Source of the DNA: Nereocystis luetkeana
Lineage: Eukaryota > Sar > Phaeophyceae > Laminariales > Laminariaceae
DNA: 64,000 bases
Direction: 5' to 3'
NCBI GenBank assembly: GCA_031213475.1
Contig: JARUPZ010000012.1
Coordinates: forward strand, 6,174,878-6,238,877
A program made the position numbers and the translations under genes. Below the pieces are notes generated by a model that did no database searches, was not told the DNA's origin, and saw nothing but the letters and a program-made list of their open reading frames with translations. Each line of letters opens with the position of its first letter. Position 1 is the stretch's first letter. Below, in pieces: positions 1 to 64,000 of the stretch.

Positions 1-279
1 CCAGGATTGAGTACGTGGAATACCTTCTCCACTTTTTTTTTTCTCCCCACCCTTTCGCACCTACAGCAGTCTTTGAGACAGATCGTCATCCACTATTATC
101 GCACACCGCTGTATTGATCCTCCAGCTCCTCCCAATGAACCGTTCGTTGGGAGAGGTTTTGTAGAGGATCTCGCGTTTCGATAGGGCCAGCAGCGCAGCT
201 TCTTACCCCGGACACGTGCGTCCGATGTGTCGCCCGGGCTGTACGGGTCCCAACCGGCAAAAAGAGAGCTGAGTCGTGC

Positions 280-310
280 CTGGTACTATTTACTATGGTC
301 CCCCGTAATA
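280..310. mobile_element. TA-type MITE, truncated to one end
   Basis: TACTATTTACTATGGTCCCC plus CGTAATA matches the right terminal repeat of the family at 752-861; the rest of the element is absent. Confidence 0.7.
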
Positions 311-751
311 GGCTTTCTTTCCTACGTACCGTTCTCGTTTTTTATTCCTTTTTCTGCGTACCCTTTTTCGACCCTTCCGCTTCGTATCACACACCCCTGC
401 CCGTCGTCTCATGTACACGTATTGTACACCCTTTTCCCATCCTTGTTGGTATCCTTTCCTGCTATTTCCACCTCTCTACGTATTACGCACCCTTTCCGTT
501 CTGTTTGTAACCGTTCCTGCTGCTGCACTCTTTTCCGCCTCTGCGCTTTCCACCTCTTCCCTCCCCCACCCTTTTTTTCTTTTCTTTTCTGTTGCACCCA
601 TTCAATCCTTCGACACATCGAACAGATCATCTATAGATACATCGATTCCTACCTGATGATCTAGATATTTCAGGGCAGATATTTCCAGATCTATTTGATC
701 TGTATGATCTAGCTCTTGGTGCCGGGTCGGAGATGTGTAACCTGCGTGACC

Positions 752-861
752 TATTACGGGGGACCATAGTTGATAGATCCAAATATTGTTAGTAAAAATG
801 GGTAATATATATAGTTTTTTATGTATACCATAGGTCCTATTTACTATGGTCCCCCGTAATA
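752..861. mobile_element. TA-type palindromic MITE (about 110 bp)
   Basis: Starts TATTACGGGGGACCATAGTT and ends with the complement ACTATGGTCCCCCGTAATA; terminal inverted repeats about 30 bp. The core contains AAATATTGTTAGTAAAAAT and a TATAGTTTTTTATGTATACC-like stretch. No coding capacity. The flanking TA suggests a TA target duplication, as in Tc1/mariner-type elements. Confidence 0.88.
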
Positions 862-1414
862 GGACGTGTTTCCTTGGTTGAATACGTGCTCTTGATACGT
901 ACACGTATCTTGCGCAGCGTATCGTAACGGTGGGTTAGGATTTGCTGTAGCTTACCAGGTACCCACCTGGCATCTAAGTCACGATCTCCTCGGAGTAAAC
1001 CACACTTTAATGACGGCCACAGGCAGGCCCGACCAAGGTGGAAGAAACGAACCGGGTTCGAACCGGTACACGAAAACTTGATAAATAAGTGTGGACAGGG
1101 GTTTCCTCTCGCTCTCCGGGGCAGAAAAAAAAAAAAAAAGTCACGATCTGTCGGACGTGTGCGCTCCTTCCCCACCCTTTCAGTCTATGCGTACCCTTTT
1201 CCATCTTCTCCATCCTGTCCTACCCGTTTCTCCTAGTGTTTCCGCCTTTACCCTTCCGACCTATTCCGGTTCCACCCTTTTTTACTCGTTACGCTCGTTG
1301 AATTATTTCTTACTCTGTCCCTGCCCTCTCCTACCCTATGCTACGGTCCGTCCTTTACTACGTAATCCACAATTTTCTGCTATTTCCATTCTTACCCCCC
1401 CCCCCCCCCCCCCC

Positions 1415-1525
1415 CGCGTCTCGAAAGGGATGCGTGGTCAATGGTAAAATGACTAAGGCAAGCAACGAAATAGTACGCCCCCCCCCCCCGTCATACGACT
1501 ACGGCCATGCATGAAAATGAGTACA
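1415..1525 (+). repeat. Poly-C-tailed dispersed repeats (families 2 and 1 adjacent)
   Basis: CGTCTCGAAAGGGATGCGTG, ATGACTAAGGCAAGC and TAGTACGC plus poly-C (family 2), followed at once by GTCATACGACTACGGCCATG, CATGA and GAGTACACCCC (3' end of family 1). Confidence 0.65.
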
Positions 1526-1639
1526 CCCCCTCCCCCCATCCACCCACCCCCTACCTTCCCTCCCCCATTACCCTCCCCCCCCCCCCCCCCCCCCTCCTTC
1601 CCTCCCTCCCCCTCCCTTCTCCTCCGCTGCCGCCTGCAG

Positions 1640-1997
1640 AGATTCGAACACTCCGTTCATCTGCGAGGCGTTCTGCACGTCCCTCCGGTACCCCTATTTC
1701 GCCCTGGAAAGTTCCAACGTGTGTCGCTGCGGGGTCATCCCTTCCAACACCCCGCGGTCTGTTCGGGTCCCGGCTTACGTTCGTGGGGGAGGGTACGAGC
1801 CCGATCCCGGGCCGCCAAACGCCACGTTTGCTGGAGAACCCATGCCGGAGGGCGTGCGCGTGGGGGACCCGAGGTTTGAGTGTCGCAGGGGTCGGTGCAG
1901 TGGGGATGGCTCTCTGTGGGGCTGCGGCACGGACCACGCCTTCGATCTGTACAAGAATTTGGACCCTTGCTCGCTCTTCAATGAGTGTGAGCAGTAG
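1640..1997 (+). CDS. WSC-domain protein, C-terminal or internal exon (partial gene)
   Basis: An open stretch beginning at a CT-rich tract and CAG acceptor (ending at 1639) and running to a TAG at 1995-1997. It encodes ICEAFC, then YPYFALES, then NVCRCG. This is the C-x3-C ... Y-x-Y/F-x-x-E ... C-x-C-G layout of the second half of a WSC domain, a secreted Cys-rich carbohydrate-binding module common in brown-algal cell-wall and surface proteins. The following residues stay Cys-rich (FECRRGRCSG, WGCGTD, DPCSLFNEC), so the protein is probably extracellular. The first half of the WSC domain must lie on an upstream exon that was not found. The exon may end at the TAG, or at a GTAGGT donor at 1994 that would skip the TAG and continue to later exons. 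The WSC call rests on cysteine spacing only; protein function is unknown. Confidence 0.5.
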
Positions 1998-2815
1998 GTG
2001 CATAAGTGTACCTGGTATGCGTTTTTTCTGTTGGAACTTTGGATATCGTACCGGAAGTTTCGATAAGTCGAAATATTGGATTTTCCGATATCGTATGGGT
2101 TATTACGTGTAGGGCGACTTCTTTTTGCTATTAATAGTTCGGTTTGTTTTTGTTTTTGCTTTGTTTCGTGTTATGCTCGTTTTCTCTGATTTCTGTCGTT
2201 TTTGTTTGGCCTTACTTTGCTTTGCTTTGCTTTGCTTTTTTTGATTTTTTTTTTGTCTCTTGTCGCGCTTCGTTTCGATACGATAGAACGTGTTGCGGTT
2301 CGGTTTCGGTTTCATTTGTGTTCGTTTTCGTTTCGTTCCGAAGCATGTTTTTTTCTCTCGTTTTTTTTCTTTAATTATTTAGTTATAGTTTGTTTGTTTG
2401 TTCCGTTCGTTTTTTGTTTTCGTATAGTTCCGTTCCGTTTCGTTTTTATGTTTCGTTTCGTTTCTGTCTTTTGTTTTCGTGTCGGCTCGACCCGTCTCCG
2501 TTCGGTTTCGTTTCATGGATGGTGCTGTAGGCTGTGGGGTTATCCATAGCCTCATTAAGTCGCCCTCTTTCGCCTAGTCGCTAGAGGAGGCGTTTTTATA
2601 TTCTCTTGGTGTAACTAGATCTAGTATTATTAACAGATAAAAAAAGGTGTTTGCAAGCCTGGTTGTTTTGTCGGTTGTACCAATGCCGTTAAATCTGCGA
2701 GGAAACCAGCGAAACATCACTACTCCTACTACCCCGTGTACAACTGCACCTTCATTTTTTTGGGCAAACTGCTTGGATTTAGAGTGGTATAATATTCTCT
2801 GGTGCTTAACGCGGG

Positions 2816-2913
2816 TTAACCCTTTTAGGACCCCAGTCCCGTTTTGGGGACAAACTACTTATATTTGGAGTGAATTGTCCCCACATATGGGAGTGCGGTT
2901 CTAAAAGGGTTAA
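2816..2913. mobile_element. piggyBac-like MITE (about 95 bp)
   Basis: TTAA-CCCTTTTAGGACCCCAGTCC at one end and GTGCGGTTCTAAAAGGG-TTAA at the other, with GTTTTGGGGACAAACTACTT inside. TTAA target sites and termini starting CCC are hallmarks of piggyBac-type transposons. No coding capacity. Confidence 0.8.
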
Positions 2914-3207
2914 AGAGTGATTTTGTTGGTGCTTTGCTCCATTTTTTTTGTTTCCGGTTGCAAACAGTATTTTCTCTGGGAAGGAAGGCTATTCATGTTA
3001 CGTAGATGGCATTTATATTTCGTTTGGTGTTTATACATGGCAAGTATACGTGTGTACGTAGCGTGCGGGTTCTTCTTTGTTACTGGTTTTTATTTTGGAT
3101 ATATACGTACCGCTTTCTATTGCGTAAATACCTGGTGCCTGGTTCGGGTTTTTCTTTCTAATACGTACACGCGAGGTTCTGTTTCTGTGCTATGCGAGAG
3201 TGTCCCA

Positions 3208-3295
3208 GCTCCGTAGCGGGAAGGGGGGGAGAAGAGCCTGCTATGTGACCCCGGATCTGAGTTACGAGTGGGAAGGAGAGAGAGAAGAAGATGTG
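3208..3295 (-). repeat. Dispersed 85-bp repeat
   Basis: Reverse complement of 35738-35825 with few differences (AACTCAGATCCGGGGTCACA, TAGCAGGCTCTTCTCCCCCC, TTCCCGCTACGG). A weaker copy is at 33776-33835. Confidence 0.75.
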
Positions 3296-3636
3296 CGAAG
3301 ATAATGAATGGGATGAGCAAAAAAAAAAAAAAAAAAAAAAAGCTCCAAGGCAGCAACATCTCGGTTTCGATGTTGGCTTGGTTGTGAGCTTGGTCGGCTG
3401 CATTGGTTGCGGCCATAAGTGGGGGGCTTGTGTGGTCATTCTAAGCACACATTTAATACGGCATCGTGGTTCGTCTGGCTTCGTTTTTTGAGGAGGCGTT
3501 TTTGGGGTGGGCGGGGAGGGGCGGGGGGGCTAGAGTGGTCTGCGTGTTACTGCGACGCATTCCTGCCTGGTCAGCACCTACGACCGCTAGGGTAGTTTTG
3601 ACAAGGTTATACATACAATAGTAGAGTCTACCGGGT

Positions 3637-4005
3637 GTAGAGTACACCGGAGGGATACTCCCATTTGTTTGAGAGTACACCGGAGGTATACTTGGGGTGG
3701 CGCGGGGGTATACCGGAGGAATACTCACATTTTTTTTTGAGAGTATACCGGAGGGAAGCTTACAGTAGGGTTGTATGGTAGTATACAGGAGGTACCTGGC
3801 ATACTGGAAAGATCCTTTTTCGTGGGGTCAGGAGAGCATGCCGGAGGTTTACCTCGGGGTTTGTGAGAGCATACACGCCGGAGGTGTTCTGACGGTTAGG
3901 GTTTAGAGAGTATGCCGGAGGCAAGCTCGGGTTTTTCTAGGAGTACATAATACCGGAGGTATACTTTCTCGTGGCTTCAAGAGAGCACACCGGAGGTATA
4001 CTTTG
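3637..4005. repeat. Degenerate minisatellite built on a CCGGAGG core
   Basis: About ten occurrences of a core like AGTATACCGGAGGTATACT recur roughly every 35-50 bp (cores near 3640, 3678, 3711, 3746, 3786, 3840, 3875, 3914, 3953, 3988). The linkers vary in length and sequence, so this is an old or loosely constrained tandem array. The best copies are partly palindromic around CCGG. Confidence 0.7.
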
Positions 4006-4077
4006 TATTCGGTGCGGTTGGGCGGGGGGACAGAGGCGACTGACACAGCAGGGACTTTTGTCTTCGCAGGGCGGAGA

Positions 4078-4110
4078 TGGTGGTGGTGGTGGTGGTGGTG
4101 GTGGTGGTGG
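4078..4110. repeat. (GGT)n microsatellite
   Basis: About eleven perfect GGT triplets. Reading frames across it (poly-Val, poly-Trp, poly-His) are artefacts of the repeat. Confidence 0.95.
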
Positions 4111-4822
4111 CGGTGGGTACGTTGCCTTATTTTGGTCATGAGGGCGGTTTCAAGCGGGGAGACACGGGTGTGCTGCCGGAAGTATTCGTCGTTTTTCGGG
4201 TCAAGGAGGTAGTGATAGAGAGGAGGAGGAGGAGGAGGGGGGGGGAGAAGGAGAAGCCCAAAACTTGTATTTTTTTCGGCGCAGGTTCGCGGGGAAGACT
4301 GCTTTGTGCCTTTGCTGTTTGTTTTTGTTACTGTTTTCAATGCAAGGATATTGGAGGGGGGTGAGTAGCAATGCCGTATGTTTCTCAATGTTGTTACTAC
4401 TGCGGACGAAAAAAACATTTTTTTTCGTCTTTTTTTTTTTTTCGTTTTAAGAAGGGCTACTATATAGTGTAATGTAACTGCACGTATACCTTGATATATA
4501 TACGTACCGGGTATATGTACGTACGTAGGCGTTTTTATTTTGGTAACAGTTTTAGTGTGAACGCAACGGCCGGTTGGTTGGTTCATCGTGGTTGGTCCTT
4601 CCTCACCTTTTTCTTTCCTTTTTTCTTTCCTTCTTGTTTCTTCATTTTCTCGAGTTTATCGCACGTAGTCAGAGCGAGTTATTGTGGTTACTCAACACAG
4701 CAGTTAGTAGCCAGTGCTTCCCCCTGGGACATGTCAGGGTCACGGTTCAAACTATAAGCTCCTACGGTATGGTTAATCATGTGTGTGTGTTTCTTTTTGT
4801 TGCGGTCATGTGTCGAACGAAG

Positions 4823-4965
4823 CTGCTCGCTGTTCCTCTATCCCCCCCTGTGACACTCACGGGCGGCTTGTTGACCGCGCGCTGCGACGTATCACTCACT
4901 CCTAGTGGAAACGTGAGGGCCGTCTGCGCACCTGTTTGCGTGCCCGAACGTCCAAGTGGGACCAC
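4823..4965 (+). CDS. Candidate internal exon of a Cys-rich protein
   Basis: An open frame encodes a Cys-containing stretch (TARCDVSLTP, AVCAPVCVPERP) and ends at a good GTAAGA donor at 4966, which is followed 28-43 nt downstream by a pure G-run. The donor leaves phase 2 and matches in phase an AG acceptor before 6348. No conserved family was recognised. The 5' boundary is uncertain: an AG at 4822 or an earlier one at 4758 would do, and only the latter matches the phase of a donor at 1994. It could belong to the WSC gene upstream, but this is inference. Confidence 0.22.
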
Positions 4966-4999
4966 GTAAGAGTGCGAGTTCTTTCATTGGGTGGGGGGG

Positions 5000-6340
5000 G
5001 GGGGGGGGAGTGGGGGAGGTAAAGTGTCCGAGTGGGGGAGGTAAGGTGTCCTTCAAGTTATTTTTCTTGTGGACTCTATTCCCCACCCCCTACTTCCCAC
5101 CCCACACTCCGCCTTGCTGCCACCCCCCCCCGCATCATCGTCGCGATCAGGCGTTACTTGCTTCTGCTCTATCGTGGGCACTTCGGTACGTACGGGTGTA
5201 CCACTATGTACTGGAGTATAAAATCCGTTTGGTTACTAATATATATATCCGGTCGGTCCTTAGAATTGCGGTAGAGAGTGGTATGAGCGTTGTTTCCGGT
5301 TTGACTCGCTGGACGTCGGAGGGTGTTTTGTTGCTCCATCCCGTTTCGCTTTCGTTTTATTCGGCGCACGCGAGGACTTGAAGTAGAGCACGAAACGAAA
5401 CGCGCACATGGTTTGCATAGATGGGGTGCCGATTGCCTACCAGAGTGTAAGCTTCTCGGTTTAACTACCATACCCACTAAGTGGTCTACCGGGTGGGTGG
5501 GTGGATGGGTGGTGGTGGTGGTGGTGGTGGTGGTGGTGGTGGGTAAGTGCTGTTGGTTGGTGGTGATGGTGATGGAGTTGGAGCAGGGAAGGGGGAAAGG
5601 GGGGGGGGCTGCAAGCATTTTGATTTCCCGCAACAATAGTTTTAGTGACCAACGTAGACTAGCAATAGTTCGGTGCGGTGTTTGGTCGGAGCATGTTTCA
5701 CATTTATTTGTCGGAAGAAAGCGATTTAGATGGGGCGTAAAAAGTGATTAACTAGTGTTTTTGCGAGTAACCCTCCCTCGCACGTACGTGCTCACCCTCC
5801 CTGGGTGTTCGGCTAATGGTAGGGGTGGAAGAGTTAAGGAGAAAAGTTTCGTATGTATACAGTAGTCTTGAGACTGCACGTGCCTGTGTTTCGGGAACCA
5901 AGTACATACAGCATTATTACCATGCTTGTGTTTGATTCAGACGTGGGAAAATGTTTTCGACAGCCTCATCCGTAGCAGTATTTTAGTAGCGGTAGCAGTA
6001 GCATTGGTTGAGAATGGTGCAGGAAGGCTACATCGCCGCCGATGCTTTGCTTCGATAAAAGAACACACTGCTGTTTTATCATTTAACGAATGGTGGGTTG
6101 GGGTGCTATTTTTTATCATCGATGGCGGATGGTGGGGTGGATATAATACTGTTGTAATAATTCGTATCAGGTATGTCGTTTGGGATCTATGATGCCTCTC
6201 CGCTGCGGCATGAGATCACACCCATACTTGTTGACCTTTCTCTCTCATTTCAGCGTCGTCGCTCGTTTGACTAGCAATATCCTTTCTGCGGGTTCCTCCT
6301 CTTCCTTACCGCCCCCCAACTTCTATAGCCTGCTGGCAGT
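5000..6340. other. Noncoding stretch with G-runs and (GGT)n
   Basis: Contains poly-G (4993-5008), a (GGT)n run (5508-5542), a short poly-G (about 5600-5608) and otherwise unique sequence. A 37-bp segment near 6190-6228 recurs at 32452-32488, so it is part of a dispersed repeat. No exon was recognised before 6348. Confidence 0.5.
5508..5542. repeat. (GGT)n microsatellite
   Basis: About eleven GGT triplets within a G-rich stretch. Confidence 0.93.
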
Positions 6341-6347
6341 TGAATAG

Positions 6348-6421
6348 GGATTCTGCTGCCTTCGGTTGTCCCGTGGGAACGTCGTGTGTGTACGATTTTC
6401 CAAACTCCCCCGACAGCAGTG
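6348..6421 (+). CDS. Candidate internal exon of a Cys-rich protein
   Basis: A short frame encoding GCPVGTSCVYDFPNSPDSS sits between an AATAG acceptor (preceded by a CCGCCCCCC pyrimidine stretch) and a GTAAGA donor at 6422. Joined in phase to the candidate exon ending at 4965 it stays open. CPxGTxC resembles small secreted Cys-rich modules, but no family can be named. Confidence 0.2.
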
Positions 6422-6429
6422 GTAAGACG

Positions 6430-7790
6430 CTTGGGTATGCGGTCGGTTGCGGTGTGAGGGCACGCGGGGGAACGCGTCCACCTGGGAGTCGGTGCGCAGC
6501 CTTTCGTGGCGTGTCTTCATGCGGCCTCTTCCGCAACCATTAATAGCATACTATACGCTCACGTCGTGGCTTGAGGGGTAATAAACGCGGAGCTTTTATT
6601 TGTGGTGGGTGGTCTCCCGGCGCTTTTTTTTCCCCGGATACCGCAGCCCGCAACCCACCGTAGTTTTTTTTTACCATATGTATGTGCTTTCGCCGAAAGA
6701 ATCACGCAATAATAACGTCTGCCACAAGCAGTAGGCATTGTTCTCTACGTTTCGCTTGGTCCTCGCCCCCCCCACACACCCCCATTCGTTCCTCGACAAT
6801 CAGAATCTGGGGAAGATGAGAACGAAATCCTACGTACTTCTCGGTGCCTCCGTTATTAGGGCCACGTGCCATCCATAGTTTACGTCGGCGGGTCCCTTGT
6901 ACCACGCTTGAAGCGACACGGTATGTATACAAACACAATGTATTCGTTGCAGCAAGCAATTATTACAGACAGGCATCTTGGATTGATTGCGGTGCACCAC
7001 GAGCTATACCACCGTGTGTCGCTACGTATGTATGTGCTTGAAGCTAACGTAGTTTCGATGCGACTGCTGCTGTTGTAGACCAGACGAAATCGCCGAGAGT
7101 CATGGCGGCGGTCGTAAGGGCAAACAATCGCAACGACACTACTTCGAATATGTACGGTCTATTATATATATTACTAACAGTAGTATAAATATACTCCGTT
7201 ATGGTACAGTTTCCACCACGTGGTGGGTCCAAACGTGAAACGCTTGTCGATCTGATGTGATCCAGACTTGACTGCGTGTAATCAAACTATGTGCCATGGA
7301 TGCAAAGGGTCTGAGCTCTCGCATGTACACGACATGTACGCAGGTAGCTCTTCTTAGTGTATTTTTTGTTTTGCCACTATGAATCGGTTTGTATGTTATA
7401 TAAATAACTATAACTAACTGCTTTTTTGTTTTATCGGAGAGTTTTTTCCCAAATTTTCGACATTCTTTTCGCGTAATTTTCCAATCTTCCATATTTTCCT
7501 GGGTTTTTTTTCCCATATATTGGAATGTTAACGAACTTGATATTTTTTGCTTCTGGAGAATTTCACGAATAGTGACAGAACGCCTCCGTATATCGATACA
7601 TATCTCCAATTATTTCCAAACTTTGGAAATTTTGGAAAAAATGCTCTTCGATAAGAATGAGCCTGGCGTATTATACTGTACCAGGTATGCAAAAAGTGGG
7701 ATTGTGCCTCGACTCTCGCCCGTCTCGTCATACGAGTACGTAGTAGTTGCCTGCCCCGTGCACCTTGCCCCCTTACTGTATTGACGCCCA
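6430..7790. other. Noncoding stretch
   Basis: Mixed unique sequence; AT-rich between about 7340 and 7640. Open frames of 60-136 codons exist on both strands, but none has recognisable motifs or credible splice boundaries. Nothing more is supported. Confidence 0.45.
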
Positions 7791-7794
7791 GAAA

Positions 7795-8082
7795 TTACGC
7801 TCCTCCCGCTGTCCCGAGCGTCAACAACCCCAAGGTCACCCGATAGCTCTCGGCAGGCACGTAGCAAGCAGTCGCGGCCAAGAGCTCCTCGATGCAAGGA
7901 ACCTTACCGGCACCCTTAAACGGCCTCTCGCTCGCCACCGCTCTCCTAGCTCCCTCAGAAGCCGCTGACAAGCTCAGGACATCCGCCAATACTTGTGGGT
8001 GCCTGGACAATTCTCGTGCTACCTCCTCCTGCCGTTTGCCCAATAAACCTGAATCCGATCCTACCATTGTCCTATTTGCCAT
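7795..8082 (-). CDS. Hypothetical 95-aa protein
   Basis: An ATG-initiated frame of 95 codons with balanced, protein-like composition and an amphipathic helical look (KRQEEVARELSRHPQVLADV, then ASEGARRAVASERPFKGAGK and IEELLAATACYVPAESY). No family was recognised. The start lies inside a motif, GCTGCACATTGTCRGATGGC, that also occurs on the same strand at about 8155-8175 and at 58327-58350, so the 5' end belongs to a dispersed repeat. The ORF sits just downstream of the retrotransposon on the same strand and could be part of a transposable element. It may also be a terminal exon, because the ATG is directly preceded by CAG. Confidence 0.33.
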   Translation of the reverse strand: MANRTMVGSDSGLLGKRQEEVARELSRHPQVLADVLSLSAASEGARRAVASERPFKGAGKVPCIEELLAATACYVPAESYRVTLGLLTLGTAGGA

Positions 8083-8364
8083 CTGACAATGTGCAGCTCT
8101 TGTTTCAATCATACCATCCACACATTCATATACAATGGGGTATCTATTATTTTTTCTCTTGCCATCCGACAATGTGCAGCATGATCTTCAACATGGATCA
8201 CTCATAACTTTCCCGAGAGAAGAAAACCTCGGAAACAAAAGGAAACCCATGCACCAAGTCTACCTCCCTTCCGTGCCAACTTTCGGCTTGTCTACTTTAT
8301 TTGCTGTATTTTCTCCTTCCTTCTCATTACGTTCTATCCTTAAATCCTAAGCTGCATCCAAGCT

Positions 8365-9309
8365 TCATCCCCACGCCATCGGTGTGGGTCTGTCGTCCCT
8401 CCCTCCCCTGTTCCTTCTTCCTTCTTGGCGGTCCCTAAGCTGAAGCTTGAACCTCGACACCCTCCTCGAAATGGCGACCTGAGTGGTCACCGAGACGATT
8501 TGGAGCAGGAGTTCCTTCACTACCCCCTTCCTTGCCATCGACCCACCATCCCTCCCCCCCATGACGCTAGCTGCCAGCTGGTCGATGAGGTTGCTGCCCT
8601 CTACCCCGAGGCGCCCAACGCTTTCCACCGCTAAGGTGGCTAGTTTGTGGCTCCGCTCGTCGAAGGACACATGTCCCGGACGCGCGTAGTGTTGGCGCTT
8701 GCGCGCCTCGGAGGTAGAGGCAGCTGATCCATCATGATCAGCGCTGCCTCCTCGCAGGTGGACCTGCGCTTGCGGGTCTGCATGGGTGACGTCCAGCAGG
8801 ATGGACTTTTCCCTGTATTCCCTGTTAGGAGCGTCCCGAAGACCTCCTCTCCTGACAACGATGCCCATCCGCAGGTTCCGGTCTGCAGTGAACGGTTCGC
8901 CGCTCTCCACTTGGTGAGGGATTCCCAGCCGCTTCAGCGTGCGGGAGATCGCGTGAACCAACGGTTGATGTTGGTTTACCTGTGCCCCTGCTCTGGGACA
9001 GATGCGTGCGTGGCGTGTGCCTATGTCGACTGCCTCGCAGCAGGGGCACCTCACCGCCACGTGCTCCTCGATGCGTATGAAGCGCCTTCCCATGCCCACG
9101 AACTCCTCTGCTGGTATGACACGGAGCGAGTCTGTTGGCCTCGCCCGAAGGCAAGCAGTGGCTCCTGCTCCTTGTAGGCTCCTGTAGCGAGCTTTGGCGA
9201 AGGCCTTGGTCTCGCTCCCCCCCAGCGGGTCGCCTGGTCCAGGTGGGCGTGCAATCTCCGGTAGCCCCTCCAGCGAGGCTGTGTGTGCAGCGTGTCGACC
9301 CTGATTCAC
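8365..9309 (-). pseudogene. Restriction-like endonuclease region of the retrotransposon, cut off by an amber stop
   Basis: In frame with the RT, separated only by TAG and one codon; the first residue shown at 9309 is GTG, not ATG, so it has no start of its own. Residues 88-104 form a Cys/His knuckle (CPCC, then H100 and C104), as expected before an RLE domain. The catalytic core should read R/K-P-D followed by about 12-25 residues and another acidic residue in a beta strand. Here LRMGIVVRRGG is followed by KSILLDVT, so the second Asp (D173) is present but the first acidic position reads Gly149. After this comes a conserved-looking helical tail (RPGHVSFDERSHKLATLAVE). With the stop and the missing acidic residue, nicking activity is unlikely. 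Confidence 0.65.
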
Positions 9310-9312
9310 CAG

Positions 9313-12162
9313 CTAGCCCAACCTCTGTTGAGCCTTCCGGGAGTTGGTGGTTACGGCATCATGCGCCGCCAGCATGTCGGCTTCAGGGGGCCCTGGGACC
9401 AGGTCCCCCTCTGCACCCATGCTCCATTCCAGCCAGGATTCGGGGACGATGCCCTCCATCGCTTCTTTTGTCACGCCCCACGTGTCCCTGATCTCTCGCA
9501 GGCTGCCCCCGAGCTCAGCAATGATGCTCGAATGAGGGAGACCCCTCTTTACCCTGTCTCCTAGCGGGCCCGTGAGGTCTGCTAGAACCTCCGGCAGGAT
9601 GCCCACCCTACTCCCAATGGAGGCAGACATTCGCCTCGCTTCCGTCGACGGCAGCCCTAACCCTCCTGCTCCTGTAGAAAGGCGTGCTTGGGCTTGTTGG
9701 TAGGGTTTTAGAGTCAGTTGGCTGGCCGGGCACCCCTCCTGGAAAAACGACTGTGCGTCCGCCGCTCCCGGTAGCTCTAGGATATTTTCGTAGGCCCACT
9801 GAGCCCCGTTGTCGGCCCTTCGGCATGCTTCGAGTGACAGCCCCGGGTCCAGAGCCCTTTCGAGGTAGCCCGTCCGCTGCCCGAGGGATTCGACGGTGAT
9901 GAGGGCCGCCGCTTGCTTGTCTGGCATGTTAGCGAGGCAGCGTGGAAGGCGGTCCGCGCCTCCGTCCCTCACTACCTCCATTGCTCGCCCCAGCACGTAT
10001 TCATTCGAGGCGATCGGGACACCCACCACCGTCACCCCTCCTTCGTCTGCAATGCGGACGTCAACGCTCTCCAGGAGCGATATCTCCTCCGCCGTCGGGA
10101 CGTGTCCTTTGGGTGGTAGTGCTACGGTCTTGGCGGGGTTGACCACAATGCCGATGTCGTCTAGCTCTCGCCGGAGGAAGGCAAAAGCTCTAGTCGTGTT
10201 GGCCGTGACCCCCATAAGGCCGAGAGATACATCGTCGATGTAGGCGAAGGCTTCCACTCCTTCTCCTTCGAACTCCTGTCGGAAACGCTTCAGCCCTGGT
10301 CCCATGGGGTCCCCTTGCTGGACGCCGCTGGAGCAGGCGATCGTCCTGGTCTCCCCTGAGTCCATCCGGAAATACACGTCGGCGGGTCTTGTGCCGTAGC
10401 ACTTCGCCACAAACGGCGTGAGTGCTGGAACGCAGTTGGCCGCCTCTTCAAGCACCGCCGTCCGTTTAACCGTGTTGAAGGCGTTGGAGCAGTCCGTTAG
10501 GACGACCCAGTTGCCCGTCTCGTGTAACGTCCTAGCCCTCAGTCCCACATGCTCCATTCCTCCGGGTACGGCGACCCCAAACTGCCTCACCTCTCGGTTG
10601 ACCTCCCCCAACCGCGGCCGCCACTGTCGCATAGCCCCCGCGGCGATGAGCCGCCTCCATGTCATGCCCACGCAAACCGGCCGGCACTTTTCCCCCAAGG
10701 CAGTGAGGCTCGACTGCAAGAAGAGCTGCCAGAATTCTGGCGGGAACGCGTCCGGCTCGTGGACGATTCTCCGCCAGAAGGCTGTCATGCCCTTTCCGAA
10801 CTCTTCCCGCCCGATGTCGGTGTGGATGATGGATTGCAGGTGCGCAAAGCGTTGACCATCGTTTCCGGGGCCTGAAAGGGCACTGCGGGAGCTGATGACG
10901 TCGAAGAGCACCTCGGAGGCGTACTCATCGTCAGGGCGCCACGGAGGGGCGTTTCCGTCTTCCACCTCGGTGGCGGTCGCCAACACCGCAGCCGCCGCCG
11001 CCGCGGACACTGCGGCGCGATCTTCGGAGGGGAACTTGGCCACCAGTGTGCTCCACGTCGTTTCGTTTCCAGCTGATCGTGGCTCTGCTAGCAGGTTGCG
11101 AGCTGCCACTTTGACCCCTCCTGCGTGGCGACACGCCGACGACGCCCGCTCAAGCTTCGTCTCCTCCGAATCTTCTTGGGCGGCATCCCGTCGCCTCAGG
11201 TCCCCTCCCCTGGTGAATGCTATCAGCCATGGGAGCAGGAGTACTATATCCCCGCTCTCCATCAACGCAAACCTCTGTCGCCTCTTGATTCGGCTGTCCG
11301 GTGAGTGGAGCAGGGCTGGAATGAGGTACCATAGCTTGATCACCCGCAGGAGCGAGTTCGGCGTCGCCGACTCTCGGTTCGGCCTGTGCTCACCCATAGC
11401 GTGGTTGAGGATGCCGAACACGTGAATGCTAATGCGCGCGTGTGCGCTAGCCAACTGCGGTTGCACTGTTTTCCCGGTTGCGAAACGTGAGCCCAGGTCA
11501 TCCGAGGAAACGGCATCAAGTGGTGGCCCTATACCCAAGCTGTTCTGGTCCCACCCGTACCAAAGCCCCCGGCTGCGAAGGTCCTCGTCACCTATGGTCC
11601 CCCCTCCCATCCTCGCGGCCCGATTACGAAGCCCCGGGTCCGCTTGGACCGCTGCCTGCAGTGCTTCCCGTCTTGGATGTTGTGCCCCGCAGTTGGCTGC
11701 TGGGCAGCGGAGAGGTGCCGGTGCTGCGCCTCTCGCAAGGGCCTCCACCACACAACGGGCGTGAAGCACGTGGCGCCCTTGTCCACATGGAAAGCGTACC
11801 GCCCGGTGCCCTAGTTGTAGCGTTACACCGCAGACCCTGCACGCCACTTCCCCTGTGGTGTCGCCAAGGAAGGCCCTGGGGCGCGTCCCGTTCCCGGGTC
11901 TCCTCCCCGACGCCCTGGGAGATCCTCCGGTTGGACCCTCGTCGTTTGGCATCCCGGACCCCCTGTCGTCCATTGCGGCTCCTCTTCCTCCACTTCTTTG
12001 GCCCGTCTCTCTCCCTTCTCTCCCCCCTCTTCCCCCCCCATTCCGCGGCCCTCCCGTTTCCGGTTCTCCTCTACCCTCACTATCTCTCTCCTCTCTGGTA
12101 GGTTCGCTCCTGGTACCCCTCCCCACTCCCTCCGCTTCCCCCGCCTCCCTCCCTCCCTCCAC
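9313..12162 (-). pseudogene. Non-LTR retrotransposon reverse transcriptase with RING-like finger
   Basis: 949 codons. Residues 108-158 hold a RING-H2-like cluster (C108, C111, C126, H131, H134, C137, C153, C158). The reverse transcriptase core lies around residues 480-760: motif A LTDCSNAFNTV with catalytic D557, motif B SGVQQGDPMGP (Q615-P619 region), motif C AYIDDV with D643-D644. All three catalytic aspartates are present, so the RT core itself looks intact. The thumb and connection follow to the TAG at 9313-9315. The codon after the TAG continues in the same frame into the endonuclease region, so the stop truncates a protein of about 1,265 residues. The role would be target-primed reverse transcription of the element RNA. 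The start at 12162 is only the first available one; the true N-terminus is probably in the overlapping ORF1-like frame. Confidence 0.82.
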
Positions 12163-12997
12163 CCCGCCCCCCCCCCTGTCCCCTCGCTTCTCTCGCCCCC
12201 CCCCCCGCCCCCGCTCCTCCCTCCCACCCCCTGCCTGCTGACGAAGGTGGCGTACTACCCCCTCTCCCCGCTCTGATCGCTTCCCCCGCTCCTCCCGCTC
12301 CCCTTGCTGCTCCCGATCCCCCCGCTCCCTCCGCTCCCTCCGCTCCCTCCGCTCCCTCCGCTCCCCCCGCTCCCCCCGCCCCCCTCACTTCCTCCACTCC
12401 CTCCGCTCCCCTCGCTTCCTCCACTCCCCCCGCTCCCCCCACTCCCTCCGTTCCCCCTTCACCCCCCGCTCCCCCCGATCCCTCTGTCCCCCCCGGTCCC
12501 CACGCTTCCCCTTCTCCCTCCGCTCCCCCCACTCCCTCCCCCTCTCCCCCCTCCCCCGTCCTGTCTGCTGAAGAGGGTGGCGCACTGCCCCCCCGCCTGG
12601 CGTTTCGCCCCGTACTCGCGTCGGCCCCTCTCCCTGCACTGCTTCCTCGTGGACCCCTCCCAGAACCTCTCGATCGGCCTCGTCTACCCCTTGCGATCGC
12701 TCCCCCCTCCCTCACGTTGGTTGGCACTGTCGGTTCGGGGGTTGTCGACGCTGCCTCGGACCTTGTCCAAGGCGTTCTGGGTTGTTCTGCTGGCGTGGTA
12801 TCCCGGCTTCCCTCGTTTTGGTGGCTCTCTGAGATACGCGGAGCTGCGCGTTCTTGCTCCAGCTGCCCTCTCCTCATCGGATCTCTGTCTAGCGCCGGCC
12901 CCATTGCTCCCGGCGAGGGCGCCGCCTCCACCGGAAAGGGAGGGAGCGCGCTGCTTTCCGCCAGCGCGTTTTGAACGCCCAGAGTCCATCTCGTCAA
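12080..12997 (-). pseudogene. Retrotransposon ORF1-like Gly/Glu/Ala-rich region
   Basis: A 305-codon frame (open upstream to 13075 without an ATG; the in-frame stop is at 13076-13078). The N-terminal third is mixed (ECEERLTRWTLGVQNALAES). The rest is low complexity: RGRRGRSRGSGRGPRGSSAG, then GGAGG/GAEGAEGAEG repeats, bracketed by two copies of a GGS-x-PPSSA-x-R-x-x-E-GG module. The Gly/Glu part corresponds to the CTCCCTCCG-type minisatellite of the + strand. It overlaps the start of the RT frame by about 80 bp in another frame, so a frameshift probably separates what was one polyprotein or two overlapping ORFs. The basic RG-rich part could bind nucleic acid. Confidence 0.5.
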
Positions 12998-13611
12998 GCG
13001 TTCCTCACACTCAGCGTCGAGGCCCGCTAAGTATTCTTGAATTCTTGAACATGGTGCCCAATGTAGAGCCTCCGGTTAGTTAATCGAAGCAGGACATCCT
13101 GCGATCGAATCCCGAGCGCGGCGAACCGCGTACGGTAGCGGCCGACGGCCACTTCCCATTCCCAAGAAAGCGTGGGAAATCAAGCTAGGCCGCTTGAGGT
13201 AGGCCCGGGGTATCTATTGTAGAATCTGATGACGTAAAACACATTAAAAGTGGCTATCAATCGAACCTGAATACTTGACAAAATTATGCTAATAGCGCAG
13301 TCCCTCTTTTCATTTATTTGCCTTCGTACAATGTTGCTGGGCACTATTCATTTCAGAAGGACAAAAAAGCTCAACACAATGTGTCGAACTCCACCGATCT
13401 CATCCAGTCGATTCTCCTTCCCTGCGGATACTCAATTGGAATACGCACTTGCTTACATACAGCAGTTCCACCCTTCACCCAAGTACTACTGCTGTACCCG
13501 CGATGATGCCAATCATCGGGTTAAACAATGCTCTATGTTACATTTTACTACTTGAGTCAGGCTATATACGGGATAGAGAGGTAGCGCCTGAACCTTCAGA
13601 GGTTCCTCGCT

Positions 13612-13701
13612 CCCTTTCAGGACAGCAGTCCCGTTTTAGGGACACCCTACTTGAAATGTGAGGGGTTTGTCCCCAAAATGAGACTGCATTTCTAAAAGAG
13701 C
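13612..13701. mobile_element. piggyBac-like MITE, degenerate
   Basis: CCCTTTCAGGACAGCAGTCC and TTTGTCCCCAAAATGAGACT..TCTAAAAGAG; the TTAA flanks have decayed. Confidence 0.7.
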
Positions 13702-13839
13702 TCCATACCTCAAACCCAAAAACTGATCGTGAGAAAAGCTAAAAAAAGATGCAAAACCCGTTGGACCAAATCGAATCCCAACGCCTAAGTTTATCACGAA
13801 AAGCGAACGTGAAAACATGTTGGTACACGCCAACGTGGA

Positions 13840-14145
13840 GGTGTTCACATTTGACGTCGTCGAAGACACGGGTTCGAATCTCATTCCGAACGTTTTTTTT
13901 TTTTTTTAATAGAAACACGTGCATGCGCGTGGGTCATCCCTAGAAATGCACCCCCCCCCTGGTTCCCCAGGTATTGAAACGAAGCGGGTATAGGTCAACG
14001 TACGGCCGTCGTATACGGTACCGACGTCCCAAGTATCCTGCCGTTCAGAGGGGGGGAGAGCGTTAAAAGGATTATAGCCGGGGCTGGGTTAGTCGCACGG
14101 CCTTTTACCTTTTACCCCTGTAGCTCAGTAGGCAGCACCTTCGCA
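13840..14145 (+). repeat. tRNA-derived SINE-like repeat
   Basis: A pol III B-box-like GGGTTCGAATC (13870-13880), then a T-run and a body containing GGTTCCCCAGGTATTGAAAC and GTATACGGTACCGACG, then the A-box-like TGTAGCTCAGTAGGCAGCAC (14120-14139) of a second, truncated monomer. The body is shared with 59880-60110. Confidence 0.65.
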
Positions 14146-14277
14146 CAAACCAGACAGAAACAGAGAGACAGGCAGATATATTTTTCTGGCCAAAAAGTGC
14201 TGGCGTACGAGTAAGAACCTCCGCCGTGGCGCGCGTAATCTTCACAAGCCCATTCGCTGGTGTATCGGACCCTTTAG

Positions 14278-14393
14278 TATTACGGGGGGCCATATTAATA
14301 GTAAAATAGGACCAAATATTGTTGGTAAAAATTGGGAACTATGTAGGTTTTTGTGTGTACCGTAGGTCCTATTTACTATGGTCCCCCGTAATA
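14278..14393. mobile_element. TA-type palindromic MITE
   Basis: Same family: TATTACGGGGGGCCATA start, CCAAATATTGTTGGTAAAAA core, CTATGGTCCCCCGTAATA end. Confidence 0.88.
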
Positions 14394-15617
14394 ATAGCTC
14401 ACAGGAGTCTCTGAAAAAAATCGGTCGTTGGGTACGGTATAGAGCTGCCCCCCACAGGCAACAAACGATCACAAATCAGCAGTGACACTTGCGAGCCTAT
14501 CTATCCTGCATGCGGTGCAAATGCGGGCATAGTACGTACCACTCTGGGCGTAAATATAAGGAACATTTATACATTAATATCAACATCAAAATATCCTTAT
14601 ATTTACGGCCGAAGCGGTAACTAAAATCAATAATACTCACCAGGTCACTTGGTACACCAATGGTACTAATAATTGCAAAGATACCTTCATGTGATGACAA
14701 AGTGCTTGCCCTCAAGGTATACGTAGAGAAAAGCTAACGGCCAGCCCGTCGTAAGCTAACGACCGGACAGCGAAAAAGAAAAAAAGTCACTCGTCCACCT
14801 CAGCTTTTTCGACTATAATTACTACTCGTATATACGCACGCACAACAGGAGCATATCCTTCTACACAACCGGCAGACACGCGAGAGTGAAACGACAGAAT
14901 TGCGTGGTGCACCCAAAGCAGACACACTAAAGTCCAACAGCTCCAATGCACATATCATGCCACGTGTACAAGTGCGTGTAAACAAAAAACGATGCTGCTG
15001 CTGCCGCCGCCGCCGCCGCCGCTGCTACTGCAGTAGTGCGGCCGCTGTTTCCTTTCCTTCACATATCCTTCGTACCTACCTGTCTCCCCCCCCCCCTATG
15101 CACTCCATCTCGCCCCGCCCTCCCCCGACCCCCCTCTGCCCACCGTCTTGCAAACACCAAAACCCCCCCAACTATTCCCTCCAAACCCCGTTGATCTCTC
15201 AGAGGGCCTTGCGAAACGTCATAGTTTTTGCGTGGGGAACGGGCTACGAAAAGCACGCAGATCGTTAGGGAAGACCCCCCCCCCTCCCCTCCCGCCTCCG
15301 CCCCCCCTATTATAGATAGGTTGGGTTGGCGTCGGTTGGCAACGACACTGTAAAACATGCCACTCACTGCGTGAGCTAGACAGCCAGGGTACCGTCTTTT
15401 TTTTTGGGGGGCGGTCGGTCACAGCTTGTTGTCGAGTTATGATAGATCGTTCGTGCGAGGTGAACAACCTTAACTCCACACTAGTGGGAATGATCGTATC
15501 ACGTAAGTGTTCATGGTAAGGCACCCAAGAGGCAGTTACATAGTACTCCCATTGCTGTCTCTGGAAATGCCTACACCGGAAATTAAATCAACTCATTGAA
15601 GCTGTCCTCCACATCAA

Positions 15618-15844
15618 GTCCGCCTCAAAGGCGGTTCTTAGTAAGACGCAGCTCACCCTTCATGCGACTCGCCAGACACCTCACGGCGCTTTGCGCTTGG
15701 TGCAAGCAATGTCTGCCTGGTCGGTGAAAACCCGACATGCTCCGTCCCGGCATTGTAGGGATGCGAGGGTCTATGGTCATACGACTACGGCCATGCATGA
15801 GAGATGGAGTACATATCTCCTATCGAGTACCCCCCCCCCCCCCC
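15618..15844 (+). repeat. Poly-C-tailed dispersed repeat, family 1
   Basis: GGCGGTTCTTAGTAAGACGC, CAGCTCACCCTTCATGCGAC, GTCCCGGCATTGTAGGGATG, ACGACTACGGCCATGCATGA and finally GAGTAC followed by poly-C. Confidence 0.75.
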
Positions 15845-16005
15845 TACCTCCCCCCGCCCTATGGCCACAATCAAAAACAATATCTTACTCGCACGCAGAA
15901 AAAAAAGAATCTGCCCTATCGTGAGTGACTGAATCCAATTTCATCACTATCACCATCGCCATCCCTACCATCACCACTATAACACCATATATTTTTCTAC
16001 CAATC

Positions 16006-16330
16006 TCAACGCCTATTATTTCCAAGGGTCAACGCCACCGCTGTCGCCGCCGCCGCCACTGCGGCAACAGCAACAGCTGACGACGCCACCAGAGCCCCCC
16101 ACCCCCTCCATTCTTCAAGCACCCCGCGTCGACAATAGTCACCCCCCCCACCCCCGCCCCTCCCCCCCCGACCCCCCCCACCACCGCCTCCAGCGGCAGC
16201 GTTGGCCCCGAGCGTGTAGCCCAAGGCCATCGCATAGAGACGGGCATCGACTTGGAACCCGGATTGGGCGAACGCATCGAGACCGCTCTGTAGCGACTTC
16301 GCCGGCAGCCTCCGTAGGGTGATGAATTCC
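16006..16330 (-). CDS. NUDT5: Nudix gene exon 5 with Gly-rich linker and hydrophobic tail
   Basis: 325 nt from a CATCCAG acceptor to the stop at 16006-16008. The first 42 codons are family-like (EFITLRRLP, LDAF, VDARLYAMALGYTLG). A poly-G-type coding run then gives a Gly/Arg stretch, followed by GVLEEWRGW and an Ala/Val-rich hydrophobic segment ending NNRR. A slippage frameshift in the G-run cannot be excluded, so the tail is less certain than the rest. Confidence 0.82.
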
Positions 16331-19300
16331 CTGGATGGTTTTGTTTGCGGCAGGGGGGGGGGGGGGGGGGAGGGGGAGGAGGAGGGATGGCGGATGGAGG
16401 GGTGATGAGAGGGGCTGGGGTTCGAGGGGGAGTACTCGATTGTCATGCATGGCCGTAGTCGTACGGCCATAGACCCTCGCATCCCTACAATGCCGGGACG
16501 GAGCACATCGGGTAGTCACCGTCCAGGCAGACATCGCCAGCAACACGCGCGAAGCACCGTGAGGTATTCAGCGAGTCGCATAATAGGTGAGCTGCTGCAT
16601 CCTATTAAGAACCGCTTGTGAGCCGGGCTTTCTTGCATACGGATGACGGTGTCGACTTATTTATTTTTTCCCGGGGGGTGGGTGGGGAGTGTAGGGGACA
16701 TGGGGGGGGGGGGGGCTGGAGTGCGAGGGGGGGTGGGTGAAGGGGGGTGATTGAGGGGGGGGGGGGGGGGGTACTCATGACATGCGTGCCCGTAATCGTA
16801 TTACCGTAGACCCTGGCATCCCCACAATGCCGGAACGGAACATGGGGGTGGGTGACAGGGTGGGTGGGTAATGAGGGGGTGGGTGAGAGGGGGGGAGAGT
16901 GAGGGAGGGGTGGGAGGGGGGGGTGTGGAGGGAGGCGGTGTTGGGTGGGCGGGTGGAAGAGGAGGATGGGGGTGGTGTGGCGTGAGGAGAGTGGGGGAGA
17001 GCAACGACCGCAACCACCGGTCAGGGGCACTGTTGAGTACTTCATACAACGAGACACGAACTTCGCATTTTCGGGGAAGTTTCTCCGAATCCCGGGTGAA
17101 GGGTAAGACCAGTTAACGCCTTCATGGGCTGCACTCCCGTTGTGAGGACAATTTACTTAGAATTAGAGTCAGATTTAGGTTGCTGTACAGTTAGTCCAGC
17201 GGAAAAAAAACAGTCAAAACGCCTCCTCTTGAACCGCATCCAAATTTTTAGGGGAACAGCCTTTTTTAGTCTTCCTCGAACTCAGAATCGGATCATTCTC
17301 GCGGAAATAATAGTTCGAAGGGAAATCTCGACAGCAGGATGATGCTCGCCGCCGATCGACCTGCCCTTTTGACAGCGAACAGGCAAAACTACACAGTCTA
17401 CAACTTAAAATACCACCGTGCTAGGACATGAAAACATTGCTATCCTTCTTCGCACCCTCTTTCCCCTCATCTCATCCCCTCCCCCCCCCCCCTCTTCCCC
17501 CTCCTCCTCCCTCGGCGCCTTCTCCACTCCCCCCCCAAAAAAAGCGCGCGCCCTCCCCCCTCCCCCCTCCCCCCTCCTCCCCCGGCCTTCTTGTCCGCTC
17601 CCCCCCCCCCCAAAAAAAAGCGGAACCATTTTAAGCACAAAAATGAAGCCACATAAAACGATGGGAATGAATAAGCACAAGAACACGCCCAAGCACAGCG
17701 AGATGACACCAATACACACACACAAAATTCACACAAGCACACACCAACACGAAACACAAATACCTGGCATACACAAAAATACACACAACCAACACACACA
17801 CACAAAAAAAAAAAAAAAACATACCTGTACGCACAAAAATACACGCACTCGTACAAACACGTACCTGGTACACTATTAGTAGTAGATATTCCCATAAAAT
17901 ACACCCACAAAATACACATACAACACACCGAAAAAACTGTTTCTCACCCGTCTTCCGGGAGGGCCTTCGGATTCTGGTTCTCCTCTGAGTCGCCGTTCAC
18001 CTCGACGGTAACAAACCTGAAAAACAAAACAAAACAAAAAATGGGCGATTGACATTGTCAGCATTCCCGGCGCTTCGCCACTACCAGTTTATACTGGCAG
18101 CATATATCAGAGTACGTACACCCGGCACCCCAGCACCTCCCAATGTACACTATGCAGGTGTACACGTTCAAAGTAGTTCATTGTCGCAGCGGCATTAACG
18201 GCACCAGGTACGTACCAGGTATCATTTTGTAGTGCGAGCACTGGTGGTGGAGGTAATGGATGCGTATACAGGAGAAAAAAGGAGGGAGGGGGGGGGGGAG
18301 AGGGGGGGAGGAGGGAGGGACGGAGGGAGGGAGGGAGGGAGGGAGGAATGGGAGAACAAAAACAACGACGACGAGGGCGACGACGACGGGAAAAACAACA
18401 ACAATACCGAGACCTCCCGACCCACTCCCTGCACCCCCCTTCCCCTTCCCCTCCCCCTCCTCACCCACGACCCAATCACTCATCCACCACCCCGCCCCCC
18501 CCCCCCCCCCCCCCCGCTCCCTCCTGCACTCCATCCCTCCCCCTCTCTTTGATAACTCACCGCATGTTGGCATCGGTCATTCCCGGGTCGCACGGTAAAA
18601 TCGGCGACACGCCCACCACCTTCCCAGAGAAACCCGTCTCCTCTAGCAACTCCCGGACGGCCGCCGCGGTGGCATCCTCCCCCGCGTCCACCAGCCCCGC
18701 GGGGGATTCCACTACCTGGTAAGGCGGGGGGGGGGAGGGGGGGCATGAGCGACACGCGCAGGGTGTTCTTAGGTGGTGGTGGTGGTGGTGGTGGTGGTTG
18801 GGTGGTTGAGGGGGGAGGGGGGGGTGTACTCATGCCATGCATGCCGTATTCATATGACCATGGACCCTCGCATCCCTACAATGCCGGGACGGAGCACGTC
18901 GGGTTTTCATTTCACCGACCAGGCAGACATTGCTCGTACCAAGCGCGAAGCGCCGTGAGGAGTTGATCCATTCGCATGAAGGGTGAGCTGCTGCATCCTA
19001 CTAAGAACCGCCTGTGAGGCGGACTCGCATACGGATGACACCTTCGAATGAACGTATTTGTATCCTGGTGTAGCCACTTCCGGAGACAACAGTGGGTGTG
19101 CTACGTATCTGCCTCGTGGGTGCCCTACCATATACACACTGCGTGATACGATCCTTCCCCTTGTGTGGAGTTAAGGACCCCCACCCCGCTAGCCGTAGCG
19201 ACCGCCAAAACAAAAAACGGTAAAGGGGTAGTCAAGCTCAAGCAGTGAGAAGCGTGTTTCACAGCGTCGTCGTCAGTCGACGCCAACCCAACTTGCATAC

Positions 19301-19667
19301 AAATATAAAACCATACCAGGTACACGAAGTACAAGAGGGGGAGGGTTGATTCTCTGGTCCTGCTGGTGGTTGTGCTGGTGGTGGTTAGTTTTGGAAATGG
19401 TGGTTGTCGTTGGTGTTGGTGACGCTGCTGCCGCCGCCAGGCCTCACCGGCGGCAGCGAACGGGAAAACCAGACCAGGGGGGGGGGGGGGGGAACGCACT
19501 GCTTGGGTTTTTCAGGTACTCCTACCGCGACTCTCGACGATGCTGTTGCTGTTCTGCTCCTGCTGCTGTTGCTGCCTGTGCTGCTACTGCTGCTGCCTGT
19601 GCTGCTACTGCTGCTGCTGCTGCTATTGCTGACTCTGGTCCTGCTGCCGCTGCTGCTGTTGCTGCTG

Positions 19668-19700
<33 letters not shown>

Positions 19701-22700
19701 GCTGCTGCTGCTGCTGCTGCTGCTGTGTTGCTGCTGTTGCTGCTGCTGCAATTGGTGCCACTACACGTCCGGTATGTGGACAGCTCCCTTTTTTTTTCGG
19801 GCGAACTCAAAGCGCGGCGGATCTCTCCGTTCCGTTTCGCGCGCCCCTGCCGAAGATTCCCGAGCGACCGCGCCCCCTCTGCTCACCCTCTTCCTCGCTT
19901 CGAGGTTGGTGTTCTGGCAGCACGTGCCCTTTTATGTATACACATTTCTTCGGTTTCACCCAGTACCCGGTGGTAGGTAGTGTACCACTTGATCCGGAAA
20001 TGCCAAGGACCGTTTTTCTACTCACGTGAAGAACCGAACGATCCTTACATTTCCGGACAGGGTGGCGTCTACTTATCGCTGCACGTAATACACAACCATG
20101 GCGACGGCAACAAATTGTAAAATTTAGCGAGGTAAAAGCCGACACTTCCCAACCCATGCGTAAAACTTCCTGTTACAACTCCACCCGCGCTGTGGTGACA
20201 GATGCTGCTTGAACACAGAGAGCTCTGTTTTTTTTCTGTAGCAAACACTATTACGGGGGACCATAGTTAATAGGACCTATGGTATACATAAAAACCTATA
20301 TACTTGACCATTTTTACTAACAATATTTGGTCCTTTTAACTATGGTCCCCCGTAATAGCGAACGGGGCTACCAGGTATACCAAGAAGCATTTTTAGCCCC
20401 TGGGACCAAGGCTGCGATAGGAGGGTGGTCACTCTAGCGCCTTTCAGGGTAAACCTGCGGTCCCGTTTTGAGGGGGCGAACAACTCAAAATATGAGTAGT
20501 CTGTCCCCAAAATGGGACTACACCCCTAAAAGGGATACGAGATAAAGGCCTGTTTTGTTTTCAGCCGCTCAGACCTCGGGGTCACTCCTACTCCTCCGCC
20601 AAGCGACTACAGCAGCATGTACATGCCCGGTACCCCATTGTCTGTATTACGGTGGGCCATAGTAAATAGGACCAAATATTGTTACTAAAAACAGGGAAAT
20701 ATATAGGTTTTTGTGTGTACCGTAGGTCCTATTTACTATGGCCCCCCGTAATAGTGTTGACCCCCCTTTCAGGATAACACTCCCGTTTCGGTGACAAACT
20801 GCTTGGAATTACATTCAGATTCAACCTCATGTATAGCAGTGCGGCACTAAAAGGGTTTGCGCTTTTATACTTTTTATGGTTTTGGGATTTTGCACCGCGA
20901 TGTTTTTTTGTTTTTTTTTTCTTGTCACGCTGCGGTAACAAAAAAACGGCTTCAAGTCCTATCCTGAGTGAGGTAGAGAGCCGCTCGCCCGAGTGACCTA
21001 ACCACGGTAGCGACAATAACGGCATCATACCGCAGCCCCCCCCCCCCCCCACCCCTCGGTGCTCCGTCTCGAAGGGGGTGCATGGTCAATGGTCTAATGA
21101 CTAAGGCAAGCAACCAATAAATACGCTCCCCATCCGCCCCCCCCCCCCCCCTCCTTCCCCCCCGGGCGAGAGAACTGCACCGAAAAAAACAAACCCGAAT
21201 GTCAGAAAAGAGAAATGGCTGTATCGTTCCCATTATTACGGGGGACCCTATTAAATAGGACCAAATATTGTTAGCAAAAATAGGTAAATATATAGGTTTT
21301 TGAGTACCATAGGTCCTATTAACTATGGCCCCCCGTAATACTTCGTCGTTTCATTTTATACCAGCCACTGGAACTTCAATATCACCACGCCGTAAAAAAC
21401 AAAATTCGGACCCTAGCGAACGCCAACAGCCTCGATGGAAACCCTTCCCTCGCGCACCTCGGCTCCCACCGGCGGCCTGTACTGCGAGATGAGGAGCACC
21501 TCGTCCTCCTTGCGCGAGACGGGGTACCTGACGAACACGACCACCGCCACCCCGTCACACTCCGATCTACGCGTGGTGCGGAAGGCGCACTCCCACTCCC
21601 TGCTGTTGCCCTTGGGGTCCTGGCGAAAGATGCGGTGTGTTTTCGAGGCGAATCGTTTTTTTGTTGGTTTAAGAAAAAGAATACCTGCGAATATTAATAA
21701 ATCCCGGCTGAAGGATGCACGAAACTTGGGAACCGTTATACTCAAGCTAGTGCCGACGAATTTCCCCTGCTGGATTTTTTAGGGTGTTTTTTCTGTCGCA
21801 AGAGACTGAAAGCTTGACAGCCCAGTCGTACTTGATGGCCCAGGAGACTGCTGCCCTGCTTTTTGCTTTTGACGCTACGATTACCCCATAGGTTGCTCAC
21901 TCCTTCCGCAAGCATGCAGCAGTGCCGAGCTCCTGCTTCGTATATACATATCACTAGTGCTGCGTCACAGACGCGTTCTACGATAGAGATAGCACATTTC
22001 CGTGGGAATGTGCTCTGAACAACGAGGTTCCTCAACCCAACATCGTCGGAACGCCAATCTTGTTTCGAAAAATGGCATACCAGGGTATTTGTATTCCTGG
22101 GCCATGGGATTATTCATCGGAATGCGATTTGATATTTTGGTGAGGTCCGTTATCGTGTGAGGTATGGAGCTCCCAAAGTAAGGAGCCTCAGAAAATTTAG
22201 GGTGAACCTCTATCGTAGAACGCCTCCACATATCAGGGTTTTTGTTGATGCTGTGTGGACTGTGTACTACTGCAGCTCGCACGATGACTCCGTTGTCGAG
22301 CATCGACTGACGAGTAAGCTCGCGCCAAGTTCTCACGCTGCAGCAACAGCGGACAAAACCAAATGTTCCACGGTATAGGGGGTATACCCGAGCCCATGAT
22401 GCTTCGTACAGTGCCAGGGGGTTTCCGACCCCCGCAGCATGACACCACAGCAGTAACGGTCCCTCTATACTCGTAGTGCCGGTATGCGCCATCCAACAAT
22501 ATAACCTTATACCTTTAGCTCAACGGACTGAGACCCTCACATATGGCGTCGTCGACAGAATAAGGGTCGTCGGTCGTGAGTTCGAATCTCACGTCCACCA
22601 TAAGATCGCTTTTTAAAAAGAAAAGTTTCCTCATGTCAAGAATCAGAAAAAATGCTTCTGGATCCCCAGAAATTGGAACCGCGTGAGGTGGCGCGTCGGC

Positions 22701-25700
22701 CCGTAAAATCCGGTCCGTTCCAGGGGGGGAGAGTGTTATGAGGCTTAGATTGGGTAGGCGATTGGTTAACCTTTTACCTCTAGCCCAACGGACTAAGACC
22801 GGCACTATTATAGCGGCAACCAACCAACCGGCACTAATCCCTCCGCACACCGCCACACTGGGTCATCCCATCTGTGCCAAGTGTTTTTCACAGACACAAC
22901 CTGGTACGAGTATATCATAGCGGGCAGCCGGCACTGGTCAAGCGGCACTATAGAGGGACCACTACTACTGTACGTAGTGAGCATTAATAGCCATCTGCTG
23001 TGCGCTCCGACTACTACTACTACTACTGCTGTATACCTGGTATACTGCTGTAGATGGTCGACAAAACTACAGCTGTGTCTGGCATTGATGTGGTTCCTGC
23101 GGTTGTACCTGGGCCCAAAACTTCGAGAATGTGAAAAAACGGCAAGGCGCGAGGCCAAATGTGTAGGATTAGGTTTGATATATCAGTAGGGCTGAGAGTT
23201 GGCTGACTATAAGTCGCCCACTAGTTACCGGCAATAGTTGACTACTGTATATGCGTACAAGCAGCTTCGCTCCGCGGGCGGCATTCACCGCCCGCTGCGC
23301 TTGGTCAGGAAGGAAAAATTGAACGAAAACATGTGAGGTGGACAGAGGTCAATGGTAACAGGTGCAAACTGGTGACTTGCAAATGCCAAGAGCCCCGCCG
23401 CCGTGCTCCAGGAAAACAACTCGGACGCCACAAGTATGTATAGGCTTGAATACATACCAGGTCTATCACTATAATTCCCCCCCCTCAGCGGGCTGTGTCG
23501 GTATACTCTCCCGCCTGACAGCCCGTCAAGCTGCGTGATGCTTCTTGGGTAGCTGCTTGTGGTAGAGCTTAAAACAGCCGTCCTTCTATTTTTCCCCAAT
23601 AAAATTACGAGGTTCAGCGCGGAACGACAACAAAAAAGGAAAGCGGGAAAGAGGAGAAACTTTACCATTACTACTACTGTACGATCACTACCGCAAATCA
23701 ATCGTTCGAAATGCCCCATCGAACAACAAAGGAGGAGAAACACGAAAAAAAAACATACCTGGTATACACTTACATGGTGGCCCTCGGCAGCACCTACTCT
23801 TGTCTGCTTGCTTGCGTTGTCGCACTCTGATCGGCACGAGCGTACGGTATGTACTCTGCTGCTCTATGTGTAGAGCTGATTGCAGGCTGCGCTGCTGTGC
23901 TTGCGGTACGGAGGTACTGCTGTCACATGACTATCGGAGTTTGGTTTGTGCCTTGAACGAAATAACGAAAATAAACTATCAAAAAGAACGCGAAGAACAG
24001 CGGACAAAGCAAAGGAAGCAAATAGACTAAGGACGGTTCCCAAAAAAATACTGTTGGTATTCTCGTCGGCATTTCAGGCTGAGAAGGGCTGTGAGGTAGA
24101 AGAACATACCCACGGAGCCCTCTAAGAGCTGTCTGAGAGGGAGTACTTGTCAGTAAGAAAGTCTATACCAGGTATAAAAAAAGATGTTCTAGCCAAAATC
24201 AGGTATATCTGGCCACTTTTAGGCCAAAATCAGTTACGTTCTAAAAACAAGTACCAAACACACCCCGAGAGCCCCGCTGTTGGCCAGGCTGATATCGTAA
24301 CTGATTTTGGATCGAAAAGGCCGAGGTATACCGGTTTTTTTCTACTTTGTCTAGCTTTCAACTGATTTCGGCCAACTTCGAACCAATCAGAGAGGCCATA
24401 CGTACTCCGTTTTTTCTCTCCGTATGCGTCTGCCCTCCCTCGGTTACAATCCTTCTGTATTAACGTATAAACTCTGTACTCGTACGTCGTACCAGGTACG
24501 TAATAGCACGTATTTATACATGCATACATGCGTACGCTGGTTCCACTTTTTCTTCTTTGGGGTGTGCGACGTGCTTCAGTTATTAGATAGTTGTTGTGAT
24601 GTGTACTCTGTTGTTTCTATGGTCACAGCAGTCTATACAGTCTTTGTCTGCACCACCCCGCGTCAAGGTGGTCTCAGGTTTGGTACGGCAAGATAATTTC
24701 GTGCCGAGCAGGCGGTTCCGCGAGGACGGTCTATTTAATACCTGGTAAAAGATTTAAAGCTGTCAACGGGGGGGGGGGGGCGCCAAGTAAATACTCTTGG
24801 CGCCCCCACCGTGGCGGAACAAACGAAGCCTACGAGTATGAAGAGCTCTCTGCAGGTTCAAGTGGAGCCCGTGGTATCTACTGTACACCCTGAAGAAACC
24901 AAAATAATTCAGATTTTGGAGGCCATGTGGCACGCTTAATGCTTTAGGCGCATGCTTTTCTTACCGGACTTTCATGGACAGAACACCGCTCGTGGCGCGC
25001 GTTTTTTCTTGGTTTTAGTATGTACCTTATTTTGGCTCAAACGTATCAGGTATACCTGATTTTGGCATTTGCCCTAAAAAAATCGCATTCATACCTACCG
25101 GTACCAGGTACCAGGTATGATATATCCAGATGACCAGCATCCGAGGTTGTTTCTGCTCGAGTGTTCACACGTTGTGGTGCATCCAGCAGCAGCTGGTGCA
25201 GTGCAGCTGCTCAACAGTTCGACTGGAGCACAGCAGACGCTGCGCAGTAACATAGTCCCGCAGCAGCATGCAGTGCCAGAAACTGAGCATGCAGTGCAAA
25301 TCAGCAGTGCTGACTGGACGTGAGATACGTACTTTGATCGCTCCCACCTCGCTACGTACCATATCTCCGTTTCCCGTTCCCAGTACAGCAGTACCTGGAT
25401 GCTTATATCATATGACAGATGATAGATACCACAGGTTGTTGTGGTTGTTGTTGTTCTCACATTATCTCTCTGACGAAGGAGTCCGTGGTCACACAAAGGT
25501 GCTGGAGCCCTAGGAAGATCCGAAAAACAAAAGTATCATAGAGTAGGTGCTCTCCGCTATTGATACTAATAGTAGTATGGTATACGAAGCGCCGAGCGAC
25601 TGTTGATTACTACAAAAGGGCGCCAAGATCCACAGCGAGGACAAGCACACTGGACCCACCTGCCACGTGAGCTTCTTCAGACCGACCCATCGAAACTCTG

Positions 25701-25782
25701 GAGTCTCCAGGGTGGTTGCGGATAGGATTGAGCAGCGGCCCTCTGGCGCATCATTGGCGGTTGTAGGACCAAAGACCTGCAT
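16006..25782 (-). CDS. NUDT5: NUDT5-type Nudix hydrolase (ADP-sugar diphosphatase), five exons
   Basis: Joined from five minus-strand exons: 25782-25660, 21619-21458, 18715-18561, 18016-17948, 16330-16006, giving 277 aa; introns of 4040, 2742, 544 and 1617 bp in phases 0, 0, 2, 2, all GT-AG. Family members hydrolyse ADP-ribose and related ADP-sugars to AMP and sugar phosphate. The order matches NUDT5 throughout: W32 and W50 (18 apart, as for the two adenine-stacking Trp of human NUDT5), R-x-W-E-like REWE, RTTR, DGVAV, QYRPP, a perfect Nudix box G102-x5-E108-x7-REL-x-EE-x-GF (to F124), SP..PCDPGMTDAN, VEVNGDSEENQNPK, DGEF and LDAF. The start is the only ATG before the homology. Odd: after the usual end (ALGYTLGAN) there is a Gly-rich run (about 217-233) and a hydrophobic segment (about 247-273) ending in NNRR, which looks like a tail anchor. 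Divergent from the amidase gene. Confidence 0.9.
16331..17947 (-). other. Nudix intron 4
   Basis: 1617 bp. The 3' half (coding sense) carries poly-C runs and a poly-C-tailed repeat copy (about 16345-16650) ending 23 nt before the acceptor, with a partial copy near 16768-16850. The 5' half is G-rich (complement of 17478-17610). No nested gene was recognised. Confidence 0.7.
16345..16650 (-). repeat. Poly-C-tailed dispersed repeat, family 1
   Basis: Minus-strand copy with GTCCCGGCATTGTAGGGATG and ACGACTACGGCCATGCATGA; its C-rich tail lies just before the acceptor of Nudix exon 5. A further partial copy is at about 16768-16850. Confidence 0.72.
17948..18016 (-). CDS. NUDT5: Nudix gene exon 4
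   Basis: 69 nt, phase 2 to phase 2, between a T-rich TTTTTCAG acceptor and a GTGAGA donor. Encodes FVTVEVNGDSEENQNPK, a signature of the NUDT5 subgroup. Confidence 0.93.
18561..18715 (-). CDS. NUDT5: Nudix gene exon 3 (Nudix box)
   Basis: 155 nt from a TACCAG acceptor to a GTGAGT donor, entering in phase 0 and leaving in phase 2. Carries the complete Nudix box GLVDAGED...RELLEETGF that binds catalytic Mg. A C-run lies 11-29 nt before the acceptor on the coding strand. Confidence 0.95.
18735..19045 (-). repeat. Poly-C-tailed dispersed repeat, family 1
   Basis: Minus-strand copy: GGCGGTTCTTAGTAGGATGC, GTCCCGGCATTGTAGGGATG, GCATGGCATGAGTACACC then C-rich. Its tail runs up to Nudix exon 3. Confidence 0.72.
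19541..19750. repeat. Long interrupted (CTG)n tract
   Basis: About 210 bp of CTG triplets with TTG, CTA and TGTG interruptions in Nudix intron 2. Poly-Leu, poly-Cys, poly-Ala and poly-Gln frames here are artefacts. Confidence 0.95.
20249..20357. mobile_element. TA-type palindromic MITE, opposite orientation
   Basis: Termini TATTACGGGGGACCATAGTT and TATGGTCCCCCGTAATA; the core reads TTTTTACTAACAATATTTGG, the reverse of the other copies. In Nudix intron 2. Confidence 0.88.
20440..20534. mobile_element. piggyBac-like MITE, degenerate
   Basis: CCTTTCAGGGTAAACCTGCG at the left and GTCCCCAAAATGGGACTACA..CCTAAAAGGG at the right; Nudix intron 2. Confidence 0.7.
20645..20753. mobile_element. TA-type palindromic MITE
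   Basis: TATTACGGTGGGCCATAGTA start and ACTATGGCCCCCCGTAATA end, 290 bp from the previous copy; in Nudix intron 2. Confidence 0.88.
20763..20857. mobile_element. piggyBac-like MITE, degenerate
   Basis: CCCTTTCAGGATAACACTCC at the left, GCAGTGCGGCACTAAAAGGG at the right; inserted about 10 bp from a TA-type MITE. Confidence 0.7.
21058..21155 (+). repeat. Poly-C-tailed dispersed repeat, family 2
   Basis: GCTCCGTCTCGAAGGGGGTG, AATGACTAAGGCAAGCAACC, AATACGC then a C-rich tail. Confidence 0.7.
21234..21340. mobile_element. TA-type palindromic MITE
   Basis: TATTACGGGGGACCCTATTA start, CCAAATATTGTTAGCAAAAA core, ACTATGGCCCCCCGTAATA end; Nudix intron 2. Confidence 0.88.
21458..21619 (-). CDS. NUDT5: Nudix gene exon 2
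   Basis: 54 codons between a CGCCAG acceptor and a GTGCGC donor, phase 0 at both ends. Encodes DPKGNSREWE, FRTTRRSECDGVAVVVF and LLISQYRPPVGAE. Confidence 0.92.
21972..22223. mobile_element. About 250-bp inverted-repeat element (GCGTTCTACGATAGAGG termini)
   Basis: Begins GCGTTCTACGATAGAGATAG and ends CCTCTATCGTAGAACGC. Inside are a GGAGCTCC..AAGTAAGGAGCCTC stretch and a CCATGGGATTATTCATCGGA block, both shared with 34325-34572 in opposite orientation. Non-coding DNA-transposon derivative, superfamily unknown. Confidence 0.78.
22500..22800 (+). repeat. tRNA-derived SINE-like repeat, tandem monomers
   Basis: A-box-like TTTAGCTCAACGGACTGAGA (22514 on), B-box-like GTGAGTTCGAATCTCAC (22577-22593), a body with GGATCCCCAGAAATTGGAAC and GGGGGGGAGAGTGTTATGAG, then a second A-box TCTAGCCCAACGGACTAAGA about 265 bp later. 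No proper acceptor stem, so not a tRNA gene. Confidence 0.65.
25660..25782 (-). CDS. NUDT5: Nudix gene exon 1
   Basis: 41 codons from ATG (25782-25780) to CAG followed by a GTGGGT donor. Encodes TPEFRWVGLKKLTWQ, the N-terminal strand of NUDT5-type enzymes with adenine-stacking W32. No signal or transit peptide. Confidence 0.85.
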
Positions 25783-26179
25783 CGTACAAGATTTAGATGT
25801 GATCGGTTTCAAGTACGAAGTTCTCGTTCCACAAATAGGCTGCTGTGTCCGTCGCACGATGTTCGAGCGTGTATCTCTGCGTATCTATTCCGGTAAAGGC
25901 CTGCGCGTCTCGATCTGTCCAGGGGGCGCGTTTCCGACTTCGGATGATGATGAGGCCAGTTCGCATGTACAGAGAAAGTTTTGTGCAGGGTACGAACGCC
26001 TCGAGAACCAATTCACTATAAACCCTTTTCAAAATTTGAACCACAATGTGGTTCGGGTAAAGTTGGGTGGCGTTTATAGAACATCGGTGCGGGGGTGCGG
26101 AGTTCGAGTGCTGGGTTGCGCAGCGTGGTGCATGCTCCCAACACATCTGTCTGCCTCGCCAACTGCTTCTCCCTACTAG
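25783..26179. promoter_or_regulatory. Divergent promoter region between the Nudix and amidase genes
   Basis: 397 bp between the two start codons, which point away from each other. A CCAAT (26008-26012) and a TATAAA (26017-26022) occur on the + strand 158 bp before the amidase ATG, but their spacing is unusually tight and may be chance. No mobile element lies in this interval, in contrast to the flanking introns. Confidence 0.5.
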
Positions 26180-26437
26180 ATGACGACCCCTCGTCTCGTC
26201 ACCGTAGCGGCCACGCAGCGATCGTGCTCGCCCACTTCTAGCGAGAATGTAGACGCCGCTGAGGTTCTCGTTCGGGCGGCCGCGGCGGCGGGAGCGCAGG
26301 TGATCTTGCTGCAAGAGTTATTTGCGACGCAGTACTTCTGCCAGGAGCAGCGCCAGGAACACTTTCTCCTCGCGGAGAGCGAAAGCGACAGCCCCCTGCT
26401 GAAACGGTTCCAGGCACTCGCGGAGGAGCTGGAGGTG
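26180..26437 (+). CDS. CPA: Amidase exon 1
   Basis: 86 codons, ends GAGGTG before a GTGAGT donor. Contains the catalytic Glu in QELFATQYFCQEQR and the VDAAEVLVRAAAAAGAQVIL helix-strand. Confidence 0.92.
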
Positions 26438-26509
26438 GTGAGTCACTGGCACAATAATTTGGCAGTCTACTGCTGTTCCTGTTGCTGTTGCTGCTACTGT
26501 TGCTGTTGC

Positions 26510-26543
<34 letters not shown>

Positions 26544-29500
26544 ATGTGCTGCATTCGTGATGCATACCGGTACGTATTACAACGCGCTTTGCCCGCTCGC
26601 TCGCGAGGAATATAGCAAAATGCGTGTGAAGCGGACAGAGAGGTCCATCACTGCTGATGCAAACTAACGACTTGGGAACGCCAAGAGCTCCTACGAGTAC
26701 GAAATTTTACAGGCAATCGGCTTCTTGTTACGCACGGCTGTTACGGCAAAAACGGGGGATGACAAATAACCATCCCCGGGTTCCCGATTTATCCATGAAC
26801 TTAAAAAAATACCTGGTACCTGGTATACAACAATCACGAAACAAAAAAAGGCGTGCACGCTTTTTAGGACTCCAATGGCAAACTACTTGTAAATTGATTG
26901 TTCAGTCCCCAAAACATGACTGCAGTTCTAAAAAATGAACGCTGCCTGTGCCACGTATAAAGCGCTCCACCTCCGCTCCGCTTACGATGTTGAATCAGAA
27001 TTCACGAATACCTGACCCAGGATTCGCGAATTCCTGGCCCAGCGAGCGACCGCTGTCCAGGTGCAAGCCACGGGCCCTGTCTGTTCGCGTGTTTTACCAG
27101 TCTGCCAGCACCGTTCCGTGCGGTATCCACTTGGTACTCCCACAAGCGCTATCAACCAAACAGTGCCCGCTGCTGCTGTCGAAGTGACGACGTACTAACA
27201 GTACCGATACGTACCCAACCACACCATATGAACCATGACGCCTAATTATCTCTTCAACAACAAACTGCACATTAATTATCATATCGGTTCCCGATCTCTA
27301 ATAATATTTTAATATTTGCCTTTAATAAAGCTCCATGAGCACGATGGTCAAGTGTCAGGTATACCAGGTACGCACGCGTCCAATCGGCTATCCCCCGGAA
27401 GACAATATATCTTTCCCTCTGGAGGGTGCCCAGAAATTAGGGGCAGCATCGCGTGGTAAATTTCGGACTCAGCATGCCGACCTACAGAGTGGTCGGCCAC
27501 GCACGCTCTGGTCGCCGACGTTCTAACAGAAACTCTCTGGCGGGTATGGAATCGGTTCCTCTGGGGGGTGACTGAAACTTCGCGGCCCGATCGTTTGGTA
27601 AAAACATTACCCATAACATCGACGTCCATAGTGTTCGGGCGCGCACCCTGTGGAGGCTGACGGCATGCCCCAAAACTCTCAGGGGTGTGTGGAACCGTAC
27701 CCGCTGGAGGGTGCACAAAAAACCCCGACCCTCGTAGTGCAGTCAAACGAGCACCCAACATACCGATACCCAGTGACTCCGGGTAGCCGGGGATTGTGTC
27801 GTCGATCGAATCCACGTCCTCAGCGTCATTTGCCAGAGCGTATATTCGGACCACGACGCTAATCACCGATTAAGCGGAGCCCGATGTCGAAGAAGACAGG
27901 GGTGACGTGGCCGACAGCAAGCCGAACAACGACGAGTATATACGGCAATCCCTCCAACGCCAAGCCGACTGCCCCCCCCCCCCCCTTGACGTCACCGACC
28001 TCGTTTTTACATATAATCTGCCTCTCGACCAATTTATTCGACGCTGTCATCCAATGCAAGAAAGTTCGCCCTACAATCGGTTCTTAGAAGGATGCAGCTC
28101 ACCCTTCGTGCGACTCGCCCAACACCTCGCGGCGCTTCGCGTTTGGCGCAAGCAGTGTCCGAGTGGTCAGTGAAAACCCGACGCACTCCGGCCCGCCATT
28201 GTAGGGATGCGACTGTCTATGTTCATACGACTACGGCCAATGCATGACATGAGTACACTCCCCCTACGAGTACTTGGCGCAACGTGTATCGAAAACCGCG
28301 CATGAAGAGCATCACACCGGCTGCATTTCGGGCGTTCTCATTGCCCACGACCTCGGCATCGGACTCGTCGCAGTCGATCATGGTGACCTCGTCGTCGTCT
28401 GGGCGGGGGACACCCGAGCCGCCCACGACGTGGTGGCTTCGCGAAGTACACAAGAAGGCCTCACTCGCAACCGAGAAATATAGGCGTTTCCTCCTCCTCC
28501 GCCCCCCCCCCCCCCCCTCCCCCCCTGATTGATGACTGCCAGAGTTTATGCCCAATTGAGTTGACTATTGTTTTGCGCTTTTTTTGGACACACGTCCCGT
28601 CGAGTAGCAGTACGTGGGGAGGCTAGAGTAGTTGAAAATATTAGGTCGGGGAAGTGAAGGGGAGGCCTAGTCTGCTTTGGGCGTTGGGGGGATCGTCGTA
28701 CGCGTCGTCGTTCGGCGTGCCGTCGACCGAGTCATCCGTGTCTCCGATATCGGACTCCGCGTATTCGGTTGTCGTCCCTACGTCCGAATCCGAATCCACG
28801 TCCTCGGCGACGAGCAGGACCGGAAGGCTCTTGGGTATTAGACATCGGACTCCGCGTGTTAGGTTATCGCCTCTGCGTCTTGATCCACGCCCTCATTGTC
28901 CGTACGTGAATTTCCGTAACGCCCCTACCCGCGCCGAGTAGGACCCGAAGTCTCTTGGGCATTACCAAGAGCCTTTCGGTCCTGCTTGTCGCGGGTAGGG
29001 GCGTTACGGAAATTTACGCGCAGACGCTGAGCGCGTGGATCCAGACGCAGAGGTGATAACGGAACACGCGGAGTCCGACGTCGAAGAAGAAATGTATGAC
29101 TTGGCTGACAGCACGCCGAACAACGATGAGGGACGAGCATTCCTCCGTCGCCCAACCGACTGGGCCTGCCCTTGACTTCGTCGACAAATGTTTTTCTTCT
29201 ACTCTTACCTCCGTTCGTACGCGTACTCGGCCCTTGACTTCGTCGACACATGCTTTTCTTCTACTCTTACCTCCGTCCGTACGGATACTCGGCGTAGCGC
29301 ATACTCGTACGTAGGGAGTGAAAATTGGACCCTGCGGGTACCCGCCACAAACGGGTACCCGCCAATTTTTGGAGCCCGGACCCTACCCTACCTGCCGGGT
29401 AGTGCCATTTTGACGACCGGGTACCCGTTTTTGTGCCGGGTACCCGGCATTATTTTTGAATGAAATTTGAATGAAATATAGTGTGTAATACTGATGTATG

Positions 29501-32500
29501 CCAAAACGACGGCTGCGAACAGTTTATTTTCTTGATTCGGTGCACAAGCCGCCTAAACTTGCCTTGTCGTGCATCACGCAATCGCGCGGGCGCGATGTTA
29601 TGGTGAAAAGTCTAAAAATATGTACGATGGGGGCGATGGTTGACGGTTTCCCTCTTGAAAAACTGCTGCGAACATTTTCGGACCCACTACGTACAGGATA
29701 TCGGAAAGTGGCACTAGTTCATCGACATGAAAAATTGACCGTGCAATGCTGAATTACGATCCGTTGTATAGCTGTAAAGCCAAGGCACAAGCTGTTGGGT
29801 GATAGTAACGCGGAACCACCGTAGATAGCATATCAACAACCTAGCGTCTTCTTGCTGGAAGCCGGGGAGGCTCCCCCCGCGACATCCTTGCCGCTGCTGT
29901 CTGCCGGACCAGCAGCAACTTTTACTTTCTTGCGCGCGGGAACGGCTCCTTTGGCTTGGACCGCCTCCGGCGCACTGGAAGTACCTGCGCCGGCAGCACC
30001 CACACCCCCGTCATTGGCCTTCGGATTTTCCACAGGCGCTGATGCCTCTTCGACGAAGTTATCGCTATCCTCTTCCTCCGATTCTCCACTGATGCTGCTG
30101 CTGCTGTTGAAGCCGGAGCCTGCAGAGTCTTCGCCGTCGTCGCTGATGCTGTCCGCATCGCTTTCGAGGACCTTTTGCCCAGACGCCTCTGAAGTTCAGC
30201 GGGGTTCTCAGCAATATCCCCCCCCCCGCCAGCAATTCGGTTTACTGAGAGACCGCGCCAGGATCGCTCGCCTCCTGGTGCCGCGTGACGACGCATACTG
30301 CTCTGTTCCGTGCGCGTCCCGTTCAGCGTTGAATAATGCTATCAATAGTTGATGGTTTGTGTGGTTGATATGTGTGAGTGTGTGGTTTCAAAGGGTTTCC
30401 TAAATATATTGTCCAGGCATACCGGAAACACCAATAACCAGCGGGTACCCGAAAACCCGCGGCTACCCTGGTACCCGGTTCCCGACGACACAATTATCCG
30501 CAGGCTCCGAAACCCGCTGGTTTCCAGCTCGGACCGTACCCATCGAACGGGTAGGACCCGTCCGGGCATACCAGCCGGGTACCCGGGTAATTGAAGTCAG
30601 GGTCCTACCTTCGGTAGGCAGGCAGAGTAGAAGGAAAACAGAGTTTTTCGAAGCCAAGGGGAGGCCCAGCCGGCTGGGTGTTGAAGGAATCGTCGTACCA
30701 TGTTGATGTTGACGTTGATGTCATATTGGTATTGGTGTTCATATTGATGTTGCTGTTGATATTGATGTTGATGTTCATATTTATATCGATCCTTATACTT
30801 TGACACTCATACTGATGTTGCCAATGACATTAATACTAATGGTAGTGACATTGACGTTGATCTTGGCATCGATATTGAAATTGGTGTTCTACTGATACTG
30901 ATATTCGTACTGACAACGATATTGATACTGACAATATACCGATATTGAAATTGCTATTGGTACTGATACTGGTATTCGTACTGACACTTGGTACTGATAC
31001 TGGTATTCGTACTGACACCGATATTGATATTTACTATTCATCGATATTGAAATTGCTACTGATACTCATACTGATACTCATACTGACACCGATAATTATA
31101 TTGACAATACATCGATATTGAAATTGGTCTTGATCTTGATACTGATATTGATAATGACACCGATGTTGATATTGGCATGACATCGATATTGAAATTGATA
31201 CTGATACTGATACTGATACTAATACTGACACCGATAATTATATTGGCGATACATCGATATTAAAATTGGTATTGATCTTGACACTGATATTGATAGTGAC
31301 ACCGATATTGATATTGACGAGACATCGATCTTGAAATTGATACTGATATTTCGACCATATAGGTACTGCCGGTGAGCTTCTTCGAGCGCGCCAACAACGC
31401 CTTCTTCAACTCCGTCGTGGTCTTCGATGCGGACGGAAGCCGGTTGGGTCTCTACCGCAAAAGTCATATACCGGACGGACCGGGCTACCAGGTGCGGGTT
31501 GCGTATGGTTACGCCGCGTGGAGCCGCGCAAGAGACGTTTGACGATAAGCCGTTTTCGGTTTTCGGTTTTCACACTGTAATACGTCCCCCCTTTTTTTTG
31601 CAAGCAATAAGTATCTGCAGTAGTTTGTTGTTTAGCTATTGGAAGAAACGTTTCAGCTCGTTTTCCAATAGTTGTCCTTTTGCTACTGGGACACACTATC
31701 CAGTTATAATTTCAAGTGGTTCGTCCTTGTCCTACTGGAAGAAAGGATCCAACTCCATTCCAGTAGTGTGTTGTTTTGCTGCTCAAAAAGTGGATCGCCC
31801 TTTATCTACTGATAGGGACGGTTCAACTCTTTTGCAAGTAGTTTGTCCTTTGACTACTGGAACAAACGATCCAGCTGTGATTCCAGGTGGTGTGTCCTTT
31901 TCCTACTGGAAGAAACGATCCGACGCTGTTCCTTGTAGTTGGTCATTTTGCTTCTCGAAAAGTTATTTGTCCTGCAGTTACATTTCGTCATCGCTTTGGC
32001 TCGCATGTAGCGTGGGAGTAGTGAGGCCTCCTGCTGCGATCAGCTCGAGACTCCCACCCAGGGCTAGTGCCCACGCGTTGATTGGACCGCAACCAACGCG
32101 GTACCTCGTCGCAGAAATTAGTTGCTCCTGTAAAATAGACACTACACACCAACAAACAGAAACCGATGTCGTTTGTCGGCGTATCTCGCGCACATCGGTG
32201 GGTGGACGGGATGGTCTGTACCCTCTGACCGTGACGTACTTTGTCGTGCTGTCGTAGACCGCTGAGGGAGCAATCGCCCTTTCGTTTTCCCCCATTTTTC
32301 TTCCGGCAGGCTTTTCCCAGTCTGGGGATGCTATTGCTTTTCCCAGTCTGGGGATGCTATTGATGCGTCCCCGGATTTTGTTCGAAACTTTCTCCAGGAA
32401 CATTTTGTCGTCGCTTTTGCAGTATTAATAGTTTATAGTTTGGGAGTAGTGAGGCCTCTCTGCTACGGTATGAGATCACACCCATCCTTGCGGTCCCTTT

Positions 32501-35500
32501 CCTCTTTTCTCAATGCCGCAGTTGATGTATATCGTATTGCCCTTCTCGTGGATTTCCTTCCTTTCCCTTTTCTACCTAGACTAGCATATTGGCTTTTAGT
32601 GGGCTTGGCTTCAGTTGGCCCTCCTTTTCCAAGGAGTTTGTCGCTTTGCAACTGGAACAAATCGTGTACTGACAGTTCTGATTCCAAGTAGTGTGCTGTT
32701 GCCCTACTGGAAGAAACGATCCAACTATTTTACCATTCCGTAGTTTTGTCATTTTGCTACTCGAAAAGGCGTTTGTCCTTTGGCTACTGGAAGAAACGAT
32801 TTGACTCTTCTTCGGAGTAGGTTTGTCCTTCTGCTACTGGAAAAAGAACGATATCGCTCTAATTCCAAGTGGTGTGTCCTTGTCCTGTTGTAGAAGAAAC
32901 GGTTCAACTCCGTTCCATTTAGTATGCCCTTGTCTTCTTGGAAGAAAAAATGAAACTATTTTACGAGTGGATTGTCTTTTTGCGAGCTCCGATTACAATA
33001 TGTGAGCTCGGATCTTTCGGTTGGTAGGCTGTTTAGGTGTTTTGCTGCTTGTTGGGGTCAAGGTACGGGCGAAGACCCATCCCAACCCCTGACTCTAACC
33101 CTGACCCCAAACCGCAGCCAAGACGGGCCAAAACTGGCCATATATACGCGGCTGCGCCGCGTTTGCATCAAACCAGGATTTTTCTCAATCGCGGACGACG
33201 ATTCCGATGTGCAGACCGCGCTACGCTATTTTTAAGGTCAAAAACACCCCTGAAGGTCCGAGCTTGCAGATTGTAAAACGTACTCCTTTTTTGTCGAACC
33301 ATCTGTCGCTGGGACGGAGTTCCTATTTGCCACTGGGACGGGGCTCCTCAGTACCCGGCAGCAAAGCATCCCATTTGTGTTGTCGCACAACAAAAAATCG
33401 TTTGCACCCTGAGGACGTGGAATGGTTTTATCGGGTTGAAATCCCTTTTTTTCTTCTCTTAACAGAGTCAGTTTTGGGTGACGTACGGAACTCCTCAAGT
33501 TAGGAGCCCCAGAAAAATCCCAGAAAAAAATGGTGCTTCGTATCCCTGTCGTTGAACCCGTCTTTTTTTTTGTACACTCACGTACTCGTATTTATACTCT
33601 TTTTTTTCATCTTCCCGTTTTTTGTCTTCACCCTTCTTTTATCTCTCCCTCCTATTACGGGGGGGCATAGACAATAGGGCTAAATATTGTTAGTAAAAAT
33701 AGCGAAATATGTAGGTGTTTGTATGTACCGTAGGTCCTATTTAATATGGCCCCCCATAAAATAGCCGTAGCTCCGATCCGGGGTCAGAACGTAGGCTCTC
33801 CTCCCCCCTTCCCCACTGCTGTTCGCGCCTTCATTTCCAATCGGGAGAAGAAGGCTTGAGCCATTTCGTCTTGCCAAATTCAGAAAAATAAATAGGTACT
33901 TACTACGAGTATGATCCTTCATACCACTGTCACTCAAGCAAGTATATTGTTCCCTCTCGTCGACTCGCGCCGAATTTACCCCCTCATGTATATATCGTGT
34001 TAGGAAATATTAGCGCGAAGGGTGGGCGATGCTACTGCGCGGGTAGTCAAGCAGTAGCATACTGGTGTGGACGGAAATGTAAAGACCGTTTAAATACATG
34101 TACACTTGGAAGGGTGAAGACCGATCGGTCCTTATTACATTTCCGTCCAAAATGGGTGAAATGTGGCGGGTTTTTTTTTTCCACCTGTCACATACATACG
34201 AGGTATGTATGTATGTACGTGCAGTAGAATCAGCACCCGTGGTTTCCCTCGGTTGGTTTGTTTTCGCGTTTCGTGTATGGGTGTTGGCTGGCTCGAAGTC
34301 CGACCGTTGTGTGTGATAAATGAGGCGCTCCACGGTAGAGGTTCACCCTAAAAACAATTAGGCTCCTGACTTGAGGAGCTCCAATCCATACTACCCGAAA
34401 ACTGACTTGAGCAGAAATCAAATTGCATCACGATGAATAATCCCATGGCCCAAGTAAGCGAAAAGGTCATTTTCCGAAAACAAAGATGGCATTCCGACGA
34501 TTTTGGGGTCTAGGAGCCCCGTCACCCAGAAAACATTTTGGGGGAAATGCGCTACCTCTATCGTAGAACGCGTCAAATGTGTCGCGGCGGTTGCGTGCTC
34601 ATGGAGTTTATTTACCCTGTACTACTCTAGACGGAAATGTAAGGACCGTTTGGTATTCATCTTCATGTTGAAACGATTCCTTATGTTTCCGTCGAGAGGG
34701 GTTGAGGTTTTAAGGTCCGTGACGTCTGCGCAGCATGTGCTCACTTTTTTTTTGCGAGAACGTAGTTCGTGTACCAGGTAATAGCAGTGGGTGCTACTCG
34801 TTACCAGGCCCCGGTGCTGACCGACCTACGATCTGGCGAACGCTGGCACGCTGGCCCGTTCGGCCGCGTACACGTGCAAATAGATCGATCGAAGGTGTCT
34901 TAACCCTTTCAGAACCGCAGTCCCGTTTTGGGGACAATCCAGTCAAAACCTAAGCAGTTAGCCCGCAAAACGAACTGCGGTGCTGAAAGGGTATTCATGA
35001 ATAATGTTTTGTGTGTGTGTTGTGTGTTTTTCACATTTTTTACGAACCGCCATTTCTACCCATCACCATCCAAAAGCATATTTCAGTTTCCGTGCTGATT
35101 GGTCATCCTACTGCAGAGAGGTACCAGCTTTCTGTCCCGGACACGATAAAGATTATCCATCGTCAATGGTTGGAGGTGGCCTCCACCGTCCGCGCGTACT
35201 GTTCAACACGTCGGACAAAATTACGGAATACCCGTCTTAGGACTGCAGTCCCGTTTTGGGGGCAATCAACTTGAAAATTGGGTGGTTTTGTCCCCCAAAA
35301 CGAGACCGCAGTTTTGCCTGAGAGGGTTAGTGATCCGAATATTTTTGGGTGACGTATACACTTGTGATATGGACCATCCATGATATCATATAGCTCGTTT
35401 TTCCACCTGGTGGAAGCCGTTCAATCGGCGTGGTCTACTGTACCTAGCACCATGCTGCCCGTGGGTTGGATGTGCACTTATTTCTTATTTACAGATCGTG

Positions 35501-35703
35501 CACACCTAGTCGCAACGGCAGATACAGCAGCAGCAGTCGGTCAGGATCTGCATACAGTATTCCGGGGGGCCATAGTAAATAGGACCAAATATTGTTGGTA
35601 AAAATAGGGAAGTACATAGGTTTTTTGTGTGTACCGTAGGTCCTGTTAACTATGGTTCCCCGTATTGGATGCTTTCGTAGATCGTGATCGTCCGATGTGT
35701 GTA

Positions 35704-35734
<31 letters not shown>

Positions 35735-38517
35735 CACCCATCTTCTTCTCTCTCTCCTTCCAACTTGTAACTCAGATCCGGGGTCACATAGCAGGCTCTT
35801 CTCCCCCCTTCCCGCTACGGTACGTGCCTTCATTTTTATCGCGAGAAGATTTCAGTAATTTCTTCCCTCGTCGACTCGCATCGAATTGTGCCTACCCACG
35901 CTGCAAGGCGCTCTCAACAATTGATTCCTTTTTTATTTTTGCAAATAAAGTCAAAGCCCGACCCACCTGGGGCTCGAACCCAGGACTCAAACAAGTAGAA
36001 TTCGAGGTTAACCACTTGAACCACCGGGGCGACCGGCTATGCGTACGAGTACGACTACCTTTTGTTTTGTTTTCGCTCTCCAAACTCATCAGAACAACAG
36101 CAGAATGGAATAAAAAAAAAGTGGGGAAACAAAAATTGGGGGGAAAAGTGGGGGAAAAAATTCGGGAAAAAAAAATCGAGATCGCAAGTTACCTTAAAAA
36201 ATCCTGTTTGCAAGCTTGTAATACTTTTATGGAGATCAAACCGTGCTACGGGGTGTGTCTACATGTAGGTTTTAGGGTGGCCTAAAAACTTATTACCTCG
36301 TCCCTTTGTCACAACACGCCGCGCAGGAAAAGTTCTACTTCAGCCCGGGAGACACGGGCTTCAAGGTTTTCGATTCCCGTTACGGCAAGATCGGGGTGGC
36401 AATCTGCTGGGACCAGTGGTTCCCAGAGGCCGCTCGGGCGATGGCTTTACAAGGAGCGGAGGTGAGAGTTTTTGGACGACGGCACTGAGGGATGTTGTTT
36501 TGCGCTTGTTGCGGCGGTTATCGTTGTTGCAGAAACTACCCGTACGTTTGTCGTTGTCGTTGTGGTGGTTGTTGTTGTTATGCTTGCCAAACTGACAGCA
36601 GTGCGCAGCAGGAACGCCCGATATCGACCACCCATTGATACGTAAACAACCGCCGGAAGAAGAGGAAAATCAAGGCGATCCATGAAGGAAACCCATGTAC
36701 CTCATGTAACCCATGTACCAGGTATATGTATATATGTTTTATGTATGTGTACATGTATATATCATAGCTTAAGGCCTACTGCAACTGCTTTTGTGTTTCA
36801 CGTTTGCGCAGATCCTGCTCTACCCCACGGCCATCGGGTCGGAGCCTCAGGACCCCACCCTCAACTCCAGCGCGCACTGGAAGAGAGTCATGCAGGGACA
36901 CGCTGCGGTGGGTTTGAGGATGTACATGATGTTTACAGCATGTTTGACACATGTTTTTTGTTGATGTGGTTGACCTATTTTTGGTCGTCGAAACGGCTGC
37001 CACCCTCAGGTATTATGTACCCAGAGTCGTTTTGCCTTGGTCATGACCCGTGCTGCGATAGAGGTATACGATTAATAGTGGGGCTGGGCACTGACGCAGC
37101 ATGTACTGGCAGTAGTCATAAACTGATCGACGCAGCCAGTCTAGTGTACCGGCAGTAGTAATACATTGATCCACGTAGCCAGTATAGTCGTCAGTAGTTT
37201 TATCGTACGTAACGCCCAAGAAACACGCCATATTATATATAGTACGGAAACCCACTAAATGCGTTTCGGGAGCAGAGAGTAGAGACAGCATACTGCTGCA
37301 ATCCAGTGTACTGATTGATTTTGACGACATCACACCTGAATCAGCCAGGTAGCAGCCATACGAGTAATTAGTACCAGGTAGCATATTTTGGCCAAGACAT
37401 GTCTAACTGGCGGGGGTCCTCTCGCTAAGGAACTACCAGGTACCCAATATCGTTGATTCCTTTTTTGTTTTTTCCAGTATAATAATTCGAAATTCTATAC
37501 TAGAGGCCGAGCGTAAAGCGCCCTTTTAAAAATCAAAATCGTATTTTGGGGGACGTACATAAGGTAGGGACAGAGCTCCATAAGTTGGAGGAGCCTCAAA
37601 TTGCTACCCACGCCGTAGCACACGTCTGCTCGTGTATACAAAGTCTATGGCATCGGACTAGGGTGAGGTCAACGTCAATATGACGTGCAAGGGGATTCAT
37701 GGACGAAGTATGACGCGCAGCCTGCAAAAGATGGGTTGAATGAAGTTTCAGATTATCGCGATGCTGAGAGAGATCTTGGTAGTTTTTATGGATACAGCAG
37801 TTGGTACGTACGTGCAGTCAGTACACCTACAAACGAGTGTCAGTCTCGATCGAAGACGTGCACAAAAAAAAACAGGCTGGGAATGTAATTACCCGACGAT
37901 ACCATGTCGATGCAGTTACACTGAAGGTATTATTGATTTCACCCGATCAGAAATCCCGCCGGCTTGGGCCAGCACTCAGTCCTGCTTCTGGGTGTCCTGT
38001 GTTCTGTAATAATTGCCGTGAAGGGCCCTAAACTTTGAGCGTTACACACCGTTGTCGTGATTTTTTACTGTTTTACAAATTGCACCTACCCCCCCCCCCC
38101 CCCCCCCCTTACCCCTCCCCTGCAAACATTTCCGCAAACCCTCTCTTGTTTCCCATGATGAAGGCGAACTTGGTCCCCGTGGTCGCCTCGAACCGCATTG
38201 GCCGTGAAGAATTTTCCGGCACCCACATAACTTTCTACGGCAGCTCGTTCATCGCGGACCAAACCGGGGAAATTGTTTCGCGGTGCGCCTTCGTTCCGAG
38301 CCTCGGCCACGAGGACCGTGGGGCAGGGACGGGACCGGCGGCGACGGCGGCGGCTGGTGTGTCCGAGGGGGCGAAGAGGGGTGACGGCGAGTTTACGATG
38401 CACACATTCGACCTCGAAAGCATCCGACTCCAACGGGCCGAGTGGGGTTTGTTTCGAGACCGACGGCCATCTCTCTACCGACCGCTCTTGTCATTGGATG
38501 GGCGATCGACCGCATGA
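26180..38517 (+). CDS. CPA: N-carbamoylputrescine amidase (nitrilase superfamily), five exons
   Basis: Joined from 26180-26437, 31363-31491, 36327-36461, 36812-36907 and 38164-38517: 323 aa plus stop; introns of 4925, 4835, 350 and 1256 bp, all phase 0 and GT-AG. The enzyme hydrolyses N-carbamoylputrescine to putrescine, CO2 and ammonia, the last step of the agmatine route of polyamine synthesis, in the cytosol. The nitrilase triad is complete: E46 in LLQELFATQYFC, K119 in LYRKSHIPDGPGYQ, C156 in AICWDQWFPEAARAM. Family signatures follow: YPTAIGSEPQD, HWKRVMQGHAA, NLVPVVASNRIG, ITFYGSSFIA and the C-terminus WGLFRDRRPSLY. Length fits the roughly 300-residue family. The ATG is directly preceded by an in-frame TAG and gives the expected N-terminus without a transit peptide. 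Odd: an extra Gly/Ala-rich stretch of about 25 residues after GEIVSRC, and introns expanded by repeats. The 939-bp satellite starts about 560 bp past the stop. Confidence 0.93.
26470..26543. repeat. (CTG)n microsatellite
   Basis: Interrupted CTG tract starting about 32 bp after the donor of amidase exon 1. Confidence 0.93.
26860..26936. mobile_element. piggyBac-like MITE, short degenerate copy
   Basis: CTTTTTAGGACTCCAATGGC at the left and GTCCCCAAAACATGACTGCA..TTCTAAAAAA at the right; amidase intron 1. Confidence 0.6.
27872..27960 (+). pseudogene. Fragment of an acidic protein-coding repeat (copy 1)
   Basis: Encodes AEPDVEEDRGDVADSKPNNDE, resembling the peptide at 29065-29165. It is preceded by an in-frame stop and runs into poly-C, so it is a fragment. 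Family unknown. Confidence 0.35.
28075..28275 (+). repeat. Poly-C-tailed dispersed repeat, family 1
   Basis: CGGTTCTTAGAAGGATGCAG, GCCCGCCATTGTAGGGATGC, ACGACTACGGCCAATGCATG and GAGTACACTCCCCC; amidase intron 1. Confidence 0.72.
28844..29080. repeat. Long near-perfect palindrome with 6-nt loop
   Basis: Arms 28844-28958 and 28965-29080 are inverted copies (CGGACTCCGCGTGTT.. against ..AACACGCGGAGTCCG), centred on GCATTA, with a few mismatches. The left arm also has a diverged direct copy at about 28750-28843. The right arm reads through into an acidic peptide, AESDVEEE..DLADSTPNNDE. Confidence 0.85.
29171..29290. repeat. 60-bp direct duplication
   Basis: Two adjacent copies of CTTGACTTCGTCGACA..CCGT, differing at only a few positions. 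Confidence 0.85.
29833..30197 (-). CDS. Possible terminal exon of an acidic Ser/Ala-rich protein
   Basis: A minus-strand frame opens after CTTCAG (possible acceptor, with a TGA just upstream in frame) and runs to a TGA at 29833-29835. It encodes an acidic Ser-rich part (ESDADSISDDGEDSAGSG, SGESEEEDSDNFVEEASAP) followed by an Ala/Gly/Lys part (ARKKVKVAAGPADSSGKD) ending KKTLGC. The bias is typical of a low-complexity nuclear or chromatin-type tail, but no domain is visible. It lies inside amidase intron 1 on the opposite strand and between two GGGTACCCG-rich blocks, so it may be the remnant of a transposable element or retrocopy. Confidence 0.28.
30690..31355. repeat. Degenerate hexanucleotide minisatellite (GATATT/GATACT)
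   Basis: About 660 bp of interspersed TACTGA, TATTGA, GATATT and CATCGATATTGAAATTG units. Longer phrases such as CATCGATATTGAAATTG recur several times, pointing to higher-order duplication. It ends within about 10 bp of the acceptor of amidase exon 2. Confidence 0.85.
31363..31491 (+). CDS. CPA: Amidase exon 2
   Basis: 43 codons between an ATATAG acceptor and a GTGCGG donor. Encodes VLPVSFFERANNAFFNS and the catalytic-Lys motif YRKSHIPDGPGYQ. The acceptor abuts a hexanucleotide minisatellite and has a weak pyrimidine tract. Confidence 0.93.
31600..31975. repeat. CTACTGGAAGAAACG minisatellite, block 1
   Basis: About eight degenerate units of roughly 45-50 bp built on TCCTTTTGCTACTGGAAGAA, ACGATCCAACTC and TTCCAAGTAGT. 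Many units keep a multiple of three, so a long open frame with repeated SYWKK runs through by chance. Confidence 0.8.
32311..32362. repeat. 26-bp perfect tandem duplication
   Basis: CTTTTCCCAGTCTGGGGATG plus CTATTG occurs twice in direct succession. Confidence 0.95.
32620..32985. repeat. CTACTGGAAGAAACG minisatellite, block 2
   Basis: About seven more units of the same family, separated from block 1 by about 640 bp of non-repeat sequence that carries its own 26-bp duplication. Confidence 0.8.
33653..33763. mobile_element. TA-type palindromic MITE, diverged
   Basis: TATTACGGGGGGGCATAGAC start, AAATATTGTTAGTAAAAATA core, ATATGGCCCCCCATAAAATA end; amidase intron 2. Confidence 0.83.
34325..34572. 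mobile_element. About 250-bp inverted-repeat element, second copy (inverted)
   Basis: Begins GCGCTCCACGGTAGAGGTTC and ends CTACCTCTATCGTAGAACGC; shares GATGAATAATCCCATGG and GGCATTCCGACGAT with the copy at 21972-22223. Confidence 0.78.
34901..34993. mobile_element. piggyBac-like MITE
   Basis: TTAACCCTTTCAGAACCGCA start, GTCCCGTTTTGGGGACAATC inside, CTGCGGTGCTGAAAGGGTAT end; amidase intron 2. Confidence 0.8.
35231..35329. mobile_element. piggyBac-like MITE, degenerate ends
   Basis: GGACTGCAGTCCCGTTTTGG on the left, TTGTCCCCCAAAACGAGACC on the right; 240 bp from the copy at 34901. Confidence 0.72.
35558..35666. mobile_element. TA-type palindromic MITE
   Basis: TATTCCGGGGGGCCATAGTA start, CCAAATATTGTTGGTAAAAA core, ACTATGGTTCCCCGTATT end; amidase intron 2. 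Confidence 0.85.
35704..35732. repeat. (CTAT)n microsatellite
   Basis: About seven CTAT units in amidase intron 2. Confidence 0.95.
35738..35825 (+). repeat. Dispersed 85-bp repeat
   Basis: Partner of 3208-3295; shares TCTCTCTCCTTCCAACTTGT-type and ATCCGGGGTCACATAGCAGG segments. Confidence 0.75.
35957..36033 (-). repeat. tRNA-like sequence (pseudo-tRNA or SINE head)
   Basis: On the minus strand: CCGGTGGTTCAAGTGGTTAA (D-arm/A-box-like) and a perfect five-pair T arm CTGGG-TTCGAGC-CCCAG. The anticodon arm has a wrong loop size and the acceptor ends do not pair well, so it is not called a functional tRNA. In amidase intron 2. Confidence 0.45.
36327..36461 (+). CDS. CPA: Amidase exon 3
   Basis: 45 codons between a GCGCAG acceptor and a GTGAGA donor. 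Encodes EKFYFSPGDTGFKVF and the nucleophile motif GVAICWDQWFPEAAR. Confidence 0.95.
36812..36907 (+). CDS. CPA: Amidase exon 4
   Basis: 32 codons between a TGCGCAG acceptor and a GTGGGT donor. Encodes ILLYPTAIGSEPQD and HWKRVMQGHAA. Confidence 0.94.
36908..38163 (+). other. Amidase intron 4
   Basis: 1256 bp, mostly unique, with scattered TACCAGGTA motifs (37373, 37433), a piece of the inverted-repeat family end near 37548-37610 and a poly-C run at 38089-38108 before the acceptor. No gene was recognised. Confidence 0.6.
38164..38517 (+). CDS. CPA: Amidase exon 5 (C-terminus)
   Basis: 117 codons plus TGA after a GATGAAG acceptor; a poly-C run lies 56-75 nt upstream. Encodes ANLVPVVASNRIG through FRDRRPSLYRPLLSLDG, with a family-atypical Gly/Ala-rich insert (residues about 248-280). 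Confidence 0.92.
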   Translation, partial: ANLVPVVASNRIGREEFSGTHITFYGSSFIADQTGEIVSRCAFVPSLGHEDRGAGTGPAATAAAGVSEGAKRGDGEFTMHTFDLESIRLQRAEWGLFRDRRPSLYRPLLSLDGRSTA

Positions 38518-39075
38518 CCGCGGATCGAAAGCGTGACTCGACGAGAGTTTTTACGATTGGGTTGAGCCTTGGCTGCGTGAGAGTTTGCGGCAGTGTCGAC
38601 TTGTCGACGGACTCTCCTTGCGTGACTGGCTGGCTCGTGGTATAACGGCTGCAAGAGCGGGCGGTAGCGGTTCGAGTGTGTATTTTACTTCGATTCTTGA
38701 TGATTAATTACATTTCTTACTTGTTTCATGATTTTTTTTTTGCCGCATGGGGTGATTTGGGAAATCATCGAAGTGTTGGTTTGAAGCTGTTTTTTAGTCA
38801 GTTTCACTTCACGGGTTCGCAGATACTGAGCCCTGCTGTTGATAGGTATCGGGCGTGTGCTGCGGGAGGGGTACTGCTGCAGCGATGCGTGCTACGATAG
38901 AGGTAGTTTTTTTCGCCTTCCAAGGCAAATCTTTCTGACTGACCGAACTGCTCTTTAACCCTAAGTATCGCTGGAATGTCATTGGCGTTCTACGGTATTG
39001 TTTATGGTATCCTTAGGCTACGGGGTTGTTCATCTAACAAAAACAATTGAATGAGGTGCGCAGCGCTCCTCAAGT
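38518..39075. other. Amidase 3' flank before the satellite
   Basis: 558 bp after the stop codon; presumably 3' UTR and intergenic DNA. A terminal-repeat-like GCTACGATAGAGGTAG lies at 38889-38904, and GCTCCTCAAGTGAATAGCC-type sequence leads directly into the first satellite unit. No polyadenylation signal could be assigned. Confidence 0.5.
38885..38907. repeat. Solo terminal repeat of the GCGTTCTACGATAGAGG family
   Basis: GTGCTACGATAGAGGTAG closely matches the termini of the elements at 21972-22223 and 34325-34572. Its partner end was not found nearby. Confidence 0.5.
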
Positions 39076-42000
39076 GAATAGCCTGAGAAACGTAAAGGTG
39101 CAACACTATCATATCAGGGGTCTAAACACTATTTTTTCGGAGGCTCCTTTTGTGAGGAGCGTGTAACCCCATTCGACATAACCTTCGAGGAATATTGTAG
39201 GCTACAAAGCCCGACACACGATCAAATGGGCTTGCAAATAGTTGGATGCAATACGTGTATAAACATCGGGTGCGAATAGTTGGGCTAATGCCCGACTCAC
39301 AATCAAAAGAGCTTGCAAATAGTTGGATGCAATACACATTGGATGCGACTAGTTGTAGGCAAAAGCCCACAAACAATCAAATAGGCTTGCAAATAATTGC
39401 ATGCAGTGCACATCGGATGCGAATAGTTCTAGGCTAAGTAAACCCGACACGCAATAAATTGGGCTCGCACGTAGTTGGATGCAATACACATTGGATGAGC
39501 AAATAGTTCGAGTGGGTAGTTTTTGCGAGTTGAGGAGAGCCCCACCCCCATCAGTGAAACATATTTTTGGCTATACGTACAATGATCAAGTAAAACCTCT
39601 ATCAATACCATACCACGGCTCTTGGCATACATGCAACGTATGATAGGTACCACAGGTGCTTGTAGTGCTAACGGTCAAGAGGCGCACAGCAGTAGGCCCG
39701 GCCAGCGGTGCGACTGAAGGTTTTTACAGTAAGGCCACTTCTTATGCAGTCGGATTTGCAGTCAGTTGGGAATGGTGCCATCAGCACGTTCGCACGAGCT
39801 TTTGCCCCGAAAATGTGTGAAACTGCTGTTTCTCGCCCCAGAATGACTTGGACTTTTCTCCAAGACCTATCTAGAGCTGTTTCCCGCTTCTCCATACGCC
39901 CATTTGCAGGAAATCACCTTCGGTACTTTTCCGATCCAACTGGGTCAAATACGATTACAACCCCCGATTGGATCGGAAAAATCGTTTTTTCCGATCCGAT
40001 GCCCGATCGTAAAAGAATAGCCTGAGAAACGTAAAGGTGCAACACTATCATATCAGGGGTCTAAACACTATTTTTTCGGAGGCTCCTTTTGTGAGGAGCG
40101 TGTAACCCCATTCGACATAACCTTCGAGGAATATTGTAGGCTACAAAGCCCGACACACGATCAAATGGGCTTGCAAATAGTTGGATGCAATACGTGTATA
40201 AACATCGGGTGCGAATAGTTGGGCTAATGCCCGACTCACAATCAAAAGAGCTTGCAAATAGTTGGATGCAATACACATTGGATGCGACTAGTTGTAGGCA
40301 AAAGTCCACAAACAATCAAATAGGCTTGCAAATAATTGCATGCAGTGCACATCGGATGCGAATAGTTCTAGGCTAAGTAAACCCGACACGCAATAAATTG
40401 GGCTCGCACGTAGTTGGATGCAATACACATTGGATGAGCAAATAGTTCGAGTGGGTAGTTTTTGCGAGTTGAGGAGAGCCCCACCCCCATCAGTGAAACA
40501 TATTTTTGGCTATACGTACAATGATCAAGTAAAACCTCTATCAATACCATACCACGGCTCTTGGCATACATGCAACGTATGATAGGTACCACAGGTGCTT
40601 GTAGTGCTAACGGTCAAGAGGCGCACAGCAGTAGGCCCGGCCAGCGGTGCGACTGAAGGTTTTTACAGTAAGGCCACTTCTTATGCAGTCGGATTTGCAG
40701 TCAGTTGGGAATGGTGCCATCAGCACGTTCGCACGAGCTTTTGCCCCGAAAATGTGTGAAACTGCTGTTTCTCGCCCCAGAATGACTTGGACTTTTCTCC
40801 AAGACCTATCTAGAGCTGTTTCCCGCTTCTCCATACGCCCATTTGCAGGAAATCACCTTCGGTACTTTTCCGATCCAACTGGGTCAAATACGATTACAAC
40901 CCCCGATTGGATCGGAAAAATCGTTTTTTCCGATCCGATGCCCGATCGTAAAAGAATAGCCTGAGAAACGTAAAGGTGCAACACTATCATATCAGGGGTC
41001 TAAACACTATTTTTTCGGAGGCTCCTTTTGTGAGGAGCGTGTAACCCCATTCGACATAACCTTCGAGGAATATTGTAGGCTACAAAGCCCGACACACGAT
41101 CAAATGGGCTTGCAAATAGTTGGATGCAATACGTGTATAAACATCGGGTGCGAATAGTTGGGCTAATGCCCGACTCACAATCAAAAGAGCTTGCAAATAG
41201 TTGGATGCAATACACATTGGATGCGACTAGTTGTAGGCAAAAGCCCACAAACAATCAAATAGGCTTGCAAATAATTGCATGCAGTGCACATCGGATGCGA
41301 ATAGTTCTAGGCTAAGTAAACCCGACACGCAATAAATTGGGCTCGCACGTAGTTGGATGCAATACACATTGGATGAGCAAATAGTTCGAGTGGGTAGTTT
41401 TTGCGAGTTGAGGAGAGCCCCACCCCCATCAGTGAAACATATTTTTGGCTATACGTACAATGATCAAGTAAAACCTCTATCAATACCATACCACGGCTCT
41501 TGGCATACATGCAACGTATGATAGGTACCACAGGTGCTTGTAGTGCTAACGGTCAAGAGGCGCACAGCAGTAGGCCCGGCCAGCGGTGCGACTGAAGGTT
41601 TTTACAGTAAGGCCACTTCTTATGCAGTCGGATTTGCAGTCAGTTGGGAATGGTGCCATCAGCACGTTCGCACGAGCTTTTGCCCCGAAAATGTGTGAAA
41701 CTGCTGTTTCTCGCCCCAGAATGACTTGGACTTTTCTCCAAGACCTATCTAGAGCTGTTTCCCGCTTCTCCATACGCCCATTTGCAGGAAATCACCTTCG
41801 GTACTTTTCCGATCCAACTGGGTCAAATACGATTACAACCCCCGATTGGATCGGAAAAATCGTTTTTTCCGATCCGATGCCCGATCGTAAAAGAATAGCC
41901 TGAGAAACGTAAAGGTGCAACACTATCATATCAGGGGTCTAAACACTATTTTTTCGGAGGCTCCTTTTGTGAGGAGCGTGTAACCCCATTCGACATAACC

Positions 42001-45000
42001 TTCGAGGAATATTGTAGGCTACAAAGCCCGACACACGATCAAATGGGCTTGCAAATAGTTGGATGCAATACGTGTATAAACATCGGGTGCGAATAGTTGG
42101 GCTAATGCCCGACTCACAATCAAAAGAGCTTGCAAATAGTTGGATGCAATACACATTGGATGCGACTAGTTGTAGGCAAAAGTCCACAAACAATCAAATA
42201 GGCTTGCAAATAATTGCATGCAGTGCACATCGGATGCGAATAGTTCTAGGCTAAGTAAACCCGACACGCAATAAATTGGGCTCGCACGTAGTTGGATGCA
42301 ATACACATTGGATGAGCAAATAGTTCGAGTGGGTAGTTTTTGCGAGTTGAGGAGAGCCCCACCCCCATCAGTGAAACATATTTTTGGCTATACGTACAAT
42401 GATCAAGTAAAACCTCTATCAATACCATACCACGGCTCTTGGCATACATGCAACGTATGATAGGTACCACAGGTGCTTGTAGTGCTAACGGTCAAGAGGC
42501 GCACAGCAGTAGGCCCGGCCAGCGGTGCGACTGAAGGTTTTTACAGTAAGGCCACTTCTTATGCAGTCGGATTTGCAGTCAGTTGGGAATGGTGCCATCA
42601 GCACGTTCGCACGAGCTTTTGCCCCGAAAATGTGTGAAACTGCTGTTTCTCGCCCCAGAATGACTTGGACTTTTCTCCAAGACCTATCTAGAGCTGTTTC
42701 CCGCTTCTCCATACGCCCATTTGCAGGAAATCACCTTCGGTACTTTTCCGATCCAACTGGGTCAAATACGATTACAACCCCCGATTGGATCGGAAAAATC
42801 GTTTTTTCCGATCCGATGCCCGATCGTAAAAGAATAGCCTGAGAAACGTAAAGGTGCAACACTATCATATCAGGGGTCTAAACACTATTTTTTCGGAGGC
42901 TCCTTTTGTGAGGAGCGTGTAACCCCATTCGACATAACCTTCGAGGAATATTGTAGGCTACAAAGCCCGACACACGATCAAATGGGCTTGCAAATAGTTG
43001 GATGCAATACGTGTATAAACATCGGGTGCGAATAGTTGGGCTAATGCCCGACTCACAATCAAAAGAGCTTGCAAATAGTTGGATGCAATACACATTGGAT
43101 GCGACTAGTTGTAGGCAAAAGCCCACAAACAATCAAATAGGCTTGCAAATAATTGCATGCAGTGCACATCGGATGCGAATAGTTCTAGGCTAAGTAAACC
43201 CGACACGCAATAAATTGGGCTCGCACGTAGTTGGATGCAATACACATTGGATGAGCAAATAGTTCGAGTGGGTAGTTTTTGCGAGTTGAGGAGAGCCCCA
43301 CCCCCATCAGTGAAACATATTTTTGGCTATACGTACAATGATCAAGTAAAACCTCTATCAATACCATACCACGGCTCTTGGCATACATGCAACGTATGAT
43401 AGGTACCACAGGTGCTTGTAGTGCTAACGGTCAAGAGGCGCACAGCAGTAGGCCCGGCCAGCGGTGCGACTGAAGGTTTTTACAGTAAGGCCACTTCTTA
43501 TGCAGTCGGATTTGCAGTCAGTTGGGAATGGTGCCATCAGCACGTTCGCACGAGCTTTTGCCCCGAAAATGTGTGAAACTGCTGTTTCTCGCCCCAGAAT
43601 GACTTGGACTTTTCTCCGAGACCTATCTAGAGCTGTTTCCCGCTTCTCCATACGCCCATTTGCAGGAAATCACCTTCGGTACTTTTCCGATCCAACTGGG
43701 TCAAATACGATTACAACCCCCGATTGGATCGGAAAAATCGTTTTTTCCGATCCGATGCCCGATCGTAAAAGAATAGCCTGAGAAACGTAAAGGTGCAACA
43801 CTATCATATCAGGGGTCTAAACACTATTTTTTCGGAGGCTCCTTTTGTGAGGAGCGTGTAACCCCATTCGACATAACCTTCGAGGAATATTGTAGGCTAC
43901 AAAGCCCGACACACGATCAAATGGGCTTGCAAATAGTTGGATGCAATACGTGTATAAACATCGGGTGCGAATAGTTGGGCTAATGCCCGACTCACAATCA
44001 AAAGAGCTTGCAAATAGTTGGATGCAATACACATTGGATGCGACTAGTTGTAGGCAAAAGTCCACAAACAATCAAATAGGCTTGCAAATAATTGCATGCA
44101 GTGCACATCGGATGCGAATAGTTCTAGGCTAAGTAAACCCGACACGCAATAAATTGGGCTCGCACGTAGTTGGATGCAATACACATTGGATGAGCAAATA
44201 GTTCGAGTGGGTAGTTTTTGCGAGTTGAGGAGAGCCCCACCCCCATCAGTGAAACATATTTTTGGCTATACGTACAATGATCAAGTAAAACCTCTATCAA
44301 TACCATACCACGGCTCTTGGCATACATGCAACGTATGATAGGTACCACAGGTGCTTGTAGTGCTAACGGTCAAGAGGCGCACAGCAGTAGGCCCGGCCAG
44401 CGGTGCGACTGAAGGTTTTTACAGTAAGGCCACTTCTTATGCAGTCGGATTTGCAGTCAGTTGGGAATGGTGCCATCAGCACGTTCGCACGAGCTTTTGC
44501 CCCGAAAATGTGTGAAACTGCTGTTTCTCGCCCCAGAATGACTTGGACTTTTCTCCGAGACCTATCTAGAGCTGTTTCCCGCTTCTCCATACGCCCATTT
44601 GCAGGAAATCACCTTCGGTACTTTTCCGATCCAACTGGGTCAAATACGATTACAACCCCCGATTGGATCGGAAAAATCGTTTTTTCCGATCCGATGCCCG
44701 ATCGTAAAAGAATAGCCTGAGAAACGTAAAGGTGCAACACTATCATATCAGGGGTCTAAACACTATTTTTTCGGAGGCTCCTTTTGTGAGGAGCGTGTAA
44801 CCCCATTCGACATAACCTTCGAGGAATATTGTAGGCTACAAAGCCCGACACACGATCAAATGGGCTTGCAAATAGTTGGATGCAATACGTGTATAAACAT
44901 CGGGTGCGAATAGTTGGGCTAATGCCCGACTCACAATCAAAAGAGCTTGCAAATAGTTGGATGCAATACACATTGGATGCGACTAGTTGTAGGCAAAAGT

Positions 45001-48000
45001 CCACAAACAATCAAATAGGCTTGCAAATAATTGCATGCAGTGCACATCGGATGCGAATAGTTCTAGGCTAAGTAAACCCGACACGCAATAAATTGGGCTC
45101 GCACGTAGTTGGATGCAATACACATTGGATGAGCAAATAGTTCGAGTGGGTAGTTTTTGCGAGTTGAGGAGAGCCCCACCCCCATCAGTGAAACATATTT
45201 TTGGCTATACGTACAATGATCAAGTAAAACCTCTATCAATACCATACCACGGCTCTTGGCATACATGCAACGTATGATAGGTACCACAGGTGCTTGTAGT
45301 GCTAACGGTCAAGAGGCGCACAGCAGTAGGCCCGGCCAGCGGTGCGACTGAAGGTTTTTACAGTAAGGCCACTTCTTATGCAGTCGGATTTGCAGTCAGT
45401 TGGGAATGGTGCCATCAGCACGTTCGCACGAGCTTTTGCCCCGAAAATGTGTGAAACTGCTGTTTCTCGCCCCAGAATGACTTGGACTTTTCTCCAAGAC
45501 CTATCTAGAGCTGTTTCCCGCTTCTCCATACGCCCATTTGCAGGAAATCACCTTCGGTACTTTTCCGATCCAACTGGGTCAAATACGATTACAACCCCCG
45601 ATTGGATCGGAAAAATCGTTTTTTCCGATCCGATGCCCGATCGTAAAAGAATAGCCTGAGAAACGTAAAGGTGCAACACTATCATATCAGGGGTCTAAAC
45701 ACTATTTTTTCGGAGGCTCCTTTTGTGAGGAGCGTGTAACCCCATTCGACATAACCTTCGAGGAATATTGTAGGCTACAAAGCCCGACACACGATCAAAT
45801 GGGCTTGCAAATAGTTGGATGCAATACGTGTATAAACATCGGGTGCGAATAGTTGGGCTAATGCCCGACTCACAATCAAAAGAGCTTGCAAATAGTTGGA
45901 TGCAATACACATTGGATGCGACTAGTTGTAGGCAAAAGCCCACAAACAATCAAATAGGCTTGCAAATAATTGCATGCAGTGCACATCGGATGCGAATAGT
46001 TCTAGGCTAAGTAAACCCGACACGCAATAAATTGGGCTCGCACGTAGTTGGATGCAATACACATTGGATGAGCAAATAGTTCGAGTGGGTAGTTTTTGCG
46101 AGTTGAGGAGAGCCCCACCCCCATCAGTGAAACATATTTTTGGCTATACGTACAATGATCAAGTAAAACCTCTATCAATACCATACCACGGCTCTTGGCA
46201 TACATGCAACGTATGATAGGTACCACAGGTGCTTGTAGTGCTAACGGTCAAGAGGCGCACAGCAGTAGGCCCGGCCAGCGGTGCGACTGAAGGTTTTTAC
46301 AGTAAGGCCACTTCTTATGCAGTCGGATTTGCAGTCAGTTGGGAATGGTGCCATCAGCACGTTCGCACGAGCTTTTGCCCCGAAAATGTGTGAAACTGCT
46401 GTTTCTCGCCCCAGAATGACTTGGACTTTTCTCCAAGACCTATCTAGAGCTGTTTCCCGCTTCTCCATACGCCCATTTGCAGGAAATCACCTTCGGTACT
46501 TTTCCGATCCAACTGGGTCAAATACGATTACAACCCCCGATTGGATCGGAAAAATCGTTTTTTCCGATCCGATGCCCGATCGTAAAAGAATAGCCTGAGA
46601 AACGTAAAGGTGCAACACTATCATATCAGGGGTCTAAACACTATTTTTTCGGAGGCTCCTTTTGTGAGGAGCGTGTAACCCCATTCGACATAACCTTCGA
46701 GGAATATTGTAGGCTACAAAGCCCGACACACGATCAAATGGGCTTGCAAATAGTTGGATGCAATACGTGTATAAACATCGGGTGCGAATAGTTGGGCTAA
46801 TGCCCGACTCACAATCAAAAGAGCTTGCAAATAGTTGGATGCAATACACATTGGATGCGACTAGTTGTAGGCAAAAGTCCACAAACAATCAAATAGGCTT
46901 GCAAATAATTGCATGCAGTGCACATCGGATGCGAATAGTTCTAGGCTAAGTAAACCCGACACGCAATAAATTGGGCTCGCACGTAGTTGGATGCAATACA
47001 CATTGGATGAGCAAATAGTTCGAGTGGGTAGTTTTTGCGAGTTGAGGAGAGCCCCACCCCCATCAGTGAAACATATTTTTGGCTATACGTACAATGATCA
47101 AGTAAAACCTCTATCAATACCATACCACGGCTCTTGGCATACATGCAACGTATGATAGGTACCACAGGTGCTTGTAGTGCTAACGGTCAAGAGGCGCACA
47201 GCAGTAGGCCCGGCCAGCGGTGCGACTGAAGGTTTTTACAGTAAGGCCACTTCTTATGCAGTCGGATTTGCAGTCAGTTGGGAATGGTGCCATCAGCACG
47301 TTCGCACGAGCTTTTGCCCCGAAAATGTGTGAAACTGCTGTTTCTCGCCCCAGAATGACTTGGACTTTTCTCCAAGACCTATCTAGAGCTGTTTCCCGCT
47401 TCTCCATACGCCCATTTGCAGGAAATCACCTTCGGTACTTTTCCGATCCAACTGGGTCAAATACGATTACAACCCCCGATTGGATCGGAAAAATCGTTTT
47501 TTCCGATCCGATGCCCGATCGTAAAAGAATAGCCTGAGAAACGTAAAGGTGCAACACTATCATATCAGGGGTCTAAACACTATTTTTTCGGAGGCTCCTT
47601 TTGTGAGGAGCGTGTAACCCCATTCGACATAACCTTCGAGGAATATTGTAGGCTACAAAGCCCGACACACGATCAAATGGGCTTGCAAATAGTTGGATGC
47701 AATACGTGTATAAACATCGGGTGCGAATAGTTGGGCTAATGCCCGACTCACAATCAAAAGAGCTTGCAAATAGTTGGATGCAATACACATTGGATGCGAC
47801 TAGTTGTAGGCAAAAGCCCACAAACAATCAAATAGGCTTGCAAATAATTGCATGCAGTGCACATCGGATGCGAATAGTTCTAGGCTAAGTAAACCCGACA
47901 CGCAATAAATTGGGCTCGCACGTAGTTGGATGCAATACACATTGGATGAGCAAATAGTTCGAGTGGGTAGTTTTTGCGAGTTGAGGAGAGCCCCACCCCC

Positions 48001-51000
48001 ATCAGTGAAACATATTTTTGGCTATACGTACAATGATCAAGTAAAACCTCTATCAATACCATACCACGGCTCTTGGCATACATGCAACGTATGATAGGTA
48101 CCACAGGTGCTTGTAGTGCTAACGGTCAAGAGGCGCACAGCAGTAGGCCCGGCCAGCGGTGCGACTGAAGGTTTTTACAGTAAGGCCACTTCTTATGCAG
48201 TCGGATTTGCAGTCAGTTGGGAATGGTGCCATCAGCACGTTCGCACGAGCTTTTGCCCCGAAAATGTGTGAAACTGCTGTTTCTCGCCCCAGAATGACTT
48301 GGACTTTTCTCCGAGACCTATCTAGAGCTGTTTCCCGCTTCTCCATACGCCCATTTGCAGGAAATCACCTTCGGTACTTTTCCGATCCAACTGGGTCAAA
48401 TACGATTACAACCCCCGATTGGATCGGAAAAATCGTTTTTTCCGATCCGATGCCCGATCGTAAAAGAATAGCCTGAGAAACGTAAAGGTGCAACACTATC
48501 ATATCAGGGGTCTAAACACTATTTTTTCGGAGGCTCCTTTTGTGAGGAGCGTGTAACCCCATTCGACATAACCTTCGAGGAATATTGTAGGCTACAAAGC
48601 CCGACACACGATCAAATGGGCTTGCAAATAGTTGGATGCAATACGTGTATAAACATCGGGTGCGAATAGTTGGGCTAATGCCCGACTCACAATCAAAAGA
48701 GCTTGCAAATAGTTGGATGCAATACACATTGGATGCGACTAGTTGTAGGCAAAAGTCCACAAACAATCAAATAGGCTTGCAAATAATTGCATGCAGTGCA
48801 CATCGGATGCGAATAGTTCTAGGCTAAGTAAACCCGACACGCAATAAATTGGGCTCGCACGTAGTTGGATGCAATACACATTGGATGAGCAAATAGTTCG
48901 AGTGGGTAGTTTTTGCGAGTTGAGGAGAGCCCCACCCCCATCAGTGAAACATATTTTTGGCTATACGTACAATGATCAAGTAAAACCTCTATCAATACCA
49001 TACCACGGCTCTTGGCATACATGCAACGTATGATAGGTACCACAGGTGCTTGTAGTGCTAACGGTCAAGAGGCGCACAGCAGTAGGCCCGGCCAGCGGTG
49101 CGACTGAAGGTTTTTACAGTAAGGCCACTTCTTATGCAGTCGGATTTGCAGTCAGTTGGGAATGGTGCCATCAGCACGTTCGCACGAGCTTTTGCCCCGA
49201 AAATGTGTGAAACTGCTGTTTCTCGCCCCAGAATGACTTGGACTTTTCTCCGAGACCTATCTAGAGCTGTTTCCCGCTTCTCCATACGCCCATTTGCAGG
49301 AAATCACCTTCGGTACTTTTCCGATCCAACTGGGTCAAATACGATTACAACCCCCGATTGGATCGGAAAAATCGTTTTTTCCGATCCGATGCCCGATCGT
49401 AAAAGAATAGCCTGAGAAACGTAAAGGTGCAACACTATCATATCAGGGGTCTAAACACTATTTTTTCGGAGGCTCCTTTTGTGAGGAGCGTGTAACCCCA
49501 TTCGACATAACCTTCGAGGAATATTGTAGGCTACAAAGCCCGACACACGATCAAATGGGCTTGCAAATAGTTGGATGCAATACGTGTATAAACATCGGGT
49601 GCGAATAGTTGGGCTAATGCCCGACTCACAATCAAAAGAGCTTGCAAATAGTTGGATGCAATACACATTGGATGCGACTAGTTGTAGGCAAAAGTCCACA
49701 AACAATCAAATAGGCTTGCAAATAATTGCATGCAGTGCACATCGGATGCGAATAGTTCTAGGCTAAGTAAACCCGACACGCAATAAATTGGGCTCGCACG
49801 TAGTTGGATGCAATACACATTGGATGAGCAAATAGTTCGAGTGGGTAGTTTTTGCGAGTTGAGGAGAGCCCCACCCCCATCAGTGAAACATATTTTTGGC
49901 TATACGTACAATGATCAAGTAAAACCTCTATCAATACCATACCACGGCTCTTGGCATACATGCAACGTATGATAGGTACCACAGGTGCTTGTAGTGCTAA
50001 CGGTCAAGAGGCGCACAGCAGTAGGCCCGGCCAGCGGTGCGACTGAAGGTTTTTACAGTAAGGCCACTTCTTATGCAGTCGGATTTGCAGTCAGTTGGGA
50101 ATGGTGCCATCAGCACGTTCGCACGAGCTTTTGCCCCGAAAATGTGTGAAACTGCTGTTTCTCGCCCCAGAATGACTTGGACTTTTCTCCAAGACCTATC
50201 TAGAGCTGTTTCCCGCTTCTCCATACGCCCATTTGCAGGAAATCACCTTCGGTACTTTTCCGATCCAACTGGGTCAAATACGATTACAACCCCCGATTGG
50301 ATCGGAAAAATCGTTTTTTCCGATCCGATGCCCGATCGTAAAAGAATAGCCTGAGAAACGTAAAGGTGCAACACTATCATATCAGGGGTCTAAACACTAT
50401 TTTTTCGGAGGCTCCTTTTGTGAGGAGCGTGTAACCCCATTCGACATAACCTTCGAGGAATATTGTAGGCTACAAAGCCCGACACACGATCAAATGGGCT
50501 TGCAAATAGTTGGATGCAATACGTGTATAAACATCGGGTGCGAATAGTTGGGCTAATGCCCGACTCACAATCAAAAGAGCTTGCAAATAGTTGGATGCAA
50601 TACACATTGGATGCGACTAGTTGTAGGCAAAAGTCCACAAACAATCAAATAGGCTTGCAAATAATTGCATGCAGTGCACATCGGATGCGAATAGTTCTAG
50701 GCTAAGTAAACCCGACACGCAATAAATTGGGCTCGCACGTAGTTGGATGCAACACACATTGGATGAGCAAATAGTTCGAGTGGGTAGTTTTTGCGAGTTG
50801 AGGAGAGCCCCACCCCCATCAGTGAAACATATTTTTGGCTATACGTACAATGATCAAGTAAAACCTCTATCAATACCATACCACGGCTCTTGGCATACAT
50901 GCAACGTATGATAGGCACCACAGGTGCTTGTAGTGCTAACGGTCAAGAGGCGCACAGCAGTAGGCCCGGCCAGCGGTGCGACTGAAGGTTTTTACAGTAA

Positions 51001-54000
51001 GGCCACTTCTTATGCAGTCGGATTTGCAGTCAGTTGGGAATGGTGCCATCAGCACGTTCGCACGAGCTTTTGCCCCGAAAATGTGTGAAACTGCTGTTTC
51101 TCGCCCCAGAATGACTTGGACTTTTCTCCAAGACCTATCTAGAGCTGTTTCCCGCTTCTCCATACGCCCATTTGCAGGAAATCACCTTCGGTACTTTTCC
51201 GATCCAACTGGGTCAAATACGATTACAACCCCCGATTGGATCGGAAAAATCGTTTTTTCCGATCCGATGCCCGATCGTAAAAGAATAGCCTGAGAAACGT
51301 AAAGGTGCAACACTATCATATCAGGGGTCTAAACACTATTTTTTCGGAGGCTCCTTTTGTGAGGAGCGTGTAACCCCATTCGACATAACCTTCGAGGAAT
51401 ATTGTAGGCTACAAAGCCCGACACACGATCAAATGGGCTTGCAAATAGTTGGATGCAATACGTGTATAAACATCGGGTGCGAATAGTTGGGCTAATGCCC
51501 GACTCACAATCAAAAGAGCTTGCAAATAGTTGGATGCAATACACATTGGATGCGACTAGTTGTAGGCAAAAGTCCACAAACAACCAAATAGGCTTGCAAA
51601 TAATTGCATGCAGTGCACATCGGATGCGAATAGTTCTAGGCTAAGTAAACCCGACACGCAATAAATTGGGCTCGCACGTAGTTGGATGCAATACACATTG
51701 GATGAGCAAATAGTTCGAGTGGGTAGTTTTTGCGAGTTGAGGAGAGCCCCACCCCCATCAGTGAAACATATTTTTGGCTATACGTACAATGATCAAGTAA
51801 AACCTCTATCAATACCATACCACGGCTCTTGGCATACATGCAACGTATGATAGGTACCACAGGTGCTTGTAGTGCTAACGGTCAAGAGGCGCACAGCAGT
51901 AGGCCCGGCCAGCGGTGCGACTGAAGGTTTTTACAGTAAGGCCACTTCTTATGCAGTCGGATTTGCAGTCAGTTGGGAATGGTGCCATCAGCACGTTCGC
52001 ACGAGCTTTTGCCCCGAAAATGTGTGAAACTGCTGTTTCTCGCCCCAGAATGACTTGGACTTTTCTCCAAGACCTATCTAGAGCTGTTTCCCGCTTCTCC
52101 ATACGCCCATTTGCAGGAAATCACCTTCGGTACTTTTCCGATCCAACTGGGTCAAATACGATTACAACCCCCGATTGGATCGGAAAAATCGTTTTTTCCG
52201 ATCCGATGCCCGATCGTAAAAGAATAGCCTGAGAAACGTAAAGGTGCAACACTATCATATCAGGGGTCTAAACACTATTTTTTCGGAGGCTCCTTTTGTG
52301 AGGAGCGTGTAACCCCATTCGACATAACCTTCGAGGAATATTGTAGGCTACAAAGCCCGACACACGATCAAATGGGCTTGCAAATAGTTGGATGCAATAC
52401 GTGTATAAACATCGGGTGCGAATAGTTGGGCTAATGCCCGACTCACAATCAAAAGAGCTTGCAAATAGTTGGATGCAATACACATTGGATGCGACTAGTT
52501 GTAGGCAAAAGCCCACAAACAATCAAATAGGCTTGCAAATAATTGCATGCAGTGCACATCGGATGCGAATAGTTCTAGGCTAAGTAAACCCGACACGCAA
52601 TAAATTGGGCTCGCACGTAGTTGGATGCAATACACATTGGATGAGCAAATAGTTCGAGTGGGTAGTTTTTGCGAGTTGAGGAGAGCCCCACCCCCATCAG
52701 TGAAACATATTTTTGGCTATACGTACAATGATCAAGTAAAACCTCTATCAATACCATACCACGGCTCTTGGCATACATGCAACGTATGATAGGTACCACA
52801 GGTGCTTGTAGTGCTAACGGTCAAGAGGCGCACAGCAGTAGGCCCGGCCAGCGGTGCGACTGAAGGTTTTTACAGTAAGGCCACTTCTTATGCAGTCGGA
52901 TTTGCAGTCAGTTGGGAATGGTGCCATCAGCACGTTCGCACGAGCTTTTGCCCCGAAAATGTGTGAAACTGCTGTTTCTCGCCCCAGAATGACTTGGACT
53001 TTTCTCCAAGACCTATCTAGAGCTGTTTCCCGCTTCTCCATACGCCCATTTGCAGGAAATCACCTTCGGTACTTTTCCGATCCAACTGGGTCAAATACGA
53101 TTACAACCCCCGATTGGATCGGAAAAATCGTTTTTTCCGATCCGATGCCCGATCGTAAAATAATAGCCTGAGAAACGTAAAGGTGCAACACTATCATATC
53201 AGGGGTCTAAACACTATTTTTTCGGAGGCTCCTTTTGTGAGGAGCGTGTAACCCCATTCGACATAACCTTCGAGGAATATTGTAGGCTACAAAGCCCGAC
53301 ACACGATCAAATGGGCTTGCAAATAGTTGGATGCAATACGTGTATAAACATCGGGTGCGAATAGTTGGGCTAATGCCCGACTCACAATCAAAAGAGCTTG
53401 CAAATAGTTGGATGCAATACACATTGGATGCGACTAGTTGTAGGCAAAAGTCCACAAACAATCAAATAGGCTTGCAAATAATTGCATGCAGTGCACATCG
53501 GATGCGAATAGTTCTAGGCTAAGTAAACCCGACACGCAATAAATTGGGCTCGCACGTAGTTGGATGCAACACACATTGGATGAGCAAATAGTTCGAGTGG
53601 GTAGTTTTTGCGAGTTGAGGAGAGCCCCACCCCCATCAGTGAAACATATTTTTGGCTATACGTACAATGATCAAGTAAAACCTCTATCAATACCATACCA
53701 CGGCTCTTGGCATACATGCAACGTATGATAGGCACCACAGGTGCTTGTAGTGCTAACGGTCAAGAGGCGCACAGCAGTAGGCCCGGCCAGCGGTGCGACT
53801 GAAGGTTTTTACAGTAAGGCCACTTCTTATGCAGTCGGATTTGCAGTCAGTTGGGAATGGTGCCATCAGCACGTTCGCACGAGCTTTTGCCCCGAAAATG
53901 TGTGAAACTGCTGTTTCTCGCCCCAGAATGACTTGGACTTTTCTCCAAGACCTATCTAGAGCTGTTTCCCGCTTCTCCATACGCCCATTTGCAGGAAATC

Positions 54001-57000
54001 ACCTTCGGTACTTTTCCGATCCAACTGGGTCAAATACGATTACAACCCCCGATTGGATCGGAAAAATCGTTTTTTCCGATCCGATGCCCGATCGTAAAAG
54101 AATAGCCTGAGAAACGTAAAGGTGCAACACTATCATATCAGGGGTCTAAACACTATTTTTTCGGAGGCTCCTTTTGTGAGGAGCGTGTAACCCCATTCGA
54201 CATAACCTTCGAGGAATATTGTAGGCTACAAAGCCCGACACACGATCAAATGGGCTTGCAAATAGTTGGATGCAATACGTGTATAAACATCGGGTGCGAA
54301 TAGTTGGGCTAATGCCCGACTCACAATCAAAAGAGCTTGCAAATAGTTGGATGCAATACACATTGGATGCGACTAGTTGTAGGCAAAAGCCCACAAACAA
54401 TCAAATAGGCTTGCAAATAATTGCATGCAGTGCACATCGGATGCGAATAGTTCTAGGCTAAGTAAACCCGACACGCAATAAATTGGGCTCGCACGTAGTT
54501 GGATGCAATACACATTGGATGAGCAAATAGTTCGAGTGGGTAGTTTTTGCGAGTTGAGGAGAGCCCCACCCCCATCAGTGAAACATATTTTTGGCTATAC
54601 GTACAATGATCAAGTAAAACCTCTATCAATACCATACCACGGCTCTTGGCATACATGCAACGTATGATAGGTACCACAGGTGCTTGTAGTGCTAACGGTC
54701 AAGAGGCGCACAGCAGTAGGCCCGGCCAGCGGTGCGACTGAAGGTTTTTACAGTAAGGCCACTTCTTATGCAGTCGGATTTGCAGTCAGTTGGGAATGGT
54801 GCCATCAGCACGTTCGCACGAGCTTTTGCCCCGAAAATGTGTGAAACTGCTGTTTCTCGCCCCAGAATGACTTGGACTTTTCTCCAAGACCTATCTAGAG
54901 CTGTTTCCCGCTTCTCCATACGCCCATTTGCAGGAAATCACCTTCGGTACTTTTCCGATCCAACTGGGTCAAATACGATTACAACCCCCGATTGGATCGG
55001 AAAAATCGTTTTTTCCGATCCGATGCCCGATCGTAAAAGAATAGCCTGAGAAACGTAAAGGTGCAACACTATCATATCAGGGGTCTAAACACTATTTTTT
55101 CGGAGGCTCCTTTTGTGAGGAGCGTGTAACCCCATTCGACATAACCTTCGAGGAATATTGTAGGCTACAAAGCCCGACACACGATCAAATGGGCTTGCAA
55201 ATAGTTGGATGCAATACGTGTATAAACATCGGGTGCGAATAGTTGGGCTAATGCCCGACTCACAATCAAAAGAGCTTGCAAATAGTTGGATGCAATACAC
55301 ATTGGATGCGACTAGTTGTAGGCAAAAGTCCACAAACAATCAAATAGGCTTGCAAATAATTGCATGCAGTGCACATCGGATGCGAATAGTTCTAGGCTAA
55401 GTAAACCCGACACGCAATAAATTGGGCTCGCACGTAGTTGGATGCAACACACATTGGATGAGCAAATAGTTCGAGTGGGTAGTTTTTGCGAGTTGAGGAG
55501 AGCCCCACCCCCATCAGTGAAACATATTTTTGGCTATACGTACAATGATCAAGTAAAACCTCTATCAATACCATACCACGGCTCTTGGCATACATGCAAC
55601 GTATGATAGGTACCACAGGTGCTTGTAGTGCTAACGGTCAAGAGGCGCACAGCAGTAGGCCCGGCCAGCGGTGCGACTGAAGGTTTTTACAGTAAGGCCA
55701 CTTCTTATGCAGTCGGATTTGCAGTCAGTTGGGAATGGTGCCATCAGCACGTTCGCACGAGCTTTTGCCCCGAAAATGTGTGAAACTGCTGTTTCTCGCC
55801 CCAGAATGACTTGGACTTTTCTCCAAGACCTATCTAGAGCTGTTTCCCGCTTCTCCATACGCCCATTTGCAGGAAATCACCTTCGGTACTTTTCCGATCC
55901 AACTGGGTCAAATACGATTACAACCCCCGATTGGATCGGAAAAATCGTTTTTTCCGATCCGATGCCCGATCGTAAAAGAATAGCCTGAGAAACGTAAAGG
56001 TGCAACACTATCATATCAGGGGTCTAAACACTATTTTTTCGGAGGCTCCTTTTGTGAGGAGCGTGTAACCCCATTCGACATAACCTTCGAGGAATATTGT
56101 AGGCTACAAAGCCCGACACACGATCAAATGGGCTTGCAAATAGTTGGATGCAATACGTGTATAAACATCGGGTGCGAATAGTTGGGCTAATGCCCGACTC
56201 ACAATCAAAAGAGCTTGCAAATAGTTGGATGCAATACACATTGGATGCGACTAGTTGTAGGCAAAAGTCCACAAACAATCAAATAGGCTTGCAAATAATT
56301 GCATGCAGTGCACATCGGATGCGAATAGTTCTAGGCTAAGTAAACCCGACACGCAATAAATTGGGCTCGCACGTAGTTGGATGCAATACACATTGGATGA
56401 GCAAATAGTTCGAGTGGGTAGTTTTTGCGAGTTGAGGAGAGCCCCACCCCCATCAGTGAAACATATTTTTGGCTATACGTACAATGATCAAGTAAAACCT
56501 CTATCAATACCATACCACGGCTCTTGGCATACATGCAACGTATGATAGGTACCACAGGTGCTTGTAGTGCTAACGGTCAAGAGGCGCACAGCAGTAGGCC
56601 CGGCCAGCGGTGCGACTGAAGGTTTTTACAGTAAGGCCACTTCTTATGCAGTCGGATTTGCAGTCAGTTGGGAATGGTGCCATCAGCACGTTCGCACGAG
56701 CTTTTGCCCCGAAAATGTGTGAAACTGCTGTTTCTCGCCCCAGAATGACTTGGACTTTTCTCCAAGACCTATCTAGAGCTGTTTCCCGCTTCTCCATACG
56801 CCCATTTGCAGGAAATCACCTTCGGTACTTTTCCGATCCAACTGGGTCAAATACGATTACAACCCCCGATTGGATCGGAAAAATCGTTTTTTCCGATCCG
56901 ATGCCCGATCGTAAAAGAATAGCCTGAGAAACGTAAAGGTGCAACACTATCATATCAGGGGTCTAAACACTATTTTTTCGGAGGCTCCTTTTGTGAGGAG

Positions 57001-57799
57001 CGTGTAACCCCATTCGACATAACCTTCGAGGAATATTGTAGGCTACAAAGCCCGACACACGATCAAATGGGCTTGCAAATAGTTGGATGCAATACGTGTA
57101 TAAACATCGGGTGCGAATAGTTGGGCTAATGCCCGACTCACAATCAAAAGAGCTTGCAAATAGTTGGATGCAATACACATTGGATGCGACTAGTTGTAGG
57201 CAAAAGTCCACAAACAATCAAATAGGCTTGCAAATAATTGCATGCAGTGCACATCGGATGCGAATAGTTCTAGGCTAAGTAAACCCGACACGCAATAAAT
57301 TGGGCTCGCACGTAGTTGGATGCAATACACATTGGATGAGCAAATAGTTCGAGTGGGTAGTTTTTGCGAGTTGAGGAGAGCCCCACCCCCATCAGTGAAA
57401 CATATTTTTGGCTATACGTACAATGATCAAGTAAAACCTCTATCAATACCATACCACGGCTCTTGGCATACATGCAACGTATGATAGGTACCACAGGTGC
57501 TTGTAGTGCTAACGGTCAAGAGGCGCACAGCAGTAGGCCCGGCCAGCGGTGCGACTGAAGGTTTTTACAGTAAGGCCACTTCTTATGCAGTCGGATTTGC
57601 AGTCAGTTGGGAATGGTGCCATCAGCACGTTCGCACGAGCTTTTGCCCCGAAAATGTGTGAAACTGCTGTTTCTCGCCCCAGAATGACTTGGACTTTTCT
57701 CCAAGACCTATCTAGAGCTGTTTCCCGCTTCTCCATACGCCCATTTGCAGGAAATCACCTTCGGTACTTTTCCGATCCAACTGGGTCAAATACGATTAC
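39076..57799. repeat. Satellite: about 20 tandem copies of a 939-bp unit
   Basis: Units start every 939 bp from 39076 (GAATAGCCTGAGAAACG...) to 56917; the last is cut at 57799 (883 bp), for 19.94 copies. Copies differ at only a few positions. Using site 1 (AGCCC/AGTCC), site 2 (CTCCAAG/CTCCGAG), site 3 (GCAATAC/GCAACAC) and site 4 (GGTACC/GGCACC), copies 3-7 and 8-12 have the same five-unit pattern and copies 1-2 match 3-4, so blocks of units were duplicated. Private changes occur in copy 14 (CAACCAAAT) and at the end of copy 15 (AAAATAAT). Each unit has small open frames on both strands (105 aa on +; 84, 74, 75 aa on -) with no motif and no sign of coding constraint. Function unknown. Confidence 0.97.
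39209..39511. repeat. Four-fold internal subrepeat within each satellite unit (unit 1 shown)
   Basis: Four degenerate monomers of about 70-80 bp, each of the form CCCGACxCxCAATCAAAT, GGCTTGCAAATAGTTGGATG, CAATACACATTGGATGCGA. The same block recurs in every 939-bp unit. Confidence 0.85.
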
Positions 57800-58076
57800 G
57801 ATCGGGCATCGGATCGGAAAAAACGATTTTTCCGATCCAATCGGGGGTTGTAATCGTATTTGACCCAGTTGGATCGGAAAAGTACGGAAGGTGATTTCCT
57901 GCAAATGGGCGTATGGAGAAGCGGGAAACAGCTCTAGATAGGTCTTGGAGAAAAATCCAAGTCATTCTGGGGCGAGAAACAGCAGTTTCACACATTTTCG
58001 GGGCAAAAGCTCGTGCGAACGTGCCGATAGCATCATTTCCAACTGACTGCAAATGCGACTGCATAAGAAGTGGCCT
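57797..58076. repeat. Inverted partial copy of the satellite unit closing the array
   Basis: About 280 bp that is the reverse complement of the 3' third of the unit (from the ATCGTAAAAG end back to AGTGGCCT), joined head to head to the truncated last unit at a shared TTAC/TTACGA. It has several differences from all array units (for example GCCGATAGCATCATTTCC, AAAAATCC, TGCGACTGC), so it is older than the homogenised array. Confidence 0.93.
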
Positions 58077-58146
58077 AATCGTCGATCTTCTGTATTTGAG
58101 AATGTTTTTTTCCGTTGAGAATGAGTCACATTGTTTTTTTTTTAGT

Positions 58147-58247
58147 TTAACCCTTTTGGGACTGCAGCCCCGCTCTGGGGACAAACTGCCTAGAATTTCA
58201 GTGCTCTGTCCCTAAAAAGGGATCGACTGCAGTTCCAACAGGGTTAA
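58147..58247. mobile_element. piggyBac-like MITE
   Basis: TTAACCCTTTTGGGACTGCA start and CTGCAGTTCCAACAGGGTTAA-type end, so intact TTAA on both sides. Confidence 0.8.
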
Positions 58248-59754
58248 GCGCTATGATTGGTTCCCTCACGAGCAGAAAATTGTCCTAGAACACTGTACGA
58301 GTATACAGGTACATTATTATTATTTCCCTTGCCATCCGACAATGTGCAGCATGATCTTCATTGACGCCAGGTATTGAGAAGCTTTTGATCTAGGGGGGAG
58401 GCGCCTCTCCCATAAATACCGATTTCTTGGATCATCGATATCTCGAGACTGCCACTGCTGCTTTGGATGTGTTTTGGTGTGATGGACAGCTGCCACGTAT
58501 GCCAGTATTTTGCTGTTTATTTTTTCACTGGGAGGAAACTAGATGCCTCGAAAACAAAAGTAATGCCCATTATTATTATTATTATTATGATTTCTCACCG
58601 GAAAAGCCACTCTCAATTAGGAAGCTTGGTTGTTTACAGGGTCTACATGGTGATCAGCGCAAAGGAGGCATTGCTTTCTCCCTTTTCTGTTAGAGAGCAC
58701 ACCAACCGGTAAAAACATCCACCAGTGACTGACTCAGAAAGAAGAGAGCGCACACTGTCAGGCGCGCCCGCCTTGTTCTACTACCTGGAGTATTTCTGGG
58801 GAACATTGTGATCAGAATAGTGGGGAACATTGTAATCTGAACCAAAAATGTGTAAAAGCAGGGGGGCGCATGATTTGTTTTGTCCGTCGTGGGTGATGAT
58901 TTCCATGCTCCCCTAAATACACTAAAAACAGGCTGGATCAGGTTTATATATTGTTCATCGAGTAAGCCTGACCTCGGCAAAAGAGCACGCAAGCACGACC
59001 AGCTGCGACAAGATGCCGGCCGAGACGCAGAGTATCACATGCCAGGTCTGCCTATTGAGCACGGTACTCGTTGTTACTCACTCGCGTGTGTGTTGATTGC
59101 TTAGAGATGATGGAGAAGAAATTCTTCATTAATTATTTCGAGCACGATGAAAGACTATGTATAATGATAAGGCAACAAGGGCATGCCGTTGCCTTTAGCT
59201 GGGGAATCCCTAATTTGCCATCCAAGATACGCCTCCCAAGTACTGCGTATACGATTCCAATATATGTACCCCGGCAATTATCGGCCTTTCCACGTCCTGC
59301 GAAACAGTACGTTACCATATCACTAGCCCACACTCTGATCAGCCGTACATTATGCAGAAATATGGGGAAACCATGAAAACTCGATTCCACCATGAATCCA
59401 AGATGAGGCTCATCAAACCCAATCCCACACCTCTAAACGGCAAGGCTACGAAGCCAACGAGGAACACCAAGAAAACGAAAGAAGGCGTACCAGTAAGGGA
59501 CAGGAAATAATACGCCATCAACGAGAACCACCGCCACACCACCCGCAGAAGGGGGGTGTGGGAATATGCCGACGAAAACGCGAAAAGGTACGGTTGGAAC
59601 CAAAAGTCACATCATGCAGTCCTGTGCCACATATGAGTATAGTTAATTTACCCGGATCGCCCCCGGCTCCCGAGCGGGGGGGGATCGGCAGGACGAAGAA
59701 GAAAATAACACCAAAAAATACTGTGCAGGCGTTATCTGCTGAGCCATAGGAGCA

Positions 59755-60145
59755 AAAAATCGTTCGATTATACCCACAGCGGAGAGTGTTGTAAGGATCA
59801 CCCTGGACTGTGGGTAATCGATCAATCGTTCGCCCCTGTATGGCTCAGTAGGCAACACTTCACATTCGACGTCGTCGAGGACACGGGTTCGAATCTCATT
59901 TCGTAGGTTTCCTATATAAAAACGGTTGTGCGCGTGTGTCCCTAAAAAAAGAAAAAATATCTCCCTGGTTCCCCAGGTATTGAAAACGAAGCGCGTGTAG
60001 GTCGGCGTACGGTCGTATACGGTACCGACGCCCCCAAAAAAACGCCGTTCAGATGGGGGAAGAGTGTTACAAGGATTACCCTGGGCTGGGCTATCGATCG
60101 ATCGTTTTCCCCTATAACTCAGTAGGTAACACCGTCACCATACTA
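59755..60145 (+). repeat. tRNA-derived SINE-like repeat, tandem monomers
   Basis: A-box-like TGGCTCAGTAGGCAACAC (about 59840), B-box ACGGGTTCGAATCTCAT (59883-59899), body with GGTTCCCCAGGTATTGAAAA and GTATACGGTACCGACG, then a second A-box-like TAACTCAGTAGGTAACACC about 275 bp on. Confidence 0.7.
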
Positions 60146-60848
60146 CGCGAAAATATCCGGCCCAGAAACTCAGAAAACGTGTGCTGTGCCACAAATGAGA
60201 GGTGTCCTGTTGGCCCGGGCAGCATCCAGGGGAGTCACTGGCCTATATCCTTGACAAGGAAATACATATACGGTATAGAATACGCGCGAACGGCTTATCA
60301 TAAATTTTGGAAATTCAGTAAAAATGGGATATAGACAAGACATATCACGCAGCTTGCAAAGTTGAGTATCAACTATATAATCAGTCGAACTCACGGCTGA
60401 CGTATTTCATAATTTTATTTCAAAAAATGAGAGGCCCGAATACCCAGACCAGCCCCAGCACCGAGCGGGGGGGGGGCAGGACGAAATATGCAAGAGCCAT
60501 TCCAAACCCAGCCCAGAAAAAAACGGAAAACGCCAAAGGAATACGTACCGAGAAGATAAACCCCGTCCCGAAGGCTCGGAAAACGTCAAGGAAAAAGTCA
60601 TACGTACTCGTACCGAACTCGAACGCGAAACGCGAAGCCGGAAGCCGGCGTAACGTGGAAACGCTTACGTACGTAATTTTGGTGGCTAAACTTGAAACCG
60701 TCGATATTTCGTCCCGCTCCCCGCATAATAATTGTTCATGTATCTCTCCACGAACTCTCGACACGTGTTAGTTTTTGACGATAACACACACCCGGACGTT
60801 TTAGGAGAGCTCTGCTGTTGACGCCCGTCCACCACCACCAGACTAGTC

Positions 60849-60989
60849 ATGAAGGTCACCGCTGCTATCACCGCTGCTGCCGCGCTCTGCGCGCCGGCGC
60901 AGGCGTTTGTGGTCCCCACCTCGAGCTTCTTGGGTGCCCAGCAGGCGGTCCGGGCCAGCGCTCCTTCCACCTCTCGGCCACAGCAGCAG
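60849..60989 (+). CDS. First exon of a plastid-targeted protein (bipartite presequence)
   Basis: 47 codons from ATG (60849) to CAGCAGCAG followed by a GTGAGA donor at 60990; without splicing the frame would stop five codons later. The peptide is MKVT, a hydrophobic Ala-rich core, APAQ-AFVVP, then a Ser/Thr/Ala/Arg-rich, acid-free stretch (TSSFLGAQQAVRASAPSTSR). A signal peptide followed by cleavage before Phe (ASAFAP-type) and a transit-like region is the targeting signal of nuclear-encoded plastid proteins in stramenopiles and other red-lineage algae. The mature protein is not visible. The next exon may lie beyond the window or in 61-64 kb; the only phase-compatible open stretch seen (61213-61442, after GGCCGCAG) does not look like a plastid protein. 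Many chlorophyll-binding proteins have such presequences, but identity is unknown. Confidence 0.72.
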
Positions 60990-61137
60990 GTGAGAGATGA
61001 GCTTTGAGCAAAACCCACCTCACCCACGGACCGCGGCTAAAAAGCACAACAGCACGCAGTCTGCATATGCCTGTGTATGTGCTGCTTCTGCTGCTGCCGG
61101 GTCGCTCGAGCGCTGTCTCTAGGTTTTGAAGCGTGTG

Positions 61138-61158
61138 AGAGAGAGAGAGAGAGAGAGG
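61138..61158. repeat. (GA)n microsatellite
   Basis: About ten GA dinucleotides. Confidence 0.93.
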
Positions 61159-62166
61159 GACGCAGAAGACGGAGACACGCCGGGAAAGTACAGTTTTCTT
61201 GTCGGCCGCAGGTTTCCCTCTTGTTAATGAACATCAATCATGTAGATGTGAAGGCGGGGGTTGCAGTGTTGCAACACATGATACATGATACAGCGGTATT
61301 AATAGTCGTAGCGTACGAAATTCTTAGTCCTCATAACTCGCAACGGCACTCGCAAGAACTGCTGTCTGGTGCCTCCTGGTTACCATCGTATACCCGTACC
61401 GCTGTACCCGGAGGTGTACCGCCGCGCGATACACACCAGTAGACCTACAGTATGACATGGTGCGTTCGTACAACAATAATAGCAGCAGATAGGGCCTGGG
61501 GTAGGCAACAAAATCAGCACCAGACATGCAGCTGCTGTGGCGTGGTGTGCAACAGTTACAGCAGTAGTGACCAACCTATTAATAGTGTACCTGGTACTGC
61601 GTGGTAAAACTTGTGCAGCTATTAAATACCAGGTACCTGGTACGTACCAGGTACGAATACAGTAGTAGCACCAGGTAGGTATACAAAGCACATGCCGTGT
61701 CGAATGCTGTAAAAAGGTCAGAGGGTTCGTATCTATCCCCAGGTCATATCGTTTGAAGCACCACTTTTTGTCTCAATATTTTCTGAGGGGTCTCATACGT
61801 ACAGCAGTACAATAGAGTGTTTGCGATAAAGGTAAAAAAAAAAAAACTTTACTTGCGCTAAAAAAAGTGAATTTCCTTCCCTTCCTGATTTCGGTGTGTT
61901 TGCGAGTGAGGTAAATCAAATCCTGCAGGCGACGCCTCCGAAAATAAGAAGGGAAGGGGGGAGGTGAGGCAAACGCGCCAAAAAAAAAGAACGAAAAACT
62001 AAAAAACAGCTTGGGAGTAGCAACGGCGGCCCAGCAACGTTTCGGCGGCAGAGTTGACAGCGGTGCCACCACTGCCAGCCCACGACTGCAAGCAGCAGCA
62101 CAGCAAGCGGCAGCTAGCAAGCGCTAGCCGCAGCTAGAGGCAGCTTGAGCAACAAAAATAAACAGC

Positions 62167-62226
62167 GTCAGCACCAGCACCAGCAAGCACCAGCACCAGC
62201 ACCAGCCAGCTTCCCTTTTTGGATTG

Positions 62227-62264
<38 letters not shown>

Positions 62265-62335
62265 GCTCAGCCTACGCACGCCACAGCGCCGGCGGGCTCC
62301 GCTCCGCCGCTGCTGCTGCTGCTGCTGCTGCTGCA
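62167..62335. repeat. (CAGCAC)n and two (CTG)n tracts
   Basis: CAGCAC repeats at 62167-62208, perfect CTG at 62228-62264, and a second CTG run at 62308-62335. Confidence 0.93.
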
Positions 62336-63092
62336 GTGTGGTGGAATCGAAATGATACACGAGCTGTCGCGCTCTGTGCGAGCACGAGTACGAGTACGAG
62401 TGTGATGCGAGTCCTTTTTTGGAACGAAGCATCCTCCACGTCGTCACCAAGTACGCGAAAGCGTGTACCCTACGTAGCAGCGGCGGCGGCCCGCTGGCAC
62501 AATCCAACGCCGCTCGTGCGCGCTATACTCAAGCTACACCTCTCGAGCCTCTGTGCTCCCAGCGGTTGTCGTGATGCGTACAGCAAGCAGCATGGTGGCA
62601 TGGAAGATGCTCGGTGTTTTGATCCTTCGAGATTTGAGATGATGCGTTTTGCGTCGGGATGATGCTCGGTGCGTGTAGGCCAATGAGACAGAGAGCCAAA
62701 AGTTACCGTAACTTTTGATGAAATCCTGACTTCGTTGAAGTACTTTTTCGCGTTTTTTCAGAAATTTACCTCAAAAAGTGTTACCTCGGGAGAATTTTTG
62801 GAGAAGTAAAAGTAAAAAATAAATAAATCGCAAACACTCAAATGACAATAATAGATCATCGACTTACTGTAAGTCCTTCACGTGCAGATCCAACCCAGGG
62901 AACGCATGCCACCACTACAGCTGAAGCACGTACGAGATCATGCCGAATCATACAGCTCCCACCCTTCAACATGAGCTAGATCATACGAAGTAGTACTGTA
63001 GTACATATCAGATCAGGAACTTATCTGCCCTGAAAGGTCTTTACTGTAGTACACAGATCAGATCAGGAACTTATTTGCCCTGAAAGGTCTTT

Positions 63093-63206
63093 TGACCCTT
63101 TTAGGGCAAACCGCAGTCCCGTTTTACGGGACAAACCAGTCAGATACTACTAATAAGTAGTTCGTCCCCGAAAACGGGACTGCAGTTTTTGTCCCAAAAG
63201 GGTCAA
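63093..63206. mobile_element. piggyBac-like MITE with long arms
   Basis: TGACCCTTTTAGGGCAAACC, CGCAGTCCCGTTTTACGGGA on the left; CCCCGAAAACGGGACTGCAG, CCCAAAAGGGTCA on the right. The TTAA is replaced by TGAC/GTCA. A fragment of another copy follows at 63213-63250. Confidence 0.8.
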
Positions 63207-63489
63207 GTAGATTTTAGAACCGCAGTCCAGTTTTTGGGGACAAGCAGAGCTGTAACAGCCCCCCACCCCCACCCCCACCCCCCTCCATCGGGTTGTCGTA
63301 GAAACAAAAGTGCCGTGTCTACGTACCGTCAGTGCGCACGCAACAGGTATTGTGGAAGCGTCCTTCGTCTTGGACGCTGTCTCACCCACACCTCTCAATG
63401 CGCGGAAAAGCAGTCGGAAGCCAGCTGCAGCTACCTGGTACCAGGGTATATAATAAACGCTGGAGAGGGGCAACTCTATAAATATCGTA

Positions 63490-63597
63490 TTAACCCCTTT
63501 AGAACTCCAGTCCCGTTTTGGGGACACGCCAGTCAATTTCCAAGTAGTTTGTCCCAAATTGTCCCCAAAAACGGGACTGCGGTTCTAAAAGGATTAA
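63490..63597. mobile_element. piggyBac-like MITE
   Basis: ATTAACCCCTTTAGAACTCC start and CTGCGGTTCTAAAAGGATTAA-type end with GTCCCGTTTTGGGGACA arms of about 40 bp; near-perfect hairpin. Confidence 0.82.
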
Positions 63598-63924
63598 CCC
63601 CTTGACAGCTGCAAAAATTATCTGCTGTACCTCGGTTTCCAACAAGTTTGACACACGAAACGTGGGTGCTGTTTCCAAAAACACGGAGTACCTCAGCTCC
63701 TGCCCCCCCCTCCCTTTGACCGCCCCCTTCCACTCCCCATGGAGGAGTTTGATACACTATTAATAGATAGCAACAAGAAAACTATCGCTATCCTAGGAGA
63801 TAGATGGTGGCCACAGGCGGCCAAACAGGAAGGGGATGCGATTAGCAAGAAGTTGTTATGTAACATATGGAAACAACGTATTGAGGGCCCTAATGTTGGA
63901 GGTGTCTCTATTGGGAGTTGAAAC

Positions 63925-64000
63925 GGTGCTCCGTCTCGAAGGGGGTGCGTGGTCAGTGGTCAAATGACTAAGGCAAGCAGCAAATGAGTACGCCCCCGCC
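63925..64000 (+). repeat. Poly-C-tailed dispersed repeat, family 2 (runs off the window)
   Basis: GCTCCGTCTCGAAGGGGGTG, AATGACTAAGGCAAGCAGC, GAGTACGCCCCC at the window edge. Confidence 0.7.

Follow-up and report, generated by a model that had tools for sequence, protein, structure and literature searches.

How does a single-copy stretch of DNA first become a tandem array? The step can seldom be seen, since homogenisation wipes out the original junction. The window analysed here, the whole 64-kb stretch of Nereocystis luetkeana DNA at C12:6174878-6238877, contains an array of 18.7 kb (C12:6213953-6232676) in which the founding element, both breakpoints and a loop that acts as an orientation marker have been kept, so that a specific break-and-repair route becomes testable. 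Searches beyond the window covered an assembly of 465 Mb in 1,987 contigs. In keeping with a brown alga, the EsV-1-7 motif (PF19114) gave at least 150 matches in this assembly, every one of the 150 scored out of 1,710 candidates passing the cut-off, against hits in 0 of 14 control genomes; the domain is reported to have proliferated in brown algae and to be known otherwise mostly from giant viruses (PMC12477816). Our analysis indicates that the array is probably a young tandem duplication at a single locus, which arose at the midpoint of a palindromic MITE and grew by unequal exchange.

Structure and variation of the array

The initial annotation had described a 20-copy array with a 939-bp unit. 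This description was confirmed, except that the last unit is only 883 bp long. The units are arranged head to tail, and sequence identity at a lag of 939 bp is 99.0%, compared with 26-28% at lags of 937, 938, 940 and 941 (over positions 39001-57000). Unit 20 follows the repeat for its first 883 bases only and then runs into an intact palindromic MITE. When units were cut from position 39076 and the tail of unit 20 was excepted, there were six variable sites in the whole array (unit positions 1, 291, 302, 410, 573 and 787), and the pairwise divergence among units was 0.17% on average and 0.57% at most (first 883 bp). The copies are nearly identical, as had been noted from the outset, while the accompanying statement that almost all differences are transitions holds for five of the six sites and fails at unit position 1, where the variation is G/T.

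Analysis of the variants revealed that units 3-7 are the same as units 8-12, that units 1-2 match units 3-4, and that units 2-7 match units 7-12, the last forming one exact repeat of 6,076 bp with a lag of 4,695 bp, starting at position 39863. After shuffling of the 20 haplotypes, a run of at least six was obtained in 95 of 100,000 shuffles, run length being a statistic picked after the pattern had been seen. The multi-unit duplication proposed in the initial annotation is thus real, and the shared variant blocks are in line with its idea that the array was amplified recently, through unequal exchange of several units at a time (or rolling-circle copying). The 6,076-bp exact repeat at a lag of 4,695 bp could also be produced by misassembly, with the array itself real and its copy number and multi-unit block artefactual. 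We regard this as unlikely, because different rare variants are found in different units and each of the flanks in which the array ends has a single full-length match. The copy number of about 20 is derived from the assembly alone.

The first 656 bp of the unit, here called part X, were compared with the whole assembly. A 616-bp query from part X found 20 near-identical places, all within the array and hence all on contig C12, and 16 weak partial matches outside it (69-87%), with all 34 of 34 candidates scored. The array has the head-to-tail, near-identical, non-coding and homogenised units of a satellite; abundance at several loci was not found, the whole-assembly search giving one locus with 20 units. 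The degenerate 74-bp minisatellite in part X has distant relatives at C13:3151397-3151823 (L035, 67-82%, in several overlapping registers), which means that an older repeat family is present within part X. The left flank (556 bp, 38520-39075) has a single full match, itself, and elsewhere 33 pieces of about 35-115 bp match at 73-94%. Similarly, the only full match of the right flank (2,001 bp, 58080-60080) is itself among the 40 of 5,528 candidates that were scored; among the same 40, many places resemble its last 300 bp at 76-82% identity, and the rest of the flank is matched in shorter or more diverged pieces (71-98%).

On the upstream side, the array had been said to start 560 bp past the stop of a housekeeping gene. 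The distance is right (559 bp, from the stop at 38517), while the evidence for a gene covers the N-terminal piece of a carbon-nitrogen hydrolase only, and the last ORF before the array (38158-38514) gave no Pfam match at E 0.01. Between the hydrolase piece and the array there is also a nested degenerate tandem repeat of about 650 bp (30700-31350, periods of 6, 18, 71 and 142 bp). Elsewhere in the window, two adjoining ORFs on the minus strand (8368-12162) resemble a non-LTR-type retrotransposon: in the 949-aa ORF, PF00078 identifies a reverse transcriptase domain (E 2.6e-7) and a RING-like zinc-binding match falls short of its cut-off, and the 314-aa ORF that follows it is without Pfam match.

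Table 1. Coordinates of the array, its parts and the neighbouring gene piece within the window.
Feature	Positions	Strand	Evidence or remark
N-terminal piece of carbon-nitrogen hydrolase gene, upstream of the array	26180..26557	+	Pfam PF00795 (CN_hydrolase), E 3.1e-8
Tandem array	39076..57799	+	19 full 939-bp units (39076-56916) and a 20th of 883 bp (56917-57799)
Part X of unit 1, non-coding	39076..39731	+	Own-genome search; full-length only at this locus, same in every unit
Degenerate 74-bp minisatellite in part X of unit 1, recurring in the units	39259..39497	+	Tandem Repeats Finder, 3.2 copies, 77% matches
Left-type MITE arm of unit 1, 227 bp	39732..39958	+	Same in all units except for the variant at unit position 787
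Flipped 50-bp MITE loop of unit 1	39959..40008	+	Reverse complement of the closing MITE's loop; same in units 1-19
Unit junction: GTAA and AA filler, then the sequence starting at 39076	40009..40014	+	Alignment and prediction
Intact palindromic MITE closing the array	57573..58076	+	Self-inverted match, 94% over 504 bp
Loop of the closing MITE, usual orientation of the family	57800..57849	+	Standard in 26 of 35 scored dispersed elements
Right arm of the closing MITE	57850..58076	-	Left-type at 6 of 7 diagnostic sites

The palindromic MITE in the unit and at the end of the array

Beyond what the initial annotation contained, we detected half of a dispersed MITE within the unit and an intact MITE that closes the array, with the loop inverted between the two. 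The last 283 bp of the unit consist of 281 bp of a dispersed palindromic (foldback) element of about 504 bp and a 2-nt filler. The arm in unit 1 shows no difference from the left arm of the closing MITE (0/227), the loop is identical at 50 of 50 positions between its two orientations, and the inner 36 bp of both MITE arms are identical. The breakpoint of the unit lies 4 bp past the loop: the GTAA at the junction is the inner end of the arm in reverse complement, and it is followed by the AA filler in units 1-19. A predicted tail, composed of the arm, the closing loop in reverse complement and the arm's final 4 nt, likewise reverse-complemented, agrees with the observed sequence at 281 of 281 nt in 15 of the 19 units; the one mismatch in units 5, 6, 10 and 11 is the variant at unit position 787.

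The closing MITE is flanked by a TAA target-site duplication (57571-57573 and 58076-58078), and such an intact copy is present at the right end of the array only. Folded as single-stranded DNA, it gives a near-perfect hairpin at -299.7 kcal/mol, compared with a mean of -66.2 kcal/mol for 100 shuffles (z -47). The family to which it belongs is widespread, since the exact terminal 21-mer occurs 252 times in forward and 240 times in reverse orientation (492 ends; control 0 and 0), 20 of the forward occurrences being within the array. In a target-site survey of 37 elements including the closing MITE (35 with both ends exact and two without exact ends), identical flanking 3-mers were found in 29 of the 35, all of them TNA (TTA 14, TAA 12, TCA 2 and TGA 1), and in the other six they were not identical. 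TNA is reported as the target-site duplication of classic Harbinger elements (PMC12477816). With its terminal inverted repeats in a 504-bp self-palindrome and its dispersal over the genome, the element has the features of a PIF/Harbinger-type MITE, and judged from sequence the copy in the unit can be classified as a foldback MITE with Harbinger-type TNA target-site duplications.

Two further observations concern the family as a whole. A MITE copy with the same identity (93-94%) and the same query range is found on twelve small contigs and at a place on C26 (including L029-L032 on C1970, C1967, C1115 and C26), which reveals that this copy is part of a larger segment, either repeated or redundantly assembled; the full element but no part X was found in those that were opened, namely three of the twelve small contigs and the C26 copy. 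In addition, four elements (L076-L079) share the terminal 21-mer, measure 857-869 bp end to end and have no arm match at E 1e-10, and they are perhaps a second, longer family with the same ends.

Founding and growth of the array

Because an intact MITE is present at the right end only and the flanks have a single full match each, we infer that one MITE insertion founded the array and that growth took place to the left of it. The starting state would have been a single-copy 656-bp stretch beside a Harbinger-type foldback MITE, and the breakpoints of the first duplication would be the centre of the MITE palindrome on the right and position 39076 on the left. For the founding event itself we tentatively suggest a satellite caught at birth, in which the palindromic MITE broke with a hairpin cap, was opened off-centre, was filled in with its loop inverted and was joined in direct orientation; on the same tentative footing, such MITEs may be able to seed new satellites in brown algae. 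Extruded as a cruciform or hairpin, the palindrome would have left an end capped by a hairpin. If this end was nicked 4 nt ahead of the loop and then filled in, the product would be the arm, the inverted loop and GTAA; the opened end, once joined through a 2-nt filler to a break at position 39076, would create the first tandem duplication. Hairpin-capped breaks at palindromes, opened by Artemis in human or MRX-Sae2 in yeast, have been described (PMC7999016), and by analogy similar nucleases might have acted at this MITE. Unequal exchange (or rolling-circle copying) could then have enlarged the duplication to about 20 units, some of the growth being in multi-unit blocks.

The 2-nt filler speaks against the hairpin step in so far as it is also compatible with ordinary end joining or template switching. 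The same local duplication may have started from replication template switching, or from ordinary end joining, at the centre of the MITE, with an independent flip of the loop before or after, an account that is credible although we stop short of calling it probable. The identical inner 36 bp of the arms would suffice for a crossover, and loops of the family do flip where there is no array, as is evident from three of the 35 scored elements, including the closest relative. This account requires a separate flip, however, and the 50/50 identity of the loop in both orientations implies that such a flip is not old, whereas a hairpin yields the flip, GTAA and the position of the breakpoint in one step. 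It is for this one-step economy that the hairpin route is favoured.

To place the inverted loop within the family, loop orientation was scored in 35 dispersed elements, of which 26 are standard, three flipped and six ambiguous by a score threshold that we set ourselves. The elements came from 40 regions taken from the best matches and from end pairs in the listed matches, not from a random sample, and five of the 40 were dropped because no pairing of arms was possible: one is rearranged and four are longer variants lacking an arm match. Arm type (left or right) is read from seven sites that were chosen from the same 35 elements. The array units show the flipped arrangement, and the closing MITE is standard at the one diagnostic site of seven at which its arms differ, the site on which the call depends. 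Its right arm, left-type at six of the seven sites, is partly converted.

The closest dispersed relative, on C13 (L040), has a left-type arm adjoining a flipped loop, as in the array units. Since this element is flipped too, the founder may already have had a flipped loop, in which case the closing copy would have turned back. By count of flips, the hairpin history and the history with a flipped founder are tied. A search for a second close relative by arm pattern obtained 24 places (22 forward and two reverse), of which 21 belong to this locus, two to the C13 element and one to C21; the C21 place was rejected because it is unrelated sequence.

Role of the array and comparison with known systems

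The array is most likely without function. Although 939 is divisible by 3, a coding array was rejected, as the longest stop-free run is 109 codons (two joined units, six frames). An RNA gene or tRNA unit was likewise rejected, since the 64-kb window yielded neither an Rfam hit at gathering scores nor a tRNA.

A centromeric role or a regional heterochromatin seed had also been considered in the initial annotation. The position near the middle of an 11.67-Mb contig and the near-identical units with multi-unit blocks would suit a centromeric or regional heterochromatin satellite, but the array occupies one locus in the assembly, 18.7 kb long, and LTR elements mark the putative centromeres reported for Ectocarpus, which have fewer tandem repeats than are found elsewhere (PMC11541908). 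A centromeric satellite would be expected on most chromosomes; full matches to part X are confined to this locus, and a genome-wide or centromeric satellite was rejected on this ground. Taken together, a centromeric or heterochromatic satellite is extremely improbable here. H3K9me2 is reported as absent in Ectocarpus (PMC11541908), and an H3K9-methylated heterochromatin seed is, by analogy, doubtful for a brown alga. Tandem repeats are reported to make up 6.7% of the Ectocarpus genome outside centromeres (PMC11541908), so there is not necessarily anything remarkable in an array close to a gene. A lineage-specific expansion, the third option raised from the outset, is plausible.

Satellites born from transposons or linked to MITEs are already known, and the nearest foldback case that we found is Tetris with its TIR-220 satellite in Drosophila virilis (PMC4079207). 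The two cases are alike in that a satellite array is physically derived from a foldback transposon, and unequal crossing over, suggested there as a cause of growth (PMC4079207), is invoked for the present array too. As described, however, the TIR-220 repeat lies inside the terminal inverted repeats of its element and on many contigs (PMC4079207), whereas the unit here is mostly host DNA plus half an element, at one locus. An expansion of the Tetris kind, with tandem repeats amplified inside the arms of a foldback transposon and mobilised with it, would account for the physical joining of element and satellite; it is nevertheless very unlikely here, because 656 of the unit's 939 bp come from outside the element, with no other full match in the whole assembly, and because the breakpoint is at the centre of the palindrome, not at the termini.

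The MITE resembles the non-autonomous Harbinger elements described in Ectocarpus (PMC12477816) in its TNA target-site duplications and as a dispersed non-autonomous element, and the likeness rests on these features; the family here differs from them in being almost fully palindromic. Palindrome-driven amplification through hairpin-capped breaks (PMC7999016) shares with this locus a breakpoint at a palindrome, and the opening of hairpins by nucleases as described there could explain the inverted loop. The amplification products reported in that work are mainly palindromic (inverted), in contrast to the direct tandem array found here. In our literature search, the titles and opening parts of abstracts that were listed mention no satellite with its origin at the centre of a palindromic MITE. 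The present array differs from Tetris in that its unit is mostly host DNA and its breakpoint coincides with the centre of a palindrome, and it is unusual in that the founding scar is still readable; other palindromic MITE centres of the same family are candidate sites for further arrays.
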